Assembly: GCA_963971425.1 (NCBI GenBank)
Contig: OZ020520.1
Span: 28,365,535-28,429,534 of the forward strand
DNA from: Bryoerythrophyllum caledonicum
Lineage: Eukaryota; Streptophyta; Bryopsida; Pottiales; Pottiaceae
DNA length: 64,000 nucleotides
Direction: 5' to 3'
Made by a program: the position numbers and the translations under genes. Positions within the stretch are counted from its first letter, which is position 1, and the number at the start of each line of letters is the position of its first letter. The notes beneath the pieces were generated by a model, which did not search any database, was not told the DNA's origin, and was given only the letters and a program-made list of their open reading frames with translations. Below, piece by piece: positions 1 through 64,000 of this stretch.

Positions 1-2721
1 ATAAATTCGAGGGCGATATTGCAGGAATCGGCAACTTCAGCGACTTGGTCACAGCGGACTTGTCGCAGAACACATTCACGGGGCCGATCCCGGCCGCGCT
101 GGGAGCCCTCATGCGCCTGCAGCAGCTCAATCTCTCCTTCAACAACCTCAGCGGCGTGATTCCCCGGGGCCTCGCCGACTCAGAGGAAATTTTCGTAATC
201 CGCCTCAACAACAACCATCTCATCGACGAGATTCCCTACAGCCTCGGCACGAAGTCGGTTCTTCAGGTTGTGGACTTCAGTACAAACAACCTCTATGGCC
301 TCATCCCCCCGAACCTCTGCCGCGGCGACATGCTCCACTACCTCAACCTGATGAACAACAGCCTCACAGGCGGGATCCCGGAATCGTTCGGCAGCTGCAC
401 CAACTTGGACATCGTCTTTTTGTCCAACAACGAGCTCGAGGGCCCCGTGCCGGAAGGCCTGTGGGCGGGACCGAGGATGACGAAGCTGAAGCTCAACAAC
501 AACAACCTCAACGGGAGCATCGGCCACTCCATCGGCCGCGCGGGAGTTCTCTCCGTGCTCTTCGTCGAGGAAAACCAATTCTCCGGTCCGATCCCGGCCG
601 AGATCGGGCAGACGATCTTGAGCAAGTTTCGCGCGTACTCAAACCGCCTCGACGGCGCTCTCCCGGAGCAGCTGGGAAACCTGTCCACGGTCACGGAGCT
701 GTCCCTGCACGCGAACGCCTTCAGTGGCGCCATCCCGCCCGCCATCAGCCGGTGCCGGGAGCTCGTGCAGCTCAACCTCGCCAAGAACGACCTCCAGGGC
801 GCCATCCCCGACGAGCTGGCCGACCTCCCGAACATCGCCATCATCGACCTGTCGGAGAACTTGCTCTCGGGCGCCATCCCAAAGCGGTTCTTCGGCCTGG
901 TGCAGCTGCAGAGCCTAAACGTTGCGTACAACAACCTCTCGGGCGTGCTCCCCAAGCAGAACAACGGCCAGGCGTACGTGTTTGTCAACTTCACCGGCAA
1001 CTCGCACCTCTGCGTCGAGGGCGCCTGCCCTTACACGGACGCTGACGGCATCGCGCAGATGACCTCTCCCGGGTCGGGAATCGCCGATTCCTACAAAGTG
1101 AAGCTCCTCGCGTGCGGACTCGCTGCGGCCGTGGTGCTCCTGGTCGCGACGTCGTGTCTCTGCGCGCGGAGATGCAAGGGCAGAGTGCAGCATAGGGACA
1201 CGGAGCTCGGCGAGCTCACGGACGCCGAGGACTCGTGGATCCTGACGTCGTTCCAGACCAAGACCTACCACGAGTACGAGGTCACGGAGCTAGACGAGGA
1301 TAAACTCATCGGCGCGGGCGGCTCGGGCAAGGTGTACCGCGCCACGCTCACCAACGGCGAGTCCGTGGCCGTCAAGAAGCTCTGGGGCGTGAAGAAGGAC
1401 GGCGACGGCTCGCAACAGGGCGGCGGCCATGACCACGGCTTCCGCACTGAGGTACATGCCCCTAGCATCTAATGATGTTTTCTGCGCCAAGAATTGCGCA
1501 CTGATTGCACTCACTGATGCGCAGGTGAAGACGTTGGCCACCATCCGGCACCGCCACATCGTGAAGCTGCTGTGCTGCTGCACGAAGCGCGACAGCAACC
1601 TGCTGGTGTACGAGTACATGCCGAACGGCAGCTTGGGCGACCTGCTGCACGGCACGAAGGCGGCCACTCTCACCTGGGAGATACGCTACAAGATCGCCAT
1701 GGGCGCCGCCATGGTACCAAATCAAACCCCGGCATCGCATTGATCACTCACATTACCTTGTACCACCATGCTTGCACGTCGTGTCTTCTTGATCAGCCCA
1801 TGGATCTCCAAAACCTAAGCTATGGCATTTCATGATTCGACTGCATGATGCAGGGGCTCCAGTACCTGCACCACGACTGCGTGCCGCAGATTCTGCACCG
1901 CGACATCAAGTCCAACAACATCCTGCTGGACATGGACTACGAGGCGCACCTGGCGGACTTCGGTATCGCCAAGGTGGTGGAGACGGCGGTATCGCGCGAC
2001 CTGTGCTCCATAGCCGGCTCCTTGGGCTACATCGCTCCAGGTAGAAATTTATTGGCATCACTGCACCTAATTTGCCATCATTGCTCCTCGGTAAGTCTCG
2101 CCAACACTGGGTGTGGTTGCTGCTGCAGAGTACGCGTTCAGCACGCGCGTGGACGAGAAGAGCGACATCTACAGCTTCGGCGTGGTGCTGCTGGAGCTCG
2201 TGACGGGCAAGCGCGCGCTGGACTCGGAGGAGTTTGGCGAGGGCTCGGACCTGGTGCGTTGGGTGCGCGACAAAGTGATGGTCGAGGATGGCGTGTACGA
2301 CGTGTTGGACCCCAATTGTGGCAAGAGCGCGCACCAGGACATGATCGCGCTCCTGAAGGTGGCCATGCTGTGCACCAGCTTCAAGCCCATGGACCGCCCG
2401 TCGATGCGCAAGGTCGTGCTCCTGCTCATGCAAGCCGAACCCGCATCCACACCCTCGATGAAGAAGCACCGCAGCTTACTTCGAATAGAATCAGATTCAT
2501 CTCTCATCAAGACATCAGACTCCGAAGACATGCCATCCACGAAGAAACACCGCAGCTTACTTCGAAGAGAATCAGATTTGTCTCTCGTCAAGACATCAGA
2601 CTCCGAAGACTTGCCATCCACGAAGAAGCACCGCAGCTTACTTCGAATGGAATCGGACTCGTCTCTCGTCAAGACATCAGACTCTGAAGACGAGCACTAC
2701 TGGAACATGTTTTCCTACTAG
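1..2721 (+). CDS. LRR receptor-like kinase, subfamily XI type (5' end outside window)
   Basis: Plasma-membrane receptor kinase of the HAESA/HSL/CEPR-like LRR-XI group, which perceives small peptides outside the cell and signals by Ser/Thr phosphorylation. Reading is open from base 3, so the N-terminus lies upstream. Order: about 12 LRRs (LxxLxLxxNxLxGxIP, bases 3-990), a transmembrane helix around bases 1100-1165, then a kinase. Kinase motifs seen: glycine loop [28 protein letters not shown] (RD-type), DFGIAK, GYIAPEYA and [18 protein letters not shown]. Exons by GT-AG sites and frame: 1-1451, 1525-1713, 1854-2040, 2129-2721. The introns are short (73, 140 and 88 bp). All catalytic residues are present. 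Three introns within the kinase domain is more than typical angiosperm members have. The C-terminal tail carries a three-copy 27-residue repeat. Which ligand group it belongs to cannot be decided here. Confidence 0.93.
2452..2691 (+). repeat. Three 81-bp in-frame tandem repeats in the receptor-kinase tail
   Basis: Three copies of a 27-codon unit start at 2452, 2533 and 2614, just after the kinase domain. Each reads approximately [15 protein letters not shown] followed by [10 protein letters not shown]. The unit is basic then acidic and Ser/Thr-rich. Copies differ at a few codons and keep the frame. Confidence 0.9.
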
Positions 2722-3025
2722 AAATTTAGTGAGGACGTAGACAATTTAGCTTAGGTCGTAGAGCTTGTACATTACGGCGATTCTGTTCGCCATCTCCGGA
2801 TAAGGCTTTAGTTTGAATTTTGGTGAGTGCAATCTTCAGGTTTGTAGGGAATCAGGCAATTTTTATACTCTTTGCTCAGGAATGATGTGATAGGCTGACT
2901 GGCGGTAATGAAAGATTATGCTCTTGTGAGATTTGCTTGTGCCTTATGAAAGTTGGACTCGTTAGAGTTCCTTCGTCTACTATTATGGGTCAAACTACTG
3001 ATTTTAAATGTAGTAAGAATTGCTA
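2722..3025. other. 3' flank of the receptor kinase gene
   Basis: No coding signal. It should hold the 3' UTR and polyadenylation region of the receptor kinase. No strong AATAAA signal is visible. Confidence 0.4.
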
Positions 3026-3309
3026 CAGTCGGCTCTCTATAAATGTTACTCCTCAGGAGTGGGATTATTGGTAACACTTATGAAGTTATAACATATAACG
3101 TTTACAGAACTAAATACCGACGATTAGTAACACTTACAAAAATAACACTTATGAAATACAATACTGATGGTTAGTAACATTTAAAGGAATAACACTAATG
3201 AAACTTGATAATGATGATTAATAACATTTAATGAAATAACACTTGTAAGACTTCAAAGAAAAATCCATAACATATAGAGAATATGAAAGTTGAAAATACA
3301 AAAAATATA

Positions 3310-3442
3310 AACCATAATGCAACTAAATTCAACTCATCTAAACTAAACTCAACTAAACTCAACTAAACTCAACTAAATTCAACTCATCTAAACTAAACTC
3401 AACTAAACTCAACTAAACTCAACTAAATTCAACTAAACTAAG
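3310..3442. repeat. Short tandem repeat (AACTAAACTC)n inside the pogo-like element
   Basis: About 130 bp of imperfect tandem copies of a ten-base unit AACTAAACTC, with AACTAAATTC and CATCTAAACT variants. Low-complexity sequence with no coding role. Confidence 0.8.
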
Positions 3443-3711
3443 CTTTATCAAAGAAAGAATCCATAGTGGATTATGGATATCTTCTATACAGGCAATTGCC
3501 ACATCTTGCAGAAGAGTTTGAATGAAGTTGATGCGTGATAAAACATCACGTGGTCTTTGTTGAAGGAATTTCTTCACAATGAAGTGCACCTTCATCAGTG
3601 TCAAATCCAACCACCTTGTCTACCGCATCATTTATAACCTCATTTGCAACAATCTCTAAGTCTTCAGAAGGAAGCATGTCTAAGATATCCTCCTCGGTAT
3701 GTTCATAGGAT
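3437..3711 (-). pseudogene. Remnant of pogo/Tigger-type transposase C-terminus
   Basis: On the minus strand, two overlapping frames give an acidic tail (EEDILDMLPSEDLEIV, then DKVVGFDTDEGALHCEE) followed, after a frame change, by RDVLSRINFIQTLLQ. Acidic tails followed by a helical segment of this type end CENP-B/Tigger-like transposases. This is consistent with the element's TIRs, but the DDE core is missing. The assignment rests on context plus a weak resemblance. Confidence 0.4.
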
Positions 3712-4361
3712 TATTTAAATCAAGTCTACCTCATAGTTTATGAACTCATGAGAGTTCATAACATTGCTATCTTTTAGGTCTAAAGATAAAAGTGAAAGCT
3801 AATGAGGCATGCACCCATTTGGAAGTTTTTAAATTAAAAATTAAAAATAGTCACAGCCAACAATCAAACCTCAGCCTGAGAGGCCATGCATCCATGATGG
3901 GGTCGACGGCATGCCTCTTGCATGCGGCAAACAACCACACCAAAAATTATATGAAAAAAAACACAAAAAAATACTCACTGTATGGCTTGCGATACCCTCC
4001 TCGAATATGGCTTGCGATATCCTCCTCGAATATGGCTTGCGATGCCCCTCTAGATACTGCTGGAAGAACCCTGACAAATTCTTTTTTAAAAGGACAAATC
4101 TTCTCAAGTTCCACAAAAGATATGGTATATATTCATGTGAAGTAAATAAATTTTTTAAAAACAAGTTCTATTATGATGTTTTTGCCAAATGTAACACTTA
4201 TAGAATCATTTTAACAAAGGAGGGAGCGGAACATGTTATAACACTTAACATATAACACTTACTAGTGTTAATTTTGAGGTTTTTTTCGGGAGCGAGATTT
4301 TTAGTAACACTTATGCAATTCTAACACTTATAGACATAACATTTATAGAGAGCCGACTGTA

Positions 4362-4834
4362 TATGTTGCAACAAAGGTGCCCACCAATATTAGATATTTT
4401 CTTGGAATCCCTTGAAAGCAACATGTATATGATTTCTTGTGGTTGTGTTTTGTGTGTAGGATGGGGCCCTGTTTTCAGGGCCTCACCGGTTGTGAGGGGC
4501 TAGACGAGGAGGGCGCCTCATAATTGGTGAGGCCTGAAAACTGGGGGCTCACCCGACGTATCGCCCGAAGGATACAATGTACGGCAAACATTATCTTGAG
4601 TGTTCGGCGGACATTTTCTTAAGTGTATGGCACGCATTATGAGGTGGAATGCCCAAGAACGTGCGTGGAATTCCTGGGAACGTCGAGAACTCCGGGTATA
4701 TGGTGGATGAGATTCGTGCGAGTCCCTTTATGAAATAATCCTGCGGGCGTTACGTTCTTTGGTAACATTGCGTTTTAGCCACCTTGCAATAGCTTGTCCT
4801 TCCGACCACTTTGATGGGACATCTCTAAATCCTC
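4362..4834. other. Intergenic spacer
   Basis: No gene or recognisable element. It contains a small local near-repeat (ATTATCTTGAGTGTTCGGCGG and a shorter variant about 40 bp later). Confidence 0.4.
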
Positions 4835-5003
4835 TGTTGAAGTATAAGCTCACAAGCTTAATCACAATGAGGCAATGTGCCTGGTTCAGTACAAGTGTTT
4901 AGATGACGAGGTGAAGGATGAATCTACAGAGACTACGTTGGTGGTGGCAGTGTTTCAAGGTATGCCTAAGCTTATGGTACAAGGAGGTTTGATTGCTCCA
5001 ACA
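4835..5003 (-). repeat. copia 3' LTR (left)
   Basis: 169-bp terminal repeat, TG...CA ends, same length as the partner at 9683-9851. It is the 3' LTR in the element's own orientation because the polypurine tract GAGAGGGGG adjoins it. Confidence 0.93.
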
Positions 5004-5207
5004 CCCCCTCTCAAACCTCATTGGAGTAGCCACGGTGTCAAAATCGAAGAGAGAATTCAAGGGGTGATGACACAGTTGAGAGATCAGCTGAGGTTGCTAG
5101 TGACACAAGTGTACAGACTAATATTCACAGTAAGAGGACTAAGATTAGAATCACATGTTGAAGTGAGAAGAGAGGTGAAGAGATATATCTACACTTAGGA
5201 TCATATA

Positions 5208-8200
5208 CTACGTAGAGATATGGCATGATGGTATAGGTTTGAGACCTGTAAGATCTCTATTGGCAATAAATGGGTTGGTGGCTAAAGGTTTAGTGAGTAA
5301 ATCTGCCTGCTGGAGATGAGAAGGAACATATGTAATAACAATTGAGCCATCATTATATTTCTCTCGAATATAGTGATGTTCGAACTCGATATGTTTAGTT
5401 CTCTGATGCATTACCGGGTTACGAACAAGTTTGATACTACTAATGTTGTCACAAAAGATAGGGGTGGGAGAAGGACTACTGAGTTTTAGCTCATCTAGGA
5501 GACGTCGAAAGTAGGTGATGTTACGAGCTGCTTCTTAAAGAACACGATATTCAACCTCAGTTGAAGATAAGGCAAGGGTGGGTTGTAGTTTACTAGTCCA
5601 AGCAATTGGAGAAGAGCCTAGTTTATATAAAATGCCAGAGGTTGATCTTTGTGAGTCTGATTCCCCTGCCTAGTCCGCATCTCTGAAGACGGATAATTCT
5701 CCAGTATCATTGGAAGGATAAAAGATGCCATAGTTGAGTGTCTCTTTTAGATAGCGGAGAATGTTCTTTGTGGCAATCAGGTGTGCTTGTTGAGGATTGC
5801 TGATATAGCAAGAGACGCAACTGACTGCATATTGTATATCCCAGCAGCTTATAGTAGCATAGAGTAATCCACCTACAAGACTCTGGTAGACAAGTTTGTC
5901 TACGGGATTTGTGTTTGTGTCTTTTGATAATTTGATCTTGGAGTTCATGGATGCGGAGAGGGGATTGCAGTCTTGCATTCCAAACCGCTCAAGTAGGCGT
6001 TCAATATAGCTTCGTTGGTGAAAGTAAATTCCATCATCAGTGTAGAGTAGTTCAACACCAATATATAGTTGTGCGTCTCCAAGGTGTGTCATTTTGAACC
6101 GTCTTGTCAACTGTGCGTCAAGGTTGGCAATGTTTTCATGGTCATCGCCTCTTTGAATAATATCATCAACATATAGGAGAAGTAAGGTGTATTTCCCATC
6201 ACGAATAGAGAAATAAAGGTTAGGTTCTTCTTTACTCTTTGTGAGTTCTTGTTGTTGAAGATAGGCATTAATTTCACCATACCAGGCTCGAGGGGCTTGT
6301 CGGAGGCCATATAGCGCTCGTTGGAGTTTGCACACCTTGCCGCTATTTTCAAATCCGGGGGGCTGGTCATGTAGACTTCCTCGTCAATTTTACCATTCAG
6401 AAAGGCAGTCTTAACATCAAGGTGATGTATTTTCCATTTTTGCCGTGTGGCAAGTGCAACTACGCTACGAATAGTGGACCAACGAACCACATGAGCAAAT
6501 GTTTCAAAGAAATTGATACCCTCTTTTTGTTCAAATCCTCAAGCCACAAGCCTATCCTTAAGTTTTTCAATTTTGCCGCTAGGTCCAGGTTTGGTTTTAA
6601 ATATCCACTTTGCAGATATTGGACATTTGCCATGAGGTAGGTCTACTAATTTCCATGTGTCATTTTCTTTGATTGAATCAACCTCTTGTTGGATAGTATC
6701 TTTCCAGCCGGGGTGTTTGATGGCTTCGTTGTAGTTGCGAGGTTCAATAAATGTCCCCGTTTTTGCGGAGAAGAGGTAACTATCTTTGAACCTCGTACTG
6801 GGACGTCGTTCGCGAAGTGGATATCTTCGTGGTTGATCAACTGGAGGTGCGTGAGGAGGTGACGGTGGATCCTCTTCAACAACTGATGGATCTTGCATAG
6901 GTGGATGATTTGTGGGATCACCTAAGTTTGAGTCTGAGGGTTCGGGAAATAGTTCAATATCATCGGGAGGATTGACCTTTGATGGGATAGCATTAAGTCC
7001 AATCTGATTCTCATCAAATACCACATCTCTGCTACGATGGATGCGTTTGGTTTGAGGATCAAAGAGTCTGTAACCTTTGCTTTGACTGTCATAGCCTAGG
7101 AGGATGCACGGAAAGGTTTTGCTATCAAATTTGGATCTTCTAGTGTCTGGAATGTGAACATATGCCAAGGCTCCAAATACTCTAAGATGTTTAACAGACG
7201 GCTTGATGTTGTAGTATTTTTCATCAGGAGTCATGCTATGATTGGCTTGAGTGGGACTAATATTGATTAGGTAGTTGGTTGTGTTAACGGCCTCTGTCCA
7301 TAGATATCCAGGAAGTTTGCTAGCTGTAGACATGGTTCGTGCTTTTTGAATGATGGTTCTATTTCTACGTTCACTAACTCCATTTTGTTCAGGGATGAGT
7401 GCCATGGTAAGTTGGTGATGGATGCCATGGTGTACTGAGTAGGTTGCAAATTCATGCGAAAGATACTCCCCCCCCTCTGTTGGTTCTAAGTGTCATAATA
7501 TTTTTGCCAGTTTCTTTTTCAACTCTAGCTTTGAACTCTATGAATTTTCGAAAGGATTCTCTCTTACTCCTCATGAAGTAAATGAAGCTCTTTCTTGAGT
7601 AGTCATCTTTAAAGACTATGAAGTATTGTGAACCGCTAAGTGACGGGGTACAAATGGGACCTACAAGATCTGAGTGAATGAGTTGTAGTACCTGAGTTGT
7701 GCGGTTGATAGATTCCTTTGGAAAATGCTCCCTATTTTGTTTTTCTGCAAAGCAGTCGCCACAAATACTCCTTATAGTAGGAAAGATAGGAAGCCCATTT
7801 ACTCGCTTGGCATTGGCACAATGTTGGAGACTAGCATAATTCATATGACCAAACCGTTTATGCCATAGGTGCATATTTGATTCTGAGACAACCGAGTTTG
7901 CCATAGTTGTATCTTGTATGTTGGTGAATTGGTAAAGACCGTTTGATAAATTGCGATGTCCTCTTGCTAAAATAGATTTGTTTTCATTTAGTACAAGACA
8001 ATCTTTGCCTGTTAAAATGATGGTATGACCTTGATCAGCCAAGGAGCCTACAGATAATAGATTCTTCTTCAAGTCCGGGACATATAAAACGTGATCGATA
8101 TTTATTCCATCGGAATTTCCAGTGTTGACATTGGCAGACCCAAGTGCTGCTACATGGTGGGCATTGCCATCAGCAGTTGTCAAATTGTGCTCAGAAGAGC

Positions 8201-9383
8201 TAGCTCCTATGCTGTGTAAGTTTGCATAGGCTCCGGTTACATGATGACTTGCCCAAGAATCCATATACCACATGGCATTTTGGTATTCCATGAGATTAGC
8301 TTCTGTGGAGTCCCACTCACTATCCATATAAGTATCTCCCTCAACATAGTTTGCGGTGGCATAATAACCATAAGGGCAATTCTTTCTAATATGACCCTCC
8401 TCTCCATAATTATAACACATTAACCCTCTTCCGCGACCTCTTGCTGGTCGTGCATACATCTGCTGCCCATATGGTCTCATGATCATATTAAGTTGGCCCC
8501 CCGGGTAAGGTTGACCTGATACCGAGGTCGTCACCCCCGAATATTGACCAGGTCGTGGTCCCCCTTGTAGGAACCCATATCCCTGCAGGGGCCCAAGGCC
8601 ACCCTGCGGGAGTCCAAGGCCGCCCTACGGGGGCCCGACACCGCCCTGCGGCGGCCAATGTCCGTCCAGCAGCGGTGGGCCGGCGCCGCCCGATAGCGGA
8701 GGCTTGTGGCCGCCTAGCTGCGGAGACAGTTGGTGCAGGCCTGCGGCGCCCGCACTTCTGCCCAGGCCTCCTCCATGGGAGTTGCCGCCGGGTCTCCATA
8801 CCCACTGGCCTCCACCGCCGCCATATCCGTTGCTCCATCAAGGTACTCTTCCTCTTCCTCCGCAATTTTTGTTGAAGTGGACAGCAAGTGCTTCATCATG
8901 TCCTCTCTTTTGCTCTCTCAGGCTCTTGCGGTGTGATTCAATAAGCAATTTCCCCATCACAATCTCAAATTTTGGGTTCGTAAGATACGTAATACCTTGT
9001 ATTATCATCTCATAGCTGTGAGGAAGTCCGTTGAGCACGAGGTTGATGAGGGTCTTGTCTTCCATCTCTTCTCCATAGCCTTTCATCTCTTCTCCATAGC
9101 CTTTGAGTTGGTCGCGTAGGTCCATTGTTGTGGTCAAGTAGTTGTTGATGTCTTCCCCTTCTCTCGTTGATATTGTGTGCAATCTGTTGTTAAGCATTTG
9201 GATCTGCTGTTGATCTCTTGCAGAGAACATGGACTTGAGCATACTCCATGCATCAGCTGGGTCTTCATGTTGGCTAACTGTTCTGAGTAAGTTGTCTCCT
9301 ATGGACATGGTTAGGCATGTCAATGCACGTTGTTTTGCCTCCATCAGCTTCGCTTCAGTGTAGACTACGTTTGAGACAGTCAC
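5208..9383 (-). pseudogene. copia gag-pol polyprotein, broken
   Basis: Minus-strand pieces in order: gag with the UBN2-like stretch (9383-8840); a zinc knuckle CYNYGEEGHIRKNC near 8430 in which the second Cys is Tyr; protease near 8250 reading DSWAS instead of DSGAS; GAG-pre-integrase HLWHKRFGH near 7880; integrase core with HSDLVGP, DDYSRK and EQNGVSERRNRT (7700-7330); reverse transcriptase with DVKTAFLNG and LYVDDI (6600-6160); and RNase H with SSTEVEYR and CDNISSI, ending HIEFEHHYIREK (5600-5210). Several stops and frameshifts separate the pieces. A GC-rich Pro/Ala segment (8555-8870) interrupts the gag part and looks like an expanded or inserted stretch. It cannot make a working polyprotein. 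Confidence 0.92.
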
Positions 9384-9682
9384 TGGATATTCAGATGTGA
9401 CTACCTTAGTTCCTACTAGCGGTCATAACCCTTCTCTCTTCATTATTGCAGTCATCTTGATCTGCCAATTGCTATAGCTGAGAGGCCCAACTAGTTTGTT
9501 GGACTCTCCTACTTCACAGTTCGAACTCTTGCTACTCTCTGCCATACCTCTAGATCTGTGTCTTCTAGATCTCTAACTTAGATCTAGATCTCTACCTCTC
9601 AGATCAAATCTCAACCTTCTAGACCTATCTCTCTTTAGAAGGAGCAGGGCTCACTCGTCATACGCTCTGAAGACTAATACCA

Positions 9683-9851
9683 TGTTGAAGTGTAAGTTTA
9701 CAAGCTTAATCACAATGAGGCAATGTGCCTGGTTAAGTACAAGTGTTTAGATGACGAGGTGAAGGATGAATCTACAAAGACTACGTTGGTGGTGGCAGTG
9801 TTACAAGGTATGCCTAAGCTTATGGTACAAGGAGGTTTGATTGCTCCAACA
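9683..9851 (-). repeat. copia 5' LTR (right)
   Basis: 169-bp terminal repeat next to the tRNA-iMet-type primer-binding site (TGGTATTAG on the minus strand). At this length it is short for a plant copia LTR. Confidence 0.93.
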
Positions 9852-9934
9852 TCCTCTTCGCTCTTTGATATGCCTTGCATACTAGGCACGTATGTAAAAG
9901 TCTGAAATAAGAAGGGGTCCATGGCCTTTTAAAA

Positions 9935-10015
9935 AAAAATGGGTTCCTTCTGCTAATAGCAAAGCGCACAAGAGGCCTCATGTGGGCTTTGCTATTTTCA
10001 TTAGGACCCCAATCC
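9935..10015. repeat. Fold-back sequence with a 42-bp near-perfect palindrome
   Basis: The core 9955-9996 is a loopless palindrome (AATAGCAAAGC...GCTTTGCTATT) with two mismatches between the 21-bp halves. Weaker pairing continues outwards (GGGTTCC against GGACCCC). It could be a small fold-back MITE. No target duplication was identified. Confidence 0.6.
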
Positions 10016-10157
10016 GCCTCTTACATGCCAAAGTTGTACCATGTCACCTCAATGTGCTTGGGCCAATAAATTTTTGAGTTAGCACCCCAACGGTTTGCAA
10101 GGATCCGTTCTACCCTATGAAATTTATCTTTTTAACCTTCTTCAATAAAATTACACA

Positions 10158-10187
10158 CGCACCACCACCACCACCACCACCACCACC
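10158..10187. repeat. (ACC)n microsatellite
   Basis: About nine CAC/ACC units in a row in non-coding sequence. Confidence 0.9.
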
Positions 10188-10372
10188 CTACTTCTATCTC
10201 CACAATTTATTTTCTTCCTACGTTTTTCCTCTTCTTAGGTTTTTTCTTCTTATCATAGTGTGGTCTAGGGTTCTTTGCTATCTTGTATAGCGTGATTTTG
10301 AATGCTTTTTATTTTGTGTCATTTGGACTTTGAGTGTGTCATTTTTAGTCCTTCAAAGTTGTGCCGTCATCT

Positions 10373-10799
10373 ACCTATATAAAAGGCGTCAATCATTCTG
10401 TCCGCCGCTCCCAGTCACGTGATCTCTCTTTCTTGATTTTGACCTCTTGATGTGAAAGGTGAGGCATAGTGATGCACTCTTCTTGACTCTTGATATTAGG
10501 TAGTAACCTAATGACTCTTGATTTTGACCTCTTGATGTGAAGGGTTTTCTCCTCCTATATTAGGCAAGTGATACTTATGTGCACAAAGGGTCGATCAAAA
10601 TGCAAATTTCAAGCAAAAGTACTTATATTTTTCGAGTGGATTTAAACTAGGGTAACGTTTACATGCACTCCAAAAATATAAGTACTTTTCCATTTAGATT
10701 CGATTTGAGCTTATAGGTTTTAAAATACAAAACATACGAACGTAAATTGAACACACCACCCTCCGCTCTCCCCATCAGGACGATGGGTACTAACCCTAG
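10373..10799 (+). mobile_element. Non-autonomous Helitron-like element, copy 1
   Basis: The 3' end has the Helitron signature: a small hairpin (CCCATC...GATGGG), about ten bases, then CTAG followed by a host T (10796-10800). The same 3' end recurs at 31480-31519. Both copies also share a 5' zone, CTATATA..AGGCG followed by CCGCTCCC.GTCACGTGA. No target duplication is expected for Helitrons. The exact 5' base is uncertain. Internally a short segment (TTGATTTTGACCTCTTGATG) is duplicated. No Rep/helicase coding is present. Confidence 0.7.
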
Positions 10800-10800
10800 T

Positions 10801-11640
10801 GGTAAATACTTGTTGCAAGTGGCCTCCTTGACTTGACGCTCTTTGAGTAATTGATGTAAGATTTATTTAGTAATAAGTAAAGGATTTTAATAAAAGTAGG
10901 AATTAGTAAGTTGGATTCATAAAAACAAGTAGAAATTAAACCAATTTAAAGTTGAAAGATATCAACAAAGTTATGATTAAGGTAGAATTGTTAGGAGAAA
11001 AGGTTGATTTTAGAGGGAAATTGTGACGTTCCAAGTTGTCCTTGGTTGGGTCCTTGTGTAGTAGCACGTCATTGAGTAGAGAAAAAAAGTGTATGAGGTT
11101 GACTAAGAAGAAGAACTTCGGTCCCCAAAGGAGGCCAACATGAATAAAGTATATGTTTGCTCCACCAATAAATCCATGTCCACCGGACACATGTTTAGTT
11201 TCTCGAACAAGGTTGAATAAGAAAGGTAGAGAGTCGTAGCTTTGAAAAAAGATTACAAAAAATAGTAGGAAAGATATGAAGTTGACCTCTAAAAGAGATA
11301 AATTAGATCAAGTAAGGTTTCCATGAGGCTTAGGTTTGTTCAATTTTGACTACACACAGAGAAGGATCTCTAAAATTCTTTTGATGGAGATTAAAAAGAA
11401 TTTGAAAATTCCGTTTGTGTAAAGATTATTGTTTCCAAAAATCTTCAACAAAACCCCAATAATACGTATAAGCGAAGGAGAGCCAAACCAAACCAAACTA
11501 AATACAAATGCATAGTATATGTAATACTACATTAAATATTAGTTGGATGATGGCTGAGGAATAAACTTGGAACTAGTTGGACCAAAAAATTGACGGAAAA
11601 AAAAAACAAAGTTGGACCAAATTCTGGATTTTTTTTAACC
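10801..11640. other. AT-rich intergenic sequence
   Basis: No supported gene. Open frames here are short, without family motifs or a plausible exon structure. Confidence 0.4.
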
Positions 11641-11679
11641 ACCATTAATTTTAATCATTCTACTAAAATCATAATCTGT

Positions 11680-11790
11680 GTCGTGAACCATGCAGCGATC
11701 AACCACGCAGTCAACCGTATAGTGAACTACAGAAACGCTGTAGCCAACCACGCAGTTAATTGCGCAGTCAATTGTGCAATGAATCATGTT
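11680..11790. repeat. Degenerate short repeats (AACCACGCAGTCAA-like)
   Basis: About six diverged copies of a roughly 15-bp unit resembling AACCACGCAGTCAA. No coding function is evident. Confidence 0.55.
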
Positions 11791-11808
11791 ACTTTTTTTT
11801 TTTAATAG

Positions 11809-12530
11809 TTTGTAATATAAAAACTACATTAAAATGGTTGGACTAATGCGTTGCAAAGCATTAGCTTGAGTTTTTGGGTGTGACAGATTTGCATTTGTGT
11901 GTTGCAATTTGTGCTCTTGATTACAAATTTGGCGTTCAAAATATTTTTTGAGTTAAGCACTAAAAGATTGAATTGTAAATTATAAGTTGTAAACTTGGAG
12001 TGCAAAAGTTGTGAAGTTGGAGTTGTGATCTTGGAGGTTGGCATACAAAGTTGGAGTTGCAAAATTGCATATTCGAGTTGTGGAGATTGAAATTACAAGT
12101 TTTGAGGAGAGATTGTAATTGCAAATTGAGTTTGTGGGTGTGAGAAATTTGAGATTGCAATCGCAAATTGAGTTTGTGGGTGTGTGAAATTGAGATTGTA
12201 ATTGCAAGTTGAGTTTGTGGGTGTGTGAAATTTGCATTTGTGTGTTGCAATTTGTGCTTATTCAAAATAAATTTGGAATTCTTGATTACAAATTTGACGT
12301 TCATAACATTTTTGAAATTTCATGTTAAAATGCAAAAAATCTAAAACCTAGTCTATTTTTTTCTATTCTTTTCTATTACATTATTAAAATTCATGCATAG
12401 GTTTCAAAGACATATTTATATTTTATGTAGATTGTTGTTACCTTTCTTTTTTTATATTTTGTGAAATAAACTACATTAAAATGGTTGAACTATTGCGTTG
12501 CAAAGCAAGCGCCAACTGCTAGTTTTAATC
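11809..12530. repeat. Duplicated AT-rich repeat block with a ~50-bp minisatellite
   Basis: The segment ACTACATTAAAATGGTTG followed by GCGTTGCAAAGCA occurs at about 11824-11860 and again at about 12470-12510. A second pair (TTGCATTTGTGTGTTGCAAT) lies at about 11888 and 12231. Between them a unit of about 50 bp containing GAGTTTGTGGGTGTGTGAAA repeats three times (12120-12235). The final boundary ...CAACTGCTAGTTT has a CTAGT-like end after a small hairpin (TTGC...GCAA), so a Helitron origin is possible but unproven. Confidence 0.6.
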
Positions 12531-13613
12531 TAAAATCATAAGGCGTGTTCATGGATTTGATATGTTACTCAAGAAAACACATTGTTTGCAAAAAACATTC
12601 CAATGTAGAGTTGTTTGCCTTCATTTCTCATACATAAGTAATACCATTGGATGAAGACTTTGGAATTTTGATTGGGTCAAATGACATACTTAACTGAATC
12701 TGGACTATGCAAAGTCCAAAAATTATGACCGTTGATCACATCTCCTGCGATTTGAGAAATCTCGGGATGATTCTAGTGCAATTTAACCGGAGACCTCCCG
12801 ATGATGCGTTCGGTCCGAAAGCCAAAATTCATTGAATTTTCTAGATTTAGCTAAATGATGTTGACAACAACTAAGTTGTAGTATTAAAGGCTCTTTGAAT
12901 ATGATAATTTCAATGACTACTTCACCAAGTAATGGAAAAATATTTCCATGAAATCATTTTTTTTACTCTCCTCTCCGAATTAACTCTACATAAACCTTAC
13001 TTTTGATTCATTTTTGTGTTTCACACCAACGATTATCATATGGGCCCGACTACAATAGCTACACAACAACTTTGGCAGACATTAATACATTTTTAAAGTC
13101 CGAATAATTTACTTGGTTGATGTTTCATAAATTCTAAGCCAATTATTCCCAATTGTATAAAATTTCTGGAAATTTTATTGAAAAAAATTATAAATCTTGA
13201 AGGGTGGAACTCTTTTTTTGTTATTCCTTTTAAGAAAATTTGCTGTCTCGAAGGTTGTCAAGGTACAACGGTAGTCCAACTCGTGTACACAGACAGATAC
13301 TGTACGTACTCTTCATCCGTTCATTATGGATGAATGATTATCGTCGTCAGGCGAAACCCTAAGGTCTTCGTACCCTGAACCAACAGCGTATTTAAAACCG
13401 ATAATATCTTGCCCGTGCATACATTTCATTCCCTACATTCCGTAGAATTTGGGATATTGGCTGTTGTGTGCGTAGTGACGGATTTTGGGTCGGACGCTTA
13501 GATAGTCGATCCCAGCGGCAGCAGAAGCTCTTTTCTGCGCTCGAGTCGCTCCTGCGTCTGCGCCATCGCCAGCTCTCCGCTGTGCTTCGCTTCGTCGTTG
13601 CGTTGCAGTCACC
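12531..13613 (+). promoter_or_regulatory. RPS18 upstream region and 5' UTR
   Basis: No other gene is seen. The proximal part (about 13380-13613) has an AT-rich TATTTAAAA motif at about 13388 and then GC-richer sequence consistent with the 5' UTR, leading to CACCATGG at the start codon. The transcription start is inferred, not seen. Confidence 0.4.
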
Positions 13614-14590
<977 letters not shown>

Positions 14591-14990
14591 AGAGATTTCC
14601 ATCTGTTGTCTGGAGGGTATTGTTAATGACCCTTTAGAAAGTACAGACTAAATGAAGCCCGATTCCCTATTTTTCGCACTCCACGTACCACTGTTTTCGC
14701 AAGGTTGTTTGCATGAATGAGAACATTTGTCAGTTCGTATTTTGGGAAGCATCTTGTGTCCCAAGGATGATTATTGCACATTGGTTGTGTGAAATTATTG
14801 CTGATCGCAAGCGCTTGATCTGAAATTTTGAGGATGCCCACCATTGTTTTAAAGATGTTACTAGTAACGGGTTGTTAAGAAGTGTAACGAACACTATCAG
14901 TGCTACCAATTCCTTGTTCTAGCATCAAAACATCATTAAATCAAGGTGCCTTGTTATTTAAGATGCAAGACATCATCAGTTCAAGGTGTC
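14591..14990. other. RPS18 3' flank
   Basis: Contains the 3' UTR region. No other supported feature apart from two loose copies of an AAGACATCATCA/AAACATCATTA motif near 14925-14985. Confidence 0.4.
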
Positions 14991-14994
14991 TTGA

Positions 14995-15545
14995 CCGCAT
15001 GGATTGAAATATTATAGTGTTTCAAGTAGAAAAAATGGTTCATCTTCATCCCTTGTGAGTGAATCAGCAGACTTTGACTACTCTTGTGTCACACAAGGCT
15101 TTGACTACTCTTGTGTATCAAAAGTTTTGTGACACACAAGGTCTAAACTTTTTATCATGTTGATGAGGATGTTAACTCCTTGTACATCAATTTTTAGAGC
15201 CAGAGAAGGGGTGTAGCATATTCAAAAACATTGTGCAACATGTGGAGGTTCAAAATGTGCCAATTCACGTTTTTTTTTGGTTGCAAACCAAACATTTTTA
15301 GAATGATAATCTTAGCAATGGATAAGAAGGTTTACACCACATCTTGTAATAGAAAAAATAAAACTGTGGGAACGAAGATTTTTTGGTTCCTTGCTTGACA
15401 ATGTGTGGCAATGTGTGAATTTTTTTGACATGGGATAAAATGATTTTTTTCACTAAAGACAAGAAATGTTTTTTTTGCTAGTATTGGAAATCTCAAATTT
15501 ACTAGAGTGTCTTAGCAAAAGTTTTGAAGTTGCTCAACGTGCCTC
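14995..15545 (-). repeat. Interspersed repeat R1, copy A, first part (split by CACTA)
   Basis: Reverse-complemented, this matches 62560-63120 over several hundred bases. Shared stretches include TTTGAATATGCTACACCCC, GAGATTTCCAATACTAGCAA and CACATTGCCACACATTGTC. The match stops at 15545 and resumes at 19576, exactly where the CACTA element sits. The repeat class is unknown and no coding capacity is recognised. Confidence 0.8.
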
Positions 15546-16434
15546 GACTATAAGAAACCTGTGTTTTTTGTAACGTGTTGAAAAACATGCCTGAACGTCA
15601 AAAAGAACTTGTTGTTACGTCAATGTTGATGTCACCTAAAATCCGTCTACATGAACAAGCAAAAAACGTCCAAAAATTTGTCGTAACATGGTTGTCAACA
15701 TCTTGACATCCAAATGAACATGGCCTGAAAAGTATTGGAAAGGGCTCCACGTGGAGGGGGCCCATTTCCACATCAGCAATGTTTGCCTTTGGGCAGCGCC
15801 AAGCAAGATTTTTTTTCATCCAACTCTATTTTGAGCGGGCAATGACGTGGAATTTAATATTTGCTGACTTGGACCCTCAAATTTATGACGTAGATAGTCC
15901 ACATCAGCTGACGTCATGGTTTTAGGATAAATTTCATCCACATAGGGTTGTTACTTTTGACGTTTGTTTTGACATGCTCATGTTGTTCATGACATCAATC
16001 CTGACGTTGGCGCGTTTCGCCCATATGTTGTCATTGACATTTGTCATGCTAGAATCCATGTTTACTTGAACATCCTCTTTATTTATGCAAACATTTATCT
16101 AAACATGCACTTAAGAAATTGCTATTCTATGTCACGTTCTCTTAAACGGGGGATGATCGTGTTACAATGTCAATGGAGACGTGCAACACTGTCAGCGCTG
16201 ATGTGTGAGATGAACATGCCATCGATGTGGCTTTCACATTCCTGGTAACATGAATCGTGGTCAACCATGGAATACCGTTGTTGTATTTATTGCGTGCAAC
16301 AACACAAAGCATCCTATATATCCTCGTGGTCTACTAATTTTAAGTATGACATACAAAGTCTATCTCATCTAACGTGATAAAAAAAGGTTAGATACTTTTT
16401 AGTCACCTTTGATTCAACCTGTGAAGGTTTGGAT

Positions 16435-16575
16435 AGACTAGTTGGCTTTGGTGTTGGGCCTTTGTTTTCTGCTCCCTTAGCCGTTTGCTTCGTTGCCTTC
16501 GTAGCTTGTGAGGTCTTCGTAGTACATCGTGGGCGGGTTGATGGCTCACCCGGTGCTTCAATCTCGTCCTACAAG
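16435..16575 (-). pseudogene. Exon-like fragment inside the CACTA element
   Basis: Minus-strand open segment preceded by a plausible acceptor (TTGTAG). It reads a Lys/Thr/Pro-rich stretch (DEIEAPGEPSTRPRC, then KTSQATKATKQTAKG). Composition alone suggests a basic linker or nucleolar-type tail. The parent gene is not recognised. It could equally be part of the element's own gene. Confidence 0.3.
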
Positions 16576-18599
16576 AGTTCAATAGGATGACATGTTAGAG
16601 TACATACTTGCATCAATTCTAGAGCTCAATGAATTGAGTGTTTTTAATTATATGGAAACACAACATCTACCATCCATATAGGCTAATAAAAGAACTTGGC
16701 TATAAAAATGAACGCATTTAGAGAACACAACTATTCGTAAAGTAAATTAGAGATACTGCCCCCGTCCTCATTAACATTACAAACTGTTATCTATGACATT
16801 AAAAAAGTCATCAAGATTGATGGGAGGTTGTCAAGTCGAAGACTCTATTTCTGTATGCAATTTGTGCAAACACAAGTGTTAAACATGAACTTGAAAATTT
16901 ATCAGCAACAGTTTAGAAGGTAAGGAATGGTTGAACATGAACCTAAAATTTTGTTATCTTCTGGCACCCCATATCTTCACAATGCACAATCATAGCAATA
17001 CCTACTAAATGCAACATTCACTTGCAAAAAAATATCAACTACTAAAGGTACAGTGCTAGTTCCAGCTTTTACTAATCCACCCAAAAATGCATATGTTTTT
17101 CGTCAGATTCTATGGATAGTTTAAACTTGCAAATATTTTAACACAAGATGAACATGTTGCTTTCCAAACTAGAAGTCTTATTTAAGGTAATATATGTAGG
17201 AATGCAATAAAGCAACGTGATTATTTTGGCCCTAAGAACATTTTGCTCACTCTGTCAAAATCAGTGCATATTGCCAATTTGAAACAAATAACTTATTTGA
17301 GCTTCATAACACTCTTGTAAAGGAAGAGGTGGCAGCCTTTGGGCTAGGATTTACCACTTACATTTCACTTGACGTCAAACTGAACAACATCGTGTCTAGC
17401 TATGCGTCTTACACATCTACAATAAAAACAAAACGAACTGATCAGAGATTTGAAGATCTGTTCACCTCATGTGCAACTTGCTCCGCAAGCTGCATCGCAT
17501 GTGGTTTCAGCAGCTACTTCATCCAAGAATTAGCATGCCTCCGATTTGCAGAGTTTGAGCATCTGACATGGCAAAAATAAATCTTCAAATATGCATCTTT
17601 AAAAGTGGGTTACGAGGTCGAACTGATTGAGAATATATTAAATATACCTCTAGTTCTAAGCAAGAAGTAGCTACAACAAACTAAGGGTTATCATATAGCT
17701 GCAAACATCTGGGCAGGTGAAGCAGCTCCTCCAAAAAAATGGTCTCCATTAAGCTACTTTGTCATGCACCATTACCAAAGCTTTTGCTTTTGAGCGAGAG
17801 AAAGTTGCGTTTAAGGGTTTGGAATTTGAAAATACAGGAGGCAGTTGTAGCCTCAACACTGCTAGAACTAATTTCAATATGCCACCAATTTTGCAGAGCT
17901 CCTAGAATTTTTGGCAAACAATAACAAGTAATCAGTGCCCCTCGTGCAAAGTTTCCGAGAACAACATAACGATACAAAAATTAGTTACCAAGCTTATCTG
18001 CTATTAAGATTAAGAGATACAAAATCAAGAAAAGAACAAAACAGTATGCCTAACAAACATAATCATGCCTAGCCAACAAAATGATATTGAGAGCATCAAA
18101 AATACCATGTAGAACGCAACTTGAACGACTCAATGTTTAGCTACGCGTTTTATGAGGCATCAATTCAAACGGACTCAGTGTCTAGCTACGCGTATTATGA
18201 GACATCCATTCAAACGGACTCACTGTTGCAAAACCAAAAATCATAAGAACGGACTGTCCCTGCAATAAAGGATCTTACTCTGTGCATACCTATATACACT
18301 CTTTTGAGCAAATTCTTCCTCCAAACCAACAGGCAAACATTTTCATATACTTCCCAACACAACTGAACTAGAGCTCAAGTTGCAGCTCAAATGCAACCAC
18401 ATGGAAAACACACCCCAAAAATCATAGAAGAAGCTTGACGAAGAACTCGATAAACACCATCACAATAAACCCCAACGCTGTCCGGATTGCCACCTTCGAG
18501 AACTGTGCACGCACACTACCAACCACAAAACCCATCCAAAAATCAAAACCCTAATCCTTGAATTTCAAACTCTACTATAACACGAAGCATGTACAGTTC

Positions 18600-18710
18600 G
18601 TTGGGCATGACTATGGGTGTTGGTTTATTTTGTACCTAAGGGATCAAACTTATGGCAGCACTTGACGACCTAGATGTTGTCCTTGGTGAAGGCCATGGCT
18701 CTACAACCAA
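18600..18710 (-). pseudogene. Short coding-like remnant inside the CACTA element
   Basis: A minus-strand frame starting at an ATG reads MAFTKDNI, a stop, then VVKCCHKFDPLGT. The pattern suggests a mutated start exon of a gene carried by the element. The family is not recognised. Confidence 0.25.
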
Positions 18711-18775
18711 ACCAAACAATCTCAAGATTCCATAACTAAAATGTCAAAAGGTGCCTACGCAAAATTCAAGAAAAT

Positions 18776-18966
18776 CCACTACAAATTCAATGAGAATTTT
18801 AGCAATTGAAGGGTGGAAGATTGCAAAACCTTTCAAACCCACTACAAATTCAATGAGAATTTTAGCAATTGAAGGGTGGAAGATTGCAAAACCTTTCAAA
18901 CCCACTACAAATTCAATGAGAATTTTAGCAATTGAAGGGTGGAAAATTGCAAAACCTTTCAAACCC
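18776..18966. repeat. Three 63-bp tandem repeats
   Basis: Three nearly identical 63-bp units (each starting CCACTACAAATTCAATGAG), period constant, in the right part of the CACTA element. They stay open in both strands because 63 is divisible by three, but nothing suggests they are translated. Confidence 0.92.
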
Positions 18967-18969
18967 TAG

Positions 18970-19085
18970 CAATAGCGCCTTCTCTTGCCAAAACCCAACT
19001 TCAATCTTTGAACGCGCCTTCTCTTGCCAAAACCCAACTTCAATCTTTGAATGCGCCTTCTCTTCTCAAAACCCAACTCTAGTTT
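18970..19085. repeat. 39-bp tandem repeats, about three copies
   Basis: Units beginning GCGCCTTCTCTTGCC and containing CCCAACTTCAATCTTTGAA are repeated head to tail, the third copy diverging. They directly follow the 63-bp array in the CACTA element. Confidence 0.85.
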
Positions 19086-19575
19086 TGTGACGAGGATGAA
19101 GAAGAAGAATTAGGTGTTTAAAGAGAAGGTGGAGGAGAAGAATTGGTGCACATTGTGATGGTGATGGTGGAGGTCTGTGGTTGTGTTTGTCCGCCAATGC
19201 TCGCAAAGTCAACGTTTCCACACAAGCAAATTTTGCCTACCTTTGTAGACAAGCTGTCCAATTTCTTAGATTCTGGCTTTTGGATAGTGGGCAACAGTCA
19301 TTCTATAGTGAAAATAAATGCAGTGGCTGACGTGGACATCCCTTGTTTTGTATGACATTGCACTCTGACGTGACCACGTTTCTTTTTATGTCACCAAAAA
19401 CGTGCATGTCTATAGTGACATCAGCACGTTTCGCCTTTAACAAGAAAACATTAGATGCAATGTCAAACTAAATTCGAGGTATTGAAGGAATTTTTTGACT
19501 AACGCCTGACGTCACAAAAAACACAACACGTAACAGCCTTGACAACACCAAAAACATGGTTTTCTTATAGGGCCC

Positions 19576-19850
19576 CACTCGACAATTGTTTCTTTAAGAT
19601 GACATAACTTTTTTTCTATAAGTCCAATGAGAATAAAAATAAACTCCCACGTACCTCTTGTCTGCTTGCATCTTTGTACAAAATTTTATGAACTCCAAAT
19701 ATAAATTGCAACCATGGGAACGTGCCTAAGATTTGCAAACGCTCACCTGAGGACTTTTTCAATTTAGGGGTTAAGAATTGGCTTGATTATTCCTTTGCAC
19801 TCTATGTTAAATTCCAAGAACTCAAGGACCTTCGATTCATAATCTAGAAT
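19576..19850 (-). repeat. Interspersed repeat R1, copy A, second part
   Basis: Continuation of the repeat split by the CACTA element. It is the reverse complement of about 62390-62565 and shares GTACCTCTTGT, TTGCAACCATGGGAACGTGC and GACTTTTTCA..TTAGGGGTTAAG. Confidence 0.78.
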
Positions 19851-20113
19851 AGCCATGTAAGACCGGAGAAGAGTGCCCTATATGTTCTGGCATAAATGGA
19901 TAGATCTATCAAACCATGTTCCCAAACGTTAGGAGGTCCCCTAACAACTTCAAATAGCACCTCCAAAAAGGTGTGGAGTTTGTTAAAAGTCCAATTTTGT
20001 GTTGAGATTCATTTTTTTCTTCCAAGCTCAACGTCTTCTTTTATTATGGTCAACTTGACTTCGAACACGGACTCTGGCATCTTTCCACTAATACGTATTA
20101 GGTCACCGGCCTG

Positions 20114-20182
20114 AGGAGGCTGGTTATTGCAAAAGGACGAGTCGTGGGAGCAACAAGTCTTTTTGCAATAACTAGCCTCCTT
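20114..20182. ncRNA. Candidate miRNA-like fold-back
   Basis: Left arm 20114-20140 (AGGAGGCTGGTTATTGC...) pairs with right arm 20157-20182 (...GCAATAACTAGCCTCCTT), with about two mismatches over 24 bp and a loop near 16 nt. The geometry fits a plant miRNA precursor. It could also be a tiny fold-back transposon. No expression evidence and no recognised miRNA family. Confidence 0.3.
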
Positions 20183-22057
20183 GGCCAATTAACGTACGTA
20201 ATCGGTCAGGGACTACCGTCGGATTGGCACAACGGCCAGGATTTGTCTAAAAATAATTATTTATCTGATGTGTTTTTTGTCTTCAAATTTGCATTGTCGG
20301 ATGAAGTCGATCAACCATTGGGATGATGCGCGTGTATTCAAGTCGCAATAATGTCATCGTGCGCAAATTGAGACCGCTTGGGTCTAAGTTGCACGTTGAC
20401 TATCATCATTACATGGATCCTATAGTTTGGGCTGTTGGATGGTTGATGATCTATGGTGCGTGTGCATTGATAAATTTTGGCATGTTGGGACATGAATGTC
20501 TTGAGAGTTTGATTCTGGCCATTGGATAGAGATGCAATTTGCGGTTAGATTTGAGAGTTGGAAAAAATGTGCACGTTGTACGTTGCCAGTGTCAAATACT
20601 TGGGCCGGTTTAGATCTACGATGCATATTAGTTTTGATTTTTAGGGTTTATGTAGAGCTGTTGGATCTAGATCTTGGGGATCCTGGGAGTTGTACATACA
20701 CCTTAATCTTGGATATAGGTTTTTATTTTTGCTTATCGTATTGATTGTTCGCTCTCACTATTGTCTATGATGTCTCTCTACTTTGTGTATTTTGCTCCTA
20801 TTTTGCATAGTGTTTGAGAGTAGACACATGTGATGTGCTCTTCTTTGCACGTAGTGGTGGAGAGTGGACCCATTTATTATGCTCTTGTTTGCGCATAGTG
20901 CTAGAGATTGGACGCATGCTGGATTGTTGGTGGAATTGCATCTGTTGTTGGTGCAATCGGAAAGGTTGTAGTGTCTTAATTTGTTTGACTTTGCGGAACC
21001 TTGCAAAATGTTACAATATTCATTTTTATGTTGCTTCTTTTAATTAATGCTTTATATTTTTTCTAACCTGCGTTTCTTGCATGCTATAGTCTGTGAAGAA
21101 TGAGATAGGAAGTTCTTTGCCTTTCTGCTTATGAAGAAGGCGCTCACTCCCTCGTGTTTGGTAATTGGTGTCAAAATGCAGCTAGTATAGGCATCTAGTG
21201 TGCTCTGAGTTTACGATGGATAATGGAGTGTCATAGAAGGCTTGCGACAAACCTCCTGCGGCATAATATCTCTGGCATTTTTTGTTAAGCTTTTTCCTCA
21301 CGAATTCTTGATAGTGATATGTCATCTTATTGTGTGCGTTTTTGAAGTGCACTCAACTTTAAGCTCTTTTTTTCAAATTATTTGTTGTCTGATTGTGTTG
21401 TTTTGCAATGTAGGGTGTCGTATTGAGAAATGAGTCAATCTTGTTGATCTTGTGCGAACTGTGGTGCAAATGAGGTCTAGTGCTCTCTATTTTTTGGAGA
21501 TTAGGATTGGATTGATTGTATCGAAGTGATTTCTGGATCAAATCGAGTAAACCTGTGGAATTTAGGATTAGTTTGAAGTGATCGGGGTGGATTGTAGTTA
21601 ACTTTTCTTGTACGTCTTTCTTACTTATTGTTTTCATTATTTTTGTGGTTTTACAAGTTTTTCTTAATGGTTGTCTCTGATTCTATAGTAGATCATGGTT
21701 TTGATTTTTTTGAAAAATTGTTTGTTGTTTGTTTGTGTTGATCACATGGCGTGTGATTTTGAATTTGCAATCTTTTTTTTGTTTCTCTTGTTGATTTCGA
21801 TGTCTTTTTATCCAAGTCTTTCGGATGTCGTCTTCAAGAGTGCATGGTCAATTGATGGCAATGCGTAGCGTCCATTTTGTTCAGTCTTTGTTGCCTCAAA
21901 CCTTTTTGTCATTGATGTGTAGTCCTCTTTCTATGTGGGCTGTTACAAAGAAAGTGAAAGAATGAATGCCTAGTCTAAAAAGTAGAAAAAGTGAAGTCAA
22001 AGAGAATGTAAGTATGTTGAAGTTCTAAGTCTGTCTCATGCTTGTGAGGTTTCTGTT
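20183..22057. other. Intergenic sequence with no recognised gene
   Basis: Several short open frames without motifs. Parts (20320-20760, GGTTTAGATCT, TTGGATCTAGATCTTGG) look like decayed retroelement or UTR sequence but cannot be assigned. Confidence 0.3.
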
Positions 22058-22423
22058 TTGCTTGGTCAGGTTGTATGTCAGGTTCATATTTTACCTAGAT
22101 TGGTTGCATGTCAGATTGATGTTGTAGATGCATGTTTAGTTCCTAAAGTCGATGCATGTCTAGTTGATTCTTGTATAGACAAAAGAGGATTGAATGAGGT
22201 TGACCATTATTTGTGGAATCTTAGTCTTCCTCTTATTCCTTTGCATGATGATGTTGGGTTGCTGAATATTGTTGTTGCTTCTATCATTGTGAGTGATAGT
22301 AGTGATTGTGGTATGGAGAATGATGTCTCTACTGCGCCCGTATGTCAACCGTCTAGATTCATTCTTCTTGATCCAGCTAAGGTGAAAAGAGTGAAAGTGG
22401 GAAAAGCAACAATTGGGCGATGA
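22058..22423 (+). CDS. Unrecognised 121-codon ORF
   Basis: An open frame rich in Val, Asp and Cys, with a twice-repeated DACLV motif at the start. It has no known domain, signal peptide or clear promoter. It may be a decayed fragment of a retroelement polyprotein or chance. No splice partner was found. Confidence 0.2.
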   Translation: MLGQVVCQVHILPRLVACQIDVVDACLVPKVDACLVDSCIDKRGLNEVDHYLWNLSLPLIPLHDDVGLLNIVVASIIVSDSSDCGMENDVSTAPVCQPSRFILLDPAKVKRVKVGKATIGR

Positions 22424-22699
22424 ACCGTTTGAATATGTAGAGGGGTGAGGTGGAGAAGCTATTAACTCAAATTGAGCAAATGTTGTATTTTGAATGTGCT
22501 TCTCTGCTTCTAGAGTTCTTTCTTTATGTTTGTAACAATGGCGAGAGGTATCCATTTGGATCCATTCAAAATCTCCATGAGTCTTCCAACCACATTTTGC
22601 AAAATGCATGAGTGCGTATTGTGGAGACGAGGGTGCATGAATAGCCCTTTTGCATAGAAACAAATCCCTTCTTCTTGGAGGTCAATGAAGCAGTGGCTG

Positions 22700-22948
22700 C
22701 AGGGTTGTTCTGACGCCCGTCCGTCCGGTAGTGTCCGTCCGTCCGGCTGTCTGCCCGATAGAGGCTGTTGTTCGTCCGATAGAAAATATTCTAGAATATT
22801 TTGGTATATTCGAGTATATTAGTATAGATTTGGAGCATATTGTGTGGAATATTCTAGGCATCTCTCCGGTAAGGGTGTTGTCCATCCTGTTCGATTGTCC
22901 GTCCGTCCGTTGTCTTTGGGCCCCTGTCCGTCTATGTAGACAACCCTG
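22700..22948. mobile_element. hAT-family MITE, 249 bp
   Basis: Ends are CAGGGTTGT and ACAACCCTG. Flanking 8-bp direct repeats are AGTGGCTG (22692-22699) and AGTGGTTG (22949-22956), one substitution apart. Tandem CCGTCCGTCCG motifs lie just inside both ends. The terminal sequence and these subterminal motifs are shared with the 9.9-kb element at 36046-45910, so both should be mobilised by one transposase. Confidence 0.9.
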
Positions 22949-22956
22949 AGTGGTTG

Positions 22957-24259
22957 CATCAATGGAGAAAAGTTGTGACTTAAGCGTTAATAAACCAAGA
23001 AGTAAGCCAAAGTGTCTTAGCTTTGAGGAGGAGAGCCTAATTTTAACCACCCTTTCCATTTGGTTCTCAACAACCTTGGGTTTTTTAAGAGGATCTTATG
23101 GTTCAACTTTCCTCAATACATAATCAACGGCAGCAAGGAAATGCACCACTGCAGATATCAAGATTTTTGGCACGCATTGGATGGAGAAGGGTGGCCTTTG
23201 TTGAGTAAGTATTTTACTTGATTCTTTATTGCATTACAATGGTTTTTTCAATCTAATTTGGTTCTTTTTGTTTTATCTAAGTACAATGAGCGCACTTCTA
23301 AGAATTATAGAGTTAGCTGAGGGTTGCTTCTTAGGTTGCAAATCGCCGCTGGATGTTGGGGCCCTTCTTGTTGGTTTGGTGAAGCCGACTGAAGCTTGTT
23401 TCCTGTTTTTGCTAGGGTGTTGCCTTTCAAGGTTAGTTTGCTAGCCGTAGAGCAACGTATCTGTGCTTGAGCAGTGAGTGATCATTGACTTTTTCTATGT
23501 GCGTGTGATGGAGTAATACTATGTGTGGTGTTTTTGTGATGAGAGAGGGTAGTGCGTGATAGGTGAGTGTTTAGTCTATGGGCTCTAACACGTGATTTTT
23601 GTGACTGCTTTCTAACGTCTAGGTCATCTTGTTGCAAGCTATGTAATGTGATACTGCTGTGCGTGTTGCAAGTGTGAGGGAGGGGGTAGATGCTCAGCAA
23701 AATAGACAATAAACAAGCATAGTGTAGAGTGTAGAAAGTATCTGAGCTTAGAAGATGGCTGTTGTTGTGGTACGAGCTTGTGCTGATCGTCTTCGCAATG
23801 TTGGATGGCTTGGTGGCTGGATCGGGGTGGGGAGGGCTTAGTGAGAGATTGCAGATCTTGTTTCTGTGGTCTAGATCTAAGTCAGATCTCGTTGTTCAAT
23901 GTGTCTAGTGCTCTCAGACTATGCACCAACACAATATTGCTCCATTTCTGCTATATGCCAACACACGCTCGCTTTCAGTCCTATGCATCACCACATCAGT
24001 GTGCTCGCTTTCAGATCTCTCAACGCATAGTTCTAGTGCACTACCACGTTTTCCCACGAGCTGATTGGATCTAGATCTGGAGCACTTCCCAACACACAGT
24101 CTGCTTCCGGAAATCTCCTGTGGTCTCAGATCTACAGCAAACGAGGGCTCCTCAACAAGTCCAGCCACATCTTACTGCTTGTGGGTGTTAGAACTGAGCC
24201 TAAGTCCTCCTCCCCTCACCAGCAATTTCGGAGCTCACTCGTTCCTCATTCCTCTCCTA
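22957..24259. other. Intergenic sequence
   Basis: No gene recognised. The stretch 23880-24180 repeats CTCGCTTTCAG and AACACA motifs loosely and leads into the Tc1 pseudogene. Confidence 0.3.
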
Positions 24260-24961
24260 GCTGGTTTGGATGCTTGTGTGCAACAAAAGAAGCCTCTACT
24301 TGCCAAAAGACATGTTCTTGCAAGGTTGAGTTTTGCTCGTAAATACAAAAATTGGACCGTTGATGATTGGAGACGAGTTATTTTCAGTGATGAGACAAAG
24401 ATTAACCTAATTAACTCAGATGGTAGGTCTTGGTGTTGAGAGAAGGAGAACGACCTGGACCTAAACATGTTAGTCAAACTGTCAAACATAGTTCAATCAT
24501 GATTTGGGGTTGTATGATTGCTTTTGGGTTGGGTGCTTGGTATCAAATTGAAGGTAGAATGGAGCAACACTTATACAAAAAAACAATTAGAAACCTACTT
24601 ACAAAGTACCATACAGAATTACAACTTAGATCCTACTAAGGTGGTATTTCAACATGATAATGATCCCAACCATACGGCAGAGAGTGTTCAGTTTTGGCTC
24701 TCTTCACAACCATTTCAGCTCCTTCGATGGCCAACTCAATCTCCAGATTTGAATCCAATGGAACATTTTTGGGCCCTTCTCAAACAACGTTTAAGCCAAG
24801 TCACTCCAAGGCCAAGAAGTGTTCAAGAATTGTGTGAGAATGTTGTAATATTTACCCTAGTTTTGATGCAGAAGATTGTGAGAAACTATACAAAAGTATG
24901 CCAAGAAGGATTTGAGCTATTTTGGAAGCAAAAGGTTATTGGACTAAATATTGAAGTTTGA
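24260..24961 (+). pseudogene. Tc1-like transposase (DD34E), broken
   Basis: Cut-and-paste transposase of the Tc1/mariner superfamily, catalytic half only. Frame 1 (to 24438) gives LARLSFARKYKNW and DWRRVIFSDETKIN (first Asp). A frame change gives KHSSIMIWGCM. A third frame (24518-24961) gives VVFQHDNDPNHTA (second Asp) and WPTQSPDLNPMEHFW (Glu). Counting gives 34 residues between the second Asp and the Glu, the Tc1 signature, not the DD39D of typical plant mariners. The N-terminal DNA-binding part is not visible upstream. Two frameshifts make it non-functional. TIRs were not found. Confidence 0.9.
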
Positions 24962-26035
24962 AGATTTTCTTTGAACAATATTGAGTACAAGACATAGTTG
25001 TTGATTTGACTTTGTAGAAGGATGTTTAGTTATCAATTTGATGTGCAACTTTGCACATGTGTACAAGATTGTGTGTATTGTTCCATGTAACTTTCAGATT
25101 TATAAAGCAATCATTGAAATTTCTGCAATTGCTCTTGAAAGTTGGCACTTTAGATTTTGTACTCGGTTTTGTTTGTCACTGTATATTGGATCATGTTAGA
25201 CATTATATTAAGTTACATAATGAGCAATTACACTTTCTTGTCTTGATAGAATCAATTTTTTTACACCACCTTGGTAGTAAAAATGTCCTCGTGGTAAAAA
25301 TGCCTTAGTAGAGAATATACCCTAGTAGTGAAGATATCCTTGCAGTGAAAACGTCATTGTCATGGCAAATACCCTCGTACTCAAAATGCCCTTGTAGAGA
25401 AAATGCCCTCATGGCAAGAATGCCTTTTTATCAAAAATGCCTACATGGTAAAATTGCCCATGTGACAAAAATGGCCTTATACTAAAAATGCCCTCATAGA
25501 AAAAAGGCCCTAGGAGTTTTTACCAATATACGGTAACTTTAAACACTATAATCTATTCCATCAACCGTTGGATGTTGTGCAAAATTTCCCTAAAGTTCAG
25601 GTCATGGGTTAAGTTCAATTTTGTAAGGTTAGATATCAAAATTAAGCATTGTATTTCCATCAAATCCGGTGCAAAGAAAAAAATCAGCAGAAATCTTGGT
25701 TTTCCCAGAAACATCCCTGGGCGGTAAAGGGTTAAAATTCCCTCACCGTGAAAATTCTCTTGTTGTGAAGATACCCTCATCGTGAAAGTGATACTGTGGT
25801 GAGAATATCCTAGAAGTGAAAATGCCCTCATAGTCAAATGCCCTCTTAGTGATTGTACTCTTGTAGTCAAAAGAACCTCATTGTATTAATGCCCATGTTG
25901 TAAAAATGCCCTTGCGGTAGAAATGCCCTCCTAGTATACTTGGCCTCCTTGTAAAAATGCCAGCATTGTGCAAATTCCCTCATAATAAAAACACCCTTGT
26001 GGTGAATGTAACCTTGTGCTAATAATACTCAGGTA

Positions 26036-26652
26036 CACCGTTCCCTGAATATAGTGTAGACTAGACTATTTGAAATTTCCTACAGTAATTTCATTAAACG
26101 CAAATTAAAGTGGTCCACTTCAATTTTCCATCCACATCAAATCATGTCCATTAGAAATAGTGTGGCTTGTTTCAAAATAAAACACACGGGAATTGATGTG
26201 GATAAGTTTTTACAAGTTGTACTCAAAACCAAAATTATAATATAATAACATAATAATAACATAATAACATAATAATATAATAATATAATAATATAATAAC
26301 ATAATAAAATAATATAACATAATAATATAATAACATAATAAAATATAATAACATAATAATATTATTTTATAACATAAGAATATTAATAGAATATTATAAT
26401 ATAATATAACATAATATAATATTAATATAATAATAATACATAAAAATATAATAATAACATAATAATAACATATATTATAATATTAATACTATATATAATA
26501 ATAACATATATAATAATAACATATTACTACTATATTAATAACCGAAATTGATGTGGTCCACATCAATTTTCATCCAAAACTAGAATTGATGTGGTCCACC
26601 TCAATTTTCATCCACATTACCTATACCTCTACACTATATTCAGTGAACGGTG
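26036..26652. mobile_element. TA-flanked MITE with AT-rich core, 617 bp
   Basis: A terminal inverted repeat CACCGTTCCCTGAATATAGT (one mismatch, about 25 bp) lies at both ends. TA dinucleotides flank it at 26034-26035 and 26653-26654, as in mariner/Stowaway-type MITEs. Inner repeats of GATGTGGTCCAC occur on both sides of the AT core. There is no coding capacity. Confidence 0.85.
26230..26545. repeat. (TAATAATAACA)n AT-rich microsatellite
   Basis: About 315 bp of ATAATA/ATAACA units forming the core of the MITE. Confidence 0.9.
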
Positions 26653-27130
26653 TAGTGAAAATTCTCACATGGTAAAAATGACCTTAAAGTGAGTATGTCC
26701 TCATAGTCAAAATGCCCTTACAATGAATATGCCCTCATAGTCAAAATGCCTTTACAGTGAATATGCCCTCCTAATCAAAATGTCCTTTCGTCGTAATGCC
26801 ATCATTGTGAAAATGCCTTTGTGGTAGAAATTGTCCTTGTGGAAAAAATGCCCCCGTGATGAAAGTGCCCTTATATTATAAATGCCCTCATCATGAAAAC
26901 ATTTTTGTAGTAAAAATGCCCTTGTATTGAAAATGCCCTCCAAGTCAAAATACCCCTGTAGTCTAAATGTTGTCCTAGGGGATATGCCCTAATAGTAGGC
27001 ATTTTTTTGTAGTTATGTTGCCCTTGTAGTCTAAATGCCCTCAAAATTATAGTGCTCTCATATTAAAAATGCCAAACTGAACAAAATGCCATGGTAGTAG
27101 GAATGCCTTTATAGTTAATGTGTTGTCATA

Positions 27131-27421
27131 AGGTAGGTGGCTCTTAAACCGACCTGTTTCTTAAACCGTCCTCTAACTCAGAGGTACATTTTGCTTTGTT
27201 CAATGTACCTGTAGTGTACATTTCAAGAGGGGCACGGTTCTAGAAACAACTTCAAAAAAAATGTAACTAATTCCACGAAGGTCCAAAAAATATGAAACGA
27301 CTTGGATCAGATGCCAATTACATTTCTCTTCCTATGAAAATTTACTGAAAATTGTTCTGAGGAGTTGCTTCTCCAAAAAGCAAATCAGCTCTTAAAGGGT
27401 CGATTTAAGAGCCACCTACCT
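27131..27421. mobile_element. TA-flanked MITE, 291 bp, at the array's symmetry centre
   Basis: An inverted repeat AGGTAGGTGGCTCTTAAA, about 24 bp with one mismatch, is at both ends, with TA on each side (27129-27130 and 27422-27423). Inner inverted CTTAAA motifs are present. It sits exactly where the neighbouring 17-bp array reverses orientation. Confidence 0.85.
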
Positions 27422-27423
27422 TA

Positions 27424-28600
27424 GTAGAAATGTGCACTCAAAGGGCATTTCCACTAGGAAAGCATTTTGACTACAAGGTTATTTTTTTACTATAATGGCA
27501 TTTTCATTATGAAGGCAATTCTACTACTAGGGCATTCTGCTTACTTTGGCATTTTCACTAGAAGAGCATTTTGACTATGAGAGCATTTCTTTAACAAGGG
27601 CATTTTGGCTACTTCGGCTTTTCTCTAGAAGGACATTTTCAGTACAAAGGCATTTCAACTACAATGACATTTTGAGTGCAACGGCATTTTTACCCAATAT
27701 GCACTTTAACTTCAAGGGCTTTTTCACTCACTGGGTATTTTCAATCTTAGGTCATTTTTACTACAAGGGCATTTTCACTCCCATGACATTTTTGCTCCGA
27801 AGGAATTTTGATTATGAGGGCATTTTCACTCTCAAGGGCATTTTCACCATGAGCTTTTTTTTTACTATGCATGCATTATCAAAACAACTTGACCATGTTC
27901 ACTATGAAGAAATATCTACAAGGAAGGCATGTTGACTAAGAAAGCATTTTGATTACAAGGGCATTTTTATTACAATGGGATTTCGACTACGATGGTATTT
28001 CCACTACTAGGGCATTTTAACAACAAGGGCATTTTGACTATGAGGAAATTTTTATTCCAAAGGTATTTTTCATACAAGGACATTCTACTATAAGGACATC
28101 TTTACAATAAAGGCATTTCTACTACCAAGGAATTTTATTATCTCTTTGGCATTTTTACTAAAAGGATATTTTCACTAGAAGGGTATTTTGACTTCAAGGG
28201 AAATTTGGCTAAAAGGCATTTTGACTCAAACGCACTTTCACTACAAGGGCACTTCTACTTCTAAGGCATAATACTATAAGGGCATTTTGACAAAATAAGG
28301 GTACTTTAACCCATTGGGCATTTTTTTCCATTTACTAGGATATTTTCACCTCGACGCCACTTTCACCATGAGGATTTCATGACTAAAGGATTTTTACAAC
28401 CAAGGTATTTTAATTGCCGAGGCCTTTTTCTACGAGGGCATTTTCACTACAAGGTCAATTTTTTTTCACATGGGCATTTTTACCTCTAGGGTATTTCCAA
28501 CAAGAAGTAATTTTCTACCATGAGGCCAGTTTCACTACAAGGGCATTTTTAGTAGAAATACATCTTCACCTTGAGGGTTTTTTCTTTACTAGGGTGTGAG
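27424..28600. repeat. Degenerate ~17-bp array, reverse arm
   Basis: The same unit as in 25255-27128 but reverse-complemented (GGGCATTTTCACTACAA and variants), roughly 70 units. ORFs rich in Phe/Thr/Arg here only reflect the repeat. Confidence 0.85.
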
Positions 28601-30941
28601 CTAAATTAACGTCCCCTTTTTAATAGAAGGGGCCAGGGCTTATAAGTCACAAGGTCCTACAACTAAAGGGTCCGGCCCTTAAATATAGCTGTACATGCCA
28701 ATTCAACCCACACAATGACCTTCTTTGAGGTTGGAGATGATCTTAGGTTAGTTGAGCAATAATAGATCTTATATGAGCTGAGATTGGCTAGTTAGCATAT
28801 ACTCAACCTTAAATGACTTCAATTATCCCTATGTAGTTGACTAAATTTGACCTAACCTATGTTGTCTAAATTAGGTCAGCTGAATATTAGATTAACTTTT
28901 ATTTTCTCAAATAAATGTTTTCAATTCTTTTCCCCTTTGTTTTCATCAATTCCTAGTTAGTGCATAAATCCAATCACTATTGTTGAATCCGATTCAGCCA
29001 TCCTGAACTCTGTTGGTATATTTTTAAGTTTAGTTGGTATTTATTTATTCTATTTATATTTTATGAATTATTATTACTATCTTCTTTTTTTCTATCGGTA
29101 AACTTGAGTTTAATCAGAACTCACGTTCGCAATGGCCTAAAGCTCAAGTTCCCCTAATCTCTGATTAATTCTTAGTTAAGCTCAAGTTCCCCTAATCTCT
29201 GATTAATTCTTGGTTAAGCTCAAGTTCCGCAATGGCCTAATCAACCCAAAATTCAAACGCCATAACTTATGGGTTATAACTCGGAATTAGATGAATTTTT
29301 CGCCTAATTGCTAGAATCTCATAGTGAACATAAGGGGACACACGAAATTCATCTTAGACTCAGTTTAGCCATCACAATCTAGACGATTAGCAGTAGATAA
29401 CCTTAACAACTCAATCATTTAATGTAGTGACACCTCCACCATTCAACATGCAAAACAACAAGTCATAAGTGGAAAAGGCATAACATGATCATTCAGAGAT
29501 TCACAAGTTTTGGTAATTAAGGCCTAACAATGACACTTGATCCTGATGAGTGGTGAAGTCCCATCTCCATGAGATGATTGCTAACATGGTGGTTATCCAC
29601 TCCAAATCTAATTCTCGCAAAAAATAAATATCATGAATATAAGAGCTATCAAGTATAAAAAGAAACAAGAAGAAATAAATATGCAAGGAAAAGCAAAACT
29701 AGATTGAAATCAAAAGATGTTATAAAAACTAATCTAAAGCAATACAATAAATTAATCTACAATTTGCATTGGCAAGACTAAAATATATAATAAATTTTCT
29801 TCCAATTACACTTTAAGGTATATATTTTATTGAATCTATTTCAAAAGCTTTTCAACTTTGCTAGAAACAAGTTTACAAATTTCTTTGACTTGATAAAATC
29901 ATCTTCAAAAATGTTTGAAAAAAAATAGAAATTTGAAAGTTTTAAAAAGTCTATAGAAATACCTATGTTCTAAGATATGCGAAATACGAAGTTAATAATT
30001 ATCTAGTTTTTTTTTTCATTGTGGAATTTATAGTAGTTTTTGCAAAAAATAATCCTAACTATTTAAATACATGGATAATTAAATGGATATTATTGAAGTC
30101 TAAAAATATTATATAATAAAAAGGGTCATTCAATTCAAACTGTGATTAATTAACTCAAAATGTGGAATTTGAACATTTTTATTGTCATTCTCTAAAAATA
30201 ATTTCAAATAGCTTTCGGGAAAAGATACAATAAGAGATTAGTAATTATTGCTAAGATTCATTTTCTTCATAAAATTAACCTTGCTTTAGTTTTTCTAAGT
30301 GGGTTTGATCAACGAGTTGTGATAAGATGTTTAGTACTCTACAGCAACAAAGAAAGGTTTTGACTTTGCTTCAAAACAAAAAATCTCTAACAAATTAAAA
30401 TGAAACGGTAATTATATTAATGCAAATAAAAAATATGATGAGACAAAAGAATTCAAATTAAAAAATTAAATTATTTTAAAATGTTGAAAAATAAAATAAT
30501 TAAAAAAATAAAATTATTACTCTCTATTTGATTTTTGTATTAATAAAGTAATTAGTAAATTTCTAATTTATTTTAATTTAGTTTATAAAAGATTAATAAT
30601 CTTCAAAATAAATTAATTTTTAAAAAAAACTATTTTATAAACTTGATTTATTAATAAGTAATTTAAATAAGTTTTTTTAGAGTAATGAAAGTTTTTAATG
30701 CTCACTATAATTAACTATTACGTTTTTTATTTAGCTATAATACACATTATCTTATATTATTTTTAATAAATTATAACTTAGTTAGACAACCATTAACAGA
30801 AATCTTGAGGATAAATCAAAGTTTATCTTTATACTTCAATAGTTACTTGTGAGATTAATAATATAATTTCATTTAGCTTCTAACAAAATTTTGCTTTAGT
30901 TAGACCAAAGAAGACTAATCGATTATGAACTAGAATTATAT
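28601..30941. other. AT-rich intergenic region
   Basis: No gene recognised. A 45-bp tandem duplication (unit containing AAGCTCAAGTTCCCCTAATC) lies at about 29133-29225. Confidence 0.4.
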
Positions 30942-31518
30942 ACTATATATAATAGGCGACAGTCTGTTTGTTCGCCGCTCCCGGTCACGTGACCTTTGGA
31001 TTTGCCATTTGAATCAAATGTGCCCTTTGAATTGAATGTGAACTTTGAAAGAATCCTCCATATGTGCCCTTTGGAGGAATCCTTTATAGTGCCCTTTGGA
31101 GGAATCCTCCATATGTGCCCTTTGGAGGAATCCTTTATAGTGCCCTTTTATTCAAATTTGTCTTATTGAGTTTTAAAATTGTATTATGTATCAAAAATAG
31201 AAAAATAAAACCATAATTTCCAACATATTGAAACTATACAATATACTACCTCGGCTACATAAAATAAATGATAGTTACCTAAAGACAATAACACGTATAT
31301 GAAATAAATATTGGGTATTTAAAGTGAATAATAGATATATATAGTACATAATGCGTATATAATGGGTAAATTTGATTTTTGCATTTACATACGTTTATTT
31401 AACTTGGGATTGCCCCGGCCAGTTGATGACAATGGGGGATAAAATATAAAACATACAAACGTATATTTAACACACCATCCTCCGCTCTCCCCGTCGGGAC
31501 GACGGGTATCAACCCTAG
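30942..31518 (+). mobile_element. Non-autonomous Helitron-like element, copy 2
   Basis: The 3' end is a perfect 7-bp hairpin (CCCGTCG, loop GGA, CGACGGG), then eight bases, then CTAG followed by T. The 5' zone (CTATATATAATAGGCG...CCGCTCCCGGTCACGTGA) matches copy 1 at 10373. Inside, a 51-bp unit containing TGCCCTTTGGAGGAATCC is duplicated (about 31045-31150). No Rep/helicase gene. Confidence 0.75.
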
Positions 31519-31519
31519 T

Positions 31520-32654
31520 ATACTAAAATTAAGTACAAATATAAGGCAAAAATTTCAAAATTCTAAAATATGTGAATGTACATAAGCTTATTTAATAGAA
31601 ATTGGAGTCTTAATATATATATATGTCTCTCTCACATTAATCCAATTATTTCTTCAATTGTTTTGTTTAAATACAAGACTGCAACTTCCATGATTTGTGT
31701 TGTTTACAAGGTATTGAGATGAGGGCTACGGCTCCAATGAAAATGTGTTATGATAGGTAGTCGTTTTTTTGCAGTTGTCACCTGCTTCTTGCTATTATTG
31801 TCAATATGCCCAATTATTGAACCAAACCCTGTTTAATGTGTTGTTTTGCTACAAAATCCAGTTGCAACAATAATTATAGCCACTATTGCTTGTATTTCTA
31901 ATTATCAAACTATAATATTGACATCCAATAAGAAAATTTTAGGATATTCTTAAAAGCATTTTAATATATATTTCAAAAGATTTTTGAAGGATTTACAAAA
32001 ATTTCCAAAAAGATATTAAATAGCTTTAGATGCTTCAAGACGGTTCTACTCAATTCATAAAATTGTAGAAGATATTTAGAAAGCTATTTTAAAATTATTT
32101 AAGGTTGCCTCACTTCTATGCTATGTAAATATTTTTAGAAGAGTTAGTAACATTTAATATATAGAAAGGTAAAGCAAATAGAATCCATAGTCTCACTAAT
32201 GCATTTTTTAAAGCTCTACTACATCTTTCTTAGTTTTATTTATCTATTCATTTGATTAACCAAATTTTTATTGAAGAATATTTAAAAATTCTTTATGATT
32301 AGATATTTTATTTTATTTTTCATTAAATATTATTGTATTATAGGTTATTCTATAAATTATCAGAAGAAATTAAAATGGTTGTAATTATAGTTATATATTT
32401 AAAATAAAAACTTATCTAATTATAAGTTTAAGAATAATATATAGCAATTTTTTATTTTTTATTTTTTGGCCTAATTCTCTTTAGCAGATTTATATTTTAT
32501 GCTAGATGTTTTCTTAAGGACTATTTAATAACTCTTCAAATTCAAGTCTTAATCATGATAGCATTTAAGAATTTGAATCAATTGAGCAATTGTAATATGA
32601 TAATCAAAAGTTCTTTTATTTGTCATTTTTTTCTATTTTATTATTAACTTCTAA

Positions 32655-32709
<55 letters not shown>

Positions 32710-33968
32710 ATGCAATAACATCAAAAGATTCATATAATAGAGCTAAATTTATTTTAAAAAAGATTAAAAGCTTAATACATAGAAAGAGAAATATATTTAC
32801 CTTTATTTATAAATAAGTCAAAAGATAAATATTCTTTTTAAATTAAAAAATTAAAAAAGAAAACATGATTTGATGGATTAAGGTGCATTTAACCAAGGAA
32901 ATAAAAGAAAGAATAAGTAGAGGCTCTGAGGAAAGGAGTGATTCAAGCAATCAAAGGTGAAAAGACAAAGGTAGTTATATTATACAAGTTCAGCAAGAAT
33001 TTTTGTCTATAAAAGGAATGAGGAGATAAAGTTGAATATAAAATTTGCAATTAAACAATACATGTAGTATGTATTAATTTATAGAATCTAAACTGAAGTT
33101 ATAAGATAGATATTGGGCATCTAAGTTGTACAGATTCAAAACTAGGGCAATGAAGATACTAAAATTTGGCACCTTGGTTTTTAACAACAAACATTTGCAA
33201 TTTGAAGATGCAATTTTATATATTTTTATTTTAGTTAAAATAATAAGATAGTGTCTAAATTTTAGAATAATAAAACCTTTCAAAGAGGATTTATGAAGGA
33301 AATCATGACTAGAATTTTGATATATGAAAAATAAATGGAGGTAAAATTATGGATTTGAGAATTTGAATATAAGTAATATTTTTTAAAAAAATTGAGAAAT
33401 TAATAATTACTTATATACTGTAGTAATTTTAGTGTAAAATTTTTCATATGTCTTGTTAGAAAGATTAAATATTTGAAAAAACATTTATAGGTCTAATTTA
33501 TATTATTCAAGGAGCTACAAAGCATTAAATGGTAAGGAATCTAGAAGCAAAGATAATCAAATGGTTAAGTTTTGGGGATTTAGAACTCAAAGGATGCTAT
33601 GGATTATGATATAGATTTGGATATCTGTTTTATATATATGCAAATTTTTGAACGATAGACATACGAAATAAAGAGCTTAAGATCATTGAAGAATATTGGA
33701 GCTATGGTAGCCAAGTAACCGATCCTAAGAGACTTGAATCTTAATGAATAATATAATAACTAATATAAAATTTGAAAGATGATTGCATCAACTATTTTGT
33801 ATCAAATTTTTTAACTTATAAAATATATGTTTTAAACTTAGAAGTTGTATAATTTTTTAATGAAATTCAAAGTGGTAAAAAAAAAATAAAAGAATACTTA
33901 CAGCTTAATTAATAAAATAAGATAAGCACAAATACAACAAATCTATATTGAGGAAAAAAATATTGTAT
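31520..33968. other. AT-rich intergenic region
   Basis: Strongly AT-rich, no gene. All ORFs are short and compositionally trivial. It may be decayed retroelement sequence. Confidence 0.4.
32657..32710. repeat. (CT)n(AT)n compound microsatellite
   Basis: About 15 CT units directly followed by about 11 AT units. Confidence 0.93.
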
Positions 33969-34340
33969 TTATAGGCAAGACCATAATCTCTTATTATAAA
34001 AGAATTTAGGATGAAGGACGATCCTTTTGGATGAACGTGTCGGATGATAAACACGTCGATGGATGAACGCTCCGATTAGGGTTTGAAAACAGGAATTGGC
34101 GGAGTCGCAGGTGAAGAGCTCGGACAAGCTGAAACATGCTGCGATCTGCTGCAAGGTGGTAGAGGAGACGAGCTCGAAAGACAGCCAGGGTGAGGCTCCA
34201 ACTACACTCGGAGCGTGACAGAGACTCGATTCTTCACAAGTGCATGTCAATTTCGAGGTTGATTGTAGTATCCGAGTTTGCGTTTTCGTGTTTGAAGAGT
34301 TTAGATTGATGGGTTTATTTTTTTGGAGCAGGTTTGCAGC

Positions 34341-35115
34341 AATGAGGACCAGGCGAATCCTCGCAGGAGCATTGCGAGTTGCAGCAAGCGGTTCTCATGA
34401 AGCGATTCCATGCAGTTTGGGTTGTGTTGGATACCAACCTCAGCAGTTGAGGAAGCTTCAGCGAGTGTATCGTTGTGGATCAGCTATGGCTATGGCGGGG
34501 CGGAGCACCAATGGTAGTGTTTTTCTCTCGCTCTTGCCGACGGTCGGCTTTCTGACAGGCGTTGTTGCTCATGTTGTGCAGTGGTTTTAGATTGAGAGGG
34601 CGAGGTGGTTTAGCTCGATGCTGGACGTGGAGGTCACGGGTGAAATTGTGGAGATTCCACTGGCGCAGACGGGCGAAGGAATTGCGGATTGCTAGCTCAT
34701 CCGGTGGTCCGTGAAAGAGGTATTTTTCAACTGGGAGTATGTTGTGAGAGAAGTCACGCGAGTTTTTTGACGTGGAATTCTGGGTTTTGGAGTCTCGCGA
34801 CGTTTTGATGTGCAGGGTGATTTGGTGGAGGAGTTTGCGCCCGTGTGCGAGGTCCAGAGCAACAAAGCTTCCGTGGTGATCAGGAGCCGCTACAAGGGCC
34901 ATGTCTCGCAGATTCGGTTCAATCCGGGGGACATCATAAAGGTTGGCGAGACGTTGCTGGAGTTGATGCTGGAAGGCTCCGCTGCATCTGCAGGGGAGAT
35001 CCATGATCGTCGTTGTCGGTTTCTGGAGCGCGTCGAGGAGGAGGTTTTCTTTTCTCAGGCAAAGGATGTGAGTGAGAAGCAATTGAAAGGGTTTGCGACA
35101 ATGAGTCGCAGGTGA
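34341..35115 (+). pseudogene. Branched-chain 2-oxoacid dehydrogenase E2, N-terminal fragment
   Basis: The parent protein is the mitochondrial lipoyl-bearing acyltransferase core of the BCKDH complex (Val/Leu/Ile breakdown). Seen here: an Arg/Ser-rich start MRTRRILAGALRVAASGSH, typical of a transit peptide; then EIPLAQTGEGIADC with an in-frame TAG where Glu is expected, followed by LIRWSVKE and a GT donor at about 34719; then, after a CAG acceptor at about 34815, GDLVEEFAPVCEVQSNKASV (lipoyl Lys in the NKA motif) and PGDIIKVGETLLEL. The E3-binding and catalytic domains are absent. Retained introns show it copied from genomic DNA, not from mRNA. The stop and truncation make it dead. Confidence 0.85.
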
Positions 35116-35226
35116 AGAGCTTGGAGCAACGCAATTAGGCTTTGCATTTTTTCCATAATCTCTATAAGAGTCTCCGCCCCTGAGTTGATTTCAGATTCCT
35201 CATGACTCGTGTTGCTCATGTGACAG

Positions 35227-35566
35227 ATCAAGGCGCTGCACCTGTACGATTGCCAGCGAGCCAACAACTCCACCTCGGTGTGGGGCCTGGAGGCACACGT
35301 GCGGTTCCTGGACAAGGAGTTCATGGATGTGGCCATGTCCATTGACCCTGCCGAGAAGATGATCCGGAAGGACCAGGGGCGGATTGAGAAGTGGGTGCTG
35401 CCTAAGGCCTTCGACGACGAGGAGAATCCGTACCTGCCCAAGGTAAGTCAAACTCTCTTCTTCCCAAATTGAAAACATCAGGCGGATTCAGGCCTTTCAA
35501 TCTGGGCACTAACCATCATGTTGAATTGTTGTCTTTGCAGCACATTTTGTACCGCCAGAAGGAGTA
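35227..35566 (+). pseudogene. Asparagine synthetase gene fragment (two C-terminal exons)
   Basis: The parent enzyme is glutamine-dependent asparagine synthetase (AsnB type), which uses ATP, Asp and Gln. Exon 35227-35441 follows a CAG acceptor and reads [36 protein letters not shown] and [18 protein letters not shown], ending at GTAAGT. The next exon, after TTTGCAG at 35540, reads HILYRQKE and then TAG. These are consecutive parts of the synthetase domain; the remaining residues and the glutaminase domain are missing. It follows the E2 fragment by about 110 bp on the same strand. Splice sites are preserved, so the capture was of genomic DNA. Confidence 0.9.
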
Positions 35567-35569
35567 GAA

Positions 35570-36037
35570 GTTCGTTATGTAAGTCATCTCAGGCTAGAAG
35601 TTCGTTCCGTAATCGATCCTATGAAGGCGAGTTTCACAACGTGACGATCAGTGTCTCCGTTGCGGCGATGCGCGTCGCTAGCTGCTCCAGCAGCTGGGAG
35701 AGTGACGAAGCTATGCACGCTCTCTTTTTCTGTGGGCCACAAATGCAATACCATACGACAAAACAAAAAGGCTAACAATTTTATGGTAAATTAAAAATCA
35801 TGGTAATTATTATAATGTAATAGTTACAATAACAGTTTTCTAGACTCTAAACTATCATTGCACGTGAACTGACGCTTTTTGGTATGATTCAACTCCATCA
35901 CTGAAAAAAAAACGAACTCCAGCAGCTTCATAGTGATGGATTTCGGGTATGCGTTCCTTCTCGCAGTTTGGGAAAGATAATCCACTACTCTCAATTTTAT
36001 GTTTAGTGTAGGCATGATTTATAAGTTTTTACTCTTG
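35570..36037. other. Spacer left of the large hAT element
   Basis: No gene recognised. It ends at the target duplication of the hAT element. Confidence 0.4.
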
Positions 36038-36054
36038 GTGAATATCAGGGTTGT

Positions 36055-36125
36055 CATACTGGATGGACGTCCGGTACGCCCGTCCGTCCGATTCACCCGT
36101 TCGGTAGAGCTCTCGCCCGTCCGAT
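36055..36125. promoter_or_regulatory. Left subterminal CCGTCC cluster
   Basis: Several CCGTCCGTCCG and CGTCCG(A/G) motifs within 75 bp of the left tip, matched at the right tip (45845-45900) and in the MITE at 22700. They are probably transposase-binding repeats. Confidence 0.6.
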
Positions 36126-36259
36126 ACAGTCAATTGAGGGTTGACATACCCGCTAGGTAAAAAACAGGCGACGTGGCAGCCATGTTGGCACCACATCGCT
36201 GCCATGAAGGACATGGTCATGTTTGAGTAGGAGCGGGGACTAATGTCAAGAGGGAGGTG

Positions 36260-36345
36260 GAGCGGAGACGTCCCCGCCCAACCGGGCAGGGGCGGAGATG
36301 TCCCCGCCCCTGCCCATAAAGGGGCGGGGACGTCTCCGCCCCTTC
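36260..36345. repeat. GACGTC palindrome cluster, left subterminal
   Basis: Three GC-rich palindromes of the form GGGGCGGRGACGTCYCCGCC (one with GATGTC). The same unit recurs in the central promoter (38553-38663) and near the right end (45590-45755). Confidence 0.85.
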
Positions 36346-36755
36346 ATGAGTTAGTTAATAGTGTTTAACTATTAACACTATGTTGGTAAACTAAAATTTA
36401 TGTTTATTGTAGTATACACTAAATGTGAACCCATACACCAATTGCAAATGAGGCACTTAGTGTAGTGACATAACCGGACACTAAATGCCATTTACTACAC
36501 TATGTATCAATTTTTGTAAAAATAATAAATTTATTTCTTTCACTTGTGCACATTTAGTGTATCAATAGTGTATCAATAATTATTTGTGGTTGAACAAATG
36601 CAAATCTCGGACTGAAAATTTAAGATTTGGACGTATCCAATATTGATTAGAATATAACGTATGGCAATTGCCAAGTACACATATTCTTCTACGAAGATGC
36701 CGTATTGCCTATTTAACCACCACATGCGAAACTAATGCAGCTAATTAACAAAAAT

Positions 36756-38328
36756 CTATTGTCGATAAGAACATAGAGGCATAGTCCAATTGTGGGGGGG
36801 TTTCATTAATGTGTCTAAAACATCTGGCATAGAAGACTGTTCTTCAAGCAGTTGTTTTTGCAACGCTATAAATTTTAGCTTCAGGTTTACATATTGCTCC
36901 GTGTTTTTGGTGGTGAAATACGAAGTGTCCCAATCTTCTTTCCAAATTTTTTCACAAATCCAACCCTCTGCAAATGCATCTGTTGCCTTGGAGTAGAGGT
37001 GTGACCATTGCATGACTTCAAGCGAATTGGTGGAGTCCCACGACCCAAAAATATAGAACAGTTCTGGTGCCACAAATCGTCGCCGCTCTCTCTCTTCTTG
37101 AACCTGCTACTTGAATTGATAACCATACTTTGATGGCTCATTCTCCACAACCCGACTAGAAAGCCCCCAATCGCAAATTTCGATGTACACCGTATCGGGT
37201 TTCCACTCATCAAAGTGGAGCAAAACATTCAATGGAGAGATGTCATTGTGTATATAATTGGCGTCGTGGCATTTCCTCACAATGACAAGCAACGATAGCG
37301 CGAGGTTCACTCGATTTTGGCGGTAAGTGTTTACCCACCGAAGCTCTTGAATTGACAACCCGGTATTCGGATGCATCTCAATCCGTTCGAACGGCAATGC
37401 TTCGTCCACTTTCGAATCAAACTTGGACCAAAAACTCTGGAGAGATCCCCCATTCCACCAGAGCGTGTACCCTTCCATAGTTTTCGGGTGGATGTACGCA
37501 AGTCTAATGATCCCTGGATGCACTACCGGACATCCTCCAGCCTCGTTGATGATGTCTCGGCGCTTCTCCCTGTTGTTGGTGTTGGTCAGAGTCTTTCCGA
37601 CGAAGTAAATCCAACTTGGAATGTTTTCCAATTTGGTTATCATCACCTTTCGTACAGCCCCATAGCCACCCACCGCTTTCTGTCCTGGCATTGGAATCAC
37701 CTTAGCGCAACTTTCAAGCCACTTGAAAGTTCCACCAACGTAGTGAGCCAAAATTTGCTCGTCAATAGTCGCTTGCCAAGGAGCTAGTTTCTTCTTACGG
37801 GAAGAAGAGTATTGTTGAACGAAACCCTGAATCATCCTCATCTTCGCCACTAATGCGTGCTCCTCCAAGTTCTAGTTGCTTTCATCCTCCTTCTTCCCCA
37901 TGACGTAACACCAGTTCGCAACAATATTGGTGGTTAGTGCGGTCACTTGTATGTCCAACCACTCCGAATGCAACCAATAATCGGAGAAATTTCTCAAATT
38001 TATCAAGGTTTGACATTAATTCGTGTCGCAAGTCAACTGTCAACTTGTGGAATCCCTCTTCGTTGTGGTTCAAATAGCTCCTCATCAACGCGGGTCTCAT
38101 TCGACGGTTGTAAAACTCGACAGCGATCCCTCTACATTCAACCATGTATTCGTGCGGGGGCATTTCCGGATTTGGTGTCTTCTTCCGCCTCTTCCCGCTC
38201 AATGACGACGGATTCAATGATCCCGAAGTCAACTCCGTGTTGGTGGACGGAAGCACCGTCTCATCAACATCATCCAAATCCATAAATACTGGGCGTTTCT
38301 CCATCCACCTACTTCCTTCTCCTGCCAT
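36756..38328 (-). pseudogene. Protein-kinase-like gene of the hAT element
   Basis: Starts at 38328 with MAGEGSRWMEKRPVFMDLDD and an N-terminal domain of about 145 residues that I do not recognise. The kinase-like part spans 37868-36756: loop GGYGAVRKV, Lys in FVGKTL, catalytic loop HNDISPLNVLL (HRD changed to HND, catalytic Asp and Asn kept), DWG in CDWGLSSR in place of DFG, then APELF (APE motif). Key residues for catalysis are therefore plausible, but the family is divergent. Lesions: a frameshift near 37905, an in-frame TAG near 37873 and another at 37107-37109 between DWG and APE. Divergently oriented to the RING gene across a 511-bp shared promoter. Substrate unknown. Confidence 0.75.
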
Positions 38329-38519
38329 ATGTGATAGTCAACTCCTTACCGTGGTCGAAATTCCAAGTTGATGGTTTTAAAAAAAAACCGCAAAGAGTTT
38401 GGGTACAATAAATGGGCCAAGCCCGATCACCCACCAAACTCACTTTCAGCCTTCAGGCCACAAAGCGAACTGACACGTGAGGCCTAGGGAGTGGACTTTG
38501 CAGAGAATAAGGACAAAAT

Positions 38520-38710
38520 GTCCCCTATTTATATGGTGTAGGGTTCTTTTTGCAAAGACGTCCCCGCCCTACCTGGGCAGGGCGGGGACGTCTCCGCCCT
38601 GCCCAGGTAGGGCGTGGACGTCTCCGCCCCTGCCAGGGGTGGGGCGGAGACGTCCCCGCCCCTGCCCGGAGACCCTAGACCAGTGCTTCGTCTATCGGCT
38701 ATATAATATC
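38520..38710. promoter_or_regulatory. Bidirectional promoter of the kinase/RING gene pair
   Basis: Four GACGTC-centred GC palindromes (38553-38663) lie between two outward TATA boxes: TATAAATAG on the minus strand (about 38525-38533), facing the kinase-like gene, and CTATATAATA on the plus strand (about 38699-38708), 131 bp before the RING gene's ATG. The ACGT core is a typical bZIP-type site; which factor binds is unknown. Confidence 0.65.
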
Positions 38711-38839
38711 GTGCACACCCCTAATCGTCCCCGCCTCACATACTCCCTCTTCATCCACCTCTTAATTGAGTTGGTTGTGGGCGTCGTGTGAGGACTTCAT
38801 CCATTCGCATCACATACATTATTCAGATTTTCCTCACCC

Positions 38840-40962
38840 ATGGCCACGCCGGTAAAAATGAATAAAGAAGAACGAGACAAGAGTCGACTACGATCGGGAA
38901 ACAAACAACGGAAGAGGTTGCATGTGCTTCAAAATCTTGTTAAATTGGCTTTTAAAGGTTGGGAAGAAGATCTGGAGCCATGGAGTTTCGAGGATTGCGC
39001 AAGCTTCATCGAGTGGTGCCATATCGACAAGGCTTTCCTGGAGGAGCGACACAATTATCACCGACGCTTTCACAAGGCAAATTTATGGAAGTGCACCGAC
39101 GAGGCGTTCAAAAATCGGTGCATTGAAGTATACCAGGTCTTGTACGACATCCCTTATATCAAACGCAATGAAGTAAATCTCTTCCTTGCACGAGGTGTCC
39201 ACGCGGAGGTAAAGTTGGGCAAGAGGGTGGATTGGTCCACCTTGAAAGCCATGGAAGATAGCATAAAAGTTTCTTCTCCGGCAAATGGATTGATTCCAAT
39301 GGGGACACGAAGGTATCCAGAAGGCGGATTGGGCAAATTGATGGCGAAGACTGAAGCGGTCGACACGTACGAGACCGATCCCTCAAACACCGATACAGAC
39401 TCTCACGGATCCCACGTTCCAATCACAAGGAGTCAAAGGATATAAGCGCGCACCAAACGAAGGAGGGCGGAACAGACGGTTAACGTAGTCATTAACGACA
39501 CCATTAATGAAGTTGTAGCTCAGGTACAATCCCCCGCGGTTGTTGATCGAACTTTAGAAGCGTCTACTGGTGCTATTTTTGCCAGCACTATCCAAACCTT
39601 GCTGAACCAATTGGAAGGGAAGACGACAGAACTATTGTCATTGCGCGATGAGGTTTGCAAGTTGAGAGTCGAACTTTTATCATCCACGAAGTCAATGATA
39701 AAAACATTGTTATTGACTTGCAACGACGTGATATGGAGGAGCTCCGACTTGCCCTACAAGCTAGTACACGTGTCAACCCAAGACATCCGTGATAGGAAGG
39801 GCTTGTACACGTGTCAACCCAAGACGATTCATTGTCGTTTGATGAGGCCCCTACCAACACAGACAAAGGTATGTTCAACAAAGAAGAGGGTGCGGCGGGT
39901 GGCGGCGGCAAAGAGCTGATTAAAGCGCTTGAAGAGAATTCAAGACTACAAAGTCGCTTGGATGTGTTGGTAGAACATTACTATCAATGGAAGTTGGCAT
40001 GCGTCTTCATGGTCAATCGGTCTCGACAATTGGTGGCGGAATTCCAAAAAGTCGACAACAACTACACCGAAAACAACCAGGAGAGGGTGTTTGGTTTGAC
40101 GTCGTGGGCCCTCGTAGATGATCTTTTCAAGATGGATGAAATGGCGATGGTGAAAACCGCCGGTGGGCAAACAACCATCAATTGGTCCCATTAAAATTGG
40201 GATTTCAAAAAGGAGGTTTCATCCACCCTCGATCATCGGGGCAATCCCATGTTATTGTGGCCACAACCTTCGAGCTTCCTATCCGACGGTACGACTTGCT
40301 CAATTTGTCTAAACCCATTTGGTTCAGAAGGTGGGATGCATCTAGGCACTTGTGAGCACTTGTACCATCCATTTTGCTTGATTAGCTTGATGGTTGTACG
40401 CCGGCGGTGCTCATTGTGCAAGGCCCCTTTTCACGAGCGATTGTACGAACTTTTTGGATTCGTTCCATACATGCCCCCGCATTGGGAGTTCAATGTGACG
40501 AACGCCCTTGATCAATCACAGATGCGGGGAAAGGATTTGGTGTGGAGTTGGAAACTGAAGATACACTCGTTGGATAAGATGCACCTCTCAAACGAGTGGG
40601 ATTGGGAAAGGGACCCCGAGCAGATTGTCCGGGTGTGCAAGAATTTGATCCCGTTAAAGGACAAATACGGTAAAATAAACGAAATTTCTTCTACCAATGC
40701 TTTAATGGCCATTGGGACGAGAACGGGGAGCAATTTTGTTTCGGACCACATCCACGGCAATGGTTGTGGGTCGTTGACGGAGTTTGCATCACAGTCGACA
40801 ACGGGGATCGCATTTCTCACGACGTTGACCAACCGGACCCGCAAGAACTAAGACAATTATCGGAATCAGAGTGGAAAGAAATTTTCCGAAATGACGGAAT
40901 CAACTTCTTGCTCGATGTGCACAGTCTAGGGACACGGCAAGCGCTCGACCAGCTCATGTAAT
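38840..40962 (+). pseudogene. Coiled-coil/RING-H2 gene of the hAT element
   Basis: Starts MATPVKMNKEERDKSRLRSG. An N-terminal domain of about 200 residues is unrecognised. A predicted helical stretch follows (LLNQLEGKTTELLSLRDEV, 39599-39670), and a further helical region (39900-40080). A RING-type zinc site is at 40288-40430: CSIC, then CEHLYHPFC and CSLC, spacing as in C3H2C3 RING-H2 ubiquitin ligases. A Trp-rich tail follows (EWDWERDPEQIV). One coherent protein of roughly 700 residues can be followed through an in-frame TAA at 39443, a 31-bp tandem duplication at 39774-39835 that shifts the frame, a TAA at 40192 and a one-base shift near 40757. Presumably an E3 ligase originally; partner unknown. 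Confidence 0.7.
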
Positions 40963-41340
40963 CTCAAATCCTAAGGGCCGTGTTGGATGAAGATGGACCG
41001 GCGAGGAGAACATGATTGGCGTCTCGTAGACTTGTATTGGGCTTAGATGAAGACCTCCCTATGCACGTAGGGGCATACCACAACGAGGCAGGGCCGAGTG
41101 GCACTACTAATAGCCCGATGAATATTGACTAGGTGTATTTTTTGTTTTTGCGGTACCAAGAGACAATTTTCTTACAATGCTTCATCTTTTAACGTTTAAT
41201 GTATTTTCCCATTTTCGTACTACATTATGGATACTAAAAAAATATGAATAGTAGTGTCTACATTCTACTTGATAATAGTGGTGTGATTATGGATGTACTT
41301 AAGCCTCATAAGGATTTGTGCGTTTGTATAAAAAAAATGG
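40963..41340. other. 3' flank of the RING gene
   Basis: No separate gene. The reading frame continues briefly past the terminal TAA (SQILRAVLDEDGPARRT, then TGA), which suggests that the original C-terminus lay here. Confidence 0.35.
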
Positions 41341-41660
41341 TGTGGACCAAGTTTTAAACCTCCAAACATTTTTAATCCCTAAAGGACCAAGGCATTTTTG
41401 CACCAAAAACACTTCAAAACTGTGAGGCTATAGTATAATGCCTAAGAAGGGAGACAAAACCTTTTTATTTCTACATCTAACCATAGGATCACAATAAATA
41501 CTTCTTTGTTAATGTCCCCACAAAATTTCATAAATTTTAACCACACGGATTGAAAGGCTTGCATAGCTCCCATGCTATTCACTACTTGGTATCAAATTTT
41601 TGCACTGGATAAGGCCTAAATCCATTACTAATGGTAGTTTAGGATGATGTTAGTTCCTTA
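41340..41660. repeat. Direct repeat D1, left copy
   Basis: Diverged match to 43640-43990. Shared stretches include CCCTAAAGGAC.AAGGCA, CAAAAACACT.CAAAACTG, CACGGATTGAAAG and TTTTTGCACT. The two copies flank the purine-rich block, so they may be the ends of a nested element. Confidence 0.6.
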
Positions 41661-41669
41661 TACACCTAA

Positions 41670-42590
41670 CGAAGAAGAAGGAAGAATAAGATGAAGACTA
41701 AGAAGAAGCAGTAAAGAAGATGAAGGTGAAAAAGAAGATGAAGAATATGAAGATGGAGAGGAGAGTCGGAAAAAAATTTAAGAAATGAAGAAGAAGAAGA
41801 AGAATAAGATGAAGAAGAAGCAAAAGAAGAAGAAAAGGAGAAGAAATAGATGAAAAAGAAGAAGAAGAAGTAGAAGAAGAGAACAGAAGAAGAAGAAGAA
41901 GAAGAAGAAGAAGAAGAAGAAGAGAGAAGAAGAAGAAGAGGATAGAAGAAGAAGAAGATGACAGAAGGAGTAGGGAAAAAAAGGGGGGGATAAGAAGAAG
42001 AAGAAGAAAATGGAGAAGAAGAATAAGATGGAGAAGAAGAAGAATAAGAAGAAGAAGAAGAAGAAGTAGAAGTAGAAGAAGAAGATGATGGAGAAAAAGA
42101 AGATGAAGAATAAGAAGATGAAGAGGAGAGTAGGGAAGAAAAATTAAGAAAGGAAGAAGAAGAAAAAGAATAAGATGAAGACGAAGAAGAAGCAATAAAG
42201 AAGATGAAGGTGAAAAAGAAGATGAAGAATATGAAGATGAAGAGGAGAGTAGGAAAAAAATTTAAGAAAGGAAGAAGAAGAAGAAGAATAAGATGAAGAA
42301 GAAGCAAAAGAGAAAGAAAAGGAGAAGAAATAGATGAAAAAGAAGAAGAAGAAGAAGAAGAAGAGGACAAAAGAAGAAGAAGAGGACAGAAGAAGAAGAA
42401 GAAGAAGAAGGAGAAAAAGAAGATGAAGAATAAGAAAATGAAGAGGAGAGTAGGAAAAACAAAATTAAAAGAAGAAGAAGAAGAAGAAGAATAAGATGAA
42501 GAAGAGGCAAAGAGAAATAAAAGGAAAAGAGAAAGAAGATGAAGAAGAAGGAAAAAAAGAAGAAGAAGAGGACAGAAGGAGTAGATAGGG
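41670..42590. repeat. Imperfect (AAG)n purine tract, about 0.9 kb
   Basis: Almost pure A/G on the plus strand, dominated by AAGAAG with GAT and AATAAG variants. Long Ser/Phe/Leu frames on the minus strand are artefacts of composition. Confidence 0.92.
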
Positions 42591-43019
42591 TTTAGGATTT
42601 AGGGTTTAAGGTTCAGGGTTGTGGGTTGTGGGTTACATGGCTATCCCGGAAAAAATGACATATTGTTTTTAAAGTTTTGAAGGTTTAGGGTTTTGGGTTT
42701 TGGATTTTGGGTTACAAGGGTGTCCCCAAAATATTGACCTATTTTTTTGATGGATTTTATTTGCTCTATAGCAGGTTGGACTCTTTCTAAATTTCTAGGT
42801 TATCCAAGGGTGCAGGGTTTCTAGGGTTAGGGGTCTCGAGGGTTTAGGATGTTTAGGCTTTTTTTGGTGCACCCCGAAAGTGGAGATGTTTAAAAGAAAA
42901 GCGTAGTAACGAAAAAGAAAGGGGAGGGAGGAGAGTGGTAGGGTTCACTCAAAAGAACGATAGTTGGTACAATTGGGGTGTTTAGGGTAGTATAGTGCGC
43001 CTTCTAAAGAGAACAAATC
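42591..43019. other. Degenerate telomere-like and spacer sequence
   Basis: Contains TTTAGGGTTTAAGG and GGTTTAGGGTTTTGGG runs (about 42590-42720), loosely telomere-like, then unassigned sequence. Confidence 0.35.
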
Positions 43020-43420
43020 TTAGGGAGGAACAAATCCAAATAAGAAACAAATTCTTGGAAGGATACAAATTCTTCAAAGATACAAATTCATTAAAATGAA
43101 GGGGATAGCATTCACTCCAGACAAGGATAGTTGGTGCAATGGGGTTCAAATCGGTAAACTACGCCCTTGAAAGGAACACATTCAAAAAAATTACACATCC
43201 ATAAAAGAAACACATTCGCAAGAGAGAAGCTCATTCGAGAAAGTTACACATATTGAAAAAGGAAACACATATTGAAAAAGGAAACACATATTGAAAAAAA
43301 GAAGCACACATTGAAAAAGTTACACATTGAAGGAAGTTACACATGCAAGAAAGAAACAAGTTCAAAAAAGTTAGACGTTCAAGAAAGAAACACTCCAGAA
43401 AATAAATGCATTCGAAAGAG
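43020..43420. repeat. Short degenerate repeats (AAAGAAACACATT.AAAAAGTTACACAT)
   Basis: A run of diverged units built on GAAACACATT and AAGTTACACATT, spacing 15-30 bp; 43244-43300 has three close copies of a ~22-bp unit. Purine-biased, non-coding. Confidence 0.7.
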
Positions 43421-43639
43421 TTTGAGCGGCACACTGCTGGGCCAGCTCACATCAACTTGAAGTTCACAAGCGCAGGGATTATGTGTGGGTCGAAGATACC
43501 CCCCAGGGGCCAGAGGCAAAAGAAAGGAGGGTTGATTGTCCACGGGTCGAAGATAACGAGGTCGTTTCCTCTTTAGAATAATTATTTTCCTAACAAAACA
43601 CCAATTATCCGGATCCTTCAAGATCCGGGTACTTACAAT

Positions 43640-43990
43640 TATCCCCGGATGGTTTAACCCCTAAAGGACGAAGGCAATTTTTCCTCAAAAACACTCCAAA
43701 ACTGCCATTTTTAGCACATTCAACACAAAATGATACAAAATCATTTTTTTGAAAATTTAACCGTAGGATCTTGTACTAGACTTGTATGCAAATGTTTGGT
43801 GAAAATTTTGGTAAGTTTGACCGCACGGATTGAAAGATATTAGCCTTTGAAGTGCAACATAATCTCTTTTTCATGTCATACTATACACCTTCAACAAACT
43901 TCGACCACCTTCTATGGCAACTTTTTGCACTACGGGCCGTAAATTTATTGTGTTAACTTGAAAAGGATCATGTTAGGCACAGGTGCTGCT
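43640..43990. repeat. Direct repeat D1, right copy
   Basis: Diverged partner of 41340-41660 in the same orientation. Confidence 0.6.
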
Positions 43991-44141
43991 GTGCACCAAA
44001 TTTTAGAAGTAGAAGAGGTGTAGAAGATGTCCTAAAAAATCCTGCAATGCAACTATGTGCCGAGAATCAACAATACACTTTATATTTTGCATATATCAAG
44101 GTCGTTGGGGACCTTAGAATCAAAGTCCTCGTCGCAGTCCT

Positions 44142-45371
44142 TTGCCTCATCTTCCTCAAAATGAGGGCATTAATGAAGTGCAACCTTTGTCTACTTCCTC
44201 AGAGAGTGACATCCCAAATGTGACTAACCTTGAAGAGCCTGAAATGGAGGGGGCCTATGTCGGAAATGTTCGCGACGATGACAATTCCCCATCAGACTAT
44301 GGAGGTGGAAATGGAGATGCCGACAACAACAGAGCGGGAGAGAACGCAGTAAATACTGCGACTCGAAACAACCAAGGATCGGTTAAAAATCGGTATGGCC
44401 AAGAGAGCCCTATTGGAATGGGTGCATCATTTCATAGCACTGGAGTCGTTCAAGGAGACTTTAACGCAAATGTTGTAAACACAACAATTGTAGGGACGAC
44501 TCGAAGAAATGAAAGGGTTGTTAATCAGCGTCGGCGTTTTGACCCGGAATATGTAGACCCCGATGATGCTTTTGCTTTCACAGAGGACCTTGAGCCACAA
44601 CCATCTCCGGTTGTGGTGTTGCCTACGGTTATCAATGACGAGAATGTACAAACGCCGCCTTCCCGGAATTCCTCTTCTCCTAGAACGGCGAATGCCATGT
44701 ATGGACCTTTCCAACGAAGTGTAGGCGTTGAGGGGATGGGTCTAAACACTTCCGCTACTACTACCAGAAATGGCACACCCCCTTTGGCCGCTACAAGGAC
44801 GCCTCTTCATCCAATGGGTCAATATATACAACCGAGTGGAAGGACTAATGCTTGTGGAGGGTCTAGAGGCCGTGGAGCGGCTAGAGGCTGTGAAGGAAGA
44901 AACAATGGCGAAGCATCCTCCTCAAGGCATCGTAGACGCCCCCTCCTTGAAATAGGGGCACGAGATCCGAACGTGGTTGTATAACCATTTTTGGACACGT
45001 ATGTTCCAGGACGCTCTTCAACAACTCCGGCCTTTGTTGTTCCGAATCGAGCACTTCGTCCTACCAGCGGCCCAACCATAAATTCCGACGGCGATGATCC
45101 TCACGCACATCGACAAAAGAGATTCAGACGCTCGTGTTGTGATGGTGAAACAATCGTAGAGCTTCGCAATGACAACTCTGAAATAGAGGGCTTTTGGACT
45201 ACGGATGGTAGCAATGGAGAATTCTCAGATGAGAGCGATGAAGGAGCTGATGATGACAACCGTCCAGATTGCGATGAGGCACCAGATGATGATGATATCG
45301 TCCTCCGAGATGCGGTTATGGGTGGCCCGTCCACCGAAGGAGTGCGCAGATCGGGCCGTTTGAATAATTAA
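44142..45371 (+). pseudogene. Disordered acidic protein ORF of the hAT element
   Basis: Open frame with one in-frame TAA at 44982-44984, about 410 codons in all. The product is low in hydrophobics and rich in Asn, Gly, Asp, Arg and Pro. It has a Gly/Arg-rich patch (GGSRGRGAARG), a basic patch (RQKRFRRS) and a long Asp/Glu-rich tail (DESDEGADDDNRPD), ending GVRRSGRLNN. The R-SGRLNN end resembles tails of plant transposon-encoded proteins, an impression rather than an assignment. No ATG near the start, so an upstream exon is likely. No transposase motif. Confidence 0.45.
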
Positions 45372-45589
45372 AGGACAAGAAAAGTAACTACATATATGTA
45401 TGCAAAATCAAGAGAGTTGTGATAATTCATAGAAGAAGCTAGGAGAGAAAAAGGTTTCTTAGATAACTACAAGATATTACTTCGTTTGGAAGTATGAGAT
45501 TAGGGAATTGTTGTTTTATCGTCAAACTTTTTAATGAAATAAACATATTTTGCTTCCAGACATTAAGGTCTCTCCGCTCAATGATGCAG

Positions 45590-45755
45590 GGGCAGGGACG
45601 CCTACATGAGGGGCGTAGACATCTCCGCCCAGGTGCGGGGACGTCTCCGCCTCTAGGGGTCTCCGACCCTAGGTACGGGGACATCTCCGACCCTAGCTCT
45701 ACGTCCCTAGGGTAGAGACGTCGCCGCCCCTCATGGAGACGTCCCCGCCCTAGTG
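45590..45755. repeat. GACGTC palindrome cluster, right subterminal
   Basis: Five to six diverged copies of GGGGACGTCTCCGCC and variants with GACATC, matching the left and central clusters of the same element. Confidence 0.8.
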
Positions 45756-45918
45756 CCACGGTGGCGTGACACGTCCGAATGTGACGCGGCAATCACAGTA
45801 AAAATTTCTTACTTGCAAAATATTACTGGACGCACTTTGGGCAATCCGTCCGAACCGTCCGTCCGGTTGTCCCGTCCGATCACCTCAACCTGTCCGTTAT
45901 GACAACCCTGGTGAATAT

Positions 45919-46850
45919 TCTTACCAACCATCCTGACAATGATCACCCTCTTTGAGTATAACAGACAAAGTAAGCGTCTCCATAACCAACAAAAATCCAT
46001 AGCCATTGCCTATAAAATTCGGGTATATCCAACCCGCTTCCATCCCATTACCACCAACTTAGCTCCAAATGGAGGTTTGCTATTAGTCAAGACCCTTACT
46101 TTTGGTCGTTGGTTATGGGGGGTACCTACTGATGGCCATCCACTAAACATGGCTGAAGAGTTTGAAAATTTGTAATACCCCAAAAGAATACAAGATGACA
46201 AATGATCCCAGATGGATGAACGTGTCGATGAACGCCCCGATGAACGCCCCAATGACGTGGTATGAGGCGGAATCCGAGACAGTTCTAGCGATCACCTTGA
46301 TGCAAACAGAGGTTGTGGGGTTGAGGGCCGAGGTCGAGGCAACGGAGAGCGAACTGGCAACTACGAAGGAGAAAGCATCGGAATCCGAAGGACGGGGTGG
46401 GGACGGGGACGAAACGGGGATGGGGACAGGGGACGGGCGACGGGGGACGATGGATTGGAGAGAAAGGGCTAGGAGACGGGGAGGTGGGGACTCAAGACAA
46501 AAAAATGTTGTGTCTGGAGGATACGGGTACCCCACTAGTCTATATCTATAAAAGGGATACGGGCAACGCGAAAAAAAATTGGGCGAAAGTGGACGTTATC
46601 GTGGGAAGAAGGGCGCTTGGAGGCGAAAAAGCGCTTCGGGAGAAGGGCTGCTCTACGCGGTATCAGGCCTAAAATCGGGCCCTGACACAACAAACCGGGA
46701 TTGACTGTTGTGACCGGGCTCCGCTTGGGGCTAGTTCTAGTTGTACAAAATGCTTTAAAGGCTAAACTTAACGAGGGGGTATCTTCCAAGCCCAAGGGTC
46801 ATACCAAAGCCGAATGCATGCTGGCAACTACAACTCACGTTGTGTGGGAC
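45919..46850. other. Unassigned flank, coding-like in places
   Basis: A plus-strand frame (45939-46175) gives a basic 78-residue peptide with no known motif. Near 46205-46240, GATGAACG(T/C) occurs three times, similar to the stretch at 34035-34070. No gene can be supported. Confidence 0.3.
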
Positions 46851-47150
46851 ATCACGAATGTGGATGCCGCAGACTACCGCGACTGAAGAACCCTGCCGCA
46901 ATGAATGAAAAGAAATCGGGCAGAGGATGAAAGAAATCCGGTTGATGACGGAGAAAAATGAGCAGATGATGGAACAAATGGGCAGACGGTCGCCTACCCT
47001 GAACCGTGGGTGGCCTACGTTTAGGGTTTAGGGTTCCTAGGTCGAGGGGATTCCTGCAATCTGTCGCACAGTGTGAGGACGCAACAGAGAAGAGATTTTT
47101 TTGTTCTTCTTATCTGAACGTTTGGAGATGCACGTGCTTGTATGTTTCTG

Positions 47151-47345
47151 CAGGCGACGGAGAAAAGCTACGTGATGGTGAAGCCTGACGGCGCGCAACG
47201 AGGCCGTGATCCGCAGGCGACGGAGAAAAGCTACGTGATGGTGAAGCCTGACGGCGCGCAACGAGGCCGTGATCCGCGACTTAGAAAAAATCGGAAAAGT
47301 CCTCGAAGTGACGCATTACTCAAAACCCTAGGATCTGCTGCGCTG
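47151..47345 (+). pseudogene. NDPK-like exon fragment, with 63-bp tandem duplication
   Basis: After a plausible acceptor (TTTCTGCAG) the frame reads ATEKSYVMVKPDGAQRG, resembling the first strand and KPDGVQRG loop of nucleoside diphosphate kinases. A neighbouring frame continues NEAVIRDLEKIGKVLEV, so a frame shift separates them. The 63-bp unit 47151-47213 is repeated exactly at 47214-47276, acceptor CAG included. NDPK identity is a tentative reading of a short match. Confidence 0.45.
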
Positions 47346-47489
47346 GAAACCTTGGCCATGGGTCACGATTCTCTCTCTCTTTGCCCTCTTCATTGGGGTT
47401 GAGTTTTCTGCTAATCGATGTCCTGCTCCATAAGGTTTCTTTTGTCTTGTTTTACTCAGAAGTTGGATGAGCGGCTAGAAGCTCGATTT

Positions 47490-48446
47490 TTATTTGGACA
47501 CCCTATGGAACATTGACCAACTCCTGTAGGGTTTAATTTCCCAGTCCATGTCCCTTACGTCTGCACTGAGGATTACGATGGTGGAGATTTTTTTGAGTTC
47601 CCCCTGCGCAACGGTTGGACTAAGCGCACATTACGTGAATCTCTGAATTCTGACAAGCAGACAGGTGGTGAGGCCTTTTTCCAATCCTGGCTATTTTCGG
47701 GTGCTTGATCGAGGTGTTCAAAGTTGTTGGTATTAGGGTTAAGTCACTTGACTTTCGTCAAAGAGAAAATTTGACAACTAAAATGCTACCATTGTTTATA
47801 CAACGATGGAGGGATATTGAGTCTGACCTTACAAATGTCTCCGAATTGTTTGAGAAGGGCGAGTTGGAGACTCGTTTGGGGTTAAGGGAAAATTATTCTG
47901 AATGTAGAAGACGAATCAAATCTATGATCTATCTTGTTCAGAAATATGTTCGTTTATATTGCACTGAGATCAGGTTTCCTTCTCTCTCAGTATCTTGTAA
48001 GATTTGGTTGTCAATCATGGCTTTGGCTCATACCCTCCAACAGGCTGCGCGTCGGATTTATGGTCCCAAGGACTTTCGTTTTGAAAAGGTGGGATATAGT
48101 CACATCTTGAGCGAGCGCATTCTGATGAGAGGCTGGTGCAAAGCTGAGTGTGCCAATTTTGTGAGAGAGATGGACATCGATGTTTTGTACTATGTTGGCT
48201 CTGTGAAGTCTCTTCGTTGTGATGAAAATCATGACAATTGTACGGAGCGGGCATGTGTTGCTAAGGGTATTAACACAAGAGAATATCAAACAAAGCATGA
48301 TGTACTAGACTGTACTTGTTGTGAAATGGAGGTCAACGTCCAGAGGGTCATCGAAATTATTTAACATGATGGGATTCCTCTTGTAAACTGGGATGGGAAA
48401 GAGATTCGTGTAATCGAGTTTGATGGCAAGTCGAACTACTTGGCGA
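47490..48446 (+). pseudogene. HET-domain gene, truncated duplicate (5' half)
   Basis: Reads PTPVGFNFPVHVPYVCTEDY, then GGEAFFQSWLFSGA, LIEVFKVVGIRVKSLDFRQR and on to KEIRVIEFDGKSNYLA, where the copy breaks off before the rest of the HET domain. In-frame TGA at 47514-47516 (Trp expected) and a one-base frameshift near 47703 are shared with the other copy, so the damage predates the duplication. Non-functional. Confidence 0.85.
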
Positions 48447-48455
48447 GTCGAACTT

Positions 48456-49730
48456 CTTTTTCTTTTTCTTCTTCTTCTTCTTCTTCTTCTTCTTCTTCTT
48501 CTTCTTCTTCTTCTTCTTCTTCTTCTTCTTCTTCTTCTTCTTCTTCTTCTTCTTCTTCTTCTTCTTCTTCTTCTTCTTCTTCTTCTTCTTCTTCTTCTTC
48601 TTCTTCTTCTTCTTCTTCTTCTTCTTCTTCTTCTTCTTCTTCTTCTTCTTCTTCTTCTTCTTCTTCTTCTTCTTCTTCTTCTTCTTCTTCTTCTTCTTCT
48701 TCTTCTTCTTCTTCTTCTTCTTCTTCTTCTTCTTCTTCTTCTTCTTCTTCTTCTTCTTCTTCTTCTTCTTCTTCTTCTTCTTCTTCTTCTTCTTCTTCTT
48801 CTTCTTCTTCTTCTTCTTCTTCTTCTTCTTCTTCTTCTTCTTCTTCTTCTTCTTCTTCTTCTTCTTCTTCTTCTTCTTCTTCTTCTTCTTCTTCTTCTTC
48901 TTCTTCTTCTTCTTCTTCTTCTTCTTCTTCTTCTTCTTCTTCTTCTTCTTCTTCTTCTTCTTCTTCTTCTTCTTCTTCTTCTTCTTCTTCTTCTTCTTCT
49001 TCTTCTTCTTCTTCTTCTTCTTCTTCTTCTTCTTCTTCTTCTTCTTCTTCTTCTTCTTCTTCTTCTTCTTCTTCTTCTTCTTCTTCTTCTTCTTCTTCTT
49101 CTTCTTCTTCTTCTTCTTCTTCTTCTTCTTCTTCTTCTTCTTCTTCTTCTTCTTCTTCTTCTTCTTCTTCTTCTTCTTCTTCTTCTTCTTCTTCTTCTTC
49201 TTCTTCTTCTTCTTCTTCTTCTTCTTCTTCTTCTTCTTCTTCTTCTTCTTCTTCTTCTTCTTCTTCTTCTTCTTCTTCTTCTTCTTCTTCTTCTTCTTCT
49301 TCTTCTTCTTCTTCTTCTTCTTCTTCTTCTTCTTCTTCTTCTTCTTCTTCTTCTTCTTCTTCTTCTTCTTCTTCTTCTTCTTCTTCTTCTTCTTCTTCTT
49401 CTTCTTCTTCTTCTTCTTCTTCTTCTTCTTCTTCTTCTTCTTCTTCTTCTTCTTCTTCTTCTTCTTCTTCTTCTTCTTCTTCTTCTTCTTCTTCTTCTTC
49501 TTCTTCTTCTTCTTCTTCTTCTTCTTCTTCTTCTTCTTCTTCTTCTTCTTCTTCTTCTTCTTCTTCTTCTTCTTCTTCTTCTTCTTCTTCTTCTTCTTCT
49601 TCTTCTTCTTCTTCTTCTTCTTCTTCTTCTTCTTCTTCTTCTTCTTCTTCTTCTCTTCTTCTTCTTCTTCTTCTTCTTCTTCTTCTTCTTCTTCTTCTTC
49701 TTCTTCTTCTTCTTCTTCTTCTTCTTCCAC
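48456..49730. repeat. Giant (TTC)n microsatellite, about 1.27 kb
   Basis: About 420 TTC units with essentially one interruption near 49653 and a short TTTTTC lead-in. It begins ten bases after the broken end of the left inverted arm. The very long poly-Ser, Leu, Phe, Lys, Arg and Glu frames on both strands here are not genes. Confidence 0.98.
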
Positions 49731-49739
49731 TTTATCCCT

Positions 49740-50755
49740 CGTTTCAATGACCTAAGATTCTGACTTTTTCATGAACAATAGTTTTGAAATTTTTAATATT
49801 AAGTTGTAGGGAATTCTAATAGCTTTCCAAAACTTTATTACACTTGATGGTTGGACCTAAACTCCAGTAGCTATTCGCGGATGAAGTTCCAGCTCCAAAC
49901 TTCATCCCTGCATAACTTGCTCAGAAATGATTGGATGAAAAAAATTCAAACACCATAGGACTCCTTGTCGCTGAGCCTATGTGAGAAATAAATTTGGCGC
50001 ACATCCGTCAAAGTTGACACGCATTCCTAACTACAGGATTACACTTTGGTGTAATCCTTTGTTGGATGGTGTAGAGGTGTATACGGGAATGCTTAGCATT
50101 CTCGTCCCCTCTTACTATAGGAAGCTTGAAAATCCTGAAATTAAAATCCTATAGCTGAAACCTAATCACATCACTTCTGGCTCCATAAACCTGTACTAGC
50201 AGCCTTTGATTGCTCTCCATAAACGTCAGGAATTCCATGCATCTTATGGCAATTCCTACAGAAAGCGAGAAACCCTACAATTGCAAACTCCTACACAAGG
50301 CTCAAAACCCTAAATTAAAACCCTAATTTCATCACTCCTGGTACTGCATTAACCTAAACTTGTAGCCCCTCACAAGTACTACATTTGGTACAAAGCCATC
50401 TACTTATGCAGACAGAAAGAGAACAGGAGGGGGATTTGGACATTGAGTATACCATCCTTGACAATCCGGTTCGCATTCTCTTCGCTCGCGGCCGAGCACA
50501 AATCCTCAACAAGGCCAAGACCAAGGATCAGGTTCTTGCGCTCCACCTTGCAACGATCACTGCACGTCTTCTCGTCATCCCAGCAACGCTCCATGTGAAC
50601 GGACGCTTGCACACCTCGCACAACTTCGACGGTAGGGTTCTCCTTCTTCACCCCACGCGACATCCTGAATTGATTCAAGTTTCCTCTGACTCTCTCTTCC
50701 AGTTGAGCTCAATCACAAATCCACCAAAGCCCAGATCCTAGATTGGGAAACATGC
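49740..50755. other. Unassigned region between the TTC tract and the duplicated spacer
   Basis: Two diverged copies of a segment (AAACCTAATCACATCACTTC... and ACCCTAATTTCATCACTCC...) lie at about 50130-50215 and 50290-50375. A 118-codon plus frame at 50385-50741 has no known motif. Confidence 0.3.
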
Positions 50756-50759
50756 TCGA

Positions 50760-51155
50760 CATGGGAAAAAGTGGCCCTATATTTGCTTGCGATGTGGCCA
50801 GTTCTGTTCCTCAAAACATTGGCGATGAAAAATCCTTCAATTTTGGTGGATACCTGAACCCTGAACCATAATCTGGGTAGTGTCCGTATGGTCTCCAAAT
50901 ATTATACTCCGATGTAACCTTAAATCCTAAATTACGATATGAGTGGTGTCCAAACGGTTTCCATGATCATGCTACTATGTGCACATAAAACAAGAAAAGT
51001 GGCACTTTACTCAATTGCGATGTGGCCAGTTCTATTTCTAAGAAACCCTGGCAATAAAGCTCCTTGAATACCTGAATCTTGAATCCTAAACTCAGATCCT
51101 GAACCGCAATCTGGGTGGTGACCATAAGATTTACAAGGATCATACTCCGATGTGC
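50760..51155. repeat. Diverged tandem duplication, unit about 230 bp
   Basis: The segments 50760-50925 and 50990-51155 share GCGATGTGGCCAGTTCT, CAATCTGGGT(A/G)GTG and CATACTCCGATGTG-type stretches in order. Non-coding as far as can be seen. Confidence 0.65.
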
Positions 51156-51984
51156 ACAAACAAAAGATATACGAAAAGTATTATGTCTTCTAAGCCTCGG
51201 ATACTTTTGGCATTCATGAATTGTAGTAACTTCAGCGTGAAATGAAAGTCTGAAAAACATATATTAATTCGCAAGTTTTGATTTGAAAGTAGTAGTAAAT
51301 TTATACTCACAAAAACAATCGTATTTGCTGGACTTGGTAGTAACAGGTGCTTTTGCCTAAAACATACACGAATTGCGTCACTATCAGTGCGCTCATTAGA
51401 ATCGTAAGAGATGTAGGATCCAATAAGGATCTGCTTTCATAAGAGAGCACAAATTGATGCACTCCAAGAAAATATATTCCAGCTCTCGCATTCGGTAAAT
51501 ATAAAACTGTAGAAATATTTGGAATAGAGGCCCTACTTGTTTAAACTGCAAAACTCATGAGAATAGGTTGATCTGGCAAAACCTTGGGGATGAATCCTAA
51601 GTGCCCACATTAGGGGCCCGTGATGCAGAAGGTGCTCCCTACGAGTATCTCCATTGGCCACAAGCTTCGCAACTGTCGAGACGAGCCAAATTTGCAAGGG
51701 TACAGAACTTACAAGTCCAAGTCCTGGATGGAGTTGGCTGTTCCACGACCAAATAATGTTCTTTAATGCTCCCACATGCCCCACACGCAAGCGCCAGAGG
51801 CTACATTGATAAACACATTATAATCAAGCCACGGTACCACTTCAAATAGTTGTTATAGCAGTGCTAGTTTTGGTCTAAAATCCAAGAAAACAGAGTGTAG
51901 TTTCAATTAAGTGTGTGAGGACTAGGTGTGGGTTCAACAACCAAGAGCATTGAGCGAGAAGAATATAGAAGAGAGGCACCAGGT

Positions 51985-53355
51985 TGTTTAGGGTACATAC
52001 ACTGCAAGCCATTCCGCAATTCCAGAGGTGATACCACTTTCAGCAACTCGTCCCCCTGAAGCACTATGTACATCGCTGCGTACTTTCTTCTGCACTGAGG
52101 CATTAGCAGCATCTCGAACAGGATCCGAACAAACCGCCCTCTTGCTACTCCGCTTTGTGGTGTCACCATCATGATTACTGCCGCTTTTTTCCACTTGGAC
52201 ATAGCAAGCGCTCCATGATACTAGGAAAATCCATACGAGCTCACCACTACAAGCAAAGGAACGGGAATGTGCATAAAAACGCAAAGCATTCTCACCTTGA
52301 ATGTGCACTAGTAGTAGCACCCGAGCTGGAAGAGTTCCTACTCAACCCAGACGCTCCCCTAGAGCTGGACGGCTGTGCATCTTCCCTCTCCTTCGCCTTT
52401 TTCGAGGCCACCGTTCCCACTTATAGTAGGGGCAGCACACCAAAGGTCATCTCGCAGTCTTCTCTCTGCCGCCATGGCAGCAGCGTGTAAAGGACTCGGC
52501 TTGCTCTCATCATTTCACTATCTCCACCCAAGCGCCTTGGACCACTCAGCATGAAGGACGCTGCCTTGGCACGTTTCTCAGCTGCTGCAAGCGCTACTGC
52601 ACGCAACTTCGTTAGAGGCGGATTGTGAGTACAACCTCCAAGTTTTTGGCCTCTAGAATCAAATCCTTGGTCTGGTCTTGATATGCCTTTCGCCATGATC
52701 CTAACTTCTCGACCTCCATCCATGTTCAATCCCAGTAACCCTGGATTGCTAGGGTTGCAAATTCACAAAACAAATTGTCATTATAAAATCACCAAGCCAT
52801 TCGTTCCCCCTCAAAAAAGAATCTTGTCCATCGTGCCTATACTAGACTATTAGTTAGTAGCATAAAATGAGGGCTTCTTTCTCAATGTTCAACATAATCA
52901 GCTTTTTACCGGACTAGGATTGCAAAATTAAACCTAGCGTCAAATCTCAGACGATAACTGAATACAATTTCTCACACCCATTACAGAACAGAGCGCTGTC
53001 AGTCGTAATCTTTCTCCTCCAAGACTAGTGATCCAATGTCCTTAAACTCAAGCTCATCCTTTCGCCATAAGCATTACCGACGTCTAACGCCAAACCATCG
53101 CACGTTCGGAGCTCAATCCCGATAAACAACTTCTCCATCTCGACTCCTCCAAAACCAAAACCAAACACTAAGTCAGGTCACTCACCAAGACTCCGACAGC
53201 AACTTGACCTGCCATTTGCGCTTCCGCATGATTGACTGCACTTGCTTCGCCACCATCTCCAGCAACCTCCACGCCTCATCGTCCCTCTCCTTCTTCAGGG
53301 TTTTAATCTCCCACACCTTGTCGAGGTCCCACGCGTGTATCGAAGATATCGGCAT
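51985..53355 (-). pseudogene. WSS1/SPRTN-like DNA-protein crosslink protease, broken
   Basis: The parent is a nuclear zinc metalloprotease that removes DNA-protein crosslinks. Exon 1 (53355-53186) reads MPISSIHAWDLDKVWEIKTL, then RLLEMVAKQVQSIMRKRKWQ and VKLLSES, ending at a GT donor. A later exon (52729-52490) reads MAKGISRPDQGFDSRGQKLG, LRAVALAAAEKRAKAASF and SGPRRLGGD; after a frameshift near 52495 it gives AAAMAAERRLRDDLWC. The exon with the catalytic HExxH helix should lie at 52730-53185, but no such motif is there. A further frameshift follows near 52370. It is the same strand as, and downstream of, the HET gene. A catalytic-site deletion makes it a pseudogene. Confidence 0.8.
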
Positions 53356-53399
53356 GCTCGCTCCTCTCTCCACTGAACCCTAACCAGAGCTTCAAACTC

Positions 53400-53993
53400 A
53401 CGCCTCCAGAATGATCCAATTTTACAACTTTTTCAACTCCACCCGACCTTCAATCAATCCCTCTTCAAGCATCCTATTCCCAAGCCCTAACCAAAAACTT
53501 CAGAAACCTCTTAACTCCAGAATTAAACTCCGAAATAAAACCACAAGACGATCCAACTTGACAGCCATCTCAAAGAAACTTCAAATTCACCTCGAAGCAC
53601 TTCTCCAGCTCTCTCTGACCTCCAAACATTCCCTCACCAAGCAGACTCCCATTCCCAAACCGTAACAAAAACTTCACTAACCTCCAAACTCTTCCATGTT
53701 AGGTACTCGCTGTCAACCAAAACGAGGTAAGGAGGAAGTGCTCATGTTTGTCTGGTACTGCCACAGAGAGCAGCCTGAGCTGTGCTATAACACGCTAGTA
53801 GTAACAGAAACTAAGTGAATTAAAGAACACGCCATTATTGATCCTCAACCCAGTCACCTACAAGAACATTGTTAATCCCTTTAAGCGGTTCAAGTTTAGC
53901 AGCTGTCACATGCTATATTCTCAGAAGTCCATTCTCACCTTTGCTGTCTAAAAGCCCTAGTACAGCTTGTGAGCGTAACATGCATCTATATTT
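53400..53993. other. Spacer between the WSS1 pseudogene and the HET gene
   Basis: No gene recognised. It would hold the WSS1 upstream region and the HET 3' flank. Confidence 0.35.
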
Positions 53994-56520
53994 TTAACCT
54001 TCCTTTCTCAGACTCCTCAGGTTGGTACTCATATCAGAGTCCTCTGTATCATTTCCCATCGTTCCACTACTCGTCTTAGTTTTTGAAACAAGTCGTGGAT
54101 CCAAGAGGCTTTGGCTGACAGATTGATGGCCGATGACGATGATTGCGTATTGCTTCGCTGAATCTGAATTACAACGCTTGGGGTTGAGATCTTTGGCAAG
54201 AAGTTGAAGTGTAATAGTATAGCCAACAATGCAGTCATTACCCGGGATAACATTTATTGTCACCTCCTCATTCCTCTTGAAATGTATCGGCTTTCCAGTT
54301 TCGAGTTTGATGCCTGAGAAGGTCACATGGAAGCCTATTGGGTAGTCTTTGTTCACGTGACCATACTCCTTATAGCCACCCTCAAAGACCCCAAGTTTTC
54401 CTACTTGACCGAGGAAAGATTTCAGCGCCCATCCATAACTGTCGTTCTGAAGGCAGGGCAAGTCATTGAATAAAAAACGGCTCTCAATTCTCTCGACCAG
54501 ACCCAAAAACCTTTGCATAAGCTCATCTGCACTAGGCTTTACTTCAGCACCTCTCTCGTCTCTGTGCACAAGTTGTAGTGTTTTGACATCCATCCTATGC
54601 ATCATCGTGGCCATGCAGATTGTCTCATCCTCCTTGTGGGTTGTTCTGCGGGTCATGACCGCACGTACCAAGGGTATAAAAGCCAAATGTGGCGAAGCAT
54701 TCTCTTCTTTCAAAACGCGTAGACCGTTCATAGGCATGGGGATCAGAGTCAATATTCTGTCCACGCTGCTTCTATAGAATACTGGCATGAGTACAACACT
54801 TTCTACCTCTATCTTTTCCTGAGTGTAAATCTCTTGTATCATCTGTTGTCCATCTTTTAATGAAAAGAAGAGGTTTGATGCTAGCGCGCCTTCTTGAAGT
54901 GTCCAGAGTCGATTCTGCCAACTGCACAAATAAAGTCTTACCGCTTTTTCAAAGCTGCTAGTTCCTAGCACAACTTTTTCAAGCCAATTGTCGAGGACAA
55001 GGACTCGATGGGCACTCCTATAAATGCGCAACAATTGAGAGATAGCGTGCTTGCGATAAGGCTTGATGGTTTCTCCATCTGGGAGGCAAAGCGTGTCCAT
55101 CCAAAATCCCACACGTAGTCTCTTCGAGTCATCCTCTTTCAAGTTACGGCCCATCTCAGAATCACAAACACCAACTTCCTCCTCTCCAACTGTAGAGTAA
55201 AGATTCAACCCTAAACCTTGAATACGGGTGAGTTGACATGTAGGGAGAGCGTTCTTGTTTAGGTTGCCCATCCCATCCCTCCATCTATTGGAATCCAAAA
55301 GTCAGAACCCTTAGCCTCTAACATAACATACAAAGTTACAAACAAACACTCATCATATCTACCTGTACATATGTAGAGCTGTAACCTTCTATTTGAAGCA
55401 AAGCACCTGAACTTTGTCGCAGTACAGAGCTGATCCACAAAAAAGTGAAATGCTTTGCTTGCATGATCAGAGTCCAAAACTAACATGAAATCGGAGCGCA
55501 GAGAGAAATGCATGACTCAGCTGAAGGACCTCAAAGGTCTTCGTTAGGAGAGCAACTTACACATGTGAAATCGCCAAGTAGTTCGACTTGCCATCAAACT
55601 CGATTACACGAATCTCTTTCCCATCCCAGTTTACAAGAGGAATCCCATCATGTTAAATAATTTCGATGACCCTCTGGACGTTGACCTCCATTTCACAACA
55701 AGTACAGTCTAGTACATCATGCTTTGTTTGATATTCTCTTGTGTTAATACCCTTAGCAACACATGCCCGCTCCGTACAATTGTCATGATTTTCATCACAA
55801 CGAAGAGACTTCACAGAGCCAACATAGTACAAAACATCGATGTCCATCTCTCTCACAAAATTGGCACACTCAGCTTTGCACCAGCCTCTCATCAGAATGC
55901 GCTCGCTCAAGATGTGACTATATCCCACCTTTTCAAAACGAAAGTCCTTGGGACCATAAATCCGACGCGCAGCCTGTTGGAGGGTATGAGCCAAAGCCAT
56001 GATTGACAACCAAATCTTACAAGATACTGAGAGAGAAGGAAACCTGATCTCAGTGCAATATAAACGAACATATTTCTGAACAAGATAGATCATAGATTTG
56101 ATTCGTCTTCTACATTCAGAATAATTTTCCCTTAACCCCAAACGAGTCTCCAACTCGCCCTTCTCAAACAATTCGGAGACATTTGTAAGGTCAGACTCAA
56201 TATCCCTCCATCGTTGTATAAACAATGGTAGCATTTTAGTTGTCAAATTTTCTCTTTGACGAAAGTCAAGTGACTTAACCCTAATACCAACAACTTTGAA
56301 CACCTCGATCAAGCACCCGAAAATAGCCAGGATTGGAAAAAGGCCTCACCACCTGTCTGCTTGTCAGAATTCAGAGATTCACGTAATGTGCGCTTAGTCC
56401 AACCGTTGCGCAGGGGGAACTCAAAAAAATCTCCACCATCGTAATCCTCAGTGCAGACGTAAGGGACATGGACTGGGAAATTAAACCCTACAGGAGTTGG
56501 TCAATGTTCCATAGGGTGTC
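53994..56520 (-). pseudogene. HET-domain (heterokaryon-incompatibility-like) gene, near full length
   Basis: Plant HET-domain proteins share a fungal-type HET fold; their role in plants is not established. The first exon runs to 55561, the intron is 55560-55285 (276 bp, GTAAGT...AG), and the second exon is 55284-53994. The join gives YLAISHVWRDGMGN, the diagnostic HET start, followed by KNALPTCQLTRIQ, FWMDTLCLP, AHRVLVLDNWLE and RLWTLQEGALASNL. The upstream part includes FNFPVHVPYVC and GGEAFFQSWLF. Two lesions, TGA at 56503-56501 and a one-base shift near 56315, also occur in the left-arm copy. Without those, the product would be about 750 residues. Translation could in principle restart downstream, but that is untested. 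Confidence 0.85.
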
Positions 56521-57103
56521 CAAATAAAAATCGAGCTTCTAGCCGCTCATCCAACTTCTGAGTAAAACAAGACAAAAGAAACCTTATGGAGCAGGACATC
56601 GATTAGCAGAAAACTCAACCCCAATGAAGAGGGCAAAGAGAGAGAGAATCGTGACCCATGGCCAAGGTTTCCAGCGCAGCAGATCCTAGGGTTTCGAGTA
56701 ATGCGTCACTTCGAGGACTTTTCCGATTTTTTCTAAGTCGCGGATCACGGCCTCGTTGCGCGCCGTCAGGCTTCACCATCACGTAGCTTTTCTCCGTCGC
56801 CTGCAGAAACATACAAGCACGTGCATCTCCAAACGTTCAGATAAGAAGAACAAAAAAATCTCTTCTCTGTTGCGTCCTCACACTGTGCAACAGATTGCAG
56901 GAATCCCCTCAACCTAGGAACCCTAAACCCTAAACGTAGGCCACCCACGGTTCACGGTAGGCAACCGTCTGCCCATTTGTTCCATCATCTGCTCATTTTT
57001 CTCCGTCATCTACCGGATTTCTTTCATCCTCTGCCCGATTTTTTTTCATTCATTGCGGCAGGGTTCTTCAGTCGCGGTAGTCTGCGGCATCCACATTTGT
57101 GAT
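55571..57103 (-). repeat. Inverted duplication, right arm (1533 bp)
   Basis: Partner of 46851-48446 in opposite orientation, with only scattered single-base differences by eye. Here the HET sequence continues unbroken into SHVW, so this is the ancestral copy. Confidence 0.95.
56690..56803 (-). pseudogene. NDPK-like exon fragment, single copy
   Basis: Same segment as at 47151-47345 but without the 63-bp duplication. Reads ATEKSYVMVKPDGAQRG after an acceptor-like CTGCAG. Confidence 0.45.
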
Positions 57104-57109
57104 TTTTTG

Positions 57110-57870
57110 AAAGAAATTTTAACCTTTGCTATTGTGCCATACAAATTTCTTCATTTGAAAGAACCAATGGTATTAGATTGTCCAAGGAGTCAAGATGTAT
57201 CACATAGCATCAATGTTGATGCTTGAAGTATTCATGCTCATCTTTCACGTGAGTGTGCTAACTTTAATGTCCGTCAACATGATTGCTCCTCTCCTTGTGG
57301 GGTACATTGCCCTTGTTTGACTAGGTGTCTAATCCAGCAAAGTCTATATGGAGTTCAACCATTTGTCAAGCCTATGTACAAATGTGCCCCTAATAATGTA
57401 CCTACACAATTTGTATGTACTCTTGGTCAAATGTTTAGAAATAAAGAGTTGTATTGCAATTGTCTTCAATTCATTAGTTGTTGTGCATTGCAAGATGCAT
57501 ATGATGGTGACTTGGGATCGAATAATTCTAGACTATGACTTGGAATTATTTGAGCGGGGGGAGTTTGTTAGGATAGGTTCTCTAACTATTGGACGGGATC
57601 GGGAAATTTTGGACTAGATGTAGTGGTTTGTCCATACTTTGGTAGCCAACAACAACAACATTCATCCAATCAGCACTTGAGATTCAAGCATGTGGGAGAC
57701 CAACAACTTGGAGAGAAGCATATAGGAGAGCAGCATTTGGACGATAACCAAGGCAATAGGGCGGTCTTGAAGTCTCCAAGTGCAAAGACATTGCAGACAA
57801 GCACAAATCGTATTAATCAAAGTGGTGGTCTTTTTTTGCCTCTTGATTGTAGAATGGAGCCATAATAAAA
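57110..57870 (+). pseudogene. Cys-rich coding-like remnant, unrecognised
   Basis: A plus frame from about 57130 reads FLHLKEPMVLDCPRSQDVSH, one TGA, then a Cys-rich stretch with HDCSSPCGVHCPC and LYCNCLQFISCC. A second frame (57623-57865) is His/Gln-rich (SQQQQHSSNQHLRF). Amino-acid usage looks like a once-coding region. No family recognised; CxxC pairs could suggest metal binding. Confidence 0.3.
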
Positions 57871-57879
57871 TTGTCAGTC

Positions 57880-58430
57880 ATTAGCTTGTAGTCCATTTAG
57901 TGGTGTCACTCAATTCATTCAAATAAACTATAGCTCTACTTGAATTTTGAGCAACTCATTTTGTTTGTGTAAACTTATTGTAGTTATTTGGCAAAGCTTT
58001 CCTTCTAATGGCAAAAAAAATATAAAAAGCATAAAGAAGTCTTGATGTTAGCCGAAACATTCATCATAATGTTCAAAAATAAAGAACGTGTCTCCATTTT
58101 CTGTGTACTGTCACTTCAAATTAGAAATATGAAATTTGAATTTTACTAATTGTGATGATTGAAAACAATGTAGATTCTACAATTTCTGCATATCTTCACT
58201 TAAGTCTATAATTCTCTTTATAATTTGAATTTGCAAACTTTTAATAATTATTAGTTGAAATTGGGCTGGAGGATGGCTGGTTATCGGAGATAATTGGGAC
58301 GCCCTCATCAAATCAGATGATGACACGTTAGCCAATATTTAACCCCGATTCGTTACGAGGCCGTTGCAGGATCATGCACTCAATAATGTACACGGTTTTT
58401 ACACACTGTTGCAATTTGTAGAGTAAGTAT
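57880..58430. other. Intergenic spacer
   Basis: AT-rich, no gene recognised. Confidence 0.35.
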
Positions 58431-59637
58431 TCCTCCGGATAGCACTTAGTTGGAGCTAAATGTGCCCGGAATGGTCGCTCTAAATTCGTTCCCACAGAGA
58501 TCTATTGTTTCTTCTTTGAATGATAAGTAAGCTATCTGCTATCCTTCTACGACACGCCAGTTAGCATTCCTATTCTACGCCTTATCTATTCATCTGGATT
58601 CTTCTGGACGCCCGATGTGGTTTCCTACTATTTTCCGGATCCTTCCAACTTCCGGAAGGTCAGATGGAGTTTTTCTTCCGGAGTTTTTAAACGAGTGGCC
58701 GGGTACCACTGATCCTATTTGGTGTAAGTGGCCGGATTCCCCACTGCCTTGTGACTTTAAGTGGCTAGACACCCACTCTCCCTATATTGCTAATTGGTCG
58801 TTGGTTTGTTGTTTCCGGATGCACTCTCTCACATTATCCGGAAGGCCTTCCGGATACGGTCACTCAGAGGCTCACCCAGGCTACAACGACATTCTGGGGG
58901 ATGATTAGTGGTTCGGTGAGGTGTGAAGGGTAGATCTGCATTTGGACTTCCTTCTAGACATACACCACAGGCTTTTCCATCTATCGTAAGGGGAAATTCC
59001 AGTCGCAACCAGAATCCGGGTTCACACGGAGTCTCCGTGCCCTAGGAGCTACCAGGCCCACCACCTAAAGTACCCTCCCTCCCCCTCCAGGCTTCTTCCG
59101 GTCACCAAGGATCGTCAGACTCTATCTAACCTCTCCTTCAGCTGTTCCGGGCGCTCTCCCACAGCAAGTCCCAACCGGTTAGACTAGATGCTTATCCGTG
59201 AACTACTTCAGCTTCCACAACTATTCCACTAATCATCCACCACAATGGGTCCTATCCTTCATTCACGAAACGATATACTGCCGACATAATTTCAAGACGA
59301 GAAAATATACTAACAGCAAATATCCTTCGGGAGGAAGAAGAAAAAAAGATCCCGAGCCGGCTACGGCTCCTGTCTCAAGAGCCCGCTACCACTGATCTAA
59401 AAACGGATCTAAGAAGCTAAAAATCCGGAAAATCCTATCCTAAAAGTGAAAGGGATATTATCCCTAGAAATCCAGAATTCAAACTCAGATCCGAAAGTTT
59501 CGGATCTGAGATCCGGTTTCTACGGATCTAACTCAAAAACTAAAAAAACTGTCTTTAGTCTTACCGCATGATAGCCGGATGCAAACTTGAGCCCCATCGT
59601 TAATCGCTATCAGACTTTTAGCCCTAAAGATTCTAAT
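58430..59637 (-). other. TCCGGA-rich flank of the gag-like gene
   Basis: Repeated CCGGA/TCCGG motifs throughout, as in the gag-like ORF to the right and its upstream leader to 62260. It looks like one retroelement body. No reverse transcriptase is visible and I could not find a matching pair of LTRs. Confidence 0.4.
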
Positions 59638-61851
59638 CTATGGGGTTACTTGCTTTCGCCTCCGACTGCTACGGCGTGAAGGGGTAACCTCTGCTGGAGC
59701 GGTGCCGGCCTCGGTTTGCGCCGGAATGGCTGCTGGTGGCTCCGGTGAGGTGGTCGGCGTCGGCATACCTGGTCCGGATGGTGCATCCGGGTCCTCTGTT
59801 GTGACCGCCTGGCCGGATGGTGCATCTGCACGGTCTTCAACGTCCGGAAAGTCCCGGAAACTACCGTTGGGGCTGACCACCATGGGTGTCGCTGCCGAGC
59901 TTCCGGGTAAAGGGTCCGTCACTGGTGGCCCCGGAGAGGGAGACTCTGAGGGAATTCGGAAGGGCAAGGGTGGTACTGCCTGACTCCCTGGCACCTGTTC
60001 CCACTTCTGCATACTCTCCGTGCTTGGGAAGGCCACCCCATTCCAACTCATAGGAGAGCTGAAATCCGGCGTTCCCACGAGGTCATTGAACTGTCCGGTG
60101 AGTGACTTCGTTGTTCCAGATGCAGGTCTGGGTGAAGAGTCGGCCGGAGGTTGGGTAGAAGAAGCAGCTGCCGGACCGGATGGGGATCCGGACGGGCCTC
60201 CAGTGGTTCCAGACGGATCTGCCTGGGTTTCGGATGGTCCCGCAGCGTCTGGAGCAGGTGGTGCCGGAATTGGAGGGGGAGCTCCTGGTATTGTTGAGGT
60301 GGCCGCCACGAGATCCCTTGCTAGCTCATGCATCTTGGACTAGGTGCTCTCCATTTTCCGGCTGTGATCCACCATGAACCGGATAACCTGCCCCTTATTG
60401 AGCTTCTCGTTCTTCTCCAAGCTCGCTGTGTAGAGTAATGCCCGGTTAACCGTATCTACCGGGAAATCCAGCGTTGTGCGGATATCGGTCAGTGTCTGTG
60501 AAGCTGCCTGGACCTTCGTTTCTGCCACCACTCGGGCATGCTGTGTTGCATCCCGTGCGGCTTCCGCCTACCGGACCTGACCCAAGAGCCGGGTGTTAAC
60601 CTTGGTCATGGTGGCGTTTTCCTGCTCCAGTCTTGTGACGGAATCGTGCTTCTCCTTCATCTCTCTGAGCTGGGCGATGAGGTGAGTGGTGTCCTCCAGT
60701 CCGACTGCCTCTAGGATGGCCATGATCATGGCATGCCTCTCCCGGATCTCTCCTTCCTGGATCCTGGTCCTCTAGACAATATGTCTACAGAGTTCGTGGA
60801 CGTCCACGGGAATGTCGCCAATGATGCTTGGGACAAACGTCGGTCCCGGCTCTGATCCAGTCGCCAATCGTTCGTCTTCCGGGGCCGGTTCCGGTGCGGT
60901 TGGCTGCGCTGCGGTTGGTGGTGCTACGGGTGGGCTCTGAACCGGAATTGTTGACAACGGCCGGCATGCTCCCGGGGTCTCCGGAGTCCTCTGCACCGAA
61001 CGACTCTGCTTCCGGTTCGGTCTTCGAAGTATGAGGGGGGATGATGACTTCTCCGTGTCAGAGTCCATCGATTCATCCAGTTCCTCATCTGTTTCCATCC
61101 CTCCGTATGAGTGGATGGTGAGCAGGCTATCGTACTCGGCCTGCTCATCCGGACTCAACATCTTCTGCTTGGCGTACATGTGAGCCAGGTAGGTGGAAAG
61201 CGGGGATGGGGTTTTCCGGGCTTTCGGCAGGTTCTTCACCATTTTATCAATCTGCTCGTCCATGATGGCCGCCCAGTCGATGGACAGCTTCCCTCTCATC
61301 GAGCCCAGGATCAGTGTTGCTAGCTTGGCCACTATCCGTTTCGGTTTCTCGAGATGGAAAATAGGGTTGAAGAATGCCATTACTAACCTAGCGTCCGGAT
61401 CGGTGAGGTCGCTGAGGACATACCCGTCTTTAGGGTTAGCCTTCGCACGGAATTCGCCCTTCAAGATGGCGTCGTCACGTTCCGCCACCTTGATTGTTCC
61501 TGCCCGGAACTCGTAGGTGTCTCTCCAGAGTGCCGTGGTCCAGACCTCCGGATGCGCCCTAATCTTCTGCGCGTATTGGCTTGGTGGCTCTCCCAGGAGC
61601 TCCGTCATCATCGTTTCGCTCTGGAAGGCCCACGGTGTCGCTAGAAGACCTTCACAGCCCATGATCTTGAGGTAGCTCTCTAAAACCCGACAGGTCTTGA
61701 CCGGCTTCGGAATCTCCGGAGTCACCTTCTGCAGCACCAGTGTTTCAGTAGCCGGAGCCTTGCCCTTCTTGCCCGCCATCCGTGCCCACCTCTCCGTGAA
61801 CTTGCGCCTCGCAATGTTGTCAAGAAATCCTGCACACACTGTCCTTACCAA
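59638..61851 (-). pseudogene. gag-like retroelement ORF with three in-frame TAG codons
   Basis: One continuous minus-strand frame of about 738 codons with no frameshift, interrupted only by TAG at 60772-60774, 60568-60570 and 60340-60342, and ending at TAG 59638-59640. The first methionine in the conserved part is MAGKKGKAPATETLVLQK. The N-terminal globular part (WAFQSETMMTELLG, KDGYVLSDLTDPDARLVMAF, NPIFHLEKPKRIV) resembles gag-like proteins annotated as plant transposon proteins. Then come an acidic stretch (ETDEELDESMDSD), a coiled-coil part (LIAQLREMKEKHDSVTRLEQ), a Pro/Ser/Thr-rich disordered region and a basic tail (RRSSRRRKQ). No zinc knuckle or pol. Assignment as gag is by layout and general resemblance. 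Confidence 0.55.
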
Positions 61852-62229
61852 GTCCCTCTTGCTAACCTAATTTGGCTCTACCGTCCTTCACCAAGACCGG
61901 ATTCGAAACCCTAAGAAAATGCGAGAAGTGGAAAGAGAATGAGCCTGTTGGAAACCCTAAAAGATTGGTGCACAGGGCTGCCAGTCGCGTTTTGCATCTG
62001 ACGCACTTGTACGGAAAACCGTTATGCGTCATGATGGCATTTCCGGGTCCGGCTGTAACCGTCCTCCGGTTTTGCAACTTCCGGGAAGGGTGTTGTAACT
62101 ACCTTCATTAGGGATTCCGGCGCAGCACTAAAATCTTATTCCGTTCTATGAACTACTTATGCTCTTACGGCCAACTAACTAACTAATTTTTCTAATTTTT
62201 CTTTATTTTCTTCCGGATTTGGTATTAAG

Positions 62230-62275
62230 TTCCGGAAGTATGTGGGAACGGCTTCCCACACACACCATGCAACTA
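62230..62275. repeat. Palindromic end of the TCCGGA-rich element
   Basis: TGTGGGAACGGCTTCCCACA forms a short near-perfect palindrome where TCCGGA-rich sequence gives way to the R1 repeat side. It may mark the retroelement's right terminus. Confidence 0.35.
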
Positions 62276-62389
62276 TACTTCCAAAATCATTGTAAAACCA
62301 AAAGCCTTAGAAAATTCCACTATCAAACATCACTAGATTATTACCTAATCCAAGAAATTGTTACTTAACCCCTAAATGAAAAAGTCCTA

Positions 62390-63120
62390 AGGTAGGTTTT
62401 TTCAAATCTTGGGCACGTTCCCATGGTTGCAAGTTGCATTTATAATTCTTAAAATTTTGAACAAAGATACAAGAAAACAAGAGGTACGTGGGAGTTTCAT
62501 TTTATTCTCATCAACTTATTAAAAAAAGTTATGCCAACTTAAAGAAAAAATTGTCGAGTGGGGGCACGTCGGGCAACTTCAAAATTTTTTGCTAAGACAC
62601 TCTTGTAAATTTGAGATTTCCAATACTAGCAAGTAACATTATTTATTTTCATATTGTCAAAAAACATTTCTTGTCATTAGTGAAAACGCATTTTATCCCA
62701 AGTGAAAGATTTTCACACATTGCCACACATTGTCGGGCAAGGAACCAAAAAAAACTTCTTCTTTTCCACATAAAACTTTGAGATCTACATATTTTTCACT
62801 TTTTATTTTTTCTATTAAAAGACGTGGTGTAAACCTTCTTATCCATTGTTTGGATTATCATTCCAAAACATGTTTTTTTCCAAAAAAAATTAAAACGTGA
62901 ATTGGTGCTTTTTGAACGTTCACTTCTTGTACAGTTGTTTTGAATATGCTACACCCCTTTTCTACCTCTAAAAATTGGTGTACATGGAGTTCATATCATG
63001 ATCAATATGATGATATAAAATTTAGACTTTGCATAGTGCAAAACTTTGGGACCAAGTGAAGTCAAAGTCCATTGATCCACTCAACACAGTGATGATAATA
63101 AACCATGTTTTCTACTTCAA
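62390..63120 (+). repeat. Interspersed repeat R1, copy B (unsplit)
   Basis: Matches the reverse complement of 19576-19850 followed directly by 14995-15545. Across the junction it reads GTCGAGTGGGGGCACGTCGG without the CACTA element, so it preserves the pre-insertion state. Confidence 0.82.
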
Positions 63121-64000
63121 ACACAATACAGTTTCAATCTGTGCGGTCAAAGTTGATGAAATTTTGTAAGTGTGTTGATCATTACTTTTTGAAAGAGATC
63201 CTACAGGTAGAACTAAAAGTAAAATTTTATGTTTCCACCCTTTCTCCATGCATTAGAATTAACAGTCTGAAGTGTATTTGGTGCAATATTGTCAAGGAAA
63301 TTTAGTGGTTAACCCTTTGGTGCCTGAGCCCTCTTTTGGTACAGCCAGATTCTAGGAGTGTACTAGATCATGAAGAGCATCCTCTACACAATGAGTACAT
63401 TTCATCGTGAATACGCTCCACATAAACGAGGCTAGCCGTCGATCCTCAAGGCCGATTTGCACGCAAATAGTTTCATTCAAATCTTCGTAACCTCTTGCAC
63501 GTCCATTGCAAAGAGTATTTTGACGGTGTCATATTGATCATGTGCGTGAGCACTGGTCATTTTAGAGAAGCTGACACTTCTTTGCGGCATCGGCAGTAGC
63601 ATCAATAATTGTGCAACTTGGGCAGAGATTCCGTACTACTGCAAGCCACGAGCTAATACTAGGCTTGAAATTGCCTTCACTCTTCCACCCACAACCCTCG
63701 TCACCAGCCACTCTCAAAATCAAGGACTTCTTGTGGCCAATCATCGCCATCGATCTCATTTGAGATGATCCTCGCCCTTGAATTCCATGACTAAGGTATA
63801 CGGGCTATATCCAAAGGAAAAGAGTGAACCCATATCACGGTAGGAGACCATTAGACAATTGATTCATCAACCCTAAGCGCCCTACGGACACAGGTGGCTA
63901 CTTGACCTACCGGCTAGCCAAAAGACAGGACCTCGGCACCCAAATCAACAGTCCACAATCGGTGCAGGAGATTGACGGTCGCGATTGGTCAGAGCTAGTC
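63121..64000. other. Right end of the window, unassigned
   Basis: A minus-strand 65-codon frame (63759-63562) has coding-like composition (LRVAGDEGCGWKSEG) but no recognised family. Nothing else is supported. Confidence 0.25.

Follow-up and report, generated by a model that had tools for sequence, protein, structure and literature searches.

A defective hAT element in Bryoerythrophyllum caledonicum belongs to a high-copy family with kinase-like and RING-H2 genes

Our analysis of a 64,000-nucleotide stretch of the Bryoerythrophyllum caledonicum genome (the window) identified a 9,865-bp hAT-type element at 36046..45910 as a copy of a high-copy hAT family that is about 12 kb long and has four genes in its full-size copies. 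The window copy is a defective version of a multi-gene hAT, and we consider it likely that a kinase-like gene, a RING-H2 gene and a paralogue of part of the latter are the element's own genes, kept as aids to its spread. The role of these extra genes would most likely be to counter silencing by the host or to adjust transposition.

An earlier note, made from the window alone, had recognized the element by its ends, and these features are borne out. A perfect 13-bp TIR (CAGGGTTGTCATA) is present at both ends and has no further exact match in the window, an 8-bp target-site duplication (TSD; GTGAATAT) is identical at both flanks, and CGTCCG repeats cluster inside both ends (Table 1). With up to two mismatches allowed, the TIR has five matches in the window versus 1.62 expected, and five were reached in 3 of 100 shuffles, and within a single window the TIR would by itself be weak evidence. 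Across the genome, the exact TIR occurs 798 times (381 forward and 417 reverse), compared with one forward and one reverse occurrence of the reversed control. Together with the DUF659/hATC transposase of the family, the TIRs and TSDs identify the element as a hAT. The two long divergent genes described in the note are recognizable as a kinase-like and a RING-H2 frame, but both are broken in this copy, with two stops in the aligned kinase codons, five in the aligned RING codons and an additional internal change of frame in the kinase. In a profile search of the window, the kinase-like frame at 37107-37871 (-) matched Pkinase with an E value of 6e-6 (26.3 bits, under the cut-off of 31.7), and the RING-H2 frame at 40195-40851 (+) matched zf-RING_2 with an E value of 9e-6 (26.3 bits, just under the cut-off of 27.3).

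Table 1. Features of the hAT-type element and its flanks, in window coordinates
Feature	Position	Strand	Remark
Left target-site duplication GTGAATAT	36038..36045	.	Identical to 45911-45918
Left TIR CAGGGTTGTCATA, 13 bp	36046..36058	+	Exact match
Left subterminal CGTCCG repeats	36063..36125	.	Clustered inside left end
Palindromic GGGGACGTCTCCGCCC-type array, left subterminal	36258..36343	.	
Kinase-like gene, broken	36759..38328	-	Frame change near 37.88 kb, stop at 37107-37109
Palindromic array between divergent kinase and RING genes	38552..38663	.	
RING-H2 gene, broken	38840..41133	+	End set by eye against copy C15
Replacement, 2,429 bp	41667..44095	.	GAA-rich array, TTTAGGG-like stretch, repeats
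Dispersed genomic repeat, ~440 bp	43653..44095	.	Ends at replacement's right breakpoint
hAT transposase C-terminal remnant	44096..45371	+	Acidic low-complexity tail
Palindromic array, right subterminal	45590..45750	.	
Right subterminal CGTCCG repeats	45842..45890	.	Clustered inside right end
Right TIR CAGGGTTGTCATA	45898..45910	-	Exact match
Right target-site duplication GTGAATAT	45911..45918	.	Exact repeat of 36038-36045

Eleven other TIR-bounded stretches were read, and 10 of them, 11.1-13.2 kb in size, share a four-gene layout in a fixed order: kinase-like gene, RING-H2 gene, third gene and DUF659/hATC transposase. Frames are often broken, and most copies read contain stops in at least one gene. 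The same termini enclose both the kinase-like and the RING gene at these 10 loci, in keeping with the proposal that the two travel together; the presence of a third extra gene in the family, however, means that the pair is not the complete cargo. This sample was drawn from the first 100 TIR places out of 798. These 100 places, which all lie on contig 1, yielded 17 convergent pairs less than 25 kb apart. In 11 of the pairs the TIRs are 9.8-13.2 kb apart, and 10 of those 11 were fetched; the six pairs with other spacings were left out, which leaves short and very long forms unrepresented. The layout is common to nine of the 10 fetched pairs and to copy C15, which was chosen because its frames are open in the genome match lists; all of its frames that were compared are open, and one of its TIRs has one mismatch. 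The remaining pair, L039, is an unrelated chance pair of TIRs without a TSD. Counting the window copy, 11 family members have 8-bp TSDs, exact in six, with one mismatch in four and with two in one.

The association extends beyond the copies read. Among the matches listed, the kinase lies near the RING gene and divergent from it at 73 of 150 RING matches (median distance 3.0 kb), and the RING gene is co-oriented with the transposase at 45 of 96 transposase matches (median 5.4 kb); moving the coordinates by 300 kb or 1 Mb left zero or one link. The third gene occurs at no fewer than 150 genomic places. The match lists comprise at most 40-150 scored places each, and some unplaced contigs resemble mutual duplicates (e.g., C752/C876 and C847/C851), so these counts are incomplete and not entirely independent of one another. 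As a separate observation on the assembly, rbcL is found on three contigs, and two of the rbcL sequences clearly differ from the third; some plastid contigs may therefore be foreign.

What are the products of the four genes? The kinase-like protein has 526 residues in open-frame copies and passes the curated Pkinase threshold in copy L029 (35.5 bits, cut-off 31.7). The HxD aspartate and the asparagine that follows it are present in 18 of 19 copies (one has a gap), the GKT lysine in all 19 and the DWG aspartate in 16; copy C15 has asparagine in place of the last. These are the expected HxD Asp/Asn, DxG Asp and ATP-site Lys of a protein kinase, and kinase activity is putative. The divergent RING-H2 protein (761 residues in C15) is ubiquitin-ligase-like and a predicted E3 ligase: each of its eight C3H2C3 zinc ligands is present in 17-20 of 20 copies, and the zf-RING_2 score in copy L031 is 14.6 bits (cut-off 27.3). 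The third gene encodes a 218-residue paralogue of the N-terminal part of the RING protein. A search with hAT-domain profiles, which the earlier note had proposed, found DUF659 (E 6e-34, 117.3 bits, cut-off 34.7) and the hAT dimerisation domain hATC (E 3e-6, 27.5 bits, cut-off 21.4) in the L029 transposase; its N-terminal piece, where a BED zinc finger would be expected, has no Pfam match, and a CxxC...H pattern is visible. The transposase C-terminus weakly matches Hermes-type chains in the PDB (E 0.002-0.009). Its candidate catalytic D, D and E are the CTDGW Asp (11 of 12 copies), the CTDNA Asp (11 of 12) and the CERNWS Glu (10 of 12). Two single-protein scans of viral contigs, which reach close relatives only, found no viral relatives of the kinase or the third gene. 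Two single-sequence AlphaFold models were poor (pLDDT 30.4 and 42.1) and hence unusable for fold comparison.

A homologous RING gene also occurs in a diverged sister hAT group, a label based on the stretch of profile matched and not on a tree. In the one sister copy read, the gene has another position and orientation, and its protein scores above the zf-RING_2 cut-off; the kinase was not seen in this copy, which was read short of its right end. The sister RING gene lies 3.75-3.84 kb downstream of, and convergent with, nine of 20 sister-type transposases, with a tenth in another arrangement. About 130 other transposases are listed, and none of the 30 taken first has the gene at this spacing. 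An early reading of the sister group as lacking extra genes was overturned by this gene on the downstream side. The RING gene may already have been present in the common ancestor with the sister group, or it may have been exchanged between the two.

Palindromic GGGGACGTCTCCGCCC-type arrays suggest where the extra proteins could act. The motif has 11 matches in the window element and none in 100 shuffles of the element, and an array 16-mer occurs 1,873 times in the genome versus zero for its reversed sequence. Within the family, arrays stand at both ends and ahead of the genes, with all five places occupied in seven of 10 full copies. As the most likely mechanism, though one to which we give somewhat less than an even chance, we propose that an element protein recognizes these arrays and that the RING ligase, perhaps with the kinase, would be recruited to the promoters and termini of the element itself. 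Host silencing factors bound there, or the transposase, would then be modified or turned over, such that the element stays expressed and mobile. A broader and more speculative proposal, which we consider possible but rather doubtful, is that a plant hAT clade constitutes a multi-component system, with the RING-H2 protein an old partner of the transposase and one family having gained the kinase and duplicated the RING N-terminal domain; its proteins might jointly act on the arrays in ubiquitin- and phosphorylation-based counter-silencing or transposition control. It is also conceivable, if on balance unlikely, that the RING and kinase proteins act on the element's own transposase, through its stability or phosphorylation, and set the transposition rate in a manner unrelated to host silencing. 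The co-occurrence of a RING gene and a transposase in two hAT groups agrees with such control, and self-limitation could favor a gene of this kind, but on its own this reading leaves unexplained why like arrays precede the genes and mark the ends.

Are the extra genes maintained by selection? For variants shared between copies, omega is about 0.55 for the kinase, 0.71 for RING, 0.51 for the third gene and 0.62 for the transposase, compared with 0.89, 0.98, 0.82 and 0.77, respectively, for singletons; the difference is significant for the kinase (p = 0.0017) and RING (p = 0.0022) and not for the third gene (p 0.29) or the transposase (p 0.10), with the caveat that recurrent mutation can also produce shared variants. 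Control values were 0.73-1.66 in spacers and 0.89-1.60 off-frame, placing the shared RING value at their edge and leaving a clear signal for the kinase. The sample consisted of the fetched contig 1 copies, C15 and the best-scoring loci of the gene searches, which favors window-like copies; the unrelated L039 and the duplicates L009, L019, L028 and L052 were left out. Some plant DNA transposons pick up host genes, and a hAT might have taken up fragments of a host kinase and RING gene on one occasion and multiplied them without use, in the manner of Pack-type elements. Near-neutral single-copy substitutions, stops in many copies and a RING constraint that by itself is near control values are what such passive cargo would look like. 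We nonetheless regard it as improbable: many copies among the matches listed have full-length open frames, shared variants in both genes are constrained, catalytic and zinc positions are conserved, and a related RING gene exists in the sister group. In C15, moreover, the RING N-terminus and the third gene differ by dN 0.17 and dS 0.85 over 170 codons, or dN 0.24 and dS 1.01 over 218, a dN/dS of about 0.2. Captured genes of the Pack type would be free of selection, and the constraint on shared variants, clear for the kinase and close to the control range for RING, together with that between the paralogues, speaks against this. The data agree with the earlier suggestion that the products may act on host silencing or form a selfish accessory module, given the constraint on shared variants, the arrays at promoters and the RING gene in the sister group.

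The earlier note saw no transposase in the window copy. Most of the transposase is indeed lost there, but a C-terminal tail is kept, and the family does have a transposase. The end of the element that carries this remnant aligns at 89-95% to the ten full copies, and the replacement stands where those have 4.8 kb that include the third gene and the bulk of the transposase. Faulty gap repair following excision is the likely origin of the replacement, and for its movement the copy would depend on transposase supplied in trans. That its TIRs and TSD are exact despite the loss might point to a propagating, transposase-less subfamily that carries only cargo, but this is quite improbable since the part of the replacement searched did not turn up elsewhere in one piece: the 39 other genomic places scored match its 3' 440 bp only, a dispersed repeat that is 94-95% identical at these places (the search covered 1,136 of 2,429 bases, outside the GAA-rich part, and 40 candidates out of 2,684 from a first look were scored). 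We also looked for signs that no other locus has such genes between these termini or that the termini are nested, and found neither in the 10 other copies; nested insertions are rejected because full-size copies with TSDs have a common layout, and a chance kinase/RING neighborhood is next to inconceivable given the window's exact TSD and 10 other copies with the same genes, order and ends, even though one of the 10 fetched TIR pairs (L039) is a chance pair, which has no bearing on the window copy.

What is the relevance of a hAT with several genes? A cut-and-paste transposon is generally pictured as a single transposase gene flanked by its two termini. The present family, a hAT in many copies with a constrained kinase and RING gene, like cis-arrays ahead of its genes and at its ends, and a RING-bearing sister group, suggests that regulators of their own can be part of what hATs carry, and may offer a concrete system for asking how transposons resist silencing via ubiquitin and kinase signaling. 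For annotation, it is a warning that some gene models for kinases and RING proteins in the genome may be transposon genes.

The family shares CAGGG-type short TIRs, 8-bp TSDs and a DUF659 plus hATC transposase with the hAT superfamily (Ac/Ds, Tam3, Hermes and hobo). Like the internally deleted derivatives known from Ac/Ds, the window element is a deleted derivative; unlike typical hATs, which have a single transposase gene, the family is about 12 kb long and has three further genes. Among the titles and abstract openings in the part of the literature covered, Repbase aside, none mentions a hAT that combines a kinase and a RING gene. VANDAL elements, which are Mutator-like and not hAT, offer a parallel by description, being DNA transposons of plants that encode an accessory protein; array binding in our family is putative. 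Their VANC anti-silencing proteins target non-coding regions, often at tandem repeats (PMC5735166, PMC10398659). In rust fungi, one account describes hAT7 elements with a TET/JBP gene, which lies upstream of the transposase in some of the families, and a possible effect on DNA methylation (PMC12730594). Both are hATs with an extra gene, but hAT7 differs in its 7-bp TSD, fungal host and dioxygenase cargo, and the terms 'protein kinase' and 'RING' are absent from its main text (PMC12730594). ToxhAT/ToxTA of wheat-pathogen fungi, a 14-kb cargo element formerly called a hAT, is placed near Tc1/Mariner by the authors (PMC12506042). It resembles our family in carrying cargo and, as there described, differs in being single-copy, in its TA target duplication and in its effector gene (PMC12506042).

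The kinase-like gene, the RING gene, a third, small gene and the transposase belong to one hAT element family. The 437-Mb genome contains 381 + 417 copies of the family's 13-bp TIR but 1 + 1 of the reversed pattern, and among the first 100 of these 798 places, contig-1 neighbours no more than 25 kb apart are convergent in 17 cases and otherwise oriented in 3. Besides the window copy, our sample comprised 10 contig-1 TIR pairs and a single copy from contig 15 (C15). The latter and nine of the pairs share the same layout over 11.1-13.2 kb, with the kinase on the minus strand, then RING, small gene and transposase on the plus strand. The earlier note had proposed a genome search with both termini joined to internal segments, and kinase and RING indeed lie between the same termini in these 10 copies. 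Target site duplications in the 11 copies, including that of the window, are exact in six, differ by one base in four and by two in one. Among the matches listed, 73 of 150 for RING have a divergent kinase about 3.0 kb away, and 45 of 96 for the transposase are preceded by RING at about 5.4 kb; shifted controls gave 0-1 links. The third gene occurs at 150 or more places, at least.

The window copy is a damaged member. Its 13-bp TIRs are exact at both ends, and the same 8 bp (GTGAATAT) flank it on either side, bearing out the perfect termini and target duplication first described for it. Up to 41666 its alignment with other copies is mostly at 91-94%, and from 44096 onward it is at 89-95%; between these points, a replacement has removed most of the transposase together with the third gene. 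This segment contains a GAA-rich array and terminates in a dispersed repeat of about 440 bp; its simplest origin is interrupted gap repair following excision, as is known for Ac/Ds. The reported lack of a transposase thus holds for most of the gene in this copy, which keeps the acidic tail, but not for the family, whose full copies carry one. Pfam signatures of both claimed genes, kinase and RING, are present, but below cut-off and in broken frames.

Features of the window and a sister-group copy on contig 15
Feature	Position	Strand	Observation
Ty1/copia-like retrotransposon frames	5670-9422	-	
One tested frame of these	6539-7492		SH3_retrovirus E 3e-32; RVT_2 E 3e-4, below cut-off
hAT element	36046-45910		9,865 bp
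Replacement	41667-44095		2,429 bp in place of 4,800 bp of C15
Acidic transposase tail	44096-45371		
Inverted repeat	46851-48446 and 55571-57103		1.24 kb at 99.8-99.9% and 0.36 kb at 98% identity; same 230-aa frame in both arms, no Pfam match (one arm searched)
CTT microsatellite	48453-49727		Nearly perfect; 1,275 bp, 425 copies, 99% matches; adjoins one inverted-repeat arm
435-aa frame between the arms	53994-55301	-	Weak HET-domain match, E 0.0013, below cut-off
364-aa frame	60772-61866	-	No Pfam match
Sister-group copy (contig 15)	near 13758138-13763535		Second multi-copy hAT group; RING gene convergent, downstream of transposase

The tenth contig-1 TIR pair (L039, 9.9 kb) was rejected as a family copy, having neither these genes nor a target site duplication; by eye, a frame in it resembles the 364-aa frame of the window, and the two perhaps represent another repeat family. 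Elsewhere in the assembly, contigs 821, 590 and 894 (L049, L050, L051) bear two clearly different rbcL versions, followed in L049 and L051 by a frame that we take to be accD; the source is perhaps the plastid of a second plant, or else an old copy in the nucleus.

The search for hAT domains suggested earlier succeeded in copy L029, where the transposase matches DUF659 at E 6e-34 and the hAT dimerisation domain at E 3e-6; of this gene the window copy keeps the tail only. The kinase of copy L029 exceeds the Pkinase cut-off, and weak PDB matches (E 0.002-0.008) are to VRK and CAMK2 kinases. The RING belongs to the H2 type, and its PDB matches include RNF24, RNF38 and Arkadia chains. Judged by sequence, the third gene and the N-terminus of RING are paralogues: of 218 aligned residues 141 are identical, and dN and dS are 0.17 and 0.85 for the first 170 codons and 0.24 and 1.01 for the full 218. 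In this part Pfam gave no match above cut-off for either, the best weak match being MmlI. The RING piece of the window is matched over its full 218 residues in some genome copies, and most matches listed end at residue 160, perhaps reflecting two C-terminal forms of the gene or a common change of frame.

Have these genes been under selection? Across 19 kinase, 20 RING, 10 third-gene and 13 transposase copies, single-copy variants come close to neutrality (omega 0.89, 0.98, 0.82 and 0.77, respectively), whereas those common to several copies, taken as older although recurrent mutations may be among them, are biased to synonymous change (0.55, 0.71, 0.51 and 0.62). The difference reaches significance in the kinase (p 0.0017) and in RING (p 0.0022), but not for the 10 third-gene (p 0.29) or 13 transposase copies (p 0.10). 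Kinase and RING were constrained, although off-frame and spacer controls for shared variants (0.73-1.66) place the RING value alone, unlike that of the kinase, close to noise. The pattern is that of genes constrained during the copies' activity and decaying afterwards.

Palindromes of the GGGGACGTCTCCGCCC type, spaced near 31 bp, form arrays at five places. Two of these are subterminal, left and right; one separates kinase from RING, and the other two precede the third gene and the transposase. A degenerate pattern matched all five in seven of 10 full copies (L029, L031, L033, L037, L041, L045, C15), four in L035 and three each in L043 and L047; in the window copy three remain. The pattern has 11 matches in the window element and 31 in C15, against 0 in 100 shuffled elements, and none in the remaining 54 kb of the window, where the bare core GACGTC occurs 10 times, against 11 in the element. 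Genome-wide, the exact array 16-mer occurs 905 + 968 times and its reversed pattern 0 + 0.

A related group also carries a RING gene. DUF659 was detected at 150 or more places, at least, and 20 of the 150 listed align to a stretch of the profile that differs slightly; "sister-type" denotes these 20 and implies no tree. The contig-15 sister copy starts with CAGGGTTGTTCGGCCGTCCGTCCGTCCGG, and its transposase, the beginning of which is 58% identical over 45 residues, follows about 1 kb later; tblastn at E 1e-3 found no kinase, RING or third gene there. Downstream and convergent lies a RING-H2 gene, which exceeds the cut-off for zf-rbx1 (E 2e-7). Its collinearity with the family gene begins at the RING and reaches into the C-terminal region, with blastp matches of 1e-10 and 6e-4 and tblastn matches to family copies down to 1e-12. 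The two blastp matches score 47.4 and 27.7 bits; as the highest score among 200 shuffles is 27.3, the C-terminal match alone is weak. Among the matches listed, this gene lies 3.75-3.84 kb downstream, convergent, at nine of 20 sister-type transposases, in another arrangement at one, and at none of the first 30 among the remaining 130 DUF659 places. The copy was read to a point short of its right end, and the sister element may also carry a kinase.

We infer that kinase and RING help the element, and would thereby promote its spread. The similarity of the arrays that precede the genes to those at the two ends suggests that a putative element-encoded protein recognizes the element itself. The extra genes may be directed at silencing, a tentative reading that we place first; that they control the transposase itself seems somewhat less likely, and passive cargo is improbable.

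DNA transposons with accessory genes are an already known kind, and in the part of the literature covered we found no hAT with kinase and RING genes. As far as could be seen, the kinase, RING and third-gene set on a hAT, with arrays and a RING-bearing sister group, is a new variant. Fungal hAT7 elements carrying TET/JBP genes offer a precedent for an accessory gene on a hAT (PMC12730594). For self-recognition via arrays, the precedent is the VANC proteins that VANDAL elements carry; their targets are frequently arranged as tandem repeats (PMC5735166, PMC10398659).
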